Below are positions 1 through 52,959 of a stretch of 52,959 nucleotides of DNA, piece after piece (position 1 is the first letter of the stretch; every line of letters begins with the position of its first letter). The DNA comes from Candidatus Vecturithrix granuli. Lineage in GTDB: Bacteria; Moduliflexota; Moduliflexia; Moduliflexales; Moduliflexaceae. The stretch covers positions 1 to 52,959 of the forward strand of contig DF820479.1 in NCBI GenBank assembly GCA_000739535.1, in the 5' to 3' direction. The position numbers were made by a program, and so were the translations under genes. Below the pieces are notes generated by a model. It ran no database searches, had not been told where the DNA came from, and saw only the letters and a list, made by a program, of their open reading frames with translations.

Positions 1-75
1 TCAGGGCGTTGCCCTGATGCGATGACCTCATCGCACTCCTGTGTCCTGGACACTGTTCCGACATTCACCACTACC
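1..75. repeat. Palindrome-cluster repeat R0, cut by window start
   Basis: Three perfect short hairpins follow each other: TCAGGGC/GCCCTGA (1-7/11-17), TGCGATGA/TCATCGCA (18-25/28-35) and GTGTCC/GGACAC (41-46/48-53). The second runs straight into CACTCCT (34-40), the same closing sequence used by the repeat at 4186-4236, where the matching AGGAGTG lies before the first hairpin; here that left arm would lie outside the window. CCACTACC at 68-75 matches the right end of the small mobile element seen at 25254 and 35289, but with the left part missing this cannot be confirmed. The kinase gene begins 48 bases later. Confidence 0.6.
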
Positions 76-122
76 CAGAGAGCTTCTGATGCTCGTGAAG
101 GATAAGGAGAAACCTCTGCCGT

Positions 123-2006
123 ATGAATAATAGTCATCTTCTTAACCAACGCTACGAAATCAAAGAGACTCTGGGGCATGGGGGATTTACGACGACCTAT
201 CGCGCGTTTGATCGGGAATCTCAACGAGAGTGCGCCATAAAATGCCTGTCGTTCAGAAAAATCGAGGATTGGAAGACCCTGGAACTGTTTGAACGGGAGG
301 CTAAAGTGCTCAGGAATCTGGATCATCCCCAGATCCCCAGATACCTTGATTTTTTTACGTATGAAACCGAGCACGATACTGAATTTTATCTGGTTCAGGA
401 ATATGTCCAGGGCAAAAGCCTGGCGCAATTGATTCAGGAAGGCCGACATTTTACGGAACGCGAAGTACTCAAGATCGCAAGCGGGATTGCGCGTGTCCTG
501 GAATATCTTCACAGTTTTTCTCCTCCGCTTATTCATCGAGATATTAAACCGGGCAATATCCTGGTTTCGGACTTCAAACGGGCATTTTTAATTGATTTTG
601 GTTCTGTACGCGATACTATGCTCGATGACATTTACTCCTCCAGAGGAATGCCTACAATCGTAGGCACATTCGAATATATGCCCATCGAACAGGCCGAGGG
701 TCGGGCAGTTCCGGCTTCTGACATCTACTCTCTCGGCATGACCCTGATCACAGTGCTTTCGCATCAAAGTCCTGCATCTATGGACAGGCAGAATTTACGC
801 ATTGATTTTCGTCCCCACGTCAATATCTCGCCAGGGTTTGCCGCCATTCTCGATCGTATGGTCGAACCAGACTGGCATCATCGTTATCAACACGCTTCTG
901 AGTTACGACGGGATTTGGAAGGTCTCCTGGGCGGATTACGCACGGCGACGGCCGCCAGTTCAAAACCATCCTTTTCAATGAAATGGACGGCAGCTCTGCT
1001 GTCTTTTGTCCTCTTTTTGGCTCTTGGGATTGGGAGTTACCGGTTTCTATCCGTTTCAAAATCCCCTGTTCAATCGGAAATGCCTGTCACGCAGTTATCT
1101 ACGCCAAAGCCTTCGATGACACCGCCAATTCCAATGGTTTCGAAAACCCCGGCGCAGCCTGAGATGCCTGTCACGCAACCCTCCACGCCAAAGCCGATAG
1201 TTACTCAATCAATGCCAACTGTCATCGCACAACCTGCAAGGCCGCTGTTTAGCCCAACTCCCGAGGCAACCCCAACGCCACAGGCGACAAGTACTCCTCT
1301 GCCGGTTGCCACGCCAACGCCCTACAGTGCTCCTCTGCCAAAAGTCGTTCGTCCATCTACCGATAAAATTCGGCTTGATCTTTATCGGGATTTCAGTTAT
1401 GTGCCCGAAGGCTGGCCGATGGGTTTATCTGTAGGACAAACCTCGGCAGGCGGTTTGAGTGCCCTGCCGTATGAACGCCTCCTCCGTGAGCCGAATTATC
1501 GTTCGCGTCAGGTTCTCTATGGCTATTTGCCGCTGGGCAATGGGCCTGATCAGCAGATTAGTTTTGTCCTGGATGAACTTGACCGCCCAAATTGGATAGC
1601 CTATGTGGATCGTAATAATAACGAAGACCTGACAGATGACGGCGGCCCATATCATAATGAAGGCACAGGGATATTTGCTGTCAGTAGCAGCGTGATGATA
1701 GAAATCCTCACATCCTCCGGCAAACTCACACAGCCTTATGATCTCTGGATGTGGGTTGTGGCAGACCAGCAGAGCGCCAGATTTTATGCCCGGTGTCACT
1801 ATGCTGCAAAACTCTTCATAGATAACCGTCTCTATGATATGATTGCGTTTGAACAGTTTGAGCATAATGGACTCTATCGCGAAAGCGGCATCTGGATTGA
1901 TTTAAACCAGGATCAACACCTTGATGAAACCCGGGAGCACTTTTCAGACGGTGATGTTGTTTCCATAGGTTCCAGGGCGTTTCAACTCGAACTTTTATAC
2001 CCCTGA
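123..2006 (+). CDS. Membrane-anchored Ser/Thr protein kinase (PknB-like)
   Basis: The N-terminal 270 residues are a complete eukaryotic-type kinase domain: glycine loop LGHGGFTTTY (18-26), ATP-binding Lys40 in CAIKC, catalytic HRDIKPGN with Asp140, and DFG with Asp158. One membrane segment spans about 288-307. A long Pro/Thr linker (about 315-410, TPTP repeats) then leads to a C-terminal domain of about 220 residues that should lie outside the cytoplasm. This domain contains two Asp-rich loops, DRNNNEDLTDD and DLNQDQHLDE, which resemble EF-hand/dockerin calcium loops. It probably phosphorylates cytoplasmic proteins in response to an external signal; ligand and targets are unknown. AAGGAG lies 13 bases before the ATG, farther than usual, so the start is likely but not certain. 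No partner gene is adjacent on this strand. Confidence 0.92.
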   Translation: MNNSHLLNQRYEIKETLGHGGFTTTYRAFDRESQRECAIKCLSFRKIEDWKTLELFEREAKVLRNLDHPQIPRYLDFFTYETEHDTEFYLVQEYVQGKSLAQLIQEGRHFTEREVLKIASGIARVLEYLHSFSPPLIHRDIKPGNILVSDFKRAFLIDFGSVRDTMLDDIYSSRGMPTIVGTFEYMPIEQAEGRAVPASDIYSLGMTLITVLSHQSPASMDRQNLRIDFRPHVNISPGFAAILDRMVEPDWHHRYQHASELRRDLEGLLGGLRTATAASSKPSFSMKWTAALLSFVLFLALGIGSYRFLSVSKSPVQSEMPVTQLSTPKPSMTPPIPMVSKTPAQPEMPVTQPSTPKPIVTQSMPTVIAQPARPLFSPTPEATPTPQATSTPLPVATPTPYSAPLPKVVRPSTDKIRLDLYRDFSYVPEGWPMGLSVGQTSAGGLSALPYERLLREPNYRSRQVLYGYLPLGNGPDQQISFVLDELDRPNWIAYVDRNNNEDLTDDGGPYHNEGTGIFAVSSSVMIEILTSSGKLTQPYDLWMWVVADQQSARFYARCHYAAKLFIDNRLYDMIAFEQFEHNGLYRESGIWIDLNQDQHLDETREHFSDGDVVSIGSRAFQLELLYP

Positions 2007-2022
2007 AAGGTTCAATTAAGTT

Positions 2023-2130
2023 CTGGCGATCAATCGCCAGTCTCAAAGCTCAAGGACGCTCAAGCGTCCTCCACAGACTTGAAGCGGGTTTCAGCCTGCT
2101 TGCGCTTTGAGACCGGCCATTGATGGCTGG
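2023..2130. repeat. Palindrome-cluster repeat R1
   Basis: Four hairpins occur in 108 bases: CTGGCGAT/ATCGCCAG (2023-2030/2033-2040), GGACGCT/AGCGTCC (2054-2060/2063-2069), AAGCGGG/CCTGCTT (2082-2088/2095-2101, one G-T pair) and CCGGCCAT/ATGGCTGG (2113-2120/2123-2130). The middle two are enclosed by an outer stem TCTCAAAGC/GCTTTGAGA (2041-2049/2104-2112), which gives a three-way-junction shape. The repeat at 33781 has the same order and much of the same sequence. It lies between the convergent kinase and transglutaminase-like genes. The rest of the gap, 2131-2302, holds nothing I can support. Confidence 0.8.
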
Positions 2131-2302
2131 AGCTTTTCCTAGGGATAAATTCCCAGGAAGGCTACGATTTTTTCAGGCCGCGCCAGATGCCAAGAGACCC
2201 CATCGCGATTGAAGGCAGACTGACGGTCAACAGGCCGCGTAAGCCTTCAATTTCGATCTGGGCGTTCATATCGGAAAACGCGATAGAGCGCGAACTACGA
2301 AC

Positions 2303-3178
2303 TTATCTGGTACTGGGGTAAATCTCACTCATGGCTTTCGCATGGATTCTCGAAGACCAGAGCGCAAATCCAATTGCGAATAACATCAAGCCGTTTCCTG
2401 CCCAAAAATTTCCGTTCAGGGATATAGCCTCACTCTCCATGGCCTGATGCGCCCAATCTTTCAAGAGCAAAAATCCGACCAGCCCCGTGATTGTCATCCC
2501 TAAAAAGTGTGTGAGATTTTTCGCAGGATGATACAACAGGATGATCGCCGTAAAGAACAGAATCAGATGACGGATGGCCGGAAAATCGGCAATATAAATC
2601 GCAGTGCTGCCCAAAAGCAGTTGCAGTGACGGCAATGTCACGACTAATTTATCTCCTTCGCGCCTGATCGTTTTTTCCGTATCCGGCCCCATCAGTTCAT
2701 AGTCCTCTACTTCAACCCAGATATGACGCACATTCCCAGCCAGCCGGGCAGATTCGAATCCCCGCGCACGTAAAATACTTGCCGCCAGAATCGCACGTCC
2801 GTCGCAATCTTCCTGTTGAAGTTCCCATACCTGCTGCGCCGTTGGCCAGAAATCAATATTGCCCCAGGTCTCCCAATCATACGCGTATTTAATGTGACGA
2901 TACACATAGGATTGCACCGTGAGAAATTCCTGGCGCGGAGTATGCTCTTTCTGTTCCAACAGCAGATCAATTTCTCGATTGATGGCCTCTAGTCCAGGAA
3001 AATCTGCCTGAATCAGCGCATCCATCTGAAAATAGTTTTCAAGTTGTTTGACAAACAAACCGGGACGAGGGTATAATACCAGAAACAGAACGCCTCCAAA
3101 TAAGCCGATTTTTAAGAGCAATCGCTGCCAGAACGGAAGACGAGCGGTTTTTTCCCAGAAAATCATGAAACGACGCAT
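2303..3178 (-). CDS. Membrane transglutaminase-like protein
   Basis: This 291-residue protein has one hydrophobic segment near the N terminus (about 21-38), a soluble central domain, and three hydrophobic segments at the C terminus (about 200-280). The central domain looks like the transglutaminase/cysteine-protease fold: a W-x-x-QQ-E-DCDGRA block with the candidate nucleophile Cys, followed by RHIWVEVED with the candidate His and an acidic residue. Such domains act as peptidases or amide-bond transferases on peptides or the cell wall; the substrate here is unknown. It starts 24 bases after the last ATPase gene of the peptide transporter and is probably the last gene of that operon. There is no clear ribosome site before the first ATG; the ATG at codon 5 is an alternative. 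Confidence 0.7.
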   Translation of the reverse strand: MRRFMIFWEKTARLPFWQRLLLKIGLFGGVLFLVLYPRPGLFVKQLENYFQMDALIQADFPGLEAINREIDLLLEQKEHTPRQEFLTVQSYVYRHIKYAYDWETWGNIDFWPTAQQVWELQQEDCDGRAILAASILRARGFESARLAGNVRHIWVEVEDYELMGPDTEKTIRREGDKLVVTLPSLQLLLGSTAIYIADFPAIRHLILFFTAIILLYHPAKNLTHFLGMTITGLVGFLLLKDWAHQAMESEAISLNGNFWAGNGLMLFAIGFALWSSRIHAKAMSEIYPSTR

Positions 3179-3202
3179 AGATGGGTCGGCCCCTCAAACT
3201 CG

Positions 3203-4180
3203 CTATTCATACAGATGGCAGGCGACAAAATGCTGCTGCCCATGCTCGTGAAGCCGTGGTTCTACTTGATCGCACGAATCCATGCGGTGCGGGCAGCGAG
3301 GATGGAACCGGCATCCTGTGGGCGGATTCATGGGACTGGGAATTTCTCCCTTGAGAATCATACGTTTTTTGTCCGCTCTGGGATTCGGCGATGGAATGGC
3401 GGAAAGTAATGCTTGTGTATATGGATGTTTCGGATTGCTATACAGGTCATGATAGGAGGCAATTTCAACCAATTTTCCCAGATACATCACAAGAATACGG
3501 TCGCACAGATGTTCTACAATCGAAAGATCATGGCTGATAATAATATACGAGAGATGGAATTGCGCCTGAAGATCGAGCAGCAGATTAATGATCTGCGCCT
3601 GAATGGAGACATCCAGGGCTGACACAGGTTCATCCCCGATAATCACTTCCGGATCCAGACATAAGGCCCGGGCGATCCCAATGCGCTGACGCTGTCCGCC
3701 GCTGAACTGGTGCGGATAACGCGTCTGGTGTTCCGGTTTTAAGCCCACAATTTCAAGCAGGTGTGCAATGCGTTCTTTCTGTTCGGCTCCCTGATAACGA
3801 CCGTGAATATTCATGGGTTCAGCGAGCGTTTGGTATAAGGTCATGCGCGGATTCAACGAAGAATAAGGATCTTGAAAAATGATTTGCAGTTTTTGGCGCA
3901 GGGGCTTCATTTGCGCATCCGTCATGCCGGCCAGATTCTGTCCCTGAAAAAGCACCCTACCCCCGGTCGGCTCAACCAGGCGTAAAATGGCAAATCCTGT
4001 CGTCGTCTTTCCACAGCCGCTTTCGCCCACAATGCCTATGATTTCCCCTTTGTGAAGGGTAAAGGATACTCCATCAACCGCATGCACATAACTCGCCGTG
4101 CGAGCCAGAATACCTTTTTTGATCGGAAAATGTACCTCTAAATTTTGAACATTCAACAGTTCTTCCACAGTCGCTCCCAT
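3203..4180 (-). CDS. Peptide ABC transporter ATPase (DppF/OppF type)
   Basis: One of two ATPases that power the peptide importer encoded upstream. It has Walker A GESGCGKTT, signature SGGQRQRIGIARAL, Walker B VIIGDEPVSALD and the switch His in IIISHDLS. The C-terminal extension carries CRFHPRCPHRMDSC, the Cys-containing tail typical of oligopeptide/dipeptide transporter ATPases. Length (325 aa) is normal. The ATG has no ribosome site; a GTG four codons later (4168) has GGGAG five bases upstream, so the protein may start with VEELLNVQN. It is separated from its partner ATPase gene by 140 bases filled with tandem palindromic repeats, unlike the tight overlaps elsewhere in this operon. Confidence 0.93.
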   Translation of the reverse strand: MGATVEELLNVQNLEVHFPIKKGILARTASYVHAVDGVSFTLHKGEIIGIVGESGCGKTTTGFAILRLVEPTGGRVLFQGQNLAGMTDAQMKPLRQKLQIIFQDPYSSLNPRMTLYQTLAEPMNIHGRYQGAEQKERIAHLLEIVGLKPEHQTRYPHQFSGGQRQRIGIARALCLDPEVIIGDEPVSALDVSIQAQIINLLLDLQAQFHLSYIIISHDLSIVEHLCDRILVMYLGKLVEIASYHDLYSNPKHPYTQALLSAIPSPNPRADKKRMILKGEIPSPMNPPTGCRFHPRCPHRMDSCDQVEPRLHEHGQQHFVACHLYE

Positions 4181-4185
4181 ATATC

Positions 4186-4330
4186 AGGAGTGTCAAAGCT
4201 CTGCTTTGACAGCGAAAGCAGAGCTTTCGCACTCCTCAAGCTATTCTAACAGCGAAAGCAGAGCTTTCGCACTCCTCAAGCTGTTCTAACAGCGAAAGCA
4301 GAGCTTTCGCACTCCTCAAGTTATTCTGCA
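4186..4330. repeat. Palindrome repeat R5 with 40-bp tandem triplication
   Basis: An outer stem AGGAGTG/CACTCCT (4186-4192/4230-4236) encloses two hairpins: GTCAAAGC/GCTTTGAC (4192-4199/4203-4210, loop TCT) and GCGAAAGC/GCTTTCGC (4212-4219/4223-4230, loop AGA). The two hairpin cores are reverse complements of each other. A 40-bp unit holding the second hairpin and the sequence after it is repeated three times (4211-4250, 4251-4290, 4291-4330). The copies are nearly identical. The third overlaps the stop codon of the DppD-type gene (4321-4323), so the array begins exactly at the end of that gene. In the transcript it forms serial hairpins between the two ATPase genes. Confidence 0.88.
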
Positions 4331-5310
4331 TACAGCCAGCACCGGACGCTGTGCTGCGGTGCTGGCCGGGATAATTCAGGAATTTTTTCGCGGCAGATGT
4401 TCATCACATTCGGACAACGTGGATGAAAGCTGCACCCTGGCGGCAGTTGATAGGAATTAGGAACGTTACCGGAGATTTCCTGAAGCCGTCGCCGCCCTTG
4501 TTGGGTGCGTTCGCCGATCTTTGGGATAGAGCGCAGCAATCCTTGCGTATAAGGATGTTTCGGATCGTCAAAAATCGCTTCGGTTCCACCTTCTTCCACC
4601 ACTCTACCGGCATACATGACGATCACCCGTTGCGAAATTTCGGCAATCACGCCGAGATCGTGCGTAATCATCATAACAGATGCGCCGAAATCCTCTTTGA
4701 GTTGAAAAATCAAATCCAGAATCTGGGCCTGAATAGTCACATCCAGGGCAGTTGTTGGCTCGTCAGCAATCAAGATTTCGGGATGACAGGCCAGGGCCAT
4801 GGCGATCATGGCGCGTTGCCGCATCCCGCCAGACAACTGGTGCGGATACTCACGCGCCCGTTTTTCCGGAGCCGGAATCTGCACTTTTCTCAGAATATCC
4901 ACGACTCGCTCCCAACTGGTTTGCTTGCTGAGATGCTCATGAGTCATATACATTTCCGCAATTTGATTTCCGATAGTATAAACCGGGTTTAGCGAGGTCA
5001 TCGGTTCCTGAAAAATCATGGAAATGCGCTTCCCGCGAATGGCTTTCATCCGTTTTTCTGAGATTTTCAGCAGATCGATCCCATCAAAGAAAATCTGTCC
5101 GTGCGCGATCTTTCCAGGAGGTTCTTTGACCAGACGCATAATTGATTGGGCTGTGACGCTTTTGCCGCAGCCCGACTCGCCGACAATGCCGAGCGTTTCT
5201 TTGCGATCCAGGGTGAACGACACGTCATTCACCGCCAGCGCAAGCCCGTCAAACGTATGAAATTGAGTTTTTAACTCCTGAACTTCAAGCAGGTGCTGCG
5301 AGTGATTCAC
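4321..5310 (-). CDS. Peptide ABC transporter ATPase (DppD/OppD type)
   Basis: This is the second ATPase of the peptide importer. It shows Walker A GESGCGKSVTA, signature LSGGMRQRAMIAMAL, Walker B ILIADEPTTALD, switch His in MMITHDLG, and the C-terminal CSFHPRCPNVMNIC motif of the family. At 329 aa it is full length. Translation starts at GTG (5310) with GGGAG six bases upstream, and the start overlaps the stop of the amidohydrolase by four bases (GTGA), indicating translational coupling. It should pair with the DppF-type ATPase to form the nucleotide-binding heterodimer beneath the two permeases. Confidence 0.94.
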   Translation of the reverse strand: MNHSQHLLEVQELKTQFHTFDGLALAVNDVSFTLDRKETLGIVGESGCGKSVTAQSIMRLVKEPPGKIAHGQIFFDGIDLLKISEKRMKAIRGKRISMIFQEPMTSLNPVYTIGNQIAEMYMTHEHLSKQTSWERVVDILRKVQIPAPEKRAREYPHQLSGGMRQRAMIAMALACHPEILIADEPTTALDVTIQAQILDLIFQLKEDFGASVMMITHDLGVIAEISQRVIVMYAGRVVEEGGTEAIFDDPKHPYTQGLLRSIPKIGERTQQGRRRLQEISGNVPNSYQLPPGCSFHPRCPNVMNICREKIPELSRPAPQHSVRCWLYAE

Positions 5311-6899
5311 GATGAACTCCCTGAGTTGTGATACGCGATTTCTCCGTCAATGATCGTCATTTCTACGGTGACAGCAGACCATTCGTGTGGATCAATCTGA
5401 AAAAGATCCTGGTTCAGAATGGTCACGTCTGCCCATTTTCCGGGTGCAAGGGACCCTAATTGCTGCTCCCGGTGAAACACCCAGGCGTACTGGTGCGTGT
5501 AGCCTGTGATCGCCTCTTCTAAAGTCAAACGTTGTTCAGGATGCCAGCCTCCTGATGGTTCTCCTTCAGGCGTCTGGCGAGTGACAGCGGCCTGAATTCC
5601 TGCCAGAGGGTTACATAATTCAACCGGCATATCCGAACTGAACTGGGTCGGAATGCCATGTTGGAAAAAGCTTTTGAGCGCATACGCATAGCGGCAGCGT
5701 TCAGGTCCCCACTTTTTATCGGCCATCTCCCAATCAGACACAATAAAAGGCGGCTGCGGCGAGGCTGTGATCTGTAATTCCAGAAAACGGTCGAGATCTT
5801 GAGGCCGGAAGAGTTGGACATGTTCAAGGCTGTCGCGTCGGGGGCCTGGATATACTTTGCGAGCGGCGCCAATCGCGTCTAGCGCATTGCTTACAGCTTT
5901 GTCGCCAATTGTATGAATTGCCACATCACAGCCGTAACTATAGGCCAATTCAACCTTCTCGCGCAATTCTTCGACGCTCAAATAGGCCAGCCCATAATCC
6001 CCAGGTTTATGCAGATAGGGTTCATGCAGCAGCGCGGTATCTGAACCCAGCGAGCCATCGGCAAAGAGTTTGGCCTGACCAAACCACAACCGGTCGCTGC
6101 CATAGCCTGGAACAATTCCGCGCGTAGCCGCTTCTGCTAATTCTTCAGGCGCGAGTAAATGATAAATCCGCAATTTGAGCTGTTCTTCCTGATCAAGTTC
6201 TTGCAACGCCTCCCATTGCTCCAGATGTTCCATGGAACGCACACTGGTGACGCCGGCTCGCAAAACTTCCTGTTGTGCAGCTAAAGCAGCTTTTTTGCGT
6301 TGTTCCAGGGATGCGGGAGGAATGTGCGCTTCAATCAACTCTCTGGCTTCACGTATCAAACCGGTCGGTTCTCCCGAAACATCTTTGTCAATTTTTCCTC
6401 CCGGGGGTTGCGGCGTATCACGTGTAATTCCTGCAATCTTCAACGCCAGCGAATTCACCCAGATGCTATGGCCACAAATCCGGATCATGAGCATTGGATT
6501 TTCAGGAGCCAGATCATCCAAATCGTGGCGGGTGGGTTCACGTCCTTCTTCCCAGAGATGATGATTCCAACTCCGCCCGATAATCCACTCGCCAGGGCGA
6601 TAGGATGCAACGGTGTCGCGTATTTTGCGGCGACAGGCAGCCAGTGAGGTTTCATTGCGCAGATCAACCCATTGCAAGTTCAAGCCATAAGTTAGAAAAT
6701 GAGTATGGGCGTCAACAAACCCGGGCGTGATGAGCCGTCCCGGAAGCTCCAGAATTTCCGCCTGGCTGCGGGTAGCTTGCCTCACTTCGGTGTTTGTTCC
6801 GATTGTGACAACGTGCTGATCTTGAATACACAACGCTTCAGCCCAGGGACAGGCAGGTTCACCGGTAAAGATACGAGCAGATAAAATCGTCAGATCCAT
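5307..6899 (-). CDS. Amidohydrolase family 3 (YtcJ-like)
   Basis: This 530-residue metal-dependent hydrolase of the amidohydrolase superfamily has the metal-binding GFVDAHTHF block near residue 65. Further landmarks are a Lys in the AKLFADGSLGSD segment, later His residues in AIHTIGDKA and SLEHVQLF, and an Asp in QFSSDMPVEL. The C terminus has the small beta-sandwich returning segment (GSLAPGKWADVTILN) usual in the family. Related enzymes cleave N-substituted formamides or other amide bonds; the substrate here is unknown. I place the start at the ATG at 6899 because AAAGGAG lies six bases upstream. The gene sits inside the transporter operon between a permease and an ATPase, so it probably acts on an imported compound, in the cytoplasm since no signal peptide is visible. 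Confidence 0.88.
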   Translation of the reverse strand: MDLTILSARIFTGEPACPWAEALCIQDQHVVTIGTNTEVRQATRSQAEILELPGRLITPGFVDAHTHFLTYGLNLQWVDLRNETSLAACRRKIRDTVASYRPGEWIIGRSWNHHLWEEGREPTRHDLDDLAPENPMLMIRICGHSIWVNSLALKIAGITRDTPQPPGGKIDKDVSGEPTGLIREARELIEAHIPPASLEQRKKAALAAQQEVLRAGVTSVRSMEHLEQWEALQELDQEEQLKLRIYHLLAPEELAEAATRGIVPGYGSDRLWFGQAKLFADGSLGSDTALLHEPYLHKPGDYGLAYLSVEELREKVELAYSYGCDVAIHTIGDKAVSNALDAIGAARKVYPGPRRDSLEHVQLFRPQDLDRFLELQITASPQPPFIVSDWEMADKKWGPERCRYAYALKSFFQHGIPTQFSSDMPVELCNPLAGIQAAVTRQTPEGEPSGGWHPEQRLTLEEAITGYTHQYAWVFHREQQLGSLAPGKWADVTILNQDLFQIDPHEWSAVTVEMTIIDGEIAYHNSGSSS

Positions 6900-6914
6900 G
6901 TACAACTCCTTTCA

Positions 6915-7757
6915 TTACCCTTCTTGATAAATGGTATGGGGGTCGAGAAAATCTCGCAACCCATCGCCAAAGAGATTCAAGCCTAAAACCGTGATAAAAA
7001 TTGCCAGCCCTGGAAAAATCGAAATCCAGGAGGCCGTAAAAAATTGATCGCGGGCAGTCGCTAGCATTCCGCCCCAACTTGGGATTGGCGGTTGTGTTCC
7101 TAACCCTAAAAATGAGAGCGCCGCTTCAATCAGGATAGCCTGAGCAACTCCCAGAGTCGCAATAATCAGAATCGGACCCATGATATTCGGCAAAATTTGG
7201 GTCGCCATGATCCGAACCCGGTTGTAGCCGAGGGCTTTAGCGGCTTTCACATAATCCAGGGAACGCGTGAATAATACCTGGGAACGGGTGATACGACAGG
7301 TATAAGACCAGTTGGTAAATCCCAGGGCTAAAAATACATTGATCAGACCGGGTCCAAGCAATGCCATGATGGCAAGCGCAAAAATAATCGAAGGGATCGC
7401 CAGCATCACATTTGTCAGTCCCATGATCAAGTCATCCCACCATTTTCCAAAAAATCCTGCGGTCAATCCCAAACAGACCCCGATAATTGAGTTGAGCGTC
7501 TGACTAATCAAGCCGACGGCCAGAGAAATCCTGGCTCCGTAAATGATGCGTGAGAGCACGTCGCGCCCCTGACTGTCTGTACCAAGCCAAAATTGAGTCC
7601 CTGGTGGTTCTTCGGCGTATAATAAATTGGCGTCATCAATCGGGTGATACGGAGCAAGCCAAGGAGCAAACACCGCCATCCCGATCACAATCAGGACAAT
7701 AAGCCCCCCAATGACTAAACTTTTGCGTGCCAGAATTTTTTTGAGCGTTCGTTTCAT
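6915..7757 (-). CDS. Peptide ABC transporter permease (DppC/OppC type)
   Basis: This 280-residue inner-membrane subunit begins with a cytoplasmic start and a first transmembrane helix (about 13-33), followed by the extracytoplasmic segment HPIDDANLLYAEEPPGTQFW and LGTDSQGRDVLSRIIYGAR, which are typical of DppC/OppC proteins. The ATPase-coupling loop is present as AAKALGYNRVRIMATQILPN (about 168-187). It forms the translocation channel with the DppB-type permease. Its ATG overlaps the stop of that gene by four bases (ATGA, 7754-7757), and the amidohydrolase follows 15 bases after its stop. Confidence 0.94.
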   Translation of the reverse strand: MKRTLKKILARKSLVIGGLIVLIVIGMAVFAPWLAPYHPIDDANLLYAEEPPGTQFWLGTDSQGRDVLSRIIYGARISLAVGLISQTLNSIIGVCLGLTAGFFGKWWDDLIMGLTNVMLAIPSIIFALAIMALLGPGLINVFLALGFTNWSYTCRITRSQVLFTRSLDYVKAAKALGYNRVRIMATQILPNIMGPILIIATLGVAQAILIEAALSFLGLGTQPPIPSWGGMLATARDQFFTASWISIFPGLAIFITVLGLNLFGDGLRDFLDPHTIYQEG

Positions 7758-8683
7758 GAGTAGCGTATACGTGGATCAATCAGTGAATACAACAGATCCA
7801 CCAGTAAATTCACGATGAGAAACACGAGAATAATGACCAGGGTACAACCCTGAGTGACAGGAATATCGCGTTGAAAAATCGAATCTACCAGCAGGGATCC
7901 CAGACCAGGCCAGGAAAAGAGTTTTTCCACGACCACGGTCTGCCCCATTAATGAGCCAAATTGCAGTCCGGCGGTGGTTAAGACCAGAATCAGCGTATTG
8001 CGAAAGACATGTTTTCCGTTAATCAGCAGTTCTGAGATGCCTTTTGAGCGGGCGGTTGTGATATAATCTGTTGTCAGCACTTCCACAACCGCCGCGCGCG
8101 TGGTGCGGGCAAGCAGGGCCATATACCCGATGCCTAAGGTCAGAGCCGGCAGAATCAAATGTTTCATCGCACCATCGCCATAACCATAAGTTGGCAGCAG
8201 CCTGAGTTTGACCGAAAAAGCGAGCATGAACAACAATCCCAACCAAAATTGTGGAATAGATACCCCTGAAACTGCCCACACCATTGAAAAGGTATCGAGC
8301 CATGTGCCCTGGCGCAATGCAGAGAAAAATCCGATGGGGATTCCGAACACCATCGCAATCAGCAGTGAAACTGTTGCCAGTTTGAGCGTGGGCCAGAAAC
8401 GCACGGCAACCAGTGCGCTGACGCTTTCCCGGCGCAAAAACGACAAACCGAGATCGCCGTGCGCCAGATCTTTCAAATACTTCAGATAACGCACATGTAA
8501 CGGTTGATCCAAGCCCCAGTCTTTTTTTAATTTTTCCATCAGTTCCGGCCGCAATTGTTGTTTATCTCCAGCCATGAGCGCGGCATTACCCGGCAGCACA
8601 TTAAGTAGAAGAAACATGATCAGCGATACGGCTAGCACCGTGGGAATAAAGTGCAGGAGTCGGCGTATGGCATAAGCAAACAT
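7754..8683 (-). CDS. Peptide ABC transporter permease (DppB/OppB type)
   Basis: This 309-residue inner-membrane subunit starts with the family N terminus MFAYAIRRLLHFIPTVLAVS and has six predicted membrane helices. The coupling loop TTDYITTARSKGISELLI (about 205-222) and the segment VVEKLFSWPGLGSLLVDSI, both characteristic of DppB/OppB, are present. It pairs with the downstream DppC-type permease, with which it overlaps by four bases. A ribosome site AGGA lies nine bases before the ATG. It is separated from the binding-protein gene by a hairpin-containing gap of about 120 bases. Confidence 0.94.
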   Translation of the reverse strand: MFAYAIRRLLHFIPTVLAVSLIMFLLLNVLPGNAALMAGDKQQLRPELMEKLKKDWGLDQPLHVRYLKYLKDLAHGDLGLSFLRRESVSALVAVRFWPTLKLATVSLLIAMVFGIPIGFFSALRQGTWLDTFSMVWAVSGVSIPQFWLGLLFMLAFSVKLRLLPTYGYGDGAMKHLILPALTLGIGYMALLARTTRAAVVEVLTTDYITTARSKGISELLINGKHVFRNTLILVLTTAGLQFGSLMGQTVVVEKLFSWPGLGSLLVDSIFQRDIPVTQGCTLVIILVFLIVNLLVDLLYSLIDPRIRYS

Positions 8684-8736
8684 AAGATTTTTTCCTGAAA
8701 GCCCTCAAAAAAATGTGAGTGTTGAAGATACAGAAT

Positions 8737-8763
8737 GACCCGGAAGGGAAAACCATCCGGGTC
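8737..8763 (-). terminator. Intercistronic hairpin after binding-protein gene
   Basis: Arms GACCCGGA (8737-8744) and TCCGGGTC (8756-8763) form a perfect 8-bp stem with an 11-base loop, 44 bases after the stop of the binding-protein gene on the minus strand. No T run follows in the direction of transcription, so I read it as an RNA-stabilising or attenuating hairpin that would keep the binding protein more abundant than the permeases, an arrangement known from other ABC operons, rather than a full terminator. Confidence 0.6.
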
Positions 8764-8806
8764 GTGAGGATGACACAAACAAGAATCTGTCTGTCAAACA
8801 GCGTGG

Positions 8807-10414
8807 TTATTTCTCATTCGCCCGCGGAGAGCTTTCCTCAATCCAGACATCCGCGAAGTTCTGATACATGTGTTCAACCGCCACAGGTTTGATGCCATGC
8901 ACCCAGGGTTGAGTGGCAATAATCGCTTTATTATAGTTAAAGAACCACAACGGCGCTTCTTCCGTAAAGAGGGCGTCTGCCTGTTGGAGCAGTGCGATCT
9001 TTTTGGCTTCATCGCGCTCCTGAGAAGCAGCATCAAGCAATTTGTCGAATTCCGGGTTATGATAACGCACAAAGTTACCACCACTTTGTGGGTTATTCGA
9101 ATGAAAACGACCCAAGGCCTGTAACGGATCCGGCCCTGAATCCAACGACCAGATATAGGCATCCCAACCTTGTTCATTCAATACAGACTGAGCTAAAGCA
9201 GCCTCGTCTAATTGTTGAATTTTCAGGGTCACATTCACATTTTTCAAAAACGGAATCAAAGTTTCCAATAATTCCGCACCCCAGGCTTTATTACTTGTGG
9301 CAATACAGGTAAATTCAAACCCATTTTCATAGCCAGCGTCTTTCAGGAGAGCTTTGGCTTTTTCCGGATCATAATTATATCCTTTGGCATTTGGGTTAAA
9401 CGCCTCAGAGGTGGTCGGCAAAAAGCCGATAGCCGGATACGCTTTATTTTTCAAGAATTTTGTAATGATTAACTCGGAGTCGATAGCGTAATTAATGGCC
9501 TGTCGGACACGTTTGTCTGAAAATGGGGCAAATTCCAGATTAAAACCTATACTACGGGTGTACATCTCGGCGACTTCCACCATGTTTTTCGAAATCTCCG
9601 GATCGGCCTGATAGGCTTCATATTGAGCCGAATCAACAATGGTCACATCCAATTCTTTGGCGCGAAACGCCACGTCGCGGGCTGCCGCTTCAGGCATCAC
9701 ACTATATACCAGTTTATTCAGATATGGCTTGCCGTCTTCATAATAGTCCGGAAATTTTTCTATGACCAATTCGCTGCCTTTTACCCAATTGACAAATTTG
9801 AATGGACCACATCCCACCGGAGAAAGTCCAAAGGCCGCCGCATCTTTTTCAACTTCTTCACGCGGGAGAATCGCGGCGCAGGGTTCATACAACGGATAAC
9901 CAGGATCAATCGCTCCATCCAGGGTCATTTCTATCGTCAAATCATCAATTTTTCGTAACCCGGCAATGTTGGCGGCCTGGCCGTCTTCAAACTCTTTCGC
10001 GCCTTTAATCACGCGAATTCTCCGCGAGCAAGGCGAAGCCGTTTTTGGATTCATAATTCGCTCGAAACTCCAAATCACATCATCGGCGACGAGTTGACGT
10101 CCATTATGAAATTTGATGTTATCGCGAAGGGTATAGGTATAGACTAACCCATCGTCCGAAATTTCAACCTTTTGCGGCAGGTCCAGCACTGGTTTGTTTT
10201 GATCCGGATCCCATTTATAGAGACCGTGATGCATATTTATCGTGACGAGATAATCCTGAGTGCGTGTCGTGACATGCGGATCCAGGCTAAAAAAATCGCC
10301 TCCGTAAGGAGCCGCCACCGTACAGGATCCCCCCGAACGTTCCGCCCATACACTTCCCATGAGCATTCCAGAAACAAGGAACACTACGAACAAAAAGAGC
10401 ACGTATTTTTTCAT
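8807..10414 (-). CDS. Peptide ABC transporter substrate-binding protein (SBP_bac_5)
   Basis: This 535-residue periplasmic solute-binding protein of the DppA/OppA family is the first gene of the transporter operon. It has a signal peptide (KK, a hydrophobic stretch, cleavage near VWA-ER at about 25). The family's landmarks follow: DLPQKVEISDDGLVYTYTLR, IKFHNGRQLVADDVIWSFER, NYAIDSELII and LPTTSEAFNPNAKGYNYDPE. There is no lipobox Cys, so it should be soluble in the periplasm. AGGAGG lies seven bases before the ATG. Substrate specificity (dipeptide, oligopeptide, nickel chelate or other) cannot be read from the sequence. Confidence 0.94.
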   Translation of the reverse strand: MKKYVLFLFVVFLVSGMLMGSVWAERSGGSCTVAAPYGGDFFSLDPHVTTRTQDYLVTINMHHGLYKWDPDQNKPVLDLPQKVEISDDGLVYTYTLRDNIKFHNGRQLVADDVIWSFERIMNPKTASPCSRRIRVIKGAKEFEDGQAANIAGLRKIDDLTIEMTLDGAIDPGYPLYEPCAAILPREEVEKDAAAFGLSPVGCGPFKFVNWVKGSELVIEKFPDYYEDGKPYLNKLVYSVMPEAAARDVAFRAKELDVTIVDSAQYEAYQADPEISKNMVEVAEMYTRSIGFNLEFAPFSDKRVRQAINYAIDSELIITKFLKNKAYPAIGFLPTTSEAFNPNAKGYNYDPEKAKALLKDAGYENGFEFTCIATSNKAWGAELLETLIPFLKNVNVTLKIQQLDEAALAQSVLNEQGWDAYIWSLDSGPDPLQALGRFHSNNPQSGGNFVRYHNPEFDKLLDAASQERDEAKKIALLQQADALFTEEAPLWFFNYNKAIIATQPWVHGIKPVAVEHMYQNFADVWIEESSPRANEK

Positions 10415-10534
10415 AAAGACCTCCTACAATTCAGCATAAGTTGAGGTTTGTCTCAACATACGGTTGATTTTTGGCAAACAACGACTGAAAGTAGGATAAT
10501 TGCCTTAAAAGTCTGAACTTTGTCAATGAAAAAA
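10415..10534 (-). promoter_or_regulatory. Upstream region of transporter operon with GTTGAG palindrome
   Basis: This 120-base gap holds the leader of the peptide transporter operon. An inverted repeat GTTGAG/CTCAAC (10440-10445/10452-10457, six-base spacer) lies 26 bases before the start codon, a position suitable for an operator or leader hairpin. I see no convincing -35/-10 pair and no clear terminator for the chemoreceptor gene that ends at 10535. Confidence 0.3.
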
Positions 10535-13234
10535 TCAAAAACGTTCAAATTCATCATCCTGATCATCGTTGTTTACCCTGTCAGGCTGCATCTCTATTAG
10601 TGTCTCCTCTATTACAGGAGTCGGCGAATTTTTTTTCGGTGTTATCCGAGAATCTTGCGTCGTTTTTCTTCGAATTCCTTTCGAGGAAAGAGCAGATATA
10701 GCCGATGTCGGTTTATCCTGAGCGGTACCAGCCTTTCCGACAACTGCTGGTTCCATCGCATCGGTAATACGAAAAAAACTGATGAGAGATTGCAGTTGCT
10801 CTGCCTGGCTGGCCAGACTTTCGGCGGTTGAGACCATTTCTTCAGACGAGGCCGCGTTTTGCTGAATCACCTGGTCAAGTTGCTGGATCGCACGATTAAT
10901 TTGTTCGGCTCCGGAGCTTTGTTCATTACTGGCCGCGCTGATTTCCTGGACCAGGTCTGAGGTTTTTTCAATGTCCGGAATCAGGCGGCTCAAGCTCTCG
11001 CCAGCTTCTTCGGCAATGCTTACGCTGGAATTGGCCAGTTCGTTAATTTCTTCAGCCGCCAGGCGGCTTTGATCTGCCAAATTGCGGACTTCAGAGGCCA
11101 CAACGGCAAAGCCTTTGCCATGTTCCTGGGCGCGGGCCGCTTCGATGGTGGCGTTCAGGGATAAAAGCCGGGTCTGTCCGGCAATATCTTCAATAATAGA
11201 GATTTTCTTGGCAATCTGACGCATGGCTGCCACGGTTTGCGACACGGCTTTGCCCCCTGCTCGAGCACCTTCGGCAGATTTCACCGCGATTTTTTCGGTT
11301 TGCAGCGCATTATCCGCGTTCTGGCGGATATTGGCCGCCATTTGCTGCATAGAGGAGGATGCTTCTTCTGCGGCGGCTGCTTGCTGCGTGGCGCCCTGAG
11401 ACGTTTTTTCGGCGCTGGAGGTCATCTCCAGGCTGAAACCCGCCAGATTATCCGCCGCAATTTTCACATTGATCACAATTTCGTGCAATTTCCTAATCAT
11501 CGCATTTAAGGCTCGCATCAATGTATCGTGTTCCGAACGTTCTGTCACAGACATGGTGAGATTTCCAGCCGCCATCTGTTCGGCAAGCTGCGTAATCGCA
11601 TTCATCGCGTCAATGAGCATGTTCAAATTATGTTTGATCTCATTAAAGTCACCCTGATACTGTTCCGCAATGGGGGCAGGAATGTCACCTTTTGAAATGC
11701 GATCCAACGCGTCAGCTGTCATTGAGATAGGGGTCACAAAAGCGTCAAGTACGTTATTCATGCCCACCACAAGCTCGCGCCAGTCTCCGATAAAATATGA
11801 CGTTTGCGCCCGATGAGACAGTTTGCCAGCCTGTACAGCCAGAATCAGTTCACGAGTTTCATCCAACAAATTCCGCATAGTGTCAATCAGCGTATTCAGA
11901 TTCCGTTTGATTTCATTAAAATCGCCCTGATAGTCTTCTGTAATTTTTGCGGGAATATCACCTTTGGTTACGCGATCGATGTACATTGCCGTCATCATAA
12001 TTGGGGTCACAAACGCATCAATCAGAGAATTCACCCCAACCACAAGTTCCCGCCATCCGCCCTTGAATACTTCAGCGTTACCGCGCGTATCCAGCTTCCC
12101 CTTTTGCACAGTATGTACCAGGGTATCCATTTCTTGCAAAATTATATTTAGCCCTTTAATCATGCCATTCAAGGCTTTCATTAAACGATCATGTTCTGAT
12201 CGCTCTCTGGCTTCAACGGTCAGGTTTCCATCAGCAATTTCTTCGGCAATGCGAATCGTTTCATTGGTCGAATCGATCAGAGCATTGAGATGATGGGTAA
12301 TTTTATTAAAATCGCCCTGATATTCATTTGTAATTCTTTCCGGAATATCGCCACGGGCAATCCGACTCAACACCTCAGTCGCCATATTGACCGGCGCGAC
12401 AAATGCTTCCACCACGCGATTGACCCCAGTCAGCAGTTCCTGCCATCCTCCCATAAACCCCTCAGTCTTCCCACGCATCTCTAATTGGCCGGCTTGAATC
12501 GCTTGAAGCAGGCCATCGGTTTCCTGAATCACATGACCAATGGTGTTTTGCATATTTCGAAAAACCTCGGCTAATTGTCCGATTTCATCCTTGCGTTGAA
12601 TCTCAATCGGCTGGTCAAAGTCCCCGGCAGCGATCGCATTGGCAATCGTTACCATTTTTTCAAGAGCATGGGTCAGTCGGAATGTAATAACAATAGTGAA
12701 GCCTAATGCCGCGAGATCGACAAGCACCATCGAAAGAATCGTCTCCCAAATAGTCCGTTTCAGTTGAGCATGCATAAATTTTTGAGTAATATAAATATCT
12801 ACCTGACCGATCGTTTCCTCACTCCTGGTAATCTCTTTGGTCTTCATCATCGCATTTGCATCCAGATCATCTTCAGTATGAACCGGAATAATCTTCCAAT
12901 CGGCGTCCCGTGTACGTCCTTCCAGTAAAACATTGGTAATGTTTTCTTTCACTACGATGGCCGCAATACGTTTTTCACGCATCTCGGAATTGAGAATATT
13001 GACAATTTGGAGCGTATCCATTTGCCAAATCGGAGAGACCAGATTTTCTGCCAGCCGATCAATAGTTATATCCGCTAATTCATTTAACTCCTGCATGGAG
13101 TTCGACTGAATTTTGACATATTGATAAATTCCAAAAAGAGCCAAAATACAAGTGATGATAATAAACAGGCTGAATCCCATGCGAACTTTTAGACTATTTT
13201 TCCAATGAACTTGTTGTACGACATATTGTTCCAT
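10535..13234 (-). CDS. Methyl-accepting chemotaxis protein with poly-HAMP array
   Basis: This chemoreceptor of 899 residues has TM1 (about 19-40), a periplasmic sensor of about 120 residues and TM2 (about 165-190). A canonical HAMP domain ([13 protein letters not shown]...[13 protein letters not shown]) follows, then eight more HAMP-like modules. These are of three kinds: A (G-x-L-x-x-R with [11 protein letters not shown]), B (GDIP with [13 protein letters not shown]) and C (GNLT with ERSEHDxLMxALN), in the order ABC-AB-ABC. The C-terminal signalling hairpin has tip [19 protein letters not shown] and EVRNLADQS. The conserved Asn after QT is Arg here. I start it at the ATG at 13234 (AAGGAG seven bases upstream), not at the longer reading frame beginning at 13300. 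Confidence 0.95.
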
Positions 13235-13289
13235 GTTAACTGCTCCTTTAAGGAAAAGAATAATGATGCGTATTGCTGGTACTATCTTA

Positions 13290-13316
13290 ATAATAGTCAC
13301 TCAGAATGTTTGTCAA
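13290..13316 (-). promoter_or_regulatory. Candidate sigma-70 promoter for the chemoreceptor
   Basis: On the minus strand TTGACA (13316-13311) is followed after 15 bases by TATTAT (13295-13290); shifting the -10 by one or two bases gives 16-17 spacing with ATTATT or TTATTA. It lies about 55 bases before the chemoreceptor start, downstream of the terminator of the preceding operon, so the chemoreceptor probably has its own promoter. Confidence 0.45.
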
Positions 13317-13440
13317 ATAATGAAAGATGAATGTTTAAAAATTTTCTCGTAACACGCGTTGAAATAACGACACTGATTTTTCGTAAACGTAAAACCGAAA
13401 CCTGACGTTCTGGTTCAACCCTACCAACGTATGACTTTCT

Positions 13441-13479
13441 ATAAAAAACCGGATTTCTTGAAGAAATCCGGTTTTTTAT
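13441..13479 (-). terminator. Strong bidirectional Rho-independent terminator
   Basis: A near-perfect inverted repeat with arms AAAAAACCGGATTTCTT and its complement encloses a loop of about two bases, with A runs on one side and T runs on the other. It lies 20 bases after the stop of the response regulator-kinase gene on the minus strand and closes the signalling operon before the chemoreceptor promoter. Confidence 0.9.
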
Positions 13480-13498
13480 AGGAAAATTTACGAACACA

Positions 13499-14629
13499 TC
13501 ATGTTGAGGGAGTATGTATTGGGAGGCGAACGATCACGGTGGTGCTGCCAGGTTCCGAGGCGTCAAGCTGCACGCTGCCGCCGTGGGCTCCGGCGATGAG
13601 CCTGGCCGAATACGTGCCTAAGCCTGTGCCGTTATGCTTTCCAAAAGTGACATATTTTTCAAAAAAGCGGTCACGAATGGATTCTGGCACGGTTCCTGTG
13701 TTCTGAATGCGGATGGCAGCCATTCCCTGTTCCTGGGTCAGATTGATGACAATCGGATGTTCCGGCGGCGACGCTTCCAGCGCATTCCTGAGGAGATTGG
13801 CAAACATCGAGTAGCACAGTAATTCCTCGCCGTAGATGATAAATCCATCAACTGCATGGACAGGAAGATTATTCACAAACATTTCGACCCAAAGGTTTCG
13901 TTGATGGGCAAATTCCTGAGTTTCTTTGATAATCGTCTGGAAGAGTTGGATGAGATTCATAGGCGCAGATTGGAAGGTATAAATCCCGCGTTCCATTTTG
14001 ATCATGTCCAGGGAACGATTAATCATATTCAACATCCTGAAACCCGCAATCTCAATGGCTCGTAGAAATTGCTGCTGCTGATCGTTCAATTCTCCGACCA
14101 TCTCAATTAACTGCGGATAGCTCAGGATCGCATTTAACGGATTTTTGAGATCATGACGGGTCATCTGCTCAACATCTTCACGCAGTTGGGCCGTTTCAAG
14201 CAACATTTTGTTCTGGGCTTCGAGCTGCCGACGCGCCCGTATTAATTCCAGATGGTTTTTGACTCGTGCTCTCACGATTGGTGGACTGATGGGTTTCATA
14301 ATATAATCCACGGCTCCTAAGCGGAATCCCATGATCTCATCTTCAACCTCGCGTTTCCCGGTCACAAACATGATCGGAATATCTCTGGCGCGGTCATCTG
14401 CCTTCAGGCGTCGGCACACATCATACCCATCAATCTCCGGCATGATAATATCCAGGAGAATTAAATCCGGCGGATCCTCAGACAGGGCGATTTTGATCGC
14501 TTTTTCGCCGTGCAGCGCGACTTTGATGCGGTAGTCTTTGCCCAGAGCTTCATCGAGCAGGGCCAGGTTTTCGGGCATGTCATCTACGATGAGTACTGTC
14601 TGTTTTAACCTCTGGTCATTATTCTGCAT
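13499..14629 (-). CDS. Response regulator-histidine kinase (REC-HisKA-HATPase)
   Basis: This 376-residue soluble protein has an N-terminal receiver domain (TVLIVDDMPEN, phospho-acceptor Asp in LILLDIIMPEIDGYD, conserved Lys in IMKPI). A dimerisation/phosphoacceptor segment with the H box MTRHDLKNPLNAI (about residue 155) follows, then an ATPase domain with an N box (FANLLRNALEA) and the G box GTGLGTYSARLIAGAHGG. The receiver being at the N terminus means the kinase activity is probably switched by phosphorylation from another kinase. It is the last gene of a three-gene signalling operon, overlapping the HD-GYP gene by 11 bases. Its receiver is clearly paralogous to that of the HD-GYP protein. 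Confidence 0.92.
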   Translation of the reverse strand: MQNNDQRLKQTVLIVDDMPENLALLDEALGKDYRIKVALHGEKAIKIALSEDPPDLILLDIIMPEIDGYDVCRRLKADDRARDIPIMFVTGKREVEDEIMGFRLGAVDYIMKPISPPIVRARVKNHLELIRARRQLEAQNKMLLETAQLREDVEQMTRHDLKNPLNAILSYPQLIEMVGELNDQQQQFLRAIEIAGFRMLNMINRSLDMIKMERGIYTFQSAPMNLIQLFQTIIKETQEFAHQRNLWVEMFVNNLPVHAVDGFIIYGEELLCYSMFANLLRNALEASPPEHPIVINLTQEQGMAAIRIQNTGTVPESIRDRFFEKYVTFGKHNGTGLGTYSARLIAGAHGGSVQLDASEPGSTTVIVRLPIHTPST

Positions 14630-15650
14630 ATTTTTCTTTTACCTTCAAAATCTCCGATACCACGTTCAGGAAACAACCCACTAAATCCGGATCGAAATGC
14701 TGCCCACGTTCCCCCTTGATATAAGCCAGGGCATCTTCAACCGGCCAGGCTTCTTTGTATGGTCGCACGCTTGTCAGCGCATCAAAGACATCCGCAATTG
14801 CCACAATGCGTCCGGTTATGGGGATGTGTTCACCGCTCAGGTTGTGGGGATAACCTGTTCCATTCCATTTTTCATGATGCGTCAATGCGACAATCCGTGC
14901 TGTTTCCAATAATTTGGAAGAATGTTTGCCAATAATGCGGGCACCGATTTTTACATGTCGTTTCATCAACTCCCACTCCTCAGGGGTTAATTTGCCAGGC
15001 TTACGCAAAATATGGTCAGGAATACCGATTTTACCAACGTCGTGCATAGGCGCGGCATTAAAGAGGAGTTCCACATCGTCTTTATTCATACCCGCGGCTT
15101 GAGCAATCAGACGACTATAGTGACTCATGCGAATCACGTGTAATCCGGTTTCATTATCTTTATATTCAGCGGCTCGTCCGAGACGTCGAATAATCTCAAG
15201 GCGCGTCGCCTGTAATTCGCTGGTGCGTTCCTGTACTTTTTGTTCAAGTTCCCGATTCTGATCGTACAAGGCCAGGTGCGTGCGTACGCGCGCCCGCACA
15301 ACTACCGGATTAATCGGTTTGGTAATATAATCAACTGCACCCAGTTCGAAGCCTCTGGCTTCATTTTCAAATTCTCCCAGGGCGGTCACAAAAATTATGG
15401 GAATATTACGCGTGCAACTCTGGGCTTTCAAGCGTTGACAAACTTCATACCCATCCATGTCTGGCATCATAATATCCAGGAGGATCAAATCCGGAGCGTC
15501 AGATTGCATCGCGATCTTGATAGCCTTTTCCCCATTCAACGCCACTTTGACTTTATAGTGTGGGCGTAATACCTCATCAAGAAACTCGAGATTTTCAGGA
15601 AAGTCATCCACTACCAGAATCGTTTGTTTCGGAGTCGTTGTATTCCTCAT
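14619..15650 (-). CDS. HD-GYP response regulator (cyclic-di-GMP phosphodiesterase)
   Basis: This 343-residue protein has a receiver domain (TILVVDDFPEN, Asp in [15 protein letters not shown], Lys in ITKPI), a short coiled segment, then a complete HD-GYP domain. The domain shows HDVGKIGIPDHILRKPGKL with the HD pair, HHEKWNGTGYP with the GYP motif, and IADVFDALTS. It should hydrolyse cyclic-di-GMP under phosphorylation control. The start at 15650 is chosen because it forms a four-base ATGA overlap with the stop of the hybrid kinase and has AAAGGAG six bases upstream. The operon position makes the hybrid kinase its likely phosphodonor. Confidence 0.94.
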   Translation of the reverse strand: MRNTTTPKQTILVVDDFPENLEFLDEVLRPHYKVKVALNGEKAIKIAMQSDAPDLILLDIMMPDMDGYEVCQRLKAQSCTRNIPIIFVTALGEFENEARGFELGAVDYITKPINPVVVRARVRTHLALYDQNRELEQKVQERTSELQATRLEIIRRLGRAAEYKDNETGLHVIRMSHYSRLIAQAAGMNKDDVELLFNAAPMHDVGKIGIPDHILRKPGKLTPEEWELMKRHVKIGARIIGKHSSKLLETARIVALTHHEKWNGTGYPHNLSGEHIPITGRIVAIADVFDALTSVRPYKEAWPVEDALAYIKGERGQHFDPDLVGCFLNVVSEILKVKEKYAE

Positions 15651-18600
15651 GAGCATCTCCTTTCTAACACAATATCCAGGGTTTGGGCAAGATGTTGTAA
15701 CACTTCCAGGGCATGTTCGAAGTCATAGCGACCAATCGCTGTCTCAAGCTGGCGCAGATCCTTCCGGGCATTGGGAAGATGGCACTGTTTGCGAAACGAT
15801 GCAAAATAGCGTATGGCTTGTGTATCATCCTCTTGCAGAAAGTGAGCCAGTTCATTCAAGCACTGCGAGAGTTGAGCACGTTCGGTCAGATCGAATGATC
15901 TGTCCGAACGGCTCTCAGTTTTAGCAGCAGGCGGATTCTCCTGTTTCAAGCGAACAATCGAAGAGAGGAGTATCGCTATCGCCTGAGTAAGGTTTTCTGC
16001 GAGCCTTATATATTGTTCCCGGCCCCCCTGTTTGATCGAGGTTTCCAGCTGTTGAGCGATGCGAAACACGTCGTGTGCGCCAAGGTTACCGGCCACACCT
16101 TTCAGCCCATGAATCATCTGAGCAGCCTTTTCAAGATCACCCTGTTCTAACAACGCTTGAATTTCTTTACTTTTATGTGTATATGTTGTCTGAAATTTGT
16201 CAAGGAGATCACAATAGAGGTTCTGATTTTGCCCGACTCGCGCTAACCCTGATGCCGGATCAAGGCCCGGAAGCCGAGGAAATTTTTCGGAATTCTGCAC
16301 AGATATCGTCCGCGGCTGAACTGATGTAAGCTCAGAACGCGCGCGCTGCGCTGGCTCGATCCATTTGAAAAGCATTGCATACAGTTGTTCCGGGTCCATG
16401 GGTTTGATAAGGTGATCATTCATGCCGGCTTCCAGACTTTTTTTTCGATCTCCGGTAAGGGCGTGAGCCGTCATTGCGATAATCGGAATCTGTTGCAGTG
16501 TCTTCGCGGGCAGCGAGGCGGCAAGTTCGCGGATTCGCTGCGTCGCCTCGTAGCCATCCATATCGGGCATTTCTATATCCATCAGGATGAAATCGAACTC
16601 AGCGTCTCTGACCCACTGAACCGCCTCCTGACCAGTATTCGCAATAGTCACTATCATTCCACGGGTTTCCAGCAACTCTTTGGCGACTTGCTGGTTAATT
16701 TCATTATCTTCGACGACAAGCACTCGAAGTCCGCTGAGCATGTTGAGCCTTTCAGGTTCATCGTGTTCCGGCGTCAAGCGGAAAAGAGTTTGTTGTTCCG
16801 GATAATGGCTGAATGTCGCCGTAAAGCTGAAGAGACTTCCCTGCCCGGGCTGGCTTTCGACCTTGATTGTTCCTTCCATCATCTCCACCAGACCTTTACT
16901 GATAGATAGTCCTAAACCCGTGCCGCCGTATCTGCGCGTAATTGAACCATCGGCCTGTGTAAAGGGTTGAAAAAGCTCTTGACGCTGTTGCGGGCTGATG
17001 CCAATGCCGGTATCGCGCACGACAAAGCGGAGCACCACTTTTGCCGCCCTTTTGCTGACAAGTTCGACGTGTATGGTAATACTCCCGTGCTCTGTAAATT
17101 TCAGGGCGTTACTCGTCAAATTCATTAAGATTTGTTTGAGACGCAGTGGATCACCGACCAGAACAGGCGGGACATCATCCGCAATTGAAAAACGTAGATC
17201 AAGTCCTTTTTCTTCGGCCTTGATCCCCAGCACATCCGCCACATCGTGCAGAACCTCTTCCAGATCAAAATTCACGGCTTCAAGCGAGAGTTTGCCGGCT
17301 TCTATTTTTGAAAAATCAAGAATATCATCAATAATGCCAAGCAAGGAATGCGAGGAAATATGAATCTTGGTCAAATAATCCTGCTGTTTGGGCGATAACT
17401 CGGTCTGTAAGGCCAGATGAGTCAACCCGATAATGGCATTCATCGGCGTTCGGATTTCATGGCTCATCCGTGCCAGAAATTCGCTTTTGGCGCGATTGGC
17501 GGCATCTGCCTGGTCTTTGGCCTGTTTCAGCTCTTCTTCTTGTTGTTTTTGCCTGGTAATATCCCGACTCAACCCGACAATTCCGGCAATTTCCCCGCGA
17601 CTGTCGCGAAACGCGACTTTGGTGGTTAAAAACCAGAGCGGCTCGCCTGTCGAGAGTTTGATCGTTTGCTCTTCCTGATTAATGAGTGGCGTTCCGGACT
17701 GGAGAACTGCCTGCTCATCAGCATAAAAACGTTCAGCAAGGGTTTGGGGAAAGAGATCAAAATCGGTTTTCCCGATCAATTCCTCTAAACAAGTGAAATT
17801 CAGCGACCGGATGCTGGCTTCGTTCGCTAGGATAAAGCGGCTCTGGGTATCTTTAATGTAAATATAATCAGGCAAATGATTAATCAGTGTGCGCAGTAAA
17901 TTGCGTTCTTTGGCCAGAGTCTCTTCCGCCAATTTATGTTGCGTGACGTCGTCCTTGATTGCCAAATAGTGAGTAATCTTGTTATGACGATCTTTGACCG
18001 GCGAGATAATTGCTGATTCCCAATAGAGATCGCCATTTTTCTTCCGATTGATAAACTCGCCTTGCCATACCTCACCATGACTGATCGTTTCCCAGAGATT
18101 TTGATAAAACTCAGGGGGATGGACACCGGATTTCAGGATGCGCGGGTTTGCTCCGATTGCTTCTTCCTGGGAATACCCGGTTTTTTTTGAAAACGCCGGA
18201 TTCACAAATTCAATGTTCCCTGCAAGATCGGTAATCACAATGGTGCTTTCGCTCTGTTCCACAGCGCGTGAAAGTTTTTGGAGTTGTTCTTCTGCCTGTT
18301 TACGTTCGCTAATATCACGAATGATGCCGGTAAACATCCGTGTGGGACCAATCCAAAACTCGCTGATCATCAAGGCAATTGGAAATATGCTGCCATTTTT
18401 GCGCTGCGCGATCGCTTCTCGTTCCTGGTTAAACACATGAGATTCACCCATGTGCAGATAACGTTCAATATAGCTCTGATGACGGCTACGGTGGGGCTCG
18501 GGCATGAGAAGATTGATTAGCCGTCCGATAGCTTCAGCCCGCTCATAGCCAAACATGCGTTCTGCAGCCGGATTGAAGGTTTCGATACGGCCTTGCTCAT

Positions 18601-19207
18601 CAATCGTAATAATGGCGTCTGCAGCAGCTTCAACAATTGCATGCAATCTGGCGTCTTTACCTTTTAATTGCGCTTCCGAGCAATAAGGTTCCATCAGTTG
18701 TTGTTTCTCTTGCGCCTGTTTGCCTATGGTACTTTGGGCGATTCTGAAATAGAACGTTCCAAACAAAGTCATGAGGCTCAAGCTAAAAAACTGTTCCAAA
18801 TAATGGGTGAAATTATGGGAAACATCTCCCAATACAGTACATCCCACAGCATAGTATCCGAGTATCATCAGAAGCCATAGACTCGCAAATTTCCACTGCT
18901 GAACAACCTTTTTTAGCGCGAAATGATATCCTGCCCACGCCATCGGAAGCAGAATTCCATGGACTCCCAGGTTGAGAAGGAATACTCTGCCCTGGTCGCC
19001 ATAAGGTCCGCCTAGGGATGCTAATGCAGCGATTCCAACGGCATAACGCCCGCGGCTTACCCAGAGTATCCCCAACAATGCGAACACCTCACGCGGAATA
19101 TTCATCCGCGCATTCCCGGAGACACTGTATTGGAGTAAAGCCATACTTGCAGCAGCCAGCCCAAAAATACACATATTACGGAGGTCTTTTTCCATCCGAA
19201 TCATCAC
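15647..19207 (-). CDS. Hybrid histidine kinase (TM-PAS3-HisKA-HATPase-REC-HPt)
   Basis: This 1186-residue membrane sensor kinase has four to five hydrophobic segments in the first 160 residues, with little extracytoplasmic sequence, then three PAS domains (about 188-310, 312-435, 440-565). The HisKA H box is [19 protein letters not shown] (about 585). The ATPase domain has GIGIS and [17 protein letters not shown] receiver follows (about 825-950; [13 protein letters not shown], Asp in [15 protein letters not shown], Lys in LIKPMD), then an HPt domain with phospho-His in [15 protein letters not shown] (about 1050). All parts of a phosphorelay are therefore in one chain, and the HPt could pass phosphate to the two receivers encoded downstream. 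The start is uncertain: GTG 19207, ATG 19204, or ATG 19195 preceded by AGGTGA. Confidence 0.95.
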
Positions 19208-19520
19208 CTGTACGGTTTATTTCTTGAATGATATCCGAGTTAGCAATTCTCAACCATATTTCTGTTTTCTGTGTAATATCGCTTCTCATTTCTGTCAACA
19301 GGTTTACAGGTTTTATGTACGAAAACTTTAGCAGAAGAATAACGATTTTCACCAAAACTCGCGTCATTTACAGTTTCTTCAGAGAGTATTCTTACATTTC
19401 TACTGAAAATTTGATTGACATGAGTCGATGTATTTTGAAATGAGAATATGACGACAAACAAATCAGGTTTTCGGAAGAGCCAAAAATCAAAACACTTTTA
19501 CTAACTCCGGAGGTGTTGTG
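19208..19520. promoter_or_regulatory. Divergent AT-rich regulatory region
   Basis: This 313-base AT-rich gap separates the divergently transcribed hybrid kinase and PheC-like genes. On the minus strand TTGACA (19298-19293) is followed after 17 bases by TACACA (19275-19270), about 63 bases before the kinase start; this is a weak promoter candidate. On the plus strand TTGACA occurs near 19413 without a good -10 at proper spacing. I see no gene and no strong repeat. Confidence 0.3.
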
Positions 19521-20312
19521 ATGAGAAATCTCAAATCGTATAGGATTGTCTTGTTAGCAATTTTTTTGCTTTGTCTGACGTCCATCGCTGTGGTCGCAGA
19601 ACAATCACGATTAGATCTGATTCTGGAACGCGGCTCAATTCTGATTGGAACAACTGGCGATTATAAACCTTTTAGCTATCTGAACCCGGAAACGAATCAA
19701 TTTGAAGGGCACGATATTGACGCCGCCATGAAACTGGGAGAAGCCCTGGGGGTTGAAGTCCAATTCGTGCAAACCACCTGGAAAACTTTGGTGGATGGAA
19801 TTCTGCAAGGCCAATACGATGTCGCCATGTGCGGCATTACCCGTAACCTCACCCGTCAAAAACAGGTGGGATTGACAAACCCGTATATCAAAGTCGGAAA
19901 ATCCCCACTGATTCGCAAGGCCGACCAGGAACGGTTCAAAACGCTCGAAGATATTGATCAGCCTGGCGTCAAAATCGGGGTGAATCCCGGTGGAACCAAT
20001 GAGAAATTTGTGCAGGCCAACATCAAGCAAGCGGACATTCTGGTGATTGAGAAAAATCTGGATATTCCGGACAAAATTGCGGCCGGCGAAGTGGATGTGA
20101 TGATTACCGATAATGTGGAAGCCATGTTAGTCGCTGGTGAAAATCCTGTGCTTTATGCTGTTGATCCGCAGAATACCTTTACTCATGATGATTTTGGTTA
20201 CATGCTGCCGCGCGATGATTTCGCGTTTCTGAACTGGCTCAATCTGTGGGTACACCAGATGCAGGAAAAAGGCGAGTTTGAACAATTGCAAAAAAAATGG
20301 ATCGCTAAATAA
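19521..20312 (+). CDS. pheC: Cyclohexadienyl dehydratase PheC-like periplasmic protein
   Basis: This 263-residue protein of the family 3 solute-binding fold has a signal peptide (cleavage near VVA-EQ). Compared from memory with Pseudomonas PheC it keeps long stretches: SRLDLILERG, TTGDYKPFSY, IDQPGVKIGVNPGGTNEKF. It also keeps equivalents of the three residues I recall as important in that enzyme: Trp87 (TTW), Lys127 (VGKSP) and Glu200 (TDNVEAML). PheC converts prephenate or arogenate to phenylpyruvate or phenylalanine in the periplasm. The alternative is an amino-acid-binding protein, but there is no adjacent permease or ATPase. The ATG at 19521 is chosen, with CGGAGGTG just upstream; the frame also has a GTG one codon earlier. 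Confidence 0.8.
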   Translation: MRNLKSYRIVLLAIFLLCLTSIAVVAEQSRLDLILERGSILIGTTGDYKPFSYLNPETNQFEGHDIDAAMKLGEALGVEVQFVQTTWKTLVDGILQGQYDVAMCGITRNLTRQKQVGLTNPYIKVGKSPLIRKADQERFKTLEDIDQPGVKIGVNPGGTNEKFVQANIKQADILVIEKNLDIPDKIAAGEVDVMITDNVEAMLVAGENPVLYAVDPQNTFTHDDFGYMLPRDDFAFLNWLNLWVHQMQEKGEFEQLQKKWIAK

Positions 20313-20360
20313 ATGGCTCTCCTCATCATGTGCACAGAACGAAAAAACTCGGCCACTGTT

Positions 20361-20393
20361 GTTGCGGGAATGAATCTTTGAAATTCCCGCAAC
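20361..20393 (+). terminator. GGGAAT-type hairpin after the PheC-like gene
   Basis: Arms GTTGCGGGAAT (20361-20371) and ATTCCCGCAAC (20383-20393) form a perfect 11-bp stem with an 11-base loop. Only a short A/T tract follows. It lies 49 bases after the PheC-like stop and 14 bases before the next start. Hairpins with the same core occur at 22073 and 22684. Confidence 0.6.
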
Positions 20394-20406
20394 ATTCAAA
20401 CTCTAT

Positions 20407-21255
20407 ATGATCAAAAAAGCTCTGCATACAGATCCGCACTTTGTGATCACGGATCAGTCGATCCTGATGCAGTTTCTGCGCCTGGCTCGGATTGATCCAC
20501 AGCAGGATACTGAGGAGCTGGTATTGGTAAAGCTCTGTGCGGTGTTTTCACAGATTCCTTATGAAAACTTGACGAAAATCATCAAATCGGATGCCGTGAT
20601 CAGCGCTGGCAGCGCGAAACGCTTGCCGGATGAAGTGCTCAGAGATTATTTGCACATTGGCACTGGTGGTACCTGTTTTTCGCTGACCGCCGCATTTATT
20701 GCCATTTTATCCGCTCTGGGCTTTGAGGCGCACCCGATTCTGGCAGACCGGCACTATGGCGTAGATACTCATTGCGCACTGGTATTTTTCCGAGAACAGG
20801 AGATTTTATTGCTCGATCCCGGGTTTCTGATTTATCAGCCAACCCGGCTGCCAACGACTGAGCCGCTAATTATCGCAACAGAATTTAATACTATCGAACT
20901 GCTGCCTCAAGAGGCAGGGCAAAAAATTGAATTAGTCACGGTCGTCAAGAACAGCAGACGCTCGCGCCTGATTTATAAAGTCAGCCCGGTTGATGGGCCA
21001 ACCTTCGGACACGCCTGGGAACGGTCGTTTGCCTGGGAAATGATGACCTATCCGGTGCTGACCCGCTACAGCAGCGGCAGACACTATTATTTGCAAGGCA
21101 ATCAACTGCGCATTCGCGACCAGCAGCGTACAACAAGGCAGATTCTCACGGCCGATGAACAATATGCGGTAATCACGAGAACCTTCGGCATTCATCGCGA
21201 GGTGTTCGTGAAAGCCTTTTCAGTGGTGGAATATGGCGCACACGTATTCTCCTGA
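20407..21255 (+). CDS. Arylamine N-acetyltransferase-like protein
   Basis: This 282-residue protein has the Cys-His-Asp triad arrangement of the NAT family: Cys90 in GTGGTCFSLTAAF, His122 in VDTHCALVF and Asp137 in LLLDPGF. IPYENLTK near residue 50 corresponds to the family's conserved IPFENL. NAT enzymes transfer acetyl or other acyl groups from CoA to aromatic amines or, in biosynthetic relatives, to amide-forming acceptors. The C-terminal half is divergent, so the acyl acceptor is not predictable. The start codon has no clear ribosome site. Its stop lies inside the start of the following DUF4416 gene. Confidence 0.75.
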   Translation: MIKKALHTDPHFVITDQSILMQFLRLARIDPQQDTEELVLVKLCAVFSQIPYENLTKIIKSDAVISAGSAKRLPDEVLRDYLHIGTGGTCFSLTAAFIAILSALGFEAHPILADRHYGVDTHCALVFFREQEILLLDPGFLIYQPTRLPTTEPLIIATEFNTIELLPQEAGQKIELVTVVKNSRRSRLIYKVSPVDGPTFGHAWERSFAWEMMTYPVLTRYSSGRHYYLQGNQLRIRDQQRTTRQILTADEQYAVITRTFGIHREVFVKAFSVVEYGAHVFS

Positions 21256-21781
21256 ACCTATGAAATATTTTACGGCGATCCTCTTTCACACGCCAGAGGC
21301 TTTTGAGGTCGGAAAACAGGCGATCATAGAGGTTTGGGGCGCGCTGGATTTTGAAGGTGAGGATCACCATTTCGATGTCACCACGTATTATGAGCCGGAA
21401 ATGGGAGATCCGCTTTATCGGCGGATAGTGGCATTTGAAGACTTGATGCTCCCGACGGTGTTGGTTGATATGAAGCTGCGCTGCAACCAGATTGAAGATG
21501 CCTTAGCCCGGAATGGCAAGCGTATTGTCAATCTGGATGCGGGCTATCTCGATCATAATAAAGTGGTGCTGGCTTCAGCAAAAGGCGCGGGACAGAAGAT
21601 TTACCTTGACAAGGGCATCTATGCTGATTTTGTCGGAAGATATAAAGGCGGACGTTATCAAGCGTTTGATTGGACATTTCCTGATTTTCGTGACGGACGT
21701 TATGATCAGGAATTGCTGACCATACGGCACATCTATTTAGAACAGATGCGAATATGGCGTCAACAGCAAATAACCTTATAG
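21233..21781 (+). CDS. DUF4416 family protein
   Basis: This 182-residue cytoplasmic protein matches my memory of the DUF4416 family: YFTAILFHTPEAF at the N terminus, a central Y-Y-E-x-E-M-G segment (TTYYEPEMGDPLYRR), and the C-terminal RYKGGRYQAFDWTFPDFRD and YDQELLTIR stretches. The function of the family is not known to me. It overlaps the NAT-like gene by 23 bases in another frame. A shorter start at 21260 is possible, but the longer one keeps residues that usually precede the first strand. Confidence 0.75.
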   Translation: MAHTYSPEPMKYFTAILFHTPEAFEVGKQAIIEVWGALDFEGEDHHFDVTTYYEPEMGDPLYRRIVAFEDLMLPTVLVDMKLRCNQIEDALARNGKRIVNLDAGYLDHNKVVLASAKGAGQKIYLDKGIYADFVGRYKGGRYQAFDWTFPDFRDGRYDQELLTIRHIYLEQMRIWRQQQITL

Positions 21782-21828
21782 CCTGAGGATCAATCCTCAG
21801 GTTCAACGCTGAAGCAGGCTTAAGCCAG
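21782..21828. repeat. Palindrome repeat related to R1
   Basis: A hairpin CCTGAGGAT/ATCCTCAGG (21782-21790/21793-21801, loop CA) begins at the stop codon of the DUF4416 gene. A second imperfect palindrome around GGCTTAAGCC follows. The GATcaATC centre is the same as that of the first hairpin of R1 and R2, with a different outer stem. It may act as a processing or termination hairpin. Confidence 0.6.
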
Positions 21829-21866
21829 CTATAGTACAATAAAACTCAAGAACAAGGAGATGATAT

Positions 21867-22058
21867 ATGACACAGGAACAACAAGCAATACAAGCCTTAA
21901 AAGACATTTTTACGATTTGCGCCAAAGCCGACACAGAAGATGTCAAGCCCTGGCGCGCGCTGGGCGATATTCACTCAATCTGTGAAACCGCACTTCAGGA
22001 AATTATGGGCGAAGAAGCGTTTCAGGCTTTTGTACCACGCGATGCCTTTGAAGAATAA
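21867..22058 (+). CDS. Small acidic protein, unknown
   Basis: This 63-residue acidic protein has two Cys (TICAKADT, SICETAL) and no membrane segment or signal peptide. AAGGAG lies eight bases before the ATG, which supports real translation. The sequence appears mostly helical. I do not recognise a family. It sits in the same-strand cluster between DUF4416 and another unknown protein. Confidence 0.6.
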   Translation: MTQEQQAIQALKDIFTICAKADTEDVKPWRALGDIHSICETALQEIMGEEAFQAFVPRDAFEE

Positions 22059-22072
22059 CAAAGAGCATTTTA

Positions 22073-22109
22073 TGCCCGGGAAATCCTATTTTCAAGAACT
22101 TTCCGGGCA
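22073..22109 (+). terminator. GGGAA-type hairpin after small protein gene
   Basis: Arms TGCCCGGGAAA (22073-22083) and TTTCCGGGCA (22100-22109) pair with one bulged G around a 16-base loop. It begins 15 bases after the stop of the small gene. Core and loop resemble the hairpins at 20361 and 22684. Confidence 0.5.
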
Positions 22110-22161
22110 CAGCCATCCGAGCCGCGCTTGAATGCCCAAATCCGGAGAATCAGGATTCGAA

Positions 22162-22638
22162 ATGAAACCAAAATACAATGAACGTTTCAACCAACCAGAG
22201 GGGACGGATGACCGTCCAGAAGTGCAGCAGCTTTTTAATCGGTTGAAGGTGCACGTGCCTGAATTGACCCGGCTGCTCGAACAATGCTGCGGGCATTGGG
22301 GATATGAAGATCCGATCTACCGGTTTTATCATCAAAGTTTCAAGGTGTATGCGCTGCAAACACAGACAATGCAGATCGTGGCAGCCTTGCAAGCCTTACG
22401 CCCGGAATTCCCTCTCAATGCCTGGTTTATGCAGATTGTCACTGAAGGAACGGGAAAAACCTTCGTGAACGAGGATAATCAGAGATGGCCAACAGTCACC
22501 CGTCCGATCATTGAAGCGTTTTTCCATGCCCGGTATTTTTTGGAGATGGCGGTAAAATATGGAACCCATCTCCGCTGTTCGCCTGCTCAAATGCCGAGTG
22601 GATGGGCTGCATTCTTAGAATTATATAATCTCCGGTGA
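22162..22638 (+). CDS. Conserved hypothetical protein (GYEDPIYRFYHQSFK motif)
   Basis: This soluble protein of 158 residues from the ATG at 22162 (AGGA six bases upstream); an ATG ten codons earlier (22132) lacks a ribosome site. The most striking segment is CCGHWGYEDPIYRFYHQSFKV (split here by its Cys pair), followed by ALQTQTMQIVAAL and a Trp-rich tail. I have an impression of having seen the YRFYHQSFK motif in conserved hypothetical proteins, but I know of no function. No signal peptide or membrane helix. Confidence 0.6.
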   Translation: MKPKYNERFNQPEGTDDRPEVQQLFNRLKVHVPELTRLLEQCCGHWGYEDPIYRFYHQSFKVYALQTQTMQIVAALQALRPEFPLNAWFMQIVTEGTGKTFVNEDNQRWPTVTRPIIEAFFHARYFLEMAVKYGTHLRCSPAQMPSGWAAFLELYNLR

Positions 22639-22683
22639 GTAATAATACTTCGAACAGTTTTTTGAAAATACCTCAATGACGGT

Positions 22684-22720
22684 TTGTTTCGGGAATTTTG
22701 AAGACTCATTCCCGAAACAA
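22684..22720 (+). terminator. GGGAAT-type hairpin
   Basis: Arms TTGTTTCGGGAAT (22684-22696) and ATTCCCGAAACAA (22708-22720) form a perfect 13-bp stem with an 11-base loop, 45 bases after the preceding stop. Compared with the hairpin at 20361, the base pairs next to the core differ in both arms together (GTTGC/GCAAC against GTTTC/GAAAC), so pairing is preserved. Confidence 0.6.
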
Positions 22721-22822
22721 CGTGAAAGCCGGAATACGTGTCAGTGTTCCTTCAGGACAAAAACCTGAGTTTGAAGCGTATGGGGGTTATCCCCGCGATT
22801 CATTTTACATGGGAGAAATACC

Positions 22823-23125
22823 ATGAGTTATCTCGTCGGATATTTACAATCTTATGAAACGGAAACAGGAGAGTTTTCCAACAAAATCCTTTCCCCCATC
22901 ATCTGTCATGATGGCGAGGAAATCTGTCTGGCGGTCGAAAAGTTGTGTGAGGCTATTGATTATGATCTGGATCATTTCGAGCCGGAACTGTGGGACGCGC
23001 TCAAAGATCTGGCCTACTATGAGACCAGGTATGCCACCATTGATTTGCACGATTCGCCTATCCTGGTTGACCTGATTGTCGGACAAGATGCAATGCTGCA
23101 TGGCAAATTTCGCATTGAGGCGTGA
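22823..23125 (+). CDS. Small acidic protein, unknown
   Basis: This 100-residue strongly acidic soluble protein has many Asp/Glu/Tyr residues in YDLDHFEPELWDALKDLAYY and ends in a short basic FRIEA. GGGAG lies eight bases upstream of the ATG, a good ribosome site. No family recognised, no signal peptide. It precedes the URO-D-family gene by 44 bases and may be co-transcribed with it. Confidence 0.6.
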   Translation: MSYLVGYLQSYETETGEFSNKILSPIICHDGEEICLAVEKLCEAIDYDLDHFEPELWDALKDLAYYETRYATIDLHDSPILVDLIVGQDAMLHGKFRIEA

Positions 23126-23169
23126 ACAGGGCAGGGGGGAATTACAGGAATTAAGAATGAGGAAGAACT

Positions 23170-24105
23170 ATGAACAAACTTGAACGTGTTAATACTGTTT
23201 TACAGGGTGGAACTCCGGATCGCGCGCCAATGAGCTGCTGGTATCACTTCGGACATCAATTTTTGCCTGGCGAGAAATTTGCTGAGTTGGCCTGCGCTTT
23301 TTTTGACTATTATGATTTTGACTGGCTCAAAGTGATGAATGATTATTTTTACCCTATGCCAGAAGGAATGACAGAGTTAAAATCGGCGGCCGATCTGAAA
23401 AAGTTAACGCCTTTTGCGATTGAACAGTCGCCTCTGAACGAACAATTAAAAGCTTTGCGCCTGATTCAACAACACCTGACAGGTCGCGCTTATTTTGTCG
23501 ATACCGTATTTGATCCCTATCAGGCACTCCAGCGAAGTCCGGTAGGGCAGCACCTTCCGGTTTTAATCGAAGAGCAGCCACAGGCCGTTTTGGACGCTTT
23601 GGATATTGTGACCGAAAATCTGATCGTCTATGCCAAAAAATCTTTAGCTGCCGGGGCCGCCGGGATTTTTGTCTCTATTCTGGGAAGCAAAGAGCAGATG
23701 ACGCGAGATGATTTTTTACGCTTTGAAAAACCCTTTGCCATGCGCCTTTTCGAGGCTGTGAAAGACGACGGCCCCATGAACACGTTACATGTGCACGGGC
23801 ATCATATTGATACCGACAATGTGCTGGATTTTCCGGTCAATATCATTAGTTGGGAAGATCGTGTGCCTGACAATCCCTCGCTGCAAGAAATGAAAGATCG
23901 TTTTCCGGGCTGCGTAATGGGCGGCATTGATAATACAATTGTGACGCGCCATACCCCCGCTTATCTGATGAACATGGTGCGCGAAGGCATGGAAATGGGC
24001 GGGACAATGCGCTTTTTTCTGGCGAACGGGTGCAGCATCCCCGGCTCGATGAGTCCCTTTGCCTTGAAGTGCATGGTTGAAGTGGCTCAGGGGCTACGGA
24101 AATAG
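23170..24105 (+). CDS. Uroporphyrinogen decarboxylase (URO-D) family protein
   Basis: This 311-residue protein opens with MNKLERVNTVLQGGTPDRAP, the characteristic start of the URO-D superfamily. It ends with MGGIDNTIVTRHTP and FFLANGCSIPGSMSP, which correspond to the late barrel strands. The RQAGRY motif of true HemE is absent (RAPMSCWYHFG instead), so it is unlikely to make coproporphyrinogen. Relatives include corrinoid-dependent methyltransferases (MtaA/CmuA type) and many uncharacterised enzymes. Possible metal-binding residues are in LHVHGHHID. A ribosome site AGGA lies seven bases upstream. A terminator follows the gene. Confidence 0.82.
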   Translation: MNKLERVNTVLQGGTPDRAPMSCWYHFGHQFLPGEKFAELACAFFDYYDFDWLKVMNDYFYPMPEGMTELKSAADLKKLTPFAIEQSPLNEQLKALRLIQQHLTGRAYFVDTVFDPYQALQRSPVGQHLPVLIEEQPQAVLDALDIVTENLIVYAKKSLAAGAAGIFVSILGSKEQMTRDDFLRFEKPFAMRLFEAVKDDGPMNTLHVHGHHIDTDNVLDFPVNIISWEDRVPDNPSLQEMKDRFPGCVMGGIDNTIVTRHTPAYLMNMVREGMEMGGTMRFFLANGCSIPGSMSPFALKCMVEVAQGLRK

Positions 24106-24135
24106 AAGGTAAATGAGGCGGGCAAACAAGCGGGC

Positions 24136-24168
24136 AAGCAACCGGTTTTGATAAAAATCCGGTTGCTT
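24136..24168 (+). terminator. Rho-independent-like terminator after URO-D gene
   Basis: Arms AAGCAACCGG (24136-24145) and CCGGTTGCTT (24159-24168) form a perfect 10-bp stem with a 13-base loop, 30 bases after the stop. The following tract is only weakly T-rich. It closes the 20407-24105 gene cluster. Confidence 0.7.
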
Positions 24169-24307
24169 ATATGCATGGGTTGGACGCTTTCTGTGAGTTT
24201 CAGCTCGGGCCAGTGAGTTCTGCCAATTTCCGGCGCAGTGGGTGCACTATGGTGTGAAATTGCTCTTCTGACAGGATGCCGAGCTGACACATAAGGAGCC
24301 AAAGGTT

Positions 24308-24730
24308 ATGAAAGCATGTTTTGTGCGGATATTTTTATTGGGCTGCTTGTTTACAAGTGTCATCGCCTGTAGCTCTTTAGACCCTTCCAGGCTATCTTCT
24401 TTGACTTTAGATGAAGCCAAAAGCGGCAGTATAGTTGAAATGACTGCTGGCGACGTATTCGTCATTGTTCTGGAAGGCAATCCCACAACTGGTTATACCT
24501 GGGAACTTGACACCCTTGATGCGACGATTGTGCAACAAATCGGAGAAGCGGAATTTACCCCTGAGAGCGATGCTATCGGTTCCGGCGGAAAATTTACCTT
24601 TCGTTTTCAGGCAATTTCCGCCGGTCAGAGCTTCTTGAAACTGCTCTACCATCGTCCCTGGGAACAGGGTACGCCGCCGTTGAACACCTTTGAATTGATG
24701 GTTATTGTCAAAATTCAAAACGGAGGATAG
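24308..24730 (+). CDS. Chagasin-type cysteine protease inhibitor lipoprotein (I42)
   Basis: This 140-residue protein has a lipoprotein signal peptide ending in the lipobox VIAC (Cys about 21). The mature part carries the three inhibitory loops of the I42/chagasin family: GNPTTGYTWEL, the GSGGKFTFRF segment and HRPWEQGTPP. Such proteins block papain-like cysteine proteases; a periplasmic or outer-membrane location suggests protection against host, prey or own proteases. AAGGAG lies ten bases upstream. Its 3' end overlaps the convergent barrel gene by 23 bases. Confidence 0.88.
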   Translation: MKACFVRIFLLGCLFTSVIACSSLDPSRLSSLTLDEAKSGSIVEMTAGDVFVIVLEGNPTTGYTWELDTLDATIVQQIGEAEFTPESDAIGSGGKFTFRFQAISAGQSFLKLLYHRPWEQGTPPLNTFELMVIVKIQNGG

Positions 24731-25241
24731 CTCCGAGAGTCATGGTGTTGAGTTGAATGTCTTCGTGAATTTTGCCGAATCCCCATGTTTCGGAGCGATA
24801 GTTCACGTTAATATCCAGAAAGATCGTGGGAACAATCTCAACATCCAGCCCGGCGCGCAGCCCGAAAAATGGGCTGTCTGCTGCTTTGCCGTCAGCAAAG
24901 TGCCATCCGATTCCTGCGCCAGCATAAATCCCTCGACCAACAAGCACATACACCTGCGGAGCAAACACCGCATCGTCGGATCCGGCGTAGCCATCTCCTA
25001 GAAATTCAAGCATAGCTTCAACCGTAAAAAATTTCACCATCTGGTATTGGTATGATAACAGCAAAGCCAGCCCCTCTTCATCGACGCCTTCAATAATGAT
25101 GTCTTCCAGGCTTTTCCAATAGTGAATTCCGCCCCCGAAGCGATGGACGTTTTCGAAACGACTTCCGTTCGCCGCTAAAACATCCTGCCCTGCGAAAAGC
25201 TGTATTCCCAAAATAACGAAAAGGATAGATATTTTTTTCAT
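24708..25241 (-). CDS. Outer-membrane beta-barrel protein
   Basis: This 177-residue protein has a signal peptide (cleavage near VLA-AN) and alternating amphipathic strands (YAGAGIGWHFADG, FFGLRAGLDVEIVP, TIFLDINVNYRSETW). It ends in LGAILRFEF, whose terminal Phe is the usual outer-membrane insertion signal. It looks like a small eight-strand barrel of the OmpW/OmpA type, but I cannot assign a family. The ribosome site is weak. It converges with and overlaps the chagasin-type gene. A small mobile element lies just upstream. Confidence 0.7.
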   Translation of the reverse strand: MKKISILFVILGIQLFAGQDVLAANGSRFENVHRFGGGIHYWKSLEDIIIEGVDEEGLALLLSYQYQMVKFFTVEAMLEFLGDGYAGSDDAVFAPQVYVLVGRGIYAGAGIGWHFADGKAADSPFFGLRAGLDVEIVPTIFLDINVNYRSETWGFGKIHEDIQLNTMTLGAILRFEF

Positions 25242-25253
25242 AATTCATTATCA

Positions 25254-25367
25254 GGTAGTGGTTAAATGGTAAATGATGCGTTCCCTGAGCGAAGTCGAAG
25301 GGAACAGTGAACGGCTCGTTTCGACTTCGCTCAACGAGCGGGCATCACTTACTATTTAACCACTACC
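25254..25367. mobile_element. MITE-B copy 1 with 8-bp target duplication
   Basis: This 114-base element begins GGTAGTGG and ends CCACTACC. The terminal inverted repeats extend about 26 bases (GGTAGTGGTTAAAT then TGATGC, with a few mismatches). It is flanked on both sides by CATTATCA (25246-25253 and 25368-25375), a perfect 8-bp target duplication. The interior has a hairpin around CCTGAGCGAAGTCGAAGG and a second palindrome CGACTTCGCTCAACGAGCG. There is no coding capacity, so a transposase must act in trans. The second copy is at 35289. Confidence 0.9.
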
Positions 25368-25545
25368 CATTATCAATCATTTTCTTGACTGTTGCTTAGC
25401 GAAAGCTGCCTATCTGTCCAGGCAGGCCGATATTCAACAAAAGTCAAAAAATTCTTGTTTATTTTTCATTCTCCCGATACGTTGTCATGGTTTGTCTGAT
25501 GGGTTTATAGCCCAGTTTTCAGGTAGAAACAGTTGCTAAAGCAGA

Positions 25546-25651
25546 ATTATAAGCCTGTCAAAATTGACAGGCTTATAATGAATGATACGATTGCTCTGTC
25601 AAGGTTTAGTTGATACATTCGTCGTTTTCGCTTTCGCGTCAAAATTTGACA
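25546..25651. promoter_or_regulatory. Repeated TGTCAAAATTGACA palindromes upstream of thiolase gene
   Basis: A perfect inverted repeat with 16-base arms ATTATAAGCCTGTCAA and TTGACAGGCTTATAAT (25546-25561/25564-25579) lies about 140 bases before the TtcA-like gene. A related palindrome GTCAAAATTTGAC lies at 25639-25651. Two sites with the same TCAAAATTGA-like centre suggest an operator pair. The first could instead be a terminator-like hairpin. The rest of 25368-25719 is AT-rich and holds no gene that I can support. Confidence 0.45.
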
Positions 25652-25719
25652 GAACATTACATATTTATTTGAAGTCAATGAAATTTTATCTGGAAATTTA
25701 ACAGCGGAGTTGATTGATT

Positions 25720-26472
25720 GTGAATATGCGGCAGGAGTTTCAGAAAAATTATCAGAAATGGTTCGGCAAAGATGTGTTGCGAGCAATAAAGCGGTATGGG
25801 CTGATTGAGCAAGGGGAAAAGGTTTGTGTGGCTTTATCTGGCGGGAAGGATAGTATGACGCTCCTCTTTATTTTACAATATCTCAAGCAGTTTTCCTATC
25901 TTGATTTTGATCTGTCTGCTGTTCACATTAAAATTGGCGAGTATGAGACTGGTGTACTCAGAGCAATCTGTGAAAGCTTTGAGATAGAATATCTGGAAGA
26001 TCGGCTGCTGTTGGAACAGCGTGCGCCTGAAAAAATCCGATGTTATCTGTGTTCCCGGCTGAAACGAGGGGCAATATCGAATGTACTCAGGCAGCATGAG
26101 ATTCAGAAAGTTGCGTATGGTCATCATGCGGACGATGTCGCCGAAACGTTTTTGATGAACCTGATCCAGAATCGCAAACTTGGCAGTTTTTCGCCAAAGG
26201 TCGAGTATGCCAATAATCCGATGATCCTTATTCGCCCGATGATTTATTTGGGGGAAGCGACCGTTCAACGGATTCATCAGCATATCGGTTTGCCGGTTCT
26301 TGATGCGCCGTGCCCTTATGCCAATGACAATATTCGGCGTCAGTACAAGCAGAGTATTCAGCAACTCAACACGATCTTTCGCATAAAAGCTTTCAGCAAA
26401 AATGTGGTAGCTGCCCTTGAAAACCTTGATGAAACCAATATCTGGTCACGCCTTGTAAAGGAATTGTCATGA
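25720..26472 (+). CDS. TtcA-like tRNA thiolation / PP-loop ATPase
   Basis: This protein of about 250 residues of the PP-loop ATPase superfamily has the ATP-binding SGGKDSMTLLFIL, CYLCSRLKRGAIS with the CxxC pair expected to hold an iron-sulphur cluster, GHHADDVAETFLMN, and a late Cys in LDAPCPYAN. This pattern matches tRNA 2-thiocytidine synthetase TtcA and relatives rather than TilS. It should activate a tRNA base by adenylation and insert sulphur. Starts TTG 25714, GTG 25720 and ATG 25726 are all possible. GGAG at 25706 best fits the first two; I give the GTG. Confidence 0.87.
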   Translation: MNMRQEFQKNYQKWFGKDVLRAIKRYGLIEQGEKVCVALSGGKDSMTLLFILQYLKQFSYLDFDLSAVHIKIGEYETGVLRAICESFEIEYLEDRLLLEQRAPEKIRCYLCSRLKRGAISNVLRQHEIQKVAYGHHADDVAETFLMNLIQNRKLGSFSPKVEYANNPMILIRPMIYLGEATVQRIHQHIGLPVLDAPCPYANDNIRRQYKQSIQQLNTIFRIKAFSKNVVAALENLDETNIWSRLVKELS

Positions 26473-26503
26473 CCGGCGATGAGACACGCGGGTGAAATTC
26501 AGG

Positions 26504-26556
26504 TTCGTAGTAGCCGTTTCAGCGGCTTGAGAAAACGCTAAAGCGTTTACTACGAA
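26504..26556. repeat. Palindrome-cluster repeat R3
   Basis: Outer stem TTCGTAGTA/TACTACGAA (26504-26512/26548-26556) encloses two hairpins, AGCCG/CGGCT (26512-26516/26523-26527) and AAACGCT/AGCGTTT (26533-26539/26542-26548). A further stem CGGGTGA/TCACCCG (26489-26495/26592-26598) surrounds the whole. The design is the same as R1 and R5 with unrelated stem sequences. Confidence 0.75.
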
Positions 26557-26603
26557 TGTTGATTTACATGGAAGATGTCATGATCTGACGCTCACCCGGC
26601 ACA

Positions 26604-26686
26604 ATGAAAATGAGATGTACCGCGAAATTCCTTTTCGCGGCAGTCTCACTGGTGCGCGAAACTGGAGTTTCGCGCTACATTTTCAT
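26604..26686. repeat. Palindrome-cluster repeat R4
   Basis: Outer stem ATGAAAATG/CATTTTCAT (26604-26612/26678-26686) encloses two hairpins, CCGCGAAA/TTTCGCGG (26620-26627/26633-26640) and GCGCGAAAC/GTTTCGCGC (26654-26662/26667-26675). The two hairpin loops contain TTCC and TGGA, partly complementary. It follows R3 at once. The remaining 26687-26870 is AT-rich with no feature that I can support. Confidence 0.75.
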
Positions 26687-26870
26687 AGGAGAAGGTGAAA
26701 AAATCATAGTTCCTCTTGTCGAATGCTTGACAGGAATTCCTTTCCATTTTACATTCTTCCATATAAACCAGGAGTTCAAAATTGAGTTTGCTTGGTTAAT
26801 TGGTATTTCGCAAACCGAAATTTATACTCTGGCATTTTTATACACATTTTAACTGTGAAAGGGCGTGGGT

Positions 26871-28055
26871 ATGATGAAGTGCCGACGAACATGGCTGTGC
26901 GGTGTAGTCCTCTGTTGGTATCTCTTCTTACTGCTAAGTCTGAATAGTTGTGATGAACACAAATCCCCATCGTCTTCGGAACAGGATAAACCACTCGCAT
27001 CGTCTGAGATGGTCACTGATCCAGGGCAGGGCAATCTGGCGGGTACAGTGGTTGGAACCATTGCGAACCAACCGCTTACCGGGGTAAGTTTGAAAATAGG
27101 GTCTCTCCGAACAACAACGGATAACTACGGAAATTTTCGTCTGGACGGCGTTGGAAATGAACAATGTATTCTCAATATTTCAAGCGATCAGGTGTATCCG
27201 CGCAGAATCATCGTGAACCTGGCAAATGGGCGTGTTATTCAAGCGGATGCGATTGAGCGGCAGAGCGCGTTCCATCTGGAATTTTACCGTGAATTAGCGC
27301 GCGGCAATCATCCGGGAGAAAATGATCTGTTGCCGATTCATCGCTGGACAGGCGCAATGCCGCCAACGTTTTATATTGATACAAATGCCCGCGCTGCTTA
27401 TGATGGGGTGATTACCTCGGAAACGATTGATCGCATTACTCAGGTGATTACTGAGGTTGTCCCGGTTTTTAGCGGTAATGTGTATGCCGAAGCGGCAATT
27501 TACGCGCGTTCCTTCTCGGAATATGCGTTTGAAACTATTCCTGACAACTCAATCGTGATCTCTTTTGATGATACGCTTTTTTTGCAAGATGCCGTGGGAA
27601 TCGCCTTTACCGAACCCAATTTAACCTCGCTCGGTAGTTATGCGCTGCAAAAAGCCTGGATTTTTGTGTTGAACCAGGAAGCTTTTTTTTCTTTCAGCGG
27701 AGTGACCCGCGAAGCGGTTGTCGCCCATGAACTAGGACACAGCTTTGGTTATCGACATACCTCATTGCTGCCCTCGATCATGGTGAAGGCTGGTATGTAT
27801 GCTGGATTGTTTAGCGAAAACGATCGTGTGCACATGGCTGTGATGTATCGGCGTCCCGCGGGGAATATGGATATTGATAATGATCCGATTACAACGGAAA
27901 AAACCGTCAAGAGAATCCTGAAACATCAGGTTTTTCTTGATCGTTGTCCTGATATATCCTCATCTCCTTTTATGAAGCAGCGATTACGTTCATTAAAGAG
28001 CTCTGCCGCGGAATTATTTGAAAAAACATCATCGTCTGCTATAGTCAGTGAATGA
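26871..28055 (+). CDS. Metzincin-type zinc metallopeptidase lipoprotein
   Basis: This lipoprotein of about 394 residues has a signal peptide ending in SLNSC (lipid-modified Cys about 27). Residues about 45-115 look like a carboxypeptidase-regulatory/beta-sandwich domain (GTVVGTIANQPLTGVSLKIG, TTDNYGNFRLDGVG). The catalytic domain carries HELGHSFGYRH at 286-296, the full HExxHxxGxxH zinc motif of metzincins. A Met soon after (LLPSIMVKAG) fits the Met-turn. It should be a surface or periplasmic endopeptidase with unknown substrate. The ATG at 26871 is preferred over GTG 26865. The gene is flanked by intergenic repeats and is probably monocistronic. Confidence 0.82.
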   Translation: MMKCRRTWLCGVVLCWYLFLLLSLNSCDEHKSPSSSEQDKPLASSEMVTDPGQGNLAGTVVGTIANQPLTGVSLKIGSLRTTTDNYGNFRLDGVGNEQCILNISSDQVYPRRIIVNLANGRVIQADAIERQSAFHLEFYRELARGNHPGENDLLPIHRWTGAMPPTFYIDTNARAAYDGVITSETIDRITQVITEVVPVFSGNVYAEAAIYARSFSEYAFETIPDNSIVISFDDTLFLQDAVGIAFTEPNLTSLGSYALQKAWIFVLNQEAFFSFSGVTREAVVAHELGHSFGYRHTSLLPSIMVKAGMYAGLFSENDRVHMAVMYRRPAGNMDIDNDPITTEKTVKRILKHQVFLDRCPDISSSPFMKQRLRSLKSSAAELFEKTSSSAIVSE

Positions 28056-28112
28056 TGTGTTGTGAACGAGTAAACGCCGGTTTTCTTGGTGAAAATGACG
28101 TTATATCTGAAA

Positions 28113-28154
28113 AAAGATCAGAAAATATGTGAAGAAAATATTTTTTTGATCTTT
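28113..28154. terminator. Long AT-rich hairpin
   Basis: Arms AAAGATCA and AAAATAT (28113-28120, 28122-28128) pair with ATATTTT and TGATCTTT (28138-28144, 28147-28154). The 3' arm contains a T run. It lies 58 bases after the metallopeptidase stop and is the most likely terminator of that gene; it may also belong to the control region of the sigma-factor operon. Confidence 0.5.
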
Positions 28155-28275
28155 CTGGGTGATCATGAATAATTTTGAGGGACCTTTGTTTGGCGAAAAC
28201 CCCATAATATCAAGCAAAATCCTTGAAAGCTTTGCTTATGAGAAATCCTTGTAGTGACTTTGGCGTAAAATTATG

Positions 28276-28303
28276 TTGACATGATTTATGTGTTTTGTAT
28301 GGT
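28276..28303 (+). promoter_or_regulatory. Candidate promoter of the ECF sigma operon
   Basis: TTGACA (28276-28281) is followed after 16 bases by TATGGT (28298-28303), 40 bases before the start of the sigma-factor gene. The -35 is perfect; the -10 is poor. An additional ECF-type autoregulated promoter is expected for such operons, but I cannot identify one with confidence. Confidence 0.4.
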
Positions 28304-28343
28304 TTTAGAAAATCTTGTCTGTTAACCATAATATAAAAGAACA

Positions 28344-29027
28344 ATGACAATTGCTGATAACCTTAAAGAGCATTGGAAATTATTTAGCCACGGGAACTTT
28401 AGTGAGCTTGTGTTGTCTAATGAGTCGGGTAACGTTAAGAAAGCGGTTCAGAAAGAAGCAACGCAGACCCAGATTCCTGATGAGAAATTGGTAGAAGCCT
28501 CTCAAAATGGTGATATGGAAGCGTTTGAAGCCCTGATAAACAAATATCAACGGCAAATATTCAATCTGATTTATCAGATGACGCATAATGTTGATATCGT
28601 AGAAGATATTGGACAGGATGTGTTTGTGGCAGCCTTCAGGGCGATCAAAGATTTTCAGGCCAGGTCGTCATTTTTTACCTGGTTGTATCGGATTGCGATT
28701 AACCATTGTAAAAATTATTTGACTTCAACAAATAGAACTCAGGATATTGAAAAACTTTATCGAGCAGAGCAGGAAACAGCAGAATCATCTGATGATTATG
28801 AGAAGAATCCTCAAAGCATGCTCTTAGCCAAAGAATTTGTGGTGCAGATGGAAGAGGCGATGGAGACGCTTCCGGCAGAACAACGAATTGTGATCACCCT
28901 TTGCGAGTTTCAGGGGTTTTCCTATCAGGAAATTGCTGAAATTTTGCAATGTCCAGTCGGGACAGTGCGGTCGCGTCTCGCCAGGGCCAGAGCGACTTTA
29001 CAGGAATATTTACATCAATATGTATGA
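28344..29027 (+). CDS. rpoE: ECF sigma factor, RpoE type
   Basis: This 227-residue RNA polymerase sigma factor has region 2 in RQIFNLIYQMTHNVDIVED to FFTWLYRIAINHCKNYL and region 4 in LPAEQRIVITLCEFQGFSYQ with the helix-turn-helix EIAEILQCPVGTVRSRLARA. There is an N-terminal extension of about 45 residues beyond the usual ECF start (KLVEASQNGDMEAFEAL begins the canonical part), so a later start is possible; the given ATG lacks a strong ribosome site. It is the first gene of an operon with an anti-sigma factor, an RseB-like sensor and an HtrA protease, which marks it as the envelope-stress sigma factor. Confidence 0.92.
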   Translation: MTIADNLKEHWKLFSHGNFSELVLSNESGNVKKAVQKEATQTQIPDEKLVEASQNGDMEAFEALINKYQRQIFNLIYQMTHNVDIVEDIGQDVFVAAFRAIKDFQARSSFFTWLYRIAINHCKNYLTSTNRTQDIEKLYRAEQETAESSDDYEKNPQSMLLAKEFVVQMEEAMETLPAEQRIVITLCEFQGFSYQEIAEILQCPVGTVRSRLARARATLQEYLHQYV

Positions 29028-29081
29028 TCCAACAGTCAAAGGGCATGTAAGCTTGTCAAGGCAAGTTTATATGCTGAATTG

Positions 29082-29930
29082 ATGATGAACTGCGAAGCCT
29101 CTCGTATTTTGATCAGTGGTTATCTTGATGGGGAACTTTCGGAGCAGGAAGCCCGGTTGCTCAAAGTTCACTTACAAGCGTGTGAGTCATGCGTCAGCTA
29201 TCTGCAACGCCAGGAAGCCCTGAAAAATGCGTTAAAACACTATGCACTCTTTCAGGATCATCTGGAAGCACCTTCGGATTTCGCGAAAAAGGTTGTTATA
29301 AAACTTCAGGAGACGCTTACGCCAGAACAACCCCCTCTTGCAGCACGAATCAAACAAACCTATCGTCATTTCGTCTTTGGTTTTGTTGATAGTTGGGTAA
29401 ATAGTTTGAAAACGCGGCCATTTGCCTGGGCAACCATAGTTTCTTGCATGCTCGTGCTTGTGGTCGGCCTCGTGAGTTTCAAAGTGGTTCAACAAGTTTC
29501 CTGGCAAGAACAGGCCAGGATGGCCAATATAGGAATTGAGCCACCATCACCCATCCCTGCGCCCTCTGTGTTGCCAACCGCTCATCGAGAGTCTGTCGGG
29601 CTTCAAAATGCTCCTTCGGCTGAGAATGTGGTTTTTGAGGGGCAGAAAATGTTTCAGGTGGCTGAAGTAACCCCGGAAACCAGGAATACGGCGAATAAGC
29701 AAGAAAAGATGTCTGACTTCTCTTCTTCGCTTCAAGAAAAGACGATAGAATTTGTAGAGACCAATGGATTGATCGTCGAAGAAGATGAATCGCCATTTAT
29801 TCGTGTCGCCAGCCATCATGCTCCGTCAGTCGAAGATTATGTCTATTCGCACGTGGTCGAAGTCTATCAGACGCATCTTGTGGATGATGCCGTTTTCGTG
29901 GGGTATGTTCATGGTGTGTTCACGCAATAA
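29082..29930 (+). CDS. Zinc-finger anti-sigma factor (RseA/MucA role)
   Basis: This 282-residue inner-membrane protein has a cytoplasmic N-terminal zf-HC2/ZAS domain: Cys4, then H-x3-C-x2-C in VHLQACESC. One membrane helix lies about 115-137 (FAWATIVSCMLVLVVGLVSF), followed by a periplasmic region of about 145 residues rich in Pro, Glu and Ser. It should hold the upstream sigma factor inactive until cleaved by site-1 and site-2 proteases. The periplasmic part would be the binding site for the RseB-like protein encoded next. The ATG at 29082 is used; a TTG one codon earlier is in frame. Confidence 0.88.
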   Translation: MMNCEASRILISGYLDGELSEQEARLLKVHLQACESCVSYLQRQEALKNALKHYALFQDHLEAPSDFAKKVVIKLQETLTPEQPPLAARIKQTYRHFVFGFVDSWVNSLKTRPFAWATIVSCMLVLVVGLVSFKVVQQVSWQEQARMANIGIEPPSPIPAPSVLPTAHRESVGLQNAPSAENVVFEGQKMFQVAEVTPETRNTANKQEKMSDFSSSLQEKTIEFVETNGLIVEEDESPFIRVASHHAPSVEDYVYSHVVEVYQTHLVDDAVFVGYVHGVFTQ

Positions 29931-29979
29931 TATGCACTAAATGATGCAGCGACATCTTCAACACAACAGGAGGTGGATA

Positions 29980-31077
29980 ATGAAAACGTGGTCAAAAGAT
30001 GTCATCAAATGCGTGTGGCTGTGGTTCGGAATTGTGCTATTTGTTGGGTTGATAGTTGTTCCTGACATTGCAGCGCAGGAGCAGAGCTTACAATTTGATG
30101 ATATTATCCGAATGTTAGATCCTTCGGATAAAAAAATTAATTACCTGGGAACAAAATTTGTCATTGATTACACCCCTTCTCGTCGGTCAACAACATTGGT
30201 GCGGGTAACGTATGGGGCATCCGGCCTCGAAAAAAAGGAGGTGTCCCCCCTCCAGCGTGGAGAAGCGCAGATTATTCTTGACGATGGAAAGTTTCTCTGG
30301 CACTATATCCCATCACAAGCCTCGGTGGTGAAGAAAAAACGACGTGTCTCTTTAGGGGAGATCTCTCAGAGAATCCATCAACAAAATGAACTGATTCAGC
30401 AGAATTATCAAATCCAAATTGAAACGCTTTCAGCGACCTCAACAATTGCATCAGTTTCTCAGATTCCTTCAGTGACGGGTGACGTGCTGGTCACATTTCA
30501 GCCGAAAATGAAGGATCGTCCGGCCTGGAAAATTTGGATTGACAGTGAGCACGGCCTGGTCGTGCGAACGGAAATCTATGATGTGAACGGGGACCTGACG
30601 CTGTTATCAGCATTTTCCGAATTGACATTTCAACCAGAAATTTCAAAAAGTTCCTTTGTGATCAAAGTTCCGAAAGGTACGACGATGCGAACATCAGTTG
30701 AAAAACATTTTCATACGATTGAAGAAGCGGAACAAGAACTCGATTTCCCGATTTCACAACCAGGGTATATGCCAGAAGGATTTGTACTCGCTGCTGTTGT
30801 TTACTCCCAGAATGACCAGCGTGAAAAAGTTCAATTAGCTTATGTGGATGGTTTAAGTTCGATCTCGATTTTTGAAGAAACACATGAGATTTCTTCGGAA
30901 ACATCGCATGGAACCAGCCAAAAAATTGTGATTAATCCTTCTATCAAAGGCACATTTCACGATCAGGGATTGTTGAAGATTCTGGATTGGCAATTGAACA
31001 CAGATCTCCATCTCACGTTAGTCGGAGAAATCGCGGATACTGAGTTGCTCAAAATAGCGTCATCTTTTGCCCAGTAA
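29980..31077 (+). CDS. rseB: RseB/MucB-like periplasmic sigma-E regulator
   Basis: This 365-residue exported protein has a signal peptide ending near DIAAQE. The N-terminal domain resembles the LolA/LolB-like lipid-binding fold of MucB/RseB (DDGKFLWHYIPSQASVV). The C-terminal domain has the family's YMPEGFVLAAV and QLAYVDGLSSISIFEE. RseB binds the anti-sigma factor and releases it on sensing misplaced lipopolysaccharide or lipoprotein. The start is the ATG at 29980, since AGGAGGTGG lies just upstream; the frame opens 13 codons earlier at 29941. Its TAA overlaps the ATG of the HtrA gene. Confidence 0.87.
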   Translation: MKTWSKDVIKCVWLWFGIVLFVGLIVVPDIAAQEQSLQFDDIIRMLDPSDKKINYLGTKFVIDYTPSRRSTTLVRVTYGASGLEKKEVSPLQRGEAQIILDDGKFLWHYIPSQASVVKKKRRVSLGEISQRIHQQNELIQQNYQIQIETLSATSTIASVSQIPSVTGDVLVTFQPKMKDRPAWKIWIDSEHGLVVRTEIYDVNGDLTLLSAFSELTFQPEISKSSFVIKVPKGTTMRTSVEKHFHTIEEAEQELDFPISQPGYMPEGFVLAAVVYSQNDQREKVQLAYVDGLSSISIFEETHEISSETSHGTSQKIVINPSIKGTFHDQGLLKILDWQLNTDLHLTLVGEIADTELLKIASSFAQ

Positions 31078-32249
31078 TGCAGAGATTCCGGTCTGGTCAC
31101 GACATCATGCTACTTGTGAAATTACGACTCGAACGTCTTTGGACAGGCACGATATTGGCTGCTGTGGTGTTGGGATCCCTTCTTTCGCCGGGGGTCAATG
31201 TCGTTGCCCAGGTTCCGCAGTATATTCCCTATTCTTTTGCTGATATCGCCGAAAAGGTTCAACCCTGTGTGGTGAACATCAGCACCGCTCAAATTATTAC
31301 CCCGATTATTAAGCCTGGTCAAGATTTTCAGGGCGATGAGTTTTTCGAACGGTTTTCCGGGGAGAATGCTCCAACACATCGGTTTCAGCGTCGGAGTCTG
31401 GGATCAGGCGTTATCCTGGACCAGCACGGTTATATCATCACGAATAACCATGTGATCGAACATGCTGATCAAATTAAAGTGAAACTTTCGAATGAAGAAG
31501 AATTTGAGGCAGAACTAATCGGGAGAGATGTAAAAACTGATATTGCGTTGATCAAAATTCCGATAGAACAACAAGAACTCCCTGTCGCCAATCTTGGCGA
31601 TTCTGATAGTATGCGGGTCGGCGATTGGGTAATCGCCGTCGGCAATCCGTATGGCTTAACTCATACGGTCACGGCCGGAATTATCAGCGCGAAAGGCCGC
31701 GTTATCGGAGGTCCCTATGACGAGTTTCTGCAGACCGATGCCTCTATTAATCCAGGTAACAGCGGCGGCCCTTTGATTAACATCAAAGGTGAAATTGTCG
31801 GGATTAATACCGCCATTTTCACGAATGTCCAGGGGAATTATATGGCTCAGGGTATTGGATTTGCCATTCCCAGCAATCTCGTTCTGCGTATTGTTCATGA
31901 TTTGCAGTTGTATGGAAAAGTCCGGCGAGGCTGGGTTGGCATCGTAATTCAGGAAGTTACCCCGGAGATTGCCGATTCTTTAAACCTGCCGGATGCCCGA
32001 GGTGCATTGGTCTCTAATATCATTCCCGGCGGGCCTGCTGAAGAAGCCGGGGTCATCCGCGGGGATGTGGTATTAAGCTTCAATGGGATCGACATTCAGC
32101 ACTCCATTGACCTGCCTAAAATTGCTGCTGAATGTGAACCAGGGTCAAGTGGTACGCTGATAGTCAACCGTGATGGCGAACAAATGACCATCCACCTCAC
32201 CTTAAGGGAATTTCCCGAGCCTGAAAGTTTCCCTTCTCCTACAGAATAA
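31077..32249 (+). CDS. htrA: HtrA/DegP-family periplasmic serine protease
   Basis: This 390-residue trypsin-like protease has a signal peptide or anchor (about 20-45), a protease domain with catalytic His125 (IITNNHVIEHA), Asp155 (KTDIALIKI) and Ser229 (DASINPGNSGGPLI), and one PDZ domain (about 280-375, RGALVSNIIPGGPAEEAGV). With only one PDZ domain it is nearer DegS/HhoB in layout. It could be the quality-control protease of the stress regulon or the protease that starts anti-sigma cleavage. Its start overlaps the RseB-like stop (TAATG), so the four genes are translationally linked. Confidence 0.94.
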   Translation: MQRFRSGHDIMLLVKLRLERLWTGTILAAVVLGSLLSPGVNVVAQVPQYIPYSFADIAEKVQPCVVNISTAQIITPIIKPGQDFQGDEFFERFSGENAPTHRFQRRSLGSGVILDQHGYIITNNHVIEHADQIKVKLSNEEEFEAELIGRDVKTDIALIKIPIEQQELPVANLGDSDSMRVGDWVIAVGNPYGLTHTVTAGIISAKGRVIGGPYDEFLQTDASINPGNSGGPLINIKGEIVGINTAIFTNVQGNYMAQGIGFAIPSNLVLRIVHDLQLYGKVRRGWVGIVIQEVTPEIADSLNLPDARGALVSNIIPGGPAEEAGVIRGDVVLSFNGIDIQHSIDLPKIAAECEPGSSGTLIVNRDGEQMTIHLTLREFPEPESFPSPTE

Positions 32250-32314
32250 ATTGCCTCGATTCAGGATTGTTCATACCATCTCGGATTTTTACACTACCCT
32301 GTGTTGGAAAAAAC

Positions 32315-32343
32315 TTGACAAAGCCTTTGCTTTTTTCTGCAAT
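32315..32343 (+). promoter_or_regulatory. Candidate sigma-70 promoter for the aminotransferase
   Basis: TTGACA (32315-32320), 17 bases, TGCAAT (32338-32343), 65 bases before the aminotransferase ATG. The perfect -35 and ideal spacing make this the best promoter candidate in the window, although the -10 is only 4/6. Confidence 0.45.
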
Positions 32344-32407
32344 AAATCTTGATTATTATCATATTGTGCAAGAAAACCTGCAAAAATTATTAAAAGGAGT
32401 GACGATC

Positions 32408-33772
32408 ATGGCAGAACAACAAATCCCGAATCTTGATGGCAATTTTTATCGGAATCTGCGGAAATATTATCCGACTGTCGATCGAGGAGAAGGTGTGTAT
32501 ATCTGGGATACCGATGGCAACAGATATATTGACGGGTCAGGCGGCGCGTGTGTCGTCTCCATTGGACATGGCGTCAAAGAAATCCGTGAGGCCATGCTGA
32601 AGCAGGCTGATCGGATTTCTTTTGCGCATGGCTCCCATTTTACTAGCGAAGCCGCGATTGAATGCTCGGAACAAGTGGTTTCCCTGATGCCATCGCCTGA
32701 ATTGAATAAATGTTATTTTCTGTCCGAAGGTTCGACTGCGATCGAAACCGCCGTCAAATTGGCCCGGCAGTACTGGCGCGAAGCCGGCAAACCAGACAAG
32801 TTCAAAACCATTTCCCGCTGGACGAGTTATCATGGCAATACAGCCGGAGCCTTAGCATTAGGTGGTCATACTGCCAGAAGGCGACATTATCAACCGCTGA
32901 TTCTTCATACCCCTCACATTGAGCCGGCATATTGTTATCGCTGCTCCTTTGAAAAAACCCCGGAAACCTGCAATCTGGAGTGCGCCGATGCATTGGAACG
33001 CATGCTGAAGTACGAAGGGCCAGATTCAGTGTCTGCTTTTATCGCGGAACCGGTCGTCGGCGCAACTGCCGGAGCACTTGTGCCAAAGGATGGCTACTGG
33101 CAGCGTATTCGGGCAATCTGCGATCAGTACGATGTCTTAATTATTTCAGATGAAGTCATGGCCGGGGTTGGTCGCTGCGGACAAAATACTGCTCTTGATA
33201 ACTGGAATGTGGTCGCTGATATGGTTGTGATGGCTAAAGGGTTAAGTTCCGGCTATATTCCGTTGGGCGCGGTGGTGGTGAAAGAAAAAATCTGGGAGAC
33301 GATCCGGCGCGGATCCGGAGCTTTTGTCCACGGACACACGTATAGTATGAATCCGCTTGCCATGGCGGTTGGTGCCGCCGTTTTGAAGTACGTGAAAGAA
33401 CATGATCTTGTCAGGAAAGCTCGTGAAATGGGGCAATATTTGCTTGAACAGTTACACACTCTGCGGAATTTGGAGATTGTCGGCGATACCCGTGGCATCG
33501 GCATGTTCTGCGGCGTGGAGTTTGTACGCGATCAAACCACAAAAACACCTTTTGATCCGAAACTGAAAGTCAATGCCAAAGTGTTTCAGGCCGCCTTCCA
33601 ACGCGGATTAATCACTTATCCTGGATCCGGAGGCGCGGACGGCATTCAGGGAGATCATACGCTCATTTGTCCCCCTTTTATTATCACCAGAGAACAGGTA
33701 GATACGCTGATCACACTTCTGCGTGAGGCCATTGAGACCGTGACACAGGAATTATATGTGCAAGGCGCGTGA
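32408..33772 (+). CDS. Class III PLP-dependent aminotransferase
   Basis: This 454-residue cytoplasmic enzyme has the class III pattern: DGSGGACVVSIGHG near the N terminus, SEGSTAIETAVKLARQYW, SYHGNTAGALALGG, the Asp in LIISDEVMAGVGRCG and the PLP-binding Lys in VVMAKGLSSGYIPLGAV. It also has a Cys-rich stretch, CYRCSFEKTPETCNLEC, spaced C-x2-C-x8-C-x3-C, which could bind a metal. The amino donor is not evident; omega-amino acids, diamines or taurine-like compounds are typical. The ATG at 32408 (AAAAGGAG nine bases upstream) is chosen, as the frame extends 47 codons further upstream without a ribosome site. Confidence 0.9.
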   Translation: MAEQQIPNLDGNFYRNLRKYYPTVDRGEGVYIWDTDGNRYIDGSGGACVVSIGHGVKEIREAMLKQADRISFAHGSHFTSEAAIECSEQVVSLMPSPELNKCYFLSEGSTAIETAVKLARQYWREAGKPDKFKTISRWTSYHGNTAGALALGGHTARRRHYQPLILHTPHIEPAYCYRCSFEKTPETCNLECADALERMLKYEGPDSVSAFIAEPVVGATAGALVPKDGYWQRIRAICDQYDVLIISDEVMAGVGRCGQNTALDNWNVVADMVVMAKGLSSGYIPLGAVVVKEKIWETIRRGSGAFVHGHTYSMNPLAMAVGAAVLKYVKEHDLVRKAREMGQYLLEQLHTLRNLEIVGDTRGIGMFCGVEFVRDQTTKTPFDPKLKVNAKVFQAAFQRGLITYPGSGGADGIQGDHTLICPPFIITREQVDTLITLLREAIETVTQELYVQGA

Positions 33773-33780
33773 AAAGTCTC

Positions 33781-34013
33781 CTGGCGATCAATCGCCAGTC
33801 TCAAAGTGAAAGGGCGCTGAAGTGCCCTCCAGAATTCATGAGTAGTACGGCGTTTCGGAAATAATTATACATGATCTCCGTTCGTCCTGAGCTTGTCGAA
33901 GGACACATGCTGATGTCCTTCGACAAGCTCAGGACAAACGGTGTATAGTTATTTCCGAAATCGTGTAGTAGGCTTCAGCCCGCTATGGCTTTGAGGCCGG
34001 CCATTGATGAGCG
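33781..34013. repeat. Palindrome-cluster repeat R2, interrupted
   Basis: This is a second copy of R1: hairpin CTGGCGAT/ATCGCCAG (33781-33788/33791-33798), outer arm TCTCAAAG (33799-33806), hairpin GGGCGCT/AGTGCCC (33812-33818/33821-33827), then GGCTTCAGCCCGCT, the other outer arm CTTTGAG (33989-33995) and CCGGCCATTGATG. It starts six bases after the aminotransferase stop codon. Another mobile element (33846-33967) is inserted where the second inner hairpin should be. Confidence 0.82.
33846..33967. mobile_element. MITE-A copy 1, nested in repeat R2
   Basis: This inverted-repeat element has ends TACGGCGTTTCGGAAATAA and the complement of TACACGATTTCGGAAATAA. The arms continue through TATACA and CCGTT to a central palindrome around GTCCTGAGCTTGTCGAAGGAC-type arms, so almost the whole element folds on itself. 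GTAG flanks both sides (33842-33845 and 33968-33971), compatible with a 4-bp target duplication; GTAGTA would be the alternative. There is no coding capacity. A relative lies at 39244. Confidence 0.75.
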
Positions 34014-34033
34014 AGATGACTCATGAGAGAGAA

Positions 34034-34441
34034 TTATTTCACCCCGATTTCCCGTAAAAACGGCGCGAATTGCTGATCTGTTTTCAGAATATGATTCGAA
34101 AGCCAGGTTTTCAGAAATTCGGCGATTTCAATCGGAATCAGCAATTGTCCGCTGTCAAAACGCAAACGAAACTCTTCCACCTTCTGAATGAACTTCGTAT
34201 GTTCATTTTTGTGCTGGAGATAGCCGGGATACTGGTGCCGCGTCATGAGCGCTTCTTCCGAGTTGAAATGATACAGCGAGTAATCAGCCAGGCCTTTCAG
34301 GAGCGTAGATATGCCTTCCCGGGTGTGTTTCTGTCGCATCTGATCGTAAAAATCCTGAATCATAGCGAATAAGCGTTTGTGTTGGTCATCAATCACCTTG
34401 ATTCCAACGCTGTATTGATCGTCCCATTGCATAAATGCCAT
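34034..34441 (-). CDS. Bacteriohemerythrin
   Basis: This 135-residue single-domain hemerythrin has all seven di-iron ligands of the family: His21, His58, Glu62, His77, His81, His117 and Asp122 (HxxxE, HxxxH and HxxxxD spacing). It binds oxygen reversibly and probably stores, delivers or senses oxygen in the cytoplasm. MAFMQWDDQYSVGIKVIDDQH is the standard start, although split sites for initiation (M1 or M4) are possible. It is followed on the plus-strand side by repeat R2 and appears to be monocistronic or paired with the lipoprotein gene 60 bases upstream. Confidence 0.95.
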   Translation of the reverse strand: MAFMQWDDQYSVGIKVIDDQHKRLFAMIQDFYDQMRQKHTREGISTLLKGLADYSLYHFNSEEALMTRHQYPGYLQHKNEHTKFIQKVEEFRLRFDSGQLLIPIEIAEFLKTWLSNHILKTDQQFAPFLREIGVK

Positions 34442-34500
34442 ATTGTGTCTCCCATATCAATGTAGCACGAAATGGTTTTTCGCGCCCCAACTTTCATATT

Positions 34501-35178
34501 CTACCAATCTTTAGGTAAACCGCGCAAGCTGGCGCCAGTTTTCGAATCAATCGGTAATTTCCCAAGATCTCTGACTAACAGCATCTGGTGGAATTCATAC
34601 ACGGACGCCTGCTCAATGCGCCCTTCGTCAAAACGCACGATCCAGCCAGCATTCTGCGCCTGATCGTTAACGCGGTCAGCGCTCCACACACTCTTCCCAC
34701 GAAAATTCTCGAAAGCTGGATTCAAATATAAACCAGATTGCGATGGTGTGAGTAACGACGCCAGTTCTTCGATTGTCGGCACACGCCAGTCGCGCAATCC
34801 GGCATAGCGAGCGGTGGCGACCACTTCGTTCGCTTTTTCATGCGAGGCGTACATATCCAGCCCTGCGGTCCAGACTAAATCATGGGTACAATCAACAACG
34901 ATCAGATCGCCGTCAAGGCGCATTTCATAGTAAAGATAACTCCGCTCACCACGAGGATGTAAAACCCGTTCGTAAAATCCATACTTCTTAACCATGTTCT
35001 CAATCTGACTGGAAGTCAGGGTCAGCGGAGTCGAACGTAACGGAACTTTGGGGCAGGAAGCAATCGATTCTTCTTGTGCTTTCCTGTTTACCTCTGATTG
35101 CGCTGTTGAGTCAATCCGGGTACAGTTGGCAAGAAAACTCATGAATATCAGAAGGTATGCAGTGTGTGCAATACGCAT
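34501..35178 (-). CDS. DUF1566-type lipoprotein
   Basis: This 225-residue lipoprotein has signal peptide and lipobox LANC (Cys about 20). The C-terminal half has the DUF1566/Lcl pattern: DLVWTAGLDMYASHEKANE, ARYAGLRDWRVPTIEELASL, YLNPAFENFRGKSVWSADR and AGWIVRFDEG. These domains are found in bacterial surface proteins related to collagen-like-protein-associated modules; the molecular role is unclear. The start at 35178 is chosen because AGGTG lies six bases upstream; an ATG five codons earlier lacks one. It precedes the hemerythrin gene on the same strand. Confidence 0.8.
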   Translation of the reverse strand: MRIAHTAYLLIFMSFLANCTRIDSTAQSEVNRKAQEESIASCPKVPLRSTPLTLTSSQIENMVKKYGFYERVLHPRGERSYLYYEMRLDGDLIVVDCTHDLVWTAGLDMYASHEKANEVVATARYAGLRDWRVPTIEELASLLTPSQSGLYLNPAFENFRGKSVWSADRVNDQAQNAGWIVRFDEGRIEQASVYEFHQMLLVRDLGKLPIDSKTGASLRGLPKDW

Positions 35179-35288
35179 AAAAACACCTCTCATTTTTATT
35201 CACCTTATTGAAAATCTTCTTGAATAGCAAAGGGCTGGTTGTCAATAATATTTTGACATTTTCTTGTCTGAATCACAGACAAAATTTG

Positions 35289-35403
35289 GGTAGTGGTATC
35301 CTGTACATGATGCACGTTCCCTGAGCGAAGTCGAAGGGAACGCCTGCGTGTTCGTCTCGACTCCGCTCGACGACCGGTCATCATGTACAAGGTAGCCACT
35401 ACC
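35289..35403. mobile_element. MITE-B copy 2 with 8-bp target duplication
   Basis: This 115-base element begins GGTAGTGG and ends CCACTACC and is flanked on both sides by AAAATTTG (35281-35288 and 35404-35411), a perfect 8-bp target duplication different from that of copy 1. The inner arms (TGTACATGATG and complement) differ from copy 1, but the central CCTGAGCGAAGTCGAAGG hairpin is identical. It sits upstream of the DUF1566 lipoprotein gene. Confidence 0.9.
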
Positions 35404-35451
35404 AAAATTTGAAAGTTTTTGGTAAAAGTATAATTTTTGTAAAAAATCCCC

Positions 35452-35480
35452 TTGACAATCTATTTCGCTGTCGATATTTA
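35452..35480 (+). promoter_or_regulatory. Candidate promoter in AT-rich leader of surface module
   Basis: TTGACA (35452-35457), 17 bases, TATTTA (35475-35480), about 325 bases before the barrel gene. The long AT-rich leader that follows (35481-35804) contains a hairpin GCAAACG/CGTTTGC (35593-35599/35615-35621), two GTTAAC sites near 35690-35716, and a 12-base direct repeat at 35731-35754. No gene is supported in it. Confidence 0.35.
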
Positions 35481-35730
35481 ACAAAAAAATGTTTGTTCAC
35501 AAGTGATAGTATTCTTGAATCCATAGTAATTTTCCTCACCAGATGCTTTATAATAGCAATTATCGGAAATAAGGTTTGTAATCAACGCTCACGCAAACGT
35601 CGTCTTGAAATTGGCGTTTGCATGTAACGATTATCTTCTTCATATTATCCAGGAAGGGTTGATTTCACAGCTATTTTTGCATCATGAATGTTAACGAACA
35701 AAGAAAAATTGTTAACAAAAAACATTAGTA

Positions 35731-35754
35731 TTTCGTTGTAAATTTCGTTGTAAA
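35731..35754. repeat. 12-bp tandem direct repeat before barrel gene
   Basis: TTTCGTTGTAAA occurs twice in tandem (35731-35742, 35743-35754), 50 bases before the barrel gene start. Such repeats next to a gene start can be regulator-binding sites or slip-prone tracts. Confidence 0.5.
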
Positions 35755-35804
35755 ACTTGCTTCGAGGCTTAAACCACGTGCAAGAATTGATACGTATAAT
35801 CACC

Positions 35805-38171
35805 ATGCTAAATTACACTCATATTGCTGAACAGAGTGTAAACAGAAAGCGCTCGTGGCGAATTTTAGTGTTTGCGCTAATCCTCCTGTTTTGCCCTTCC
35901 CTCTCCTTTGCCTATTTGTTCCAGGATGAAGAACGCGGTACCTCGCTCTCAATTTTTGGTATCGGTGGGATCATGCGCTTGAATTATGCCTGGGTGGATG
36001 GCGATGACGCACTCTATGAAGACAGCGACGATGGTTTTCGTGAAGGTTTCGATCATCGCGAATTTCTCTCGCTCACCGCCTCCGGAATTTTGTTTCGGGA
36101 CTACACGCTTGATGGCGAAGTGCATTATAATCAGGATGATGACCCGGACTGGAACTTTTTTGCCAAACTGGCCCGGGATGAAAGTTATCTCATGTTTGGC
36201 GACCAACCCAATATTTTTGAAGAACCCTATTTCACGCGTTATACCCTGCCATTTCGCGGACTCACTCTGCATGTAGAAACCGATCATATTGGCGTGACGA
36301 CGTTTGGAGCCATTACCAGAGGGGCTGTCTCAAAAGAAGAAATTACGCCCGATGGCACGTCTGGGCCGTATCGTCTGTCGAAAATTCCTGTAGTGCCTGG
36401 AAGCGACATTGTCACCATCGAAATCCGCAATCAAAATGATTCCAACCAGGTTCTCGAAATGCGCCCGCAGACTCGCAATGTTGATTATACCATTGACTAT
36501 GATACCGGTGAAATCACCTTTAGCCAACCGATTGACTCGGAGACCTTTGGCGGAGATCGGGTTGTGATTGTCGTGATTTACAGGGATGAAGAAGAGTCTT
36601 CCTCTTTTAAGACCGCGATTCTTGGCTCGCGCCTGACCGTGTCTCCCACAGATTGGGGAACTCTTGGCGTAACCTACGTCTCTGAATTTGAGCGCGAGCC
36701 ATCGCTTTCTGATGGGTTCGAGCGGCGTCAGGAAATCTATGGGATTGACACCGCATTGAAGATCGGCGATATGTGGCGATTGACGACCGAATACGCTTTT
36801 AGTCAGCAGCAAACCGTTAATGGCGACTCCCCGGATCCGTCCCAATCCGTCCTGGCAAAACTGGATGGCAAGGTGGGTGAACAGGTGGATATTCATGGTA
36901 AGTATCAACGTGTGGAACGCGAGTTTCTTACTTTTGCGAATCCCGATATTGATACGAACGAACAAGAACTTGAGTTGGTCGGAATCTATGCTTATCGCCC
37001 CGATCACTCCGTGAAAATCGGATATAGCTTTTTACAGGATAATCTGCCCCAGGAATCGGAAGAACCGACCACGACCACTCATCGCCCTTATATAGCCTGG
37101 GATGCCCGTGTACGCGAGCGGACCCAACTCTTTTCCAAATATGAGTATATCCAGAAAACCGACGACTGGCATCCGGAAGAAACAGACGACCAGACCCATA
37201 GCCTGCTGTTCGGTGGGATTCAGGAGTTTTCAACTGTGCCGGTCCTGAAAAAATTGAGCGTACGCGGAGAATACCAGGTCAATGATTTTGAAGACAAGAC
37301 CGATCAGGAAGCCGATACCTTGACCCATCTGTTTGGCCTGCGAGCCACAACAGAACCAGCGCGTGAAATTATTGCGTATGCCGAGCAGCGGGAACGCTTG
37401 ATTCACGATAAAGATCTCAAGGAGAATACCGAACGACAGGATATTTCCGAATTTGGCCTCGAACTGAATCGCTGGCAGCGTTTTTCGGCCCAATCCAAAT
37501 ACCAATATCGCGCAGTCCACGATTTATTGCACGACGAACAGGAATCGGAACGACATACCGTGATTCTGGGGGCCAAATATCAGCCCTTCGATGTCGTGAC
37601 AACCTCCGGCAAATTAGAACTGCGCGACGAAACCGTGTTTGCTTCAGCCGCGGCCGAGCGGGAAGAAAGTTCTTCCCGTTCGCTGAATACGGAAGCGCGC
37701 CTGGCTTATACTCCGAAAAAAGATCTGACCTTTCGAATCAAATACGAATATGATTATGAAGAAGATCGTCTCGAGGCTGCCAATAAAACCCGCGAAGATG
37801 AAACGGAATTTCGATTCAATTATGCCTTTGATAAGCGCAAAACCAGATTAACAGGCATTATCAAAATCGAACGCGATTTACTCGAAGCGCCGCCGACCCC
37901 GAAAACCAAAACCCGTACGACAACCTATCTGGCAAATGCCGCGCGGCAGTTGACCGATCGCTGGGACATCCTGGCCCAGTATAAACGCGAGATGGTCGAA
38001 CTCTCGGCCGACAATACCCGCGAGGATATTCTTGCGGAAATCGGCTGTAAATTAGGACGTTTTATCACCTTTGCCGGCGGCTATCAGCATTCCCGGTTTC
38101 AGGACAATGACGAGCCGGAGAACGATTATACCGCTAACTCAGTGTATCTTAAACTGATTGGGAAGTTATAA
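35805..38171 (+). CDS. Large outer-membrane beta-barrel protein of surface module
   Basis: This protein of about 788 residues from the ATG at 35805 (the frame opens at 35757) has a signal peptide (VFALILLFCPSLSFA). Residues about 30-180 form a porin-like start (IMRLNYAWVDGDDALYEDSD). A short domain at about 190-260 carries VVPGSDIVTIEIRNQND and RNVDYTIDYDTGEITFSQPI, a motif I associate with surface proteins carrying SdrD/DUF11 repeats. The rest, to residue 788, is a long run of alternating charged amphipathic strands (KIGYSFLQDN, FSKYEYIQKTDD, EFRFNYAFDK) ending in YLKLIGKL. It looks like a barrel of perhaps 24-30 strands. I infer it serves the two surface proteins encoded next, possibly as an anchor or export pore. 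Confidence 0.75.
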   Translation: MLNYTHIAEQSVNRKRSWRILVFALILLFCPSLSFAYLFQDEERGTSLSIFGIGGIMRLNYAWVDGDDALYEDSDDGFREGFDHREFLSLTASGILFRDYTLDGEVHYNQDDDPDWNFFAKLARDESYLMFGDQPNIFEEPYFTRYTLPFRGLTLHVETDHIGVTTFGAITRGAVSKEEITPDGTSGPYRLSKIPVVPGSDIVTIEIRNQNDSNQVLEMRPQTRNVDYTIDYDTGEITFSQPIDSETFGGDRVVIVVIYRDEEESSSFKTAILGSRLTVSPTDWGTLGVTYVSEFEREPSLSDGFERRQEIYGIDTALKIGDMWRLTTEYAFSQQQTVNGDSPDPSQSVLAKLDGKVGEQVDIHGKYQRVEREFLTFANPDIDTNEQELELVGIYAYRPDHSVKIGYSFLQDNLPQESEEPTTTTHRPYIAWDARVRERTQLFSKYEYIQKTDDWHPEETDDQTHSLLFGGIQEFSTVPVLKKLSVRGEYQVNDFEDKTDQEADTLTHLFGLRATTEPAREIIAYAEQRERLIHDKDLKENTERQDISEFGLELNRWQRFSAQSKYQYRAVHDLLHDEQESERHTVILGAKYQPFDVVTTSGKLELRDETVFASAAAEREESSSRSLNTEARLAYTPKKDLTFRIKYEYDYEEDRLEAANKTREDETEFRFNYAFDKRKTRLTGIIKIERDLLEAPPTPKTKTRTTTYLANAARQLTDRWDILAQYKREMVELSADNTREDILAEIGCKLGRFITFAGGYQHSRFQDNDEPENDYTANSVYLKLIGKL

Positions 38172-38259
38172 GTGAGCGAAAGTGAACTATAGTGAACTAA
38201 AGTTGAACAGTTCTCCTCAAATTTTGTCCCTTTCGTCCCTTTAGTCCCTTGCGCTCACT
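38171..38259. repeat. Inverted-end repeat with parallel iterated arms
   Basis: AGTGAGCG (38171-38178) and CGCTCACT (38252-38259) form the ends. Inside the left end three 10-base units of the form AAAGTGAACT follow one another; inside the right end, read on the other strand, three units of the form AAAGGGACG follow. It fills the gap between the barrel and LysM genes. Confidence 0.65.
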
Positions 38260-38275
38260 CCCAACTTTTTTCCGT

Positions 38276-39016
38276 ATGAAAAATATTACGGCATTGTTCA
38301 GCATTGTGAGTGTAGGCTTTCTGCTGTTCGTCGCAGAACCCACGGCGACCCGGGCCGCTGCCCCTGCTCCCGTTCTGGCAGAGTCCTGTCCCTATACGGT
38401 CGTAAAAGGAGATACCCTCATCAAAATCGCCGCCGCTCTGACCGGCAGTTCCCGGAATTACCCTCTGATTATCGCATTCAACGCGTTGACCTCAGACCGG
38501 ATTGCCCCAGGACAGGTCTTACATATTCCTTTTGATCTGCTGTTGCCCAAGCATCGTTGTCAACCTGAAGCGACGCCCGTTCCTACGCCGCTGCCGAAAA
38601 TCACTGTAGCGGATGAGCCGGCCCCGGCGCCCGAACCGATGGTGATTCCCATTCCAACCCTGACGCCGCCGCCCAAAGACAAAAAATTTCTGGCTGAAAT
38701 TGAAGCCTTCGTCTTTGAAGACGCAAACGGCAATCGCAGATTTGACGAGGGCGAACCCGGGGTGGCCGGAGTCAAGCTGATTTTAGTCAAAGGCCGCGTT
38801 GACCAGCCGCCCTTGATTGGAACCATCGGCGTCACCAATGAAAACGGAAAATATGTCTTTAAAAACGTCGAACCTGGCCCCCGCGCGGTGGGGTTGTATG
38901 AGACCACGCTGCCTCCCGAAGTCGTGTTAATCTCGGAATCTACGGTGGTCGTTACTGTCCCTGAAGGCGGCAAAAGTTACGTCACCTTTGCCGGGAAAAT
39001 TGAGAAAGATGAATAG
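38276..39016 (+). CDS. Exported LysM-SdrD_B surface protein
   Basis: This 246-residue protein has a signal peptide (cleavage near TRAAA). A LysM domain follows (about 40-95: CPYTVVKGDTLIKIAAALTG, NYPLIIAFNAL, IAPGQVLHIPF), then a Pro-rich linker and one SdrD_B/Cna_B-like domain with the calcium-type loop FEDANGNRRFDEGEPGVAG and VTNENGKYVFKNVEPGPR. LysM binds peptidoglycan, so the protein probably sits on the cell wall. Both domains closely resemble the LysM and SdrD_B modules in the giant protein downstream. The ATG at 38276 has no good ribosome site. Confidence 0.85.
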   Translation: MKNITALFSIVSVGFLLFVAEPTATRAAAPAPVLAESCPYTVVKGDTLIKIAAALTGSSRNYPLIIAFNALTSDRIAPGQVLHIPFDLLLPKHRCQPEATPVPTPLPKITVADEPAPAPEPMVIPIPTLTPPPKDKKFLAEIEAFVFEDANGNRRFDEGEPGVAGVKLILVKGRVDQPPLIGTIGVTNENGKYVFKNVEPGPRAVGLYETTLPPEVVLISESTVVVTVPEGGKSYVTFAGKIEKDE

Positions 39017-39100
39017 AACTACAAAGGTCTCAGATTTCCCAGATTTGGAGTAACGTGAGTATGCTCATTCGAGAAATTTGTCAAATTTGTGGCTAATTTT

Positions 39101-39238
39101 ACTTTGTCAAGTTTGTGAAACTACACGGAGAAGAGATAAGAAAAGGATGTTCTGGGAAAATTGCTCACCCCCCAGTATCCTGTTCTTATCTCTTCTCCGT
39201 GTAGTTATCCATGGTGCAAGAAGTGAACTTGACAAAGT
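39101..39238. repeat. Long-hairpin element C
   Basis: Terminal arms ACTTTGTCAAGTT (39101-39113) and AACTTGACAAAGT (39226-39238) enclose a perfect 24-bp stem (39119-39142/39183-39206, beginning AACTACACGGAGAAGA). Two inner stems follow, AGGAT/ATCCT (39144-39148/39177-39181) and CTGGG/CCCAG (39152-39156/39171-39175). No target duplication is obvious. It has no coding capacity and resembles a non-autonomous mobile element or a very stable RNA hairpin. Confidence 0.75.
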
Positions 39239-39243
39239 AGAAT

Positions 39244-39344
39244 TACATGATTTCGGAAATAAGTACACATGAAACGCGACGAAGAAACCAGGATTTTTCC
39301 TAAAAACCTGGTTTATCGGGTAGAGTTATTTCTGAAATCATGCA
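39244..39344. mobile_element. MITE-A copy 2
   Basis: Ends TACATGATTTCGGAAATAA and the complement of TGCATGATTTCAGAAATAA (39244-39262/39326-39344), matching the ends of the element at 33846. The interior differs, with a palindrome AAACCAGG/CCTGGTTT (39286-39314). I see no target duplication. It lies six bases after element C, in the 555-base gap before the giant gene; the rest of that gap to 39544 shows no supported gene. Confidence 0.65.
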
Positions 39345-39551
39345 CTAACTCCAGGCAAGAACCGGAAGCCACTGATAAGAGCGGATGCACAGGGATGTCA
39401 CGTGTATTTTTCACTATATCAACACTTGACAGAGATTGGAGCATAGAGAGAGATATATACATAAACGCAGATTCCCGAGATATCTCAGACTCATCTGCGA
39501 AATCCGAACAATCATGCGGTTGCCTTACATAAAAAAACCTGATCATAAAAA

Positions 39552-39567
39552 GACCTGAGAGGAGGTC
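39552..39567 (+). promoter_or_regulatory. Hairpin over ribosome-binding site of giant gene
   Basis: GACCT (39552-39556) can pair with AGGTC (39563-39567); the right arm overlaps the Shine-Dalgarno sequence GGAGG (39561-39565) of the giant gene. It is a small hairpin, so an effect on translation is only possible. Confidence 0.35.
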
Positions 39568-39571
39568 CATC

Positions 39572-42500
39572 ATGAACAAGAACACCTATTCTTTGCGCAC
39601 CATTATTGCCGTTACGGCGGCAGCTCTGATGTATCTGGCCGTTGTGAGCCTGCTTTCTCAAAGATCCGGAATTCTGGCGTCTGAATCCGTTGCAAAGCCG
39701 ACCGTCATGCTGCTGGCCGTCGTTCCGGATTGCGAGTCTCAGGGGAAAGTCACGATTTGTCATAACCCGAACAATAATCCTCCGGGCGTTGAAATCTGCG
39801 TGGCGCCCCAGGCGGTTGAAGCACATTTGCGTAATAATGCCCGGCTGGGCGACTATTTAGGCCCCTGTCAGCCCTCCACACCCACGCCCACGCCTGAACC
39901 CGCAGAAACGCCAACCGCTACGCCGACACCTGCACCCGGGATCACCCCAACCGCTACGCCGACGCCTGCGCCCGGGATCACCCCAACTGCTACGCCGACG
40001 CCTGCACCCGGGATCACCCCAACCGCTACGCCGACACCTGCCCCCGGGATCACCCCAACCGCTACGCCGACACCTGCACCCGGGATCACCCCAACCGCTA
40101 CGCCGACACCTGCACCCGGGATCACCCCAACCGCTACGCCGACGCCTGCCCCCGGGATCACCCCAACCGCTACGCCGACGCCTGTACCCGAAGCGCGACT
40201 GGTAGATGTGATCGCTCCACAGCCGCAGCCAGGAGCCTGGGGCGCAACGCTTAGTTATACCTTTCAGGTAATCAATCAGGGCAATGTAGAAGATACGTTT
40301 CGTCTGACCTTAGAGGCCGAATACAATCTGTCAACCGGGCGTATCCCTTCGCAAATCCGCCTGGCCCCTGGTGCGACAACCGCTATAACCACCTCACTGA
40401 CATTACCACTGACAGGGACATTCCCCTCTATAGGCCTGACCCTGACCGCAGTTTCGACCTCCGATGCGTCCGTCGTCGATTCCGATACCGTAATCACATC
40501 ACTTGCCCCTCCGGCCCCGGCGCTTGAATTGACCAAAACCGCGGATAAACAGGTGCTTGCTCCCGGGGAACAGGTCAAATATACCTTACGTTATCGCAAT
40601 ATTGGCAACGTGCCTCTGCAAAATCTCGCGCTCGAAGATGCGCTGCCGGCCCAACTGCACTTTGTTGAAAGTTCGCTGCCGATTCAGATGACAAATGAAA
40701 ACAGGGTACGCATCCTTTTAGAACCGCTGCTGTTGCAGAATCAAGGCGGAACCGTCAGTATCACCGCGCGGGTTGCTGAGGACGTTGATCTGCGAGGATC
40801 AATTGTGAATACGGCCGTATTGAGCGCTGATGGCCTCCCGCAGCCAGTAACCGCTCAGGCGCGATCCTCCATCGAAGTCCCCAAATTGCTGATTCAAAAA
40901 TCGGTCAATAAGACGGAAGTGTCCACCGGCGATATTCTGCTCTATACCATCACCATCAGCAACACCGGCAACGGCACTGCCCGCGAGGTTACAGTGCTTG
41001 ACTCGCTGCCCTCTGTTTTGCGCTATGTTGTTGGTTCAGCGGTGCTCAATGCGATGCGTACGGAGAATCCGGAAACCCGGACTGAGAGTCAGTATGTCTG
41101 GAATCTCGGAGACCTTCGCCCCGGCGATGACATAATTCTGCGTTACCAGGCAACCGTGATGACAGGCGCGAAATCCGGCACCTACAAAAATAAGGCCCTG
41201 GCGCGAGCGCAAGACAGCAGCGGACGAACCCTCTCGACCGGCCCCGCCAGCGTGAGTATTCGTATTGAAAAGGGAATACACACTTTTCCGGCCGAAATTC
41301 ACGGCCTGGTGTTCGAAGACCAAAATGGCGACGGCTCTCATGACGCCGGCGAACCAGGAATTCCGCAAGTTGATGTGCTCTGGATTAGAGGACGGGAAAC
41401 TCAGGCCACAGATGAAGACGGCGAGTTCTTCTTCCGCGATGTGGACCCCGGGCCCCAGGCGATTGGTTTATATGAAACCAGTCTGCCTGAAGGCTATCGT
41501 CTGACCACTGAATCAACGGTCATGCTCACCGCCAATGAAGGCGCAATTGAATATGTTGAATTCGGCGTACAGTCCGATCGCGCTGAACTCACGGCCGTGG
41601 TCTATCATGACCTGAATCGCAACAGCCTCTATGACGACGGCGAACCGGGCATCGAAGGCGTGCAACTGCGCGTGGATGACGTGCTGCGTCTTGACGACCT
41701 GTTCAGCATGACCACGAATAGCGAGGGCAAAGCGATTGCACAAGCCCTCCCACCAAGTTCATTTTCCTTGATTTGTGATGTGCAAACTCTGCCGCCGCAA
41801 TTTGTTTTAACGACAAGTGTGTCTGTTCCTGTCACCCTGGCTGCCAGAGAATCGCAAACCGTCTATTTTGCTGCCGCGCACAAACCCGGAACGATCCGCG
41901 GCGCAGTTTTCCGCGATCTGAACGAAAATGGCCGTGTGGATTCGAATGAGCAGGGCGAACCCACTATTACACTGAGCTTGACGGATGGCAGCCGGCGCGA
42001 GACCCTGACGAACGATGTGGGGCAATATGCCTTTGAAACGCTTGATCCCGGAATTTATACGCTGCAACTGCCCACGCATGCGTTACCGCTCAATTCGTAT
42101 CTGACTGTAAATCCGGTGCAGAGCGTGCTGGTCGAACCAGGTCAGGAATACATCATCAATTGGGGTCTTGCCGTACGGACAGTTCCGGAAATGACTCCGA
42201 CCCCAACCGAAACGCCGACAGCCATCGTTCCGAGTCCGACTATCAGTCCGACTGCCAGTCCGACCAGTCCGCCTATTACTCCGACTCCAACGCCGACTAC
42301 TGCCCCAACCCCTGAAATAGCAGAAGATTTCTGCGTCTATACCGTCAAATCCGGGGACACGCTTTCGCGCATTGCCGCGCAGTTCACCGGCAAAGCCGGC
42401 AACTATCAGAAAATTATGGTGTTCAATGCCTTGAGTTCTGACGCCATCCGGATCGGCGACTCCTTGAAAATTCCAACCACGTTGTTATTAGAGCAATATC

Positions 42501-45500
42501 AGTCCTGTCAATTCGAGCCGTCAACGCCGACGCCGACTCCAGTTGAATTCGGCGCGGCCGAAGGCCGCATTTATTACGATGCCAACGCCAACGGCCGCTA
42601 CGACGAGGGCCTTGACATCCCGATTCCGGACGTGACTGTCAATATTCGCAGCGACATCAAAACCACTGTCACTGATGAAAACGGGTACTATCGTTTCGAC
42701 AATATGGAACCCGGCGCGCACGTGGTCTGGATCGATCCCCAAACGCTGCCGGAACCGTATCGCCCGCTTGACGACCAGCCGATCATCAAAATCGTGATCT
42801 ATCCTGGCGGTACGGCTGCGACCGCTGTCGCGGACTTTATCATCCTCAAAGCCTGGATTTACGAAGAAACCGTCGTAGAAGGCGTGGTCTGCCTGGATCT
42901 TAACAACAACGGCGACTGCGATCTGGGCGAACCCGGCATCGTCGGTGTGACAATCTATGACCCGGTAGTGCTGAATGTCACAGTCGAACAGACAGATCCG
43001 GGAAAATGCCTGGGGAACAATAATCCGTTGCCGGTGTGTACTGCGGCTGGTCAGCCGTTGCCGATCAGTTTGTGCGGCAGCGTCACATTTACTGTAACAA
43101 TCACTAATACAGGAGCACACGCAGCAACCAACATGACTGTGTCAAACAGCATGCCATCCGGCTTTACGCCATCCCCCCAGACGTGGACGATTGATCAACT
43201 TGATTCCAATACATCTCTCTCTCATGATTTCACCTATACCGCCGATTGTTCCGTGGTCTCCGGCGACAATGTCACGACAATTACCTATACGGACACGTTT
43301 GATGGACAGGTGTATTCGCCGCCGATTCCGAATCAATCCTTTACTGTTGCGCCGGGTGCGATTACGCTGACCAAAATGGCTATCGCGGTGAATGGAGACC
43401 CCATTCATGATCCGATTACCGGCGCAGAAATTGCTGAAACATCCGAGCCGCCAGCTGGGATCGACGATGTGATCACTTGGCGCATTCGCGTCGCCAGCAC
43501 TGGCTATGGTCACGTCACCAATGCGGTCGTCACCGAAACGCTTGATCCGGGCCTGTCCTTTACCGATGGCACGCCGGGAACAAGTCAAACCTTCACGCTC
43601 ACGAAAACCGATCTTGCGCCGCGCCCGAGTGCAACTACCGAACCTCCGGGCAACTCCTGTACTGGAGTGGCTTGGTGTGAGGATATTTTCGTCGAAACCA
43701 CCGTGAATTTATGTCAAGATTTGCGGAATAATGTCTCGGCCGAATGGGGCTGTGATGCAACCCCTTGTGTTCCTGCTGTGACTGCCCAGTCCAGCGTGGA
43801 TTTTCTGACGCGCTTTCCGTATCTGGAATATGAGCCGCAAGATATGAACCTGACTGTCCCATACTGCGTAACGGATCCACAAACCGCGGAGTATACGCTG
43901 ACTGTTCAGAACAGCGGCACGGGATTTGCGGCCGCCGGCGCGCAAATTGCCGTGGTGATTCCCTTCGATGTCACGGTGACGTCTTCAAGCATTAACACCG
44001 ATCCAGCGCAGCCGGCCAATGTGACTTATGATGGCGCGGGATTTACTATTCCGATCCAAGTCGAAGCCAATGGTTCTCCGGGCGATACTGTGACCATCAA
44101 CTACACTGTGTCGTATCCTCGCGCCGGTTCCATTGATTGGTGCGGCGAAACTGGCAACAATCAATCCGGGACCTTATTTTGGCAACCGACGTATCAAGAT
44201 CAATGCGGCAATCCGTTTACACCACCGGTCGAAAGCAGCGCGTATTCCGTGACCGTCGCGGCGCAGCCGAAACCGAGTGTCACGGTCTCGAAATCGTGCT
44301 GGCTGTACCCCAGCGGCGAAAATATCGCCCCGCTGATTTCCGTCACCGATACGGCGCAAACCGTGCGCTGTCGAATTGATGTGACGTATGCCGGCCCAAC
44401 CGACTGCGGCGCGGGTGCCGCGTCTGACCTCAGGGTGGATGACGATTATCCGGATAGCTGGACTTTTGAGGGCTTTGTGAATGCAACACCGCCGCCATAT
44501 ACCGATACTGGCAGTATACTGACCTGGACAATTCCTGGCAGCGAAATTGACAATGGCGACACCTTCAGCTATCTGCAAGAATTTACCATTCCGCCGATGG
44601 GGCAGGATGATGTGTGCTTGAGCTGCGGCGAAGAGTGGCAGAACACGGTCAGCGTTAGCGGCGCCGATTGTTGTGACTGTCCGTTAAGCGTGACGCCGGC
44701 CGTTGTAACTACGAACGTCGAATGCGAAAATCCGGTCGGATTAGGATTATTATCCGAACGCGTTACCCCTGCGGTGACAGAAATCTGTAAAGAGGCCATC
44801 ACCTTGACCACGCGCTACACCTTCAGCGGAGCAGACTGGAACGCTGTTGATTGGGCTGCGGGTACGGTCGTATTTACCGAACGCAATGACAATCAGATGG
44901 TATTGGAAGGCGATCCGCAAATCAGCCTGGATCAAGGCGCAAACTGGTGTTCGCTCCCGGCTACTGCCTATACGGATAATACACCCACCGGAGGCACGCT
45001 GGTCATCAATGATGTCACCTCTTGCACGGGAACCGGCGCCATCGGCAATGGCACAACTTTGGACGTACGCTATGATTTGCGAGCCTCGCTGAATTCCGAA
45101 CCGCAATGCGCGGCGCAAGAGTCGTTTTATGATTACGCCAGCCTGGAAGTGAGCGGATTGGCGATTCCGACCGGTTCGAATTACTGTCCCGGAACGATTG
45201 CCGACAGCATCCGCGTGGATGATGCGGTGCTGGTGACACTGAACGGGTCGGCCATGACCGTGGACATCGAGTGGAACCCCACCCCGCCGAACGGCATTGT
45301 CGGGCCTTGCGGCGAATACGATGCGGTGATCACTATCACGAAAACCTCAACAGAACCAGCCTATGATGCCGTTTTGTTCTTAGAAAACGCGAATTACGAT
45401 ACTCTAACTGTGACCGGCTGTTCCGGCGATTTTACGCCCACAAATCAACCGAATTGCGGCGTCGGCGTTCTGCCTGACGCCGCCACGCACGTTGCTGGCG

Positions 45501-48500
45501 GCTATGCCTTTCACTTTGGCGATATTCTTGAGGAAGGGGTGCGGCAAGCCACGATCAACGTGCACGTGCAGGGGCGCTGCTTCACCGGCGATCCTGATTT
45601 AGCCGTGCATCTGGGCTATAACGACGGCTGCACCGATGAAGAACCCGACCCGGCCAGTCTTGATTATATGACGCGACGCTGCCAGACTGCCGAAGATCGC
45701 GTGGTGGGCAAGAGCCTGGAATCGAAGGTGTTGGCGACAAAATTCCCGGAACAAGTTTACGCGCAATGGGATTCGACGACAAACACCTACAAACCCGCGC
45801 AATGGACGATCACGGTTGTGAATACCGGCACCGGCTCTGCGTTCAACGTGGAAGTGGTGGAAACCCTGGGAAACGATCTGGCGTATCTTGGTTCATTCTG
45901 GGATAAAGCCTATACGGATATTCAGACGTATCCGAATAGGCTGCCTGATAACACGACCGAAATTAATGGCGCGTCGTATGTGATCAAGGAACTGAAGCCG
46001 GGAGAATCTCGCAAACTCGTTTTTCAAGCGACCGTGAACGGCTGTCAGGATACCACAAATAAGGTGCTCGTGCGGGTGCGCTGCCTCGATATGGCAATGG
46101 ATCCGAATATCAGCAATCCTGAAGACGAATGGTGCGATTTTAAAAAGGGAAGTTCAGTCGTGAAATTTCCGCCGACCGATTTGGTTGTAACGACCAAATT
46201 TTCAAACCCCATTGATACCTGTGATGTGGCCAATGTGGTGATTACCGCCCGCAATGCCGGTTTGACGCCCATCTATGACGTGCGGCTGAACCAAGTGTTG
46301 CCGGCCGGATTAATTTATCAGGCCGGTCAAACCAGCTATTGGGTTGAAACAGCAACAACCGGCGCGCCGCCGGCCTTACCTGAACCACCGACCGCTTCAA
46401 CCTGGAAGGGTGTCGGAAGCACGGAACCGGGAAGCCCGATTCCGGCAGGCTATGGCGCAGTCCTTGTACCGCCCAAAGCCGATCCTCCGGCTGGCAGCAG
46501 CTCGTATTATTGGAATGCTGACACCGCGTCTGAACCTGAATTAGAAAACGCCTTCACCACCTTGAATCCGGGCGAAACAATTTACATCGCCTTTCAGGTG
46601 TATGTGAATTGCGAGTTTCCGCAAGGCGATTTGCGTTTCTATGCCGCGTTTGATAAATGTGGGGCGTCCACAATTGCTTCCTCTTCGGAAAGCATTTTCC
46701 GGGTGACGCCGAATAAACCGCGGATTGCCATCACGAAAACGCCCGCGGAACAGACGATTAGCTGCGGTTCGCCGGTGGAATGGATCATCGAAGTAACCAA
46801 TAGCGCGACCGGCACCGCGGGCTTGCCGGTTCCTGCACGCTATCTCCGCATTACCGATGCCTGGGGCGGCGCGTACACCTTTGTCGGATTCGATTTCTGG
46901 AATGGGAGCGCATGGGAGTCATACCCAACGTTATCGGGCACTAATGCCATCACCTGGGAGATGTTCGATCTGCAACCCGATGAAACGCGGCGTTTTCGCC
47001 TACGCGCGACGTTCAATGACTGCGACGGAACGTTCGAAAACCTTGTCACCTCAGAAGTGCGCTGTCTACTGCCGGGTATTATTCCAGATAATGATCCTGG
47101 GACAACGGATCCGGGCTGTCTGGTTTGTGAAAGTGGCACTGACCCATGTCCACCGCCCACGGAGGCAAATGCTATAAATGAAATACCGGAGTTGAGCATT
47201 GATCTCATAATCGACCCCCTGCAAGCTTGCACGGAAGATGTGCCGATTCAAATCGAGTTGGAAAACACCAGTATCCTCGCGCTGATCAAAGATCTCGATC
47301 TCGATATTCAATTGCCGGAGAATGTCAGCTATGTGCCTAACAGCGCTGCCGTAGATAGTAATCCGGCGTTGGATAGCGTCTTGACGTTCTATACTGATGG
47401 CGATGGTTATGATCATGTCGTCTTTTACAACAACGATTATACTACCACAAACCTGCCGGATCTGTCTCCCGGTAATAGTGTGACAATCACTTTCAACGTG
47501 GATATTGAGTGTGACGCCAGCGGTTATTTCTACGCCACGCCGCAGTTTTATGACTGCTGCGATGACGATCCGGTGCAAGGAGAGAGCCGCCTGGATACCA
47601 CCTGGGAATATCCGGATTTGCGTGTGGTAAAAACCAATACTGGCGGCCCATTTGACTGTGGCGACGAAGTTGCGTGGACAATTACAGTGTATAATGACGG
47701 CCCGGTTGTAGCGGAAATGATTCGCTTGACGGATACGTATGGCGCCGGTCTTATTTTTGTTGGCGGCTCCGCTACCGCAGTCACCTCGGCGACAACACCC
47801 AATTTTTATGAAACGAACCCATCAGACACGCTGATTTTGTGGGATAGTACAAATAGAACGATTATCTGGGAAATCGGCAGTTTAGCGGCCGGAGGGCAGC
47901 GCACATATACGCTGCTCACTGAGCTGGGCAGCGGGGTAGACTGTTCAGGGGTAAATAGAGAGAATGAAGTGGTTGCCACCTGGCATTGTTCTACGACCGA
48001 TACGGCTGATGAAGACCCGCAAGGAAATGAAGCCGATTGTCTTGGAGGCACAGAGACTGTGACCGAAGATGTCAACGTTACGCCAATCGTGAATGTGAGC
48101 GCCATCATTACTCCGACTCAAATCGCCTACTGTGCGCTCGATACGGTTGTGACGGTTGATATAACCGTCCCTGAAACTTCCAATACGGTCTATAATCTCG
48201 ATGCGACCATTACTCTGAATACTATACCAGCAGGCAGATTACAATTCCATGATGGCGGCGCATTTAACATCGAGGCAATCCCATCCACAGGCGCGACCGG
48301 CCTTGCGACAGGACCGATGCCGGGAGAAGGCGTTACATCTTTCTCATTCAACAATACCTATCCTGTTCTGGGTGGTCATCTTGCTGACTCAGTGCTTCCC
48401 GGCACAACAATTCGTATCACCTTTAATGCCTCCTCATCCTGTTTTGGCGGTGGCGATATCAGCGTCCAACTGGCGTATGACGACTGTTGTACCAATCATT

Positions 48501-51500
48501 ATACCCCTACGGCGACATCAACAACTGTTACGCCTCAGTATCCTGATTTACAAATTACGATTGTCAAGGATCCGAATACCCGCGATGTGAAGTGCGGCGA
48601 AGACATAAATTATACGATTACCGTGAGGAATGCCGGTCCTGTCACTGCCAGTTATGGGCGGATCAGGACGAATCTGCCCGAATGGCTGGTTTACCAATCT
48701 TCAACTGCTCCTGTCACGAATCCGGTATTACCACCAGATCATCTTTCCGGACCGGGGTGTGATCCGAATGGCGCGCCTGTTTGTGCAGGGGCGAATTGCG
48801 TCGAAGGATTTTCCAATGGCAATATCTACTGGGAAGTCAAAGACCTGCCTTCAGGCGGAACCTGGCAAACTGTTCTGACTGTTCGTTATACTCCGCCTGC
48901 TATCCCGGATTGTGATAATGGCGACCGAATGTTAACGGTTGCGACCCAATATGGCTGCCCGCCAGATCTTGTCAGTTGGCCCTTTGACGCCAATGCCTGT
49001 ACGAATGATGGTACTGGATGCAGCTTGTATAACAGCCGCAGCGCGACAAATTCGAATGACATCCCTGATTTGCAGATCAGCAGCGCTTCTGCGGTGGTTC
49101 TTGACGAATGCGGCAGCGGAACCGTCACCGTGACCATCAGTAATCCGCGCGGCGCGAATGGCGGCAGTAACGCCACTGATTTTGTGGCTCGGGTCACTGG
49201 CGATCTCACCGGAGAAATCACGACATCGCTGGCAGCCGGAGCTTCGGCGACCATCAATATTCCGGTCACAACGCTGCAACAGTGTGGGGATCGGACATTT
49301 ACCGTCACTGTTGATGCTGACGGTGATATTTGTGAATGTCTTGAAACCAATAACAGCACATCAGGCACGGTGACAATTCCCTGTCCGACGCTGGAAACTT
49401 ATAAAACCCTGCTAACACCGGTGACAGTAGAACCGTGCGAGCCGGTTCAGTACGAAGTCGTTATTCGCAATACCGGCGCGGCGGGCACGACCTTGAATTG
49501 GGCCGCGAATGCCGTGATTTTTGAGGAAACGCTTTCGGCCGGCTGGGTGTTTGATTCGACCGACAGTGTGAGCGGCGCGATTGCTATCGGCGATGTGACC
49601 AGCCCTGCCGCTGCTGCGACCGGATTGATTCAATGGCGGGCTGCAAATGCGATTACGCTGAACGGCCAGCAATCCTTTACCATTCGATATACCATCCATG
49701 CTACCACGCCGGTTTGCGGGGACTCGTTCACCAATAGCGCCATAGTCCACGCCTGGCAGCATTGCGGCGATGAAGTTACCGTCACCGCTGCCGCTGCGAA
49801 CGCCGTAACTGTTCAATGTCCGGCCATCACGCTCACAAAAACCTATGACATTCCAGATGACGAGGTCGAACCCTGTGAAGAGGTCACATACACTGTCCGG
49901 TTACAAAATTCTGGAACAGGGCCTTTATACTTCAATCCGGGAGAAGTCGTAGCCACTGATAGTATTCCGGTGAACTGGGAATTTGTCCGTACCGATTCCC
50001 TGACTGTCGCAGGAGTGAATCAGCTTGCTAATTTTGCTCGCCCGACAGAACCAACAGTTGGTCCATCAGCTTTGACCTGGCAGCTCAATGCCGGTGCAGC
50101 CCAGCTTGTGCTGCAACCAACTGAGGAACTCGTATTGACTTATGTCGTGAGCGCCGTTACGACAGAAGGGAATACAGAGGTATGCGCCACAACCTTCCAG
50201 AATGAGATTAATGTGCGCGGCGAAGATAGCTGCGGATCGGAATATCAGTCAAGCGCCCGGGCGGATGAACTCAGGGTGTTATGCCCGGGGTTGAACGTGG
50301 AGAAGACTCATAACATTCCGGATCATACGATTGAGCCGTGCGACGAGGTGATTTATACCGTGACCGTCATCAATTCGGGACCGGGTAATTTGTATTTGAA
50401 TCCGGGCGAGGTGATAGTGGAAGATTCGATTCCTGTAAACTGGGAATTTGTTCGAACTGTTTCGCTGGCTGTCGCAGGCGAGGATCGAAGTCCCAACTTT
50501 GAATCCCCAGCAGAGCCAACGGTACCAACGAACGAACCTTTACCGCTGATCTGGCGATTGAATGACAGTTCAGTCCAACTAATGTTGCAACCAGATCAGG
50601 TGCTTGAGTTGATCTATATCGTGAGGCCAATTACGACAGATGACAGTTTAGATATCTGCGACGCGGATCCCTTTGAGAACGAAGCCACCGTGTCTGCTCA
50701 GGATTCCTGCGGTACGACCTACTCTGCAACCGATCGATCTGACCCAATAGAGGTGATTTGTCCGACCTTACATGTGGTTAAAACTGGCAATACCGTCAAT
50801 ATTCAACCGTGTGAGATAACCGATAATCCGCTGACCCCTGACATTACCGAACCGCTGACTTATACGATTGAGATCAGCAATAGCGGCGATCCGCAATCCA
50901 CGATCCGGTTAGATCGGATCACTGATGAGCTTGATTCAGGGTGGTATGTTGTAAGCAGTTCGGTTGAGCCGGCCGGGATTGTGCTCACGCAGCCAGCGGA
51001 TGGCGATACTGGAACTTTGGAGTGGACATTCGATCCCGCAACCGCGCTCATCACTGCGCCTGGAGATGTGGTAACGATCACTCTCGCCATTGCGATGGAT
51101 ACGACGATTGCTCCGGATGCCTGCGATGCGGCGTACCGCTTTGCCAATGAGGTCAATGTTGAAGCTTCTGACCTGTGTGGCATCAGTCTTGAACTTGATC
51201 CGGAAAGCAACCCGGTCGCGGATGAAGTTGCTGTGGATTGCCCGGCCTTGAAGATCACCACTACCGCAGAACCGGAGCGAGATTTGGAGCCGTGTGAAGA
51301 AGTGACTTACACCATTCGCGTTGAAAATAGCGGCGGAGCGACGTCGCAGCTCTACGATATTCGTATTGGCGATGAGGTCCCGGAACATTTTCAGGTCATG
51401 GACATCCAGGTGAATCGCAATGGGACAGCTTTAGATCATGGTACGCATTATTCCGGAACAAACCCGGCGGATGCACCTTTGGCCGGCCCGCTAACTCTGG

Positions 51501-52959
51501 AATGGTTTTTTGATCAAGCCCTACCCGATCCGGTGCTGCTTGCTCCGGGCGAACTGATCACGATTCAGGTGACCGGCTATTTTGATTCGAACGCCTGTGA
51601 CACTGACTATACAATGGCTGTGGAAGCCTCGGCCGGAGCCGATCAGTGCGGCCTGTCAAAAAAACCGACCGAGGATAGCATTTTGGAAGTTTCAAGTGCA
51701 GCGATCATCTGTCCGGGGTTAATCGCGACGAAAACCGACGACATTGATGATAATACGGTGGAACCGTGTGAGGAGATCACTTATACGGTGACGCTGACGA
51801 ATCCGGCGAGTGCGACCGGCCCATTATATATCAATCCGGACGAAGTTGTGGTCAGCGATGCGATTCCGGTCAACTGGGAGTTCGTGCGCACGGTGGACGC
51901 GACTGCGGCTGGGAATCCGGTCGAACTGGTGAATTTCACGCGGCCGGCCGAACCGGCCGATGGCGCGGTGCCTCTGACCTGGACCTATACCGGAGTAAAC
52001 CCGTTGGTCTTGCAGCCAGGGGAGAGTTTCATCTTGCGCTATGTGATTCAGGCGATCACCACGGATGACAATCAGGAGGTGTGCGGCATCAAGTTTCAGA
52101 ATACGGCGACGGTCCGAGCGCGTGATCTCTGCGGAACGCCGTACACTAATACAACTCGGGCGGACTTGATTACGGTGCTATGTCCGTCCGTGCTCGTCAC
52201 AAAGACCGATAACATTCCGGATTATACGGTGGAGCCGTGCGAAGAGGTGACCTACACCGCGACATTGAGAAACACCGGCGCGGAAGATTTGTATCTGTAT
52301 CCCGGAGCTGTGGTGATGACGGACGGCATTCCGGAGAACTGGGAGTTTGTGCGCACTGTCAGTGTGACCGTCGCCGGAGACGATCACCTTGGGAGTTTTG
52401 ACGTGCCTGCTGAATCGACCGCCGGACCAGACGTCTTGAACTGGACCATCAGGGATGGAGCGGATCCATTGGTTGTCGCCCCTGATGAGACGGTCGAGGT
52501 GATGTATGTGGTACGCGCAGTGACCACTGATCTAAACCAGGAAGTGTGCGCCGCCGCTTTCCAAAACAGCGTGACCATGCAGGCGCAGGATCTGTGCGGC
52601 ACGGTGTACGCTGGAACTGATCAGGCCGATAAATTGACGGTGTTATGTCCGGCGATGGTTGTCACAAAGACCGACGACATTGATGATGACACAGTGGAGC
52701 CGTGCGAAGACGTGACTTACACGGTAACGCTGACGAATCCGGGAAGCGCAACCGGGCCCTTGTACATCAATCCGGACGAAGTTGTGGTCAGCGATGCGAT
52801 TCCGGTCAACTGGGAGTTCGTACGCACGGTGGACGCGACTGCGGCTGGGAATCCGGTCGAACTGGTGAATCTCACGCGGCCGGCCGAACCGACCGATGGC
52901 GCGGTGCCTCTGACCTGGACCTATACCGGAGTAAACCCGTTGGTCTTGCAGCCAGGGGA
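39572..52959 (+). CDS. Giant secreted DUF11/SdrD/LysM surface protein (3' end outside window)
   Basis: One open frame runs from the ATG at 39572 (GAGGAGGT six bases upstream) to the last base, at least 4,462 codons; I checked the frame at several points. Order: signal peptide (1-37); small Cys domain with KVTICHNPNNNPPGVEIC and AHLRNNARLGDYLGPC (about 52-96); ATPTPAPGITPT repeats (116-199); two DUF11 domains (about 318-560); three SdrD_B domains with DQNGDGSHDAGEPG-type loops (about 573-870); Thr/Pro linker; LysM (about 920-970, YTVKSGDTLSRIAAQFTG); two more SdrD_B-like domains (about 995-1130); then about twenty DUF11-type repeats of about 155 residues with the recurring VEPCEEVTYTV start. 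It should be an exported rigid stalk or adhesin held at the wall by LysM. Confidence 0.93.
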   Translation, partial: MNKNTYSLRTIIAVTAAALMYLAVVSLLSQRSGILASESVAKPTVMLLAVVPDCESQGKVTICHNPNNNPPGVEICVAPQAVEAHLRNNARLGDYLGPCQPSTPTPTPEPAETPTATPTPAPGITPTATPTPAPGITPTATPTPAPGITPTATPTPAPGITPTATPTPAPGITPTATPTPAPGITPTATPTPAPGITPTATPTPVPEARLVDVIAPQPQPGAWGATLSYTFQVINQGNVEDTFRLTLEAEYNLSTGRIPSQIRLAPGATTAITTSLTLPLTGTFPSIGLTLTAVSTSDASVVDSDTVITSLAPPAPALELTKTADKQVLAPGEQVKYTLRYRNIGNVPLQNLALEDALPAQLHFVESSLPIQMTNENRVRILLEPLLLQNQGGTVSITARVAEDVDLRGSIVNTAVLSADGLPQPVTAQARSSIEVPKLLIQKSVNKTEVSTGDILLYTITISNTGNGTAREVTVLDSLPSVLRYVVGSAVLNAMRTENPETRTESQYVWNLGDLRPGDDIILRYQATVMTGAKSGTYKNKALARAQDSSGRTLSTGPASVSIRIEKGIHTFPAEIHGLVFEDQNGDGSHDAGEPGIPQVDVLWIRGRETQATDEDGEFFFRDVDPGPQAIGLYETSLPEGYRLTTESTVMLTANEGAIEYVEFGVQSDRAELTAVVYHDLNRNSLYDDGEPGIEGVQLRVDDVLRLDDLFSMTTNSEGKAIAQALPPSSFSLICDVQTLPPQFVLTTSVSVPVTLAARESQTVYFAAAHKPGTIRGAVFRDLNENGRVDSNEQGEPTITLSLTDGSRRETLTNDVGQYAFETLDPGIYTLQLPTHALPLNSYLTVNPVQSVLVEPGQEYIINWGLAVRTVPEMTPTPTETPTAIVPSPTISPTASPTSPPITPTPTPTTAPTPEIAEDFCVYTVKSGDTLSRIAAQFTGKAGNYQKIMVFNALSSDAIRIGDSLKIPTTLLLEQYQSCQFEPSTPTPTPVEFGAAEGRIYYDANANGRYDEGLDIPIPDVTVNIRSDIKTTVTDENGYYRFDNMEPGAHVVWIDPQTLPEPYRPLDDQPIIKIVIYPGGTAATAVADFIILKAWIYEETVVEGVVCLDLNNNGDCDLGEPGIVGVTIYDPVVLNVTVEQTDPGKCLGNNNPLPVCTAAGQPLPISLCGSVTFTVTITNTGAHAATNMTVSNSMPSGFTPSPQTWTIDQLDSNTSLSHDFTYTADCSVVSGDNVTTITYTDTFDGQVYSPPIPNQSFTVAPGAITLTKMAIAVNGDPIHDPITGAEIAETSEPPAGIDDVITWRIRVASTGYGHVTNAVVTETLDPGLSFTDGTPGTSQTFTLTKTDLAPRPSATTEPPGNSCTGVAWCEDIFVETTVNLCQDLRNNVSAEWGCDATPCVPAVTAQSSVDFLTRFPYLEYEPQDMNLTVPYCVTDPQTAEYTLTVQNSGTGFAAAGAQIAVVIPFDVTVTSSSINTDPAQPANVTYDGAGFTIPIQVEANGSPGDTVTINYTVSYPRAGSIDWCGETGNNQSGTLFWQPTYQDQCGNPFTPPVESSAYSVTVAAQPKPSVTVSKSCWLYPSGENIAPLISVTDTAQTVRCRIDVTYAGPTDCGAGAASDLRVDDDYPDSWTFEGFVNATPPPYTDTGSILTWTIPGSEIDNGDTFSYLQEFTIPPMGQDDVCLSCGEEWQNTVSVSGADCCDCPLSVTPAVVTTNVECENPVGLGLLSERVTPAVTEICKEAITLTTRYTFSGADWNAVDWAAGTVVFTERNDNQMVLEGDPQISLDQGANWCSLPATAYTDNTPTGGTLVINDVTSCTGTGAIGNGTTLDVRYDLRASLNSEPQCAAQESFYDYASLEVSGLAIPTGSNYCPGTIADSIRVDDAVLVTLNGSAMTVDIEWNPTPPNGIVGPCGEYDAVITITKTSTEPAYDAVLFLENANYDTLTVTGCSGDFTPTNQPNCGVGVLPDAATHVAGGYAFHFGDILEEGVRQATINVHVQGRCFTGDPDLAVHLGYNDGCTDEEPDPASLDYMTRRCQTAEDRVVGKSLESKVLATKFPEQVYAQWDSTTNTYKPAQWTITVVNTGTGSAFNVEVVETLGNDLAYLGSFWDKAYTDIQTYPNRLPDNTTEINGASYVIKELKPGESRKLVFQATVNGCQDTTNKVLVRVRCLDMAMDPNISNPEDEWCDFKKGSSVVKFPPTDLVVTTKFSNPIDTCDVANVVITARNAGLTPIYDVRLNQVLPAGLIYQAGQTSYWVETATTGAPPALPEPPTASTWKGVGSTEPGSPIPAGYGAVLVPPKADPPAGSSSYYWNADTASEPELENAFTTLNPGETIYIAFQVYVNCEFPQGDLRFYAAFDKCGASTIASSSESIFRVTPNKPRIAITKTPAEQTISCGSPVEWIIEVTNSATGTAGLPVPARYLRITDAWGGAYTFVGFDFWNGSAWESYPTLSGTNAITWEMFDLQPDETRRFRLRATFNDCDGTFENLVTSEVRCLLPGIIPDNDPGTTDPGCLVCESGTDPCPPPTEANAINEIPELSIDLIIDPLQACTEDVPIQIELENTSILALIKDLDLDIQLPENVSYVPNSAAVDSNPALDSVLTFYTDGDGYDHVVFYNNDYTTTNLPDLSPGNSVTITFNVDIECDASGYFYATPQFYDCCDDDPVQGESRLDTTWEYPDLRVVKTNTGGPFDCGDEVAWTITVYNDGPVVAEMIRLTDTYGAGLIFVGGSATAVTSATTPNFYETNPSDTLILWDSTNRTIIWEIGSLAAGGQRTYTLLTELGSGVDCSGVNRENEVVATWHCSTTDTADEDPQGNEADCLGGTETVTEDVNVTPIVNVSAIITPTQIAYCALDTVVTVDITVPETSNTVYNLDATITLNTIPAGRLQFHDGGAFNIEAIPSTGATGLATGPMPGEGVTSFSFNNTYPVLGGHLADSVLPGTTIRITFNASSSCFGGGDISVQLAYDDCCTNHYTPTATSTTVTPQYPDLQITIVKDPNTRDVKCGEDINYTITVRNAGPVTASYGRIRTNLPEWLVYQSSTAPVTNPVLPPDHLSGPGCDPNGAPVCAGANCVEGFSNGNIYWEVKDLPSGGTWQTVLTVRYTPPAIPDCDNGDRMLTVATQYGCPPDLVSWPFDANACTNDGTGCSLYNSRSATNSNDIPDLQISSASAVVLDECGSGTVTVTISNPRGANGGSNATDFVARVTGDLTGEITTSLAAGASATINIPVTTLQQCGDRTFTVTVDADGDICECLETNNSTSGTVTIPCPTLETYKTLLTPVTVEPCEPVQYEVVIRNTGAAGTTLNWAANAVIFEETLSAGWVFDSTDSVSGAIAIGDVTSPAAAATGLIQWRAANAITLNGQQSFTIRYTIHATTPVCGDSFTNSAIVHAWQHCGDEVTVTAAAANAVTVQCPAITLTKTYDIPDDEVEPCEEVTYTVRLQNSGTGPLYFNPGEVVATDSIPVNWEFVRTDSLTVAGVNQLANFARPTEPTVGPSALTWQLNAGAAQLVLQPTEELVLTYVVSAVTTEGNTEVCATTFQNEINVRGEDSCGSEYQSSARADELRVLCPGLNVEKTHNIPDHTIEPCDEVIYTVTVINSGPGNLYLNPGEVIVEDSIPVNWEFVRTVSLAVAGEDRSPNFESPAEPTVPTNEPLPLIWRLNDSSVQLMLQPDQVLELIYIVRPITTDDSLDICDADPFENEATVSAQDSCGTTYSATDRSDPIEVICPTLHVVKTGNTVNIQPCEITDNPLTPDITEPLTYTIEISNSGDPQSTIRLDRITDELDSGWYVVSSSVEPAGIVLTQPADGDTGTLEWTFDPATALITAPGDVVTITLAIAMDTTIAPDACDAAYRFANEVNVEASDLCGISLELDPESNPVADEVAVDCPALKITTTAEPERDLEPCEEVTYTIRVENSGGATSQLYDIRIGDEVPEHFQVMDIQVNRNGTALDHGTHYSGTNPADAPLAGPLTLEWFFDQALPDPVLLAPGELITIQVTGYFDSNACDTDYTMAVEASAGADQCGLSKKPTEDSILEVSSAAIICPGLIATKTDDIDDNTVEPCEEITYTVTLTNPASATGPLYINPDEVVVSDAIPVNWEFVRTVDATAAGNPVELVNFTRPAEPADGAVPLTWTYTGVNPLVLQPGESFILRYVIQAITTDDNQEVCGIKFQNTATVRARDLCGTPYTNTTRADLITVLCPSVLVTKTDNIPDYTVEPCEEVTYTATLRNTGAEDLYLYPGAVVMTDGIPENWEFVRTVSVTVAGDDHLGSFDVPAESTAGPDVLNWTIRDGADPLVVAPDETVEVMYVVRAVTTDLNQEVCAAAFQNSVTMQAQDLCGTVYAGTDQADKLTVLCPAMVVTKTDDIDDDTVEPCEDVTYTVTLTNPGSATGPLYINPDEVVVSDAIPVNWEFVRTVDATAAGNPVELVNLTRPAEPTDGAVPLTWTYTGVNPLVLQPG
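39917..40168 (+). repeat. Seven 36-bp tandem coding repeats
   Basis: Seven consecutive copies of a 36-base unit encode ATPTPAPGITPT, with only third-position differences among them, followed by a partial eighth unit. They form an extended Pro/Thr linker in the giant protein. Copy number is likely to vary between strains through slippage. Confidence 0.92.
51758..52959 (+). repeat. Near-identical DUF11 repeats 936 bp apart
   Basis: The segment 51830-52023 recurs at 52766-52959 with only three differences in 194 bases. The period of 936 bases (312 codons) covers two DUF11 repeats, so an A-B-A arrangement is visible. The 72 bases just before the matching segment (51758-51829 against 52694-52765) differ at about 16 positions, mostly synonymous, so identity begins abruptly. 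The right limit lies outside the window. Confidence 0.88.

Follow-up and report, generated by a model that had tools for sequence, protein, structure and literature searches.

Prokaryotic MITEs have been reviewed as a group (PMC10969869). Examples are the Sulfolobus MITEs SM3A and SMN1, for whose movement a transposase must be provided in trans (PMC3718332). Paired REP hairpins, designated REPINs, are a second kind of short repeat that has to be considered here (PMC3116915). The repeats described below come from UASB270, Candidatus Vecturithrix (printed Vecturathrix) granuli of the phylum KSB3/Modulibacteria, for which a GC content of 47.2% and an N50 of 597,372 were reported (PMC4312070). The assembly that we searched comprises 8,384,694 bases in 21 contigs and is interrupted by N gaps, several of which fall within repeats. 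The GC content of the first 1.0 Mb of its contig C21 is 47.1%.

Two elements in the window

The window, by which we mean the whole stretch of 52,959 nucleotides that was analysed, contains a 114-bp element at 25254–25367 (copy 1) and a 115-bp element at 35289–35403 (copy 2), both on the plus strand, which we assign to two subfamilies of an IS1-type MITE. The initial annotation had described both, giving copy 1 as 25246–25375, a range that corresponds to the element plus its target-site duplications (TSDs), and its description holds for the two copies. Each is bounded by its own exact 8-bp direct repeat, which is CATTATCA at 25246–25253 and 25368–25375 for copy 1 and AAAATTTG at 35281–35288 and 35404–35411 for copy 2. 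The ends GGTAGTGG/CCACTACC are shared, and so is the central hairpin, an exact 26-bp GTTCCCTGAGCGAAGTCGAAGGGAAC.

Both copies are built from 26-bp outer arms that flank two hairpins in inverted order. In copy 1, the left terminal inverted repeat (TIR) GGTAGTGGTTAAATGGTAAATGATGC (25254–25279, plus strand) is followed by core hairpin 1, GTTCCCTGAGCGAAGTCGAAGGGAAC (25280–25305, plus strand), the inverted core hairpin 2, GCTCGTTTCGACTTCGCTCAACGAGC (25314–25339, plus strand), and the right TIR (25342–25367, minus strand), which is complementary to the left one at 24 of 26 positions. Core hairpin 1 of copy 2 (35316–35341, plus strand) is identical to 25280–25305, and its inverted core hairpin 2, GTTCGTCTCGACTCCGCTCGACGACC (35350–35375, plus strand), has diverged. 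The single-strand minimum free energies of the two elements lie far below those of shuffled sequences (z = −12.3 and −8.2), and the predicted lowest-energy fold of both is a single long hairpin, with the inner hairpins paired to each other. Within the window, the core with up to two mismatches occurs only in these elements and at a single further site, within an ORF at 35022, and a search with the core 17-mer gave three matches versus 0.19 expected. A minus-strand ORF (24708–25241) has its start codon 4 bp downstream of the left duplication of copy 1, and the insertion may therefore affect this gene.

Several other repeats are present in the window. At 33862–33965, an inverted repeat TTTCGGAAATAA..TATACA surrounds a hairpin CCGTTCGTCCTGAGCTTGTCGAAGGACA, and its arm sequence occurs again at 39244–39269. 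The core-related hairpin in this region (33878–33941), which has a shorter spacer, is probably the element named MITE-A in the initial annotation. Nested inverted repeats at 39094–39245, with TAATTTTACTTTGTCAAGTT arms outside AACTACACGGAGAAGAGATAAGAA arms, make up a further MITE-like element. Three 40-bp tandem units with the hairpin AAAGCAGAGCTTTCGCACTCC are located at 4201–4327; a related hairpin is found in an element at C21:715656, where it is seemingly nested in an IS1-type end. Tandem repeats of 36 bases, eight overlapping copies in register, occupy 39837–40232.

A genome-wide family with two subfamilies

When the genome was searched for the paired ends, as the initial annotation had proposed, 72 exact-ended copies were obtained, and the reversed-pattern control gave none. 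From selected loci and the whole of contig C21, 86 copies were collected, so that the family has at least 86 members. They are 110–117 bp long and have no transposase ORF. An exact 8-bp TSD is present in 58 of the 82 copies with readable flanks; seven more match at 7 of 8 positions and 17 at six or fewer. The chance of an 8/8 match is 0.11%, as estimated from pairs in which the left and right flanks were taken from different copies. No match reached 9 bp in the first set of 31 copies. The 58 exact duplications represent 55 different sequences, and their positions 2–7 are 79–88% A+T, compared with 63% in the nearby flank. All 20 copies on C21, a 1.15-Mb contig of which ORFs cover 85%, are intergenic. 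Being short and multi-copy, with TIRs and TSDs, these repeats have the features of MITEs, which are non-autonomous DNA elements, and the non-autonomous transposition with an 8-bp TSD that had been claimed for two copies is borne out on 86. Matching flanks are missing at several well-preserved copies (L059, L073, L064, L116, and L067), for which recombination between copies or assembly joins could be responsible. No copies of the family were found in relatives of the same family and order.

For the inner arms, the initial annotation had offered two options, namely different subfamilies or conversion between the arms. The former is correct: the 114-bp and 115-bp types form two clusters that have the core hairpin in common and not the inner arm. 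The 115-bp type (n = 27) shows a mean of 2.0 differing bases per pair (1.7% divergence) and 56 identical pairs, which indicates a recent burst. The mean for the 114-bp type (n = 49) is 9.2 differences, a value that is too high because at least one copy entered the comparison in the wrong orientation (maximum 60).

The latter option was supported only in part. Template switching in quasi-palindromes is the favoured candidate mechanism for arm conversion. In the 114-bp type, a few pairs of positions (10/105, 11/104, and 12/103) have changed in both arms (A-T to C-G, T-A to G-C). In addition, the two arms within a copy agree better with each other than do arms taken from different copies (16.4 versus 15.9 of 18), and none of 5,000 permutations was as high, although the permutation takes no account of the kinship of the copies. 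However, seven copies of this type are half-changed at 12/103, no compensated pair is present in the 115-bp type, and no Rfam family matches the elements. Because of the half-changed copies, the uncontrolled descent, and the lack of compensation in the 115-bp type, it appears possible but rather unlikely that, on top of IS1-type mobility, the complementarity of the inner arms is kept by structural selection or by arm-to-arm templated repair.

The probable IS1-family parent and other candidate movers

A 25-base TIR pattern was scanned over 84,980 species genomes. Its only matches were at three loci, distributed over two Anaerolineae MAGs, and each of these loci is an end of an IS1-type element. 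They include a full-length IS of the kind that the initial annotation had envisaged, with matching ends and a duplication of 8 bp. The complete element (L045:1–784) is 784 bp long and has a single ORF of 246 aa, which scores 179.9 bits against the NCBIfam IS1 transposase model NF033558 (cut-off 100) and 76.2 bits against Pfam DDE_Tnp_IS1. The closest plasmid-borne protein matches of this transposase are ISSru3 and ISSru2 of Salinibacter ruber (~50% identity). One end of the element, GGTAGTGGTTACATAGTAAGTGATGC, is identical at 26 of 26 positions to the right ends of two MITE copies (L003 and L034), and the left TIR of the 114-bp subfamily shows a median identity of 24/26 to one of its ends. The left end of the 115-bp subfamily shares GGTAGTGG with the L045 end and matches poorly beyond it (about 12/26); for this subfamily, a search of viral contigs yielded no full-length partner. 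A contig of the same MAG (L046) overlaps that of L045 at 141 of 141 positions, with the 8-bp flank AAAACTTT on both sides of the IS1; the two contigs probably represent one insertion. A second IS1 element (L044:6410–7199, 790 bp) has the same end and lies between two AAACAAGT flanks, an additional G preceding the element. IS1 is characterized by an 8–9-bp duplication at an AT-rich target; the MITEs have AT-rich targets and duplications of 8 bp, and the TSD at L045/L046 has the same length.

From the 26/26 end identity and the 8-bp duplication at a complete IS1, we infer with a probability of roughly 93% that the window elements are MITEs mobilised in trans by an IS1-family transposase and carrying inverted REP-like hairpins. 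An IS1-family transposase acting in trans would recognise the GGTAGTGG... inverted repeats, insertion into an AT-rich target would proceed with a stagger of 8 bp, and the filling of the gap by host repair would generate the 8-bp duplication. The interior consists of a pair of inverted REP-like hairpins, not of IS1 sequence. This model builds on what was observed, namely the number of copies, their TSDs and target preference, their position between genes, and the identity of their ends with IS1-family elements elsewhere. The trans-acting transposase, which is absent from the assembly, would contribute the cut-and-join chemistry, and the hairpin pair would have been captured from another repeat.

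The sole IS1 transposase in the Vecturithrix assembly is broken by a stop codon, and the subterminal sequence of this IS1 differs from that of the MITEs. It starts with GGTAGTGGGTCAAAT and has a matching end GGTAATGGGTTAAAT beyond an N gap, and these ends are related, but not identical, to the MITE ends. No intact cognate IS1 was found in the gapped assembly, and the collapse of IS copies into N gaps is a plausible explanation for this absence. IS1595 was also considered as the parent and was rejected, with 0 matches to PF12762 in the genome. The two Anaerolineae genomes with IS1 elements contain no MITE of this kind, and the TIRs of either subfamily had no matches in viral contigs. We found no paper on an IS1-derived MITE like this one in the literature searched, which is weak evidence of absence.

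The missing cognate transposase leaves room for another DDE family with 8-bp duplications (IS1595, IS6, IS256, or ISKra4), in which case the likeness to IS1 ends would be convergent. Several transposase families make 8-bp duplications with ends starting GG. We nevertheless regard such a mover as very improbable, given the identity over 26 of 26 bases with an IS1-family element that is itself bounded by an 8-bp TSD and given a genome that lacks an IS1595 transposase. Least probable of all is that the elements are REPINs moved by RAYT (a Y1 tyrosine transposase) with incidental 8-bp repeats. The two inverted hairpins with a short spacer do resemble REPINs, the genome has 12 Y1-transposase domain matches, and copies of the core that lack IS1 ends or form a tandem array are also present. 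However, exact TSDs in 58 of 82 copies refute RAYT movement of the whole element, since elements of the RAYT or IS200 type are not known to duplicate their target, and core hairpins lie within 1.5 kb of only one of the 12 Y1 loci (L157), where they belong to an IS1-type MITE. None of these 12 loci has a RAYT gene flanked by the core hairpin. For the core hairpin itself, RAYT would be a candidate mover at an earlier stage.

The hairpin core and comparison with known systems

The initial annotation recorded an impression that this core recurs in unrelated genomes, which proved correct. Of 58 genomes sampled, two contain the exact 17-mer, and the 18-mer is present in 19 of 120 genomes from the class to which one Anaerolineae MAG belongs (control 0). 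The core was also found in 90 stretches of viral contigs (reversed sequence 0). Because a GGTARTGG end is absent from the 45 bases upstream of the core at all 86 viral sites read, the spread of the core is left unexplained by the IS1 ends. On C21, 25 of the 59 core sites (TGAGC[GA][AG]AGTCGA) have no IS1-type end nearby, and most of these sit in a TATAGC.ATCCTAAATCA...TGATTTAGGAT.GCTATA repeat or in a 53-bp tandem array. The former is a second MITE-like family with the same core (C21:535443, 547924, 597664, 948657, and 781084); its ends differ from those of IS1, which suggests that it may be moved by another transposase family. The latter (C21:998563–999016) consists of 53-bp units of the inverted core pair and runs into an N gap.

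Conversely, elements on C21 with GGTARTGG ends and 8-bp duplications but other lengths carry different hairpin arrays. They are located at C21:814645 (183 bp, TGAATTTT), C21:169907 (470 bp, GCCTTGTT), and C21:901271 (380 bp, GAATTTTG), the last two lengths being estimates because both elements contain N gaps.

The core looks like a REP-like module that has been captured by MITEs and is separable from the IS1 ends. A bolder proposal, which we hold only tentatively and consider somewhat doubtful, is that the pair of hairpins containing the core CTGAGCGAAGTCGAAGG forms an independent mobile module, which spreads across phyla and phages and repeatedly lodges in MITEs of unrelated transposition systems, by which it is then multiplied. 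No paper containing the core sequence was found in the literature searched, again weak evidence of absence. It is well supported that the window elements are of an ordinary kind, an IS1-type MITE family, with an unusual and widely shared central hairpin. The most likely transposition system of these repeats is thereby settled, and a defined family, with a recent burst and 8-bp TSDs, is available in a little-studied phylum. One hairpin core is common to repeat families with unrelated ends, to many genomes, and to viruses, and the spread of a REP-like core may therefore be testable with MITEs as carriers.

The window elements share features with three known systems. Like REPINs and REP doublets (PMC3116915), they have two imperfect hairpins in inverted order, separated by a short spacer, in intergenic positions, and a tandem array is also present in this genome; unlike REPINs, their hairpins are enclosed in IS1-type ends with an 8-bp TSD, and no hairpin-flanked RAYT gene was found. 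With the IS1 family they share TIRs starting GGTAGTGG/GGTAATGG and 8-bp duplications, whereas they lack a transposase gene and have an interior of hairpins instead of IS1 sequence. Prokaryotic MITEs such as SM3A and SMN1 resemble them in being short, ORF-less, intergenic, and multi-copy, with TIRs and short direct repeats. In contrast to SM3A and SMN1, the parent IS is a different one, and the same set of ends encloses several hairpin interiors that are unrelated to one another.

Follow-up and report, generated by a model that had tools for sequence, protein, structure and literature searches.

Gene organization at the locus

The window analyzed here is the whole stretch of 52,959 nucleotides at C5:1-52959 in the genome of Candidatus Vecturithrix granuli UASB270 (KSB3), which comprises 8,384,694 bp in 21 scaffolds. 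Its distal part carries three consecutive genes on the forward strand, and all of the open reading frames described for them in an initial annotation are present: a gene for an outer-membrane β-barrel protein of 788 amino acids (35805-38171), a gene for a small secreted protein of 246 amino acids with LysM and SdrD_B domains (38276-39016), and, from position 39572, the gene for a giant protein. The barrel gene is separated from the small gene by 104 nt and the small gene from the giant gene by 555 nt, and given these spacers the trio is no tight operon. The 555-nt gap contains three inverted repeats (39094-39342) with arms of 30, 20 and 17 nt, which are nested and adjacent and whose arms are 94-97% complementary; they may represent a small palindromic element with a mobile or regulatory character. 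A strong AGGAGG site precedes the giant gene, whose stop codon is followed by a stem resembling a terminator, with a run of T. An Rfam scan of the whole window gave no match.

The KSB3 bin UASB270 represents Gram-negative, anaerobic gliding filaments of wastewater granules, and the genome paper did not identify the gliding machine (PMC4312070). Directly downstream of the giant gene (C5:60991-64699) lie genes encoding DUF4388, Roadblock/LC7 and a small Ras/Arf-type GTPase, a set that resembles MglA-type polarity or gliding modules; the host itself glides. Upstream of the trio, positions 28344-32249 of the window encode an envelope-stress set composed of an ECF sigma factor, a zinc-finger anti-sigma factor, a MucB/RseB-like protein and a trypsin-PDZ (DegQ-type) protease. 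An Omp85 protein is also encoded in the genome, so that the insertion of barrels is possible.

Modules of the giant and small proteins

The giant gene (39572-52959, forward strand) is still open at the end of the window because of a 59-N assembly gap, after which the frame resumes and ends at C5:59707. The initial annotation had put the protein above 4,460 residues; it has 4,462 within the window and 6,711 as assembled with the remaining contig, where the exact length and the continuity of the frame depend on the gap. The repeat broken by the gap is about 60 residues short when compared with its twin at residues 4047-4203, and the gap accounts for only about 20 of these. Judged from this repeat, the assembled chain therefore probably falls short of the true length by some 40 residues.

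The N-terminal hydrophobic signal segment (39572-39685) is the strongest hydrophobic stretch in the whole protein. It is followed at residues 59-99 (39746-39868) by the motif KVTICHNPNNNPPGVEICVAPQAVEAHLRNNARLGDYLGPC, which has Cys and His and for which no Pfam family was reported, and then by a Pro-Thr linker made of 8.5 copies of a 36-nt repeat (39872-40192). Two DUF11 domains (residues 318-419 and 439-556; 40523-41239) were recognized by Pfam and by home-made profiles, and beyond them Pfam placed three SdrD_B domains (residues ~570-870; 41279-42181), a LysM domain (residues 921-970; 42332-42481) that also has LysM matches in the PDB, and a fourth SdrD_B domain (residues ~995-1090; 42554-42841). 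The presence of LysM and SdrD_B near the N-terminus, as first annotated, was thus confirmed, with Pfam E-values of 1.8e-11 for LysM, 6.8e-37 for the four SdrD_B stretches, and 3e-45 and 1.8e-64 for DUF11 in the two parts that were scanned. The calcium-type loops named in the initial annotation are a general trait of the SdrD_B family and, for these domains, a prediction. LysM domains are also able to bind chitin-type glycans, so the LysM domain of the giant protein may have a role other than anchoring to the wall.

The small protein carries the same two modules (Pfam E-values of 1.3e-8 for LysM and 8.8e-9 for SdrD_B). Its SdrD_B domain shares 42% identity with the giant protein over 111 aligned positions (E 7e-26), and LysM and SdrD_B together share 38% over 178 positions (E 2e-23); these similarities fall on residues 570-672 and 921-1060 of the giant protein. 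The close likeness that the initial annotation had noticed between the two proteins is therefore borne out.

The stalk proper begins at residue 1167 and occupies the remainder of the window (residues 1167-4462; 43070-52957). Home-made profiles counted 28-29 DUF11-like domains over the whole giant protein. It had been suggested that there are about 20 repeats of about 155 residues; the repeats are real, but the period of 155 is exact only from residue 3271. In this later array, seven consecutive DUF11 repeats of 145-160 amino acids (49382-52645) each have four Cys at matching positions, and in all eight later-array repeats that were measured, which span the same range of lengths, the Cys residues lie at approximately positions 1, 19, 123 and 139. 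An AlphaFold2 model of two stalk repeats (pLDDT 87) showed Ig-type matches to integrin alpha, ClfA and SdrE (MSCRAMM). The very long fibre of Ig domains that was first proposed is supported. In the solved DUF11 domain (PDB 9IFR), residues of the Lys/Asp/Asn type form an isopeptide bond (PMC12617251), and a profile of the giant's stalk finds this structure by sequence (E 1.5e-4). Lys8, Asp48 and Asn129 do not vary among the aligned double repeats, and a regular-expression check, with Thr replacing Lys in two repeats, suggests that the full Lys-Asp-Asn set occurs in about half of the stalk domains. We also found a block of about 440 residues that is duplicated within the stalk with 78% amino acid and 81% nucleotide identity. 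Given that 131 of the 247 differences between the copies are at third positions, this result indicates that the gene was kept coding, and the stalk appears to have grown by duplication under coding constraint.

After the assembly gap, the protein continues with further DUF11 domains and a Pro-Thr linker. Next come two domains of about 560 amino acids in tandem, with 28% identity between them, and the chain closes with three DUF11 domains. We built a profile from the two tandem domains and one relative, and it matched cellobiose 2-epimerases (E 3.3e-7) and alpha-1,6-mannanases (E 7e-4) in the PDB, although phmmer with the domains alone gave no match and the three-row profile was needed. By this similarity they are predicted (alpha/alpha)-toroids related to sugar enzymes, with cellobiose 2-epimerase the nearest. 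Clear relatives occur in only four other genomes among 385, and the one that was examined whole is a stand-alone protein of 699 amino acids, secreted by its look. The two toroids are the candidate for adhesion in the distal region, and they could also be enzymes rather than binders.

The C-terminus ends in ...REYPLEIKLLPE, and the best 19-residue hydropathy over the last 300 residues is 1.24. The initial annotation had pointed to the completed 3′ end as the place of a possible C-terminal anchor, sorting signal or barrel; no membrane segment, sorting signal, LPXTG-type signal or barrel was found there, and an NCBIfam scan of the C-terminal 1,617 amino acids lacked the type A sorting domain TIGR04183. 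A signal for an unrelated secretion system, which had been named as evidence against the proposal, was likewise not recognized. The two toroids lie in this part beyond the window, which the initial annotation did not cover.

The barrel family and its partners

The barrel protein has a signal peptide that ends near SLSFA and a DYTIDYDTGEITF domain at about residues 190-262. An AlphaFold2 model calculated with 36 relatives is a large all-beta barrel of about 36 strands by count (mean pLDDT 74, pTM 0.65), and the top Foldseek matches are MtrB, LptD, the Deinococcus SlpA complex, FimD and SprA. As the best matches are themselves outer-membrane barrels, its assignment as an outer-membrane barrel stands. 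In a structural second look (VIA), TonB receptors, LptD and usher rows were tied, so that no nearer barrel family can be named. A BFVD fold search gave no useful match, and the barrel profile found nothing among the sequences of solved structures at E-values up to 10. In an hhalign comparison, the DYTIDY region and the strands that follow it aligned with SprA over 86 columns with a probability of 95%; the same region is also found in two other proteins, which are themselves touched weakly by the SprA model. In a tree of the family, the barrel of the window lies on a very long branch and its placement is unsure. We found no description of this family in the literature searched, and it represents the more general lead from this locus.

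We scanned 84,980 species genomes and obtained 80 loci with relatives of the barrel from many phyla, of which 75 could be analyzed. DUF11 and/or SdrD_B occurred in the same chain as the barrel at 64 of the 75 loci, a same-strand DUF11 neighbour at 51, and either of these at 71. DUF11 was found in 78 of 206 open reading frames within two genes of the barrel, compared with 2 of 163 that were five or more genes away. These tallies carry two caveats: possession of a barrel was what selected the loci, and the giant protein supplied the seeds for the DUF11 and SdrD_B models, which were then extended with sequences of the neighbours. In four representative barrel chains, the domains were confirmed by Pfam. 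In a second sample of genomes, where the flanks extended only about 1,500 bases, DUF11 or SdrD_B was present at 9 of 21 barrel loci. The SdrD_B domain of the small protein also matches the SdrD_B domain adjoining the barrel in three fused chains in a search of 385 genomes. In the neighbourhoods collected around barrel loci, it had 39 matches, 34 of them in barrel chains; this tally is biased because the barrel was the criterion by which the set was gathered.

The usual order within a chain is DUF11, SdrD_B, barrel. The barrel proteins of Hellea reach 4,106-4,108 amino acids with 20-22 DUF11 domains, and in Geomonas and Lysobacter an OmpA wall-binding domain follows the barrel. Aerophobetes also has two cases of the split form, in which a DUF11 gene comes after the barrel gene; in both cases the contig breaks off inside the DUF11 gene. 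The link between barrel, SdrD_B, DUF11 and wall binding that was first drawn from the single locus is thus upheld by fusions or neighbours in nearly all of the analyzed homologues and by OmpA after the barrel in some. Two further arrangements were observed. In Rhodobacteraceae (locus L059, 3089-12163, and similar loci), a set of three genes recurs that encodes DUF11 proteins of about 170 and 880 amino acids and a DUF11-SdrD_B-barrel protein of about 1,910. At an Aerophobetes locus (L022, 3431-6760), the genes flanking the barrel gene encode a member of the PorV/PorQ family and a clostripain-like protease that carries a type A sorting tail, which hints that type IX-like components may cooperate with this kind of barrel in some phyla.

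On the other hand, the exact trio, whose conservation in related genomes had been proposed as a check, is not conserved. The barrel had no match in the three available genomes of the same order, including G003, a KSB3 relative, which encodes DUF11 proteins of 3,174 and 1,958 amino acids. These two proteins are adjacent on contig C8 (L120, 790-16694), are secreted, and end in DYDGDGKADLAVWRPGDGTW-type repeats. Given that the barrel is missing from these three relatives and yet is fused to or adjoins DUF11 and SdrD_B elsewhere, it is the partnership of domains that is conserved.

Proposed function and comparison with known systems

We propose, with a probability of roughly 0.55, that the locus encodes a giant wall-anchored surface fibre with a barrel at its base and a carbohydrate-directed head. 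The N-terminal part of the giant protein would stay with the cell, with LysM gripping peptidoglycan, and the cross-linked stalk would extend roughly 100-130 nm outward. This estimate is scaled from GhlA of Litorilinea, a protein of 6,596 amino acids shown to form a fibre, with 49 DUF11 domains and a filament of about 180 nm (PMC13319060); these values correspond to about 3.7 nm per domain. The stalk is placed outside the cell, since a chain of 20-29 Ig domains exceeds the width of a periplasm. The C-terminal toroids may hold or act on polysaccharide of neighbouring cells, of the granule matrix or of food. The barrel would place the fibre in the outer membrane, as an exit or a collar, and the small LysM-SdrD_B protein might act in trans as the link from barrel to wall, a task that fused SdrD_B and OmpA domains may fulfil in relatives. 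Export via the barrel, a role of the barrel as a pore, the crossing of the outer membrane by the fibre, and its rigidity are features that we infer, and the barrel could serve a different substrate. A gliding filament that lives in granules would likely use such a fibre for attachment, for surface capture or in the formation of granules.

This proposal has to be weighed against other arrangements. The giant protein may be a plain fibrillar adhesin that is anchored by its own signal or membrane segment and by LysM, with the barrel and the small protein as unrelated neighbours. The 555-nt gap with inverted repeats ahead of the giant gene, the absence of the trio from the three same-order relatives and the large DUF11 proteins without a barrel in G003 all point in this direction. 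However, 71 of the 75 analyzed homologues link the barrel to DUF11 and/or SdrD_B, and both modules of the small protein are common to the giant protein; a chance neighbourhood is therefore unlikely, and we regard this explanation as rather doubtful.

The fused relatives introduce another consideration, because SdrD_B and DUF11 stand ahead of a C-terminal barrel, as the periplasmic domains of many barrels do. DUF11 and SdrD_B chains might thus lie inside the cell and span the periplasm, joining the outer membrane to peptidoglycan, and the giant protein would be an oversized envelope protein. Such a tether would suit the OmpA domain that follows the barrel of some relatives and the LysM domains at this locus; tethers of the OmpA/SlpA type link the outer membrane to peptidoglycan. 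However, at the GhlA spacing, the roughly 29 DUF11 domains of the giant protein and the 20-22 of the Hellea proteins would measure 75-110 nm, far more than the usual periplasm, and heads that resemble sugar enzymes make little sense there, so that we consider a periplasmic location quite improbable. Less probable again is a grappling-hook organelle proper, in which the giant protein would form hook-tipped multimers like those of GhpA and GhlA and would serve the capture of prey or cells. The chains are similar in size (6,711 amino acids compared with 5,898 and 6,596), and DUF11 beads and an N-terminal hydrophobic stretch recur. However, in the available text GhlA is reported to lack a signal peptide and to have as many as 49 DUF11 domains, and LysM, SdrD_B, toroids and a barrel partner are not mentioned for it.

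A bolder reading is that the barrel family might be an undescribed export-and-hold device for DUF11 fibres. A large barrel with a SprA-related inserted domain would pass chains of Ig-like, self-cross-linking DUF11 domains to the surface and retain their base; fused proteins would do so in cis, whereas Vecturithrix would rely on a LysM-SdrD_B adaptor acting in trans. We offer this only tentatively and consider it unlikely as it stands. If true, it would represent a type of secretion and anchoring that is spread over many bacterial phyla. DUF11 is common in the giant surface proteins of environmental bacteria, and we found no account of how these cross the outer membrane or are retained there. 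Since the parts are separate here and fused in relatives, the question can be tested in culturable hosts such as Geomonas and Sulfitobacter. In addition, the host is a gliding filament of anaerobic granules with a relative that causes bulking, and a very long surface stalk bearing carbohydrate-directed heads is a concrete candidate for a structure involved in granules or bulking.

Among known systems, SprA, the type IX translocon, shares with the barrel protein the DYTIDYxxG domain and the next strands, and both are very large outer-membrane barrels. Membership of this genome in type IX was rejected: the full-length SprA model TIGR04189 was unmatched, leaving only the 86-column profile similarity, the PorV/PorQ family was found only below threshold (top score 45 bits, cut-off 90), and the giant protein lacks the type A sorting domain. 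The usher FimD resembles the barrel at 4.5 Å rmsd, below the other rows of the second look, and has an inserted beta domain and Ig-like cargo. However, its Z-score is tied with those of many barrels, no sequence similarity was found, and no chaperone or pilin genes were noticed near the trio. A type V autotransporter was also rejected, as passenger and barrel are in separate genes here (they are fused in most relatives), and Pfam listed no autotransporter beta-domain in the barrel at E-values up to 1. The staphylococcal Sdr/MSCRAMM proteins have SdrD_B modules and the Ig-type fold in common with the giant protein, but a sortase-anchored MSCRAMM was rejected because the giant protein has no LPXTG-type C-terminal anchor; the host is also diderm.

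The initial annotation stated that no described system has exactly these three parts. This holds for the exact trio in the literature searched, where nothing combined DUF11, SdrD and LysM, or DUF11, outer membrane and SdrD. However, the statement overlooked two described kinds of system, the fibrillar adhesins with DUF11 domains and the grappling hooks GhpA and GhlA. As in the fibrillar adhesin class (PMC9210967), the giant protein is very long and has a repeated stalk, with 6,711 amino acids, 28-29 DUF11 and four SdrD_B domains; of the anchor feature of this class, it has LysM as a putative wall binder, and a C-terminal anchor was not found. The DUF11 (CLIPPER) adhesin B9T28_05395 of Acinetobacter silvestris (PMC12617251; PDB 9IFR) likewise has a stalk of repeated DUF11 domains, with the isopeptide Lys/Asp/Asn residues common to both. 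Its anchor of the peptidoglycan type is OmpA, whereas the putative one of the Vecturithrix protein is LysM, and its 2,129 amino acids run from an adhesive N-terminal part to an anchoring C-terminal part, the reverse of the order in the 6,711 amino acids here. Only the Vecturithrix system has toroids, extra Cys residues, and separate genes for a barrel and a LysM-SdrD_B protein. The giant protein is also like GhpA of Aureispira, a grappling-hook protein of 5,898 amino acids, and GhlA in having a chain of around 6,000 residues, and it shares DUF11 beads and an N-terminal hydrophobic segment with GhlA, as far as the available text describes these proteins (PMC13319060). The interpretation as a surface system is supported, with a putative role for the barrel, and the locus belongs with the giant DUF11 fibres.
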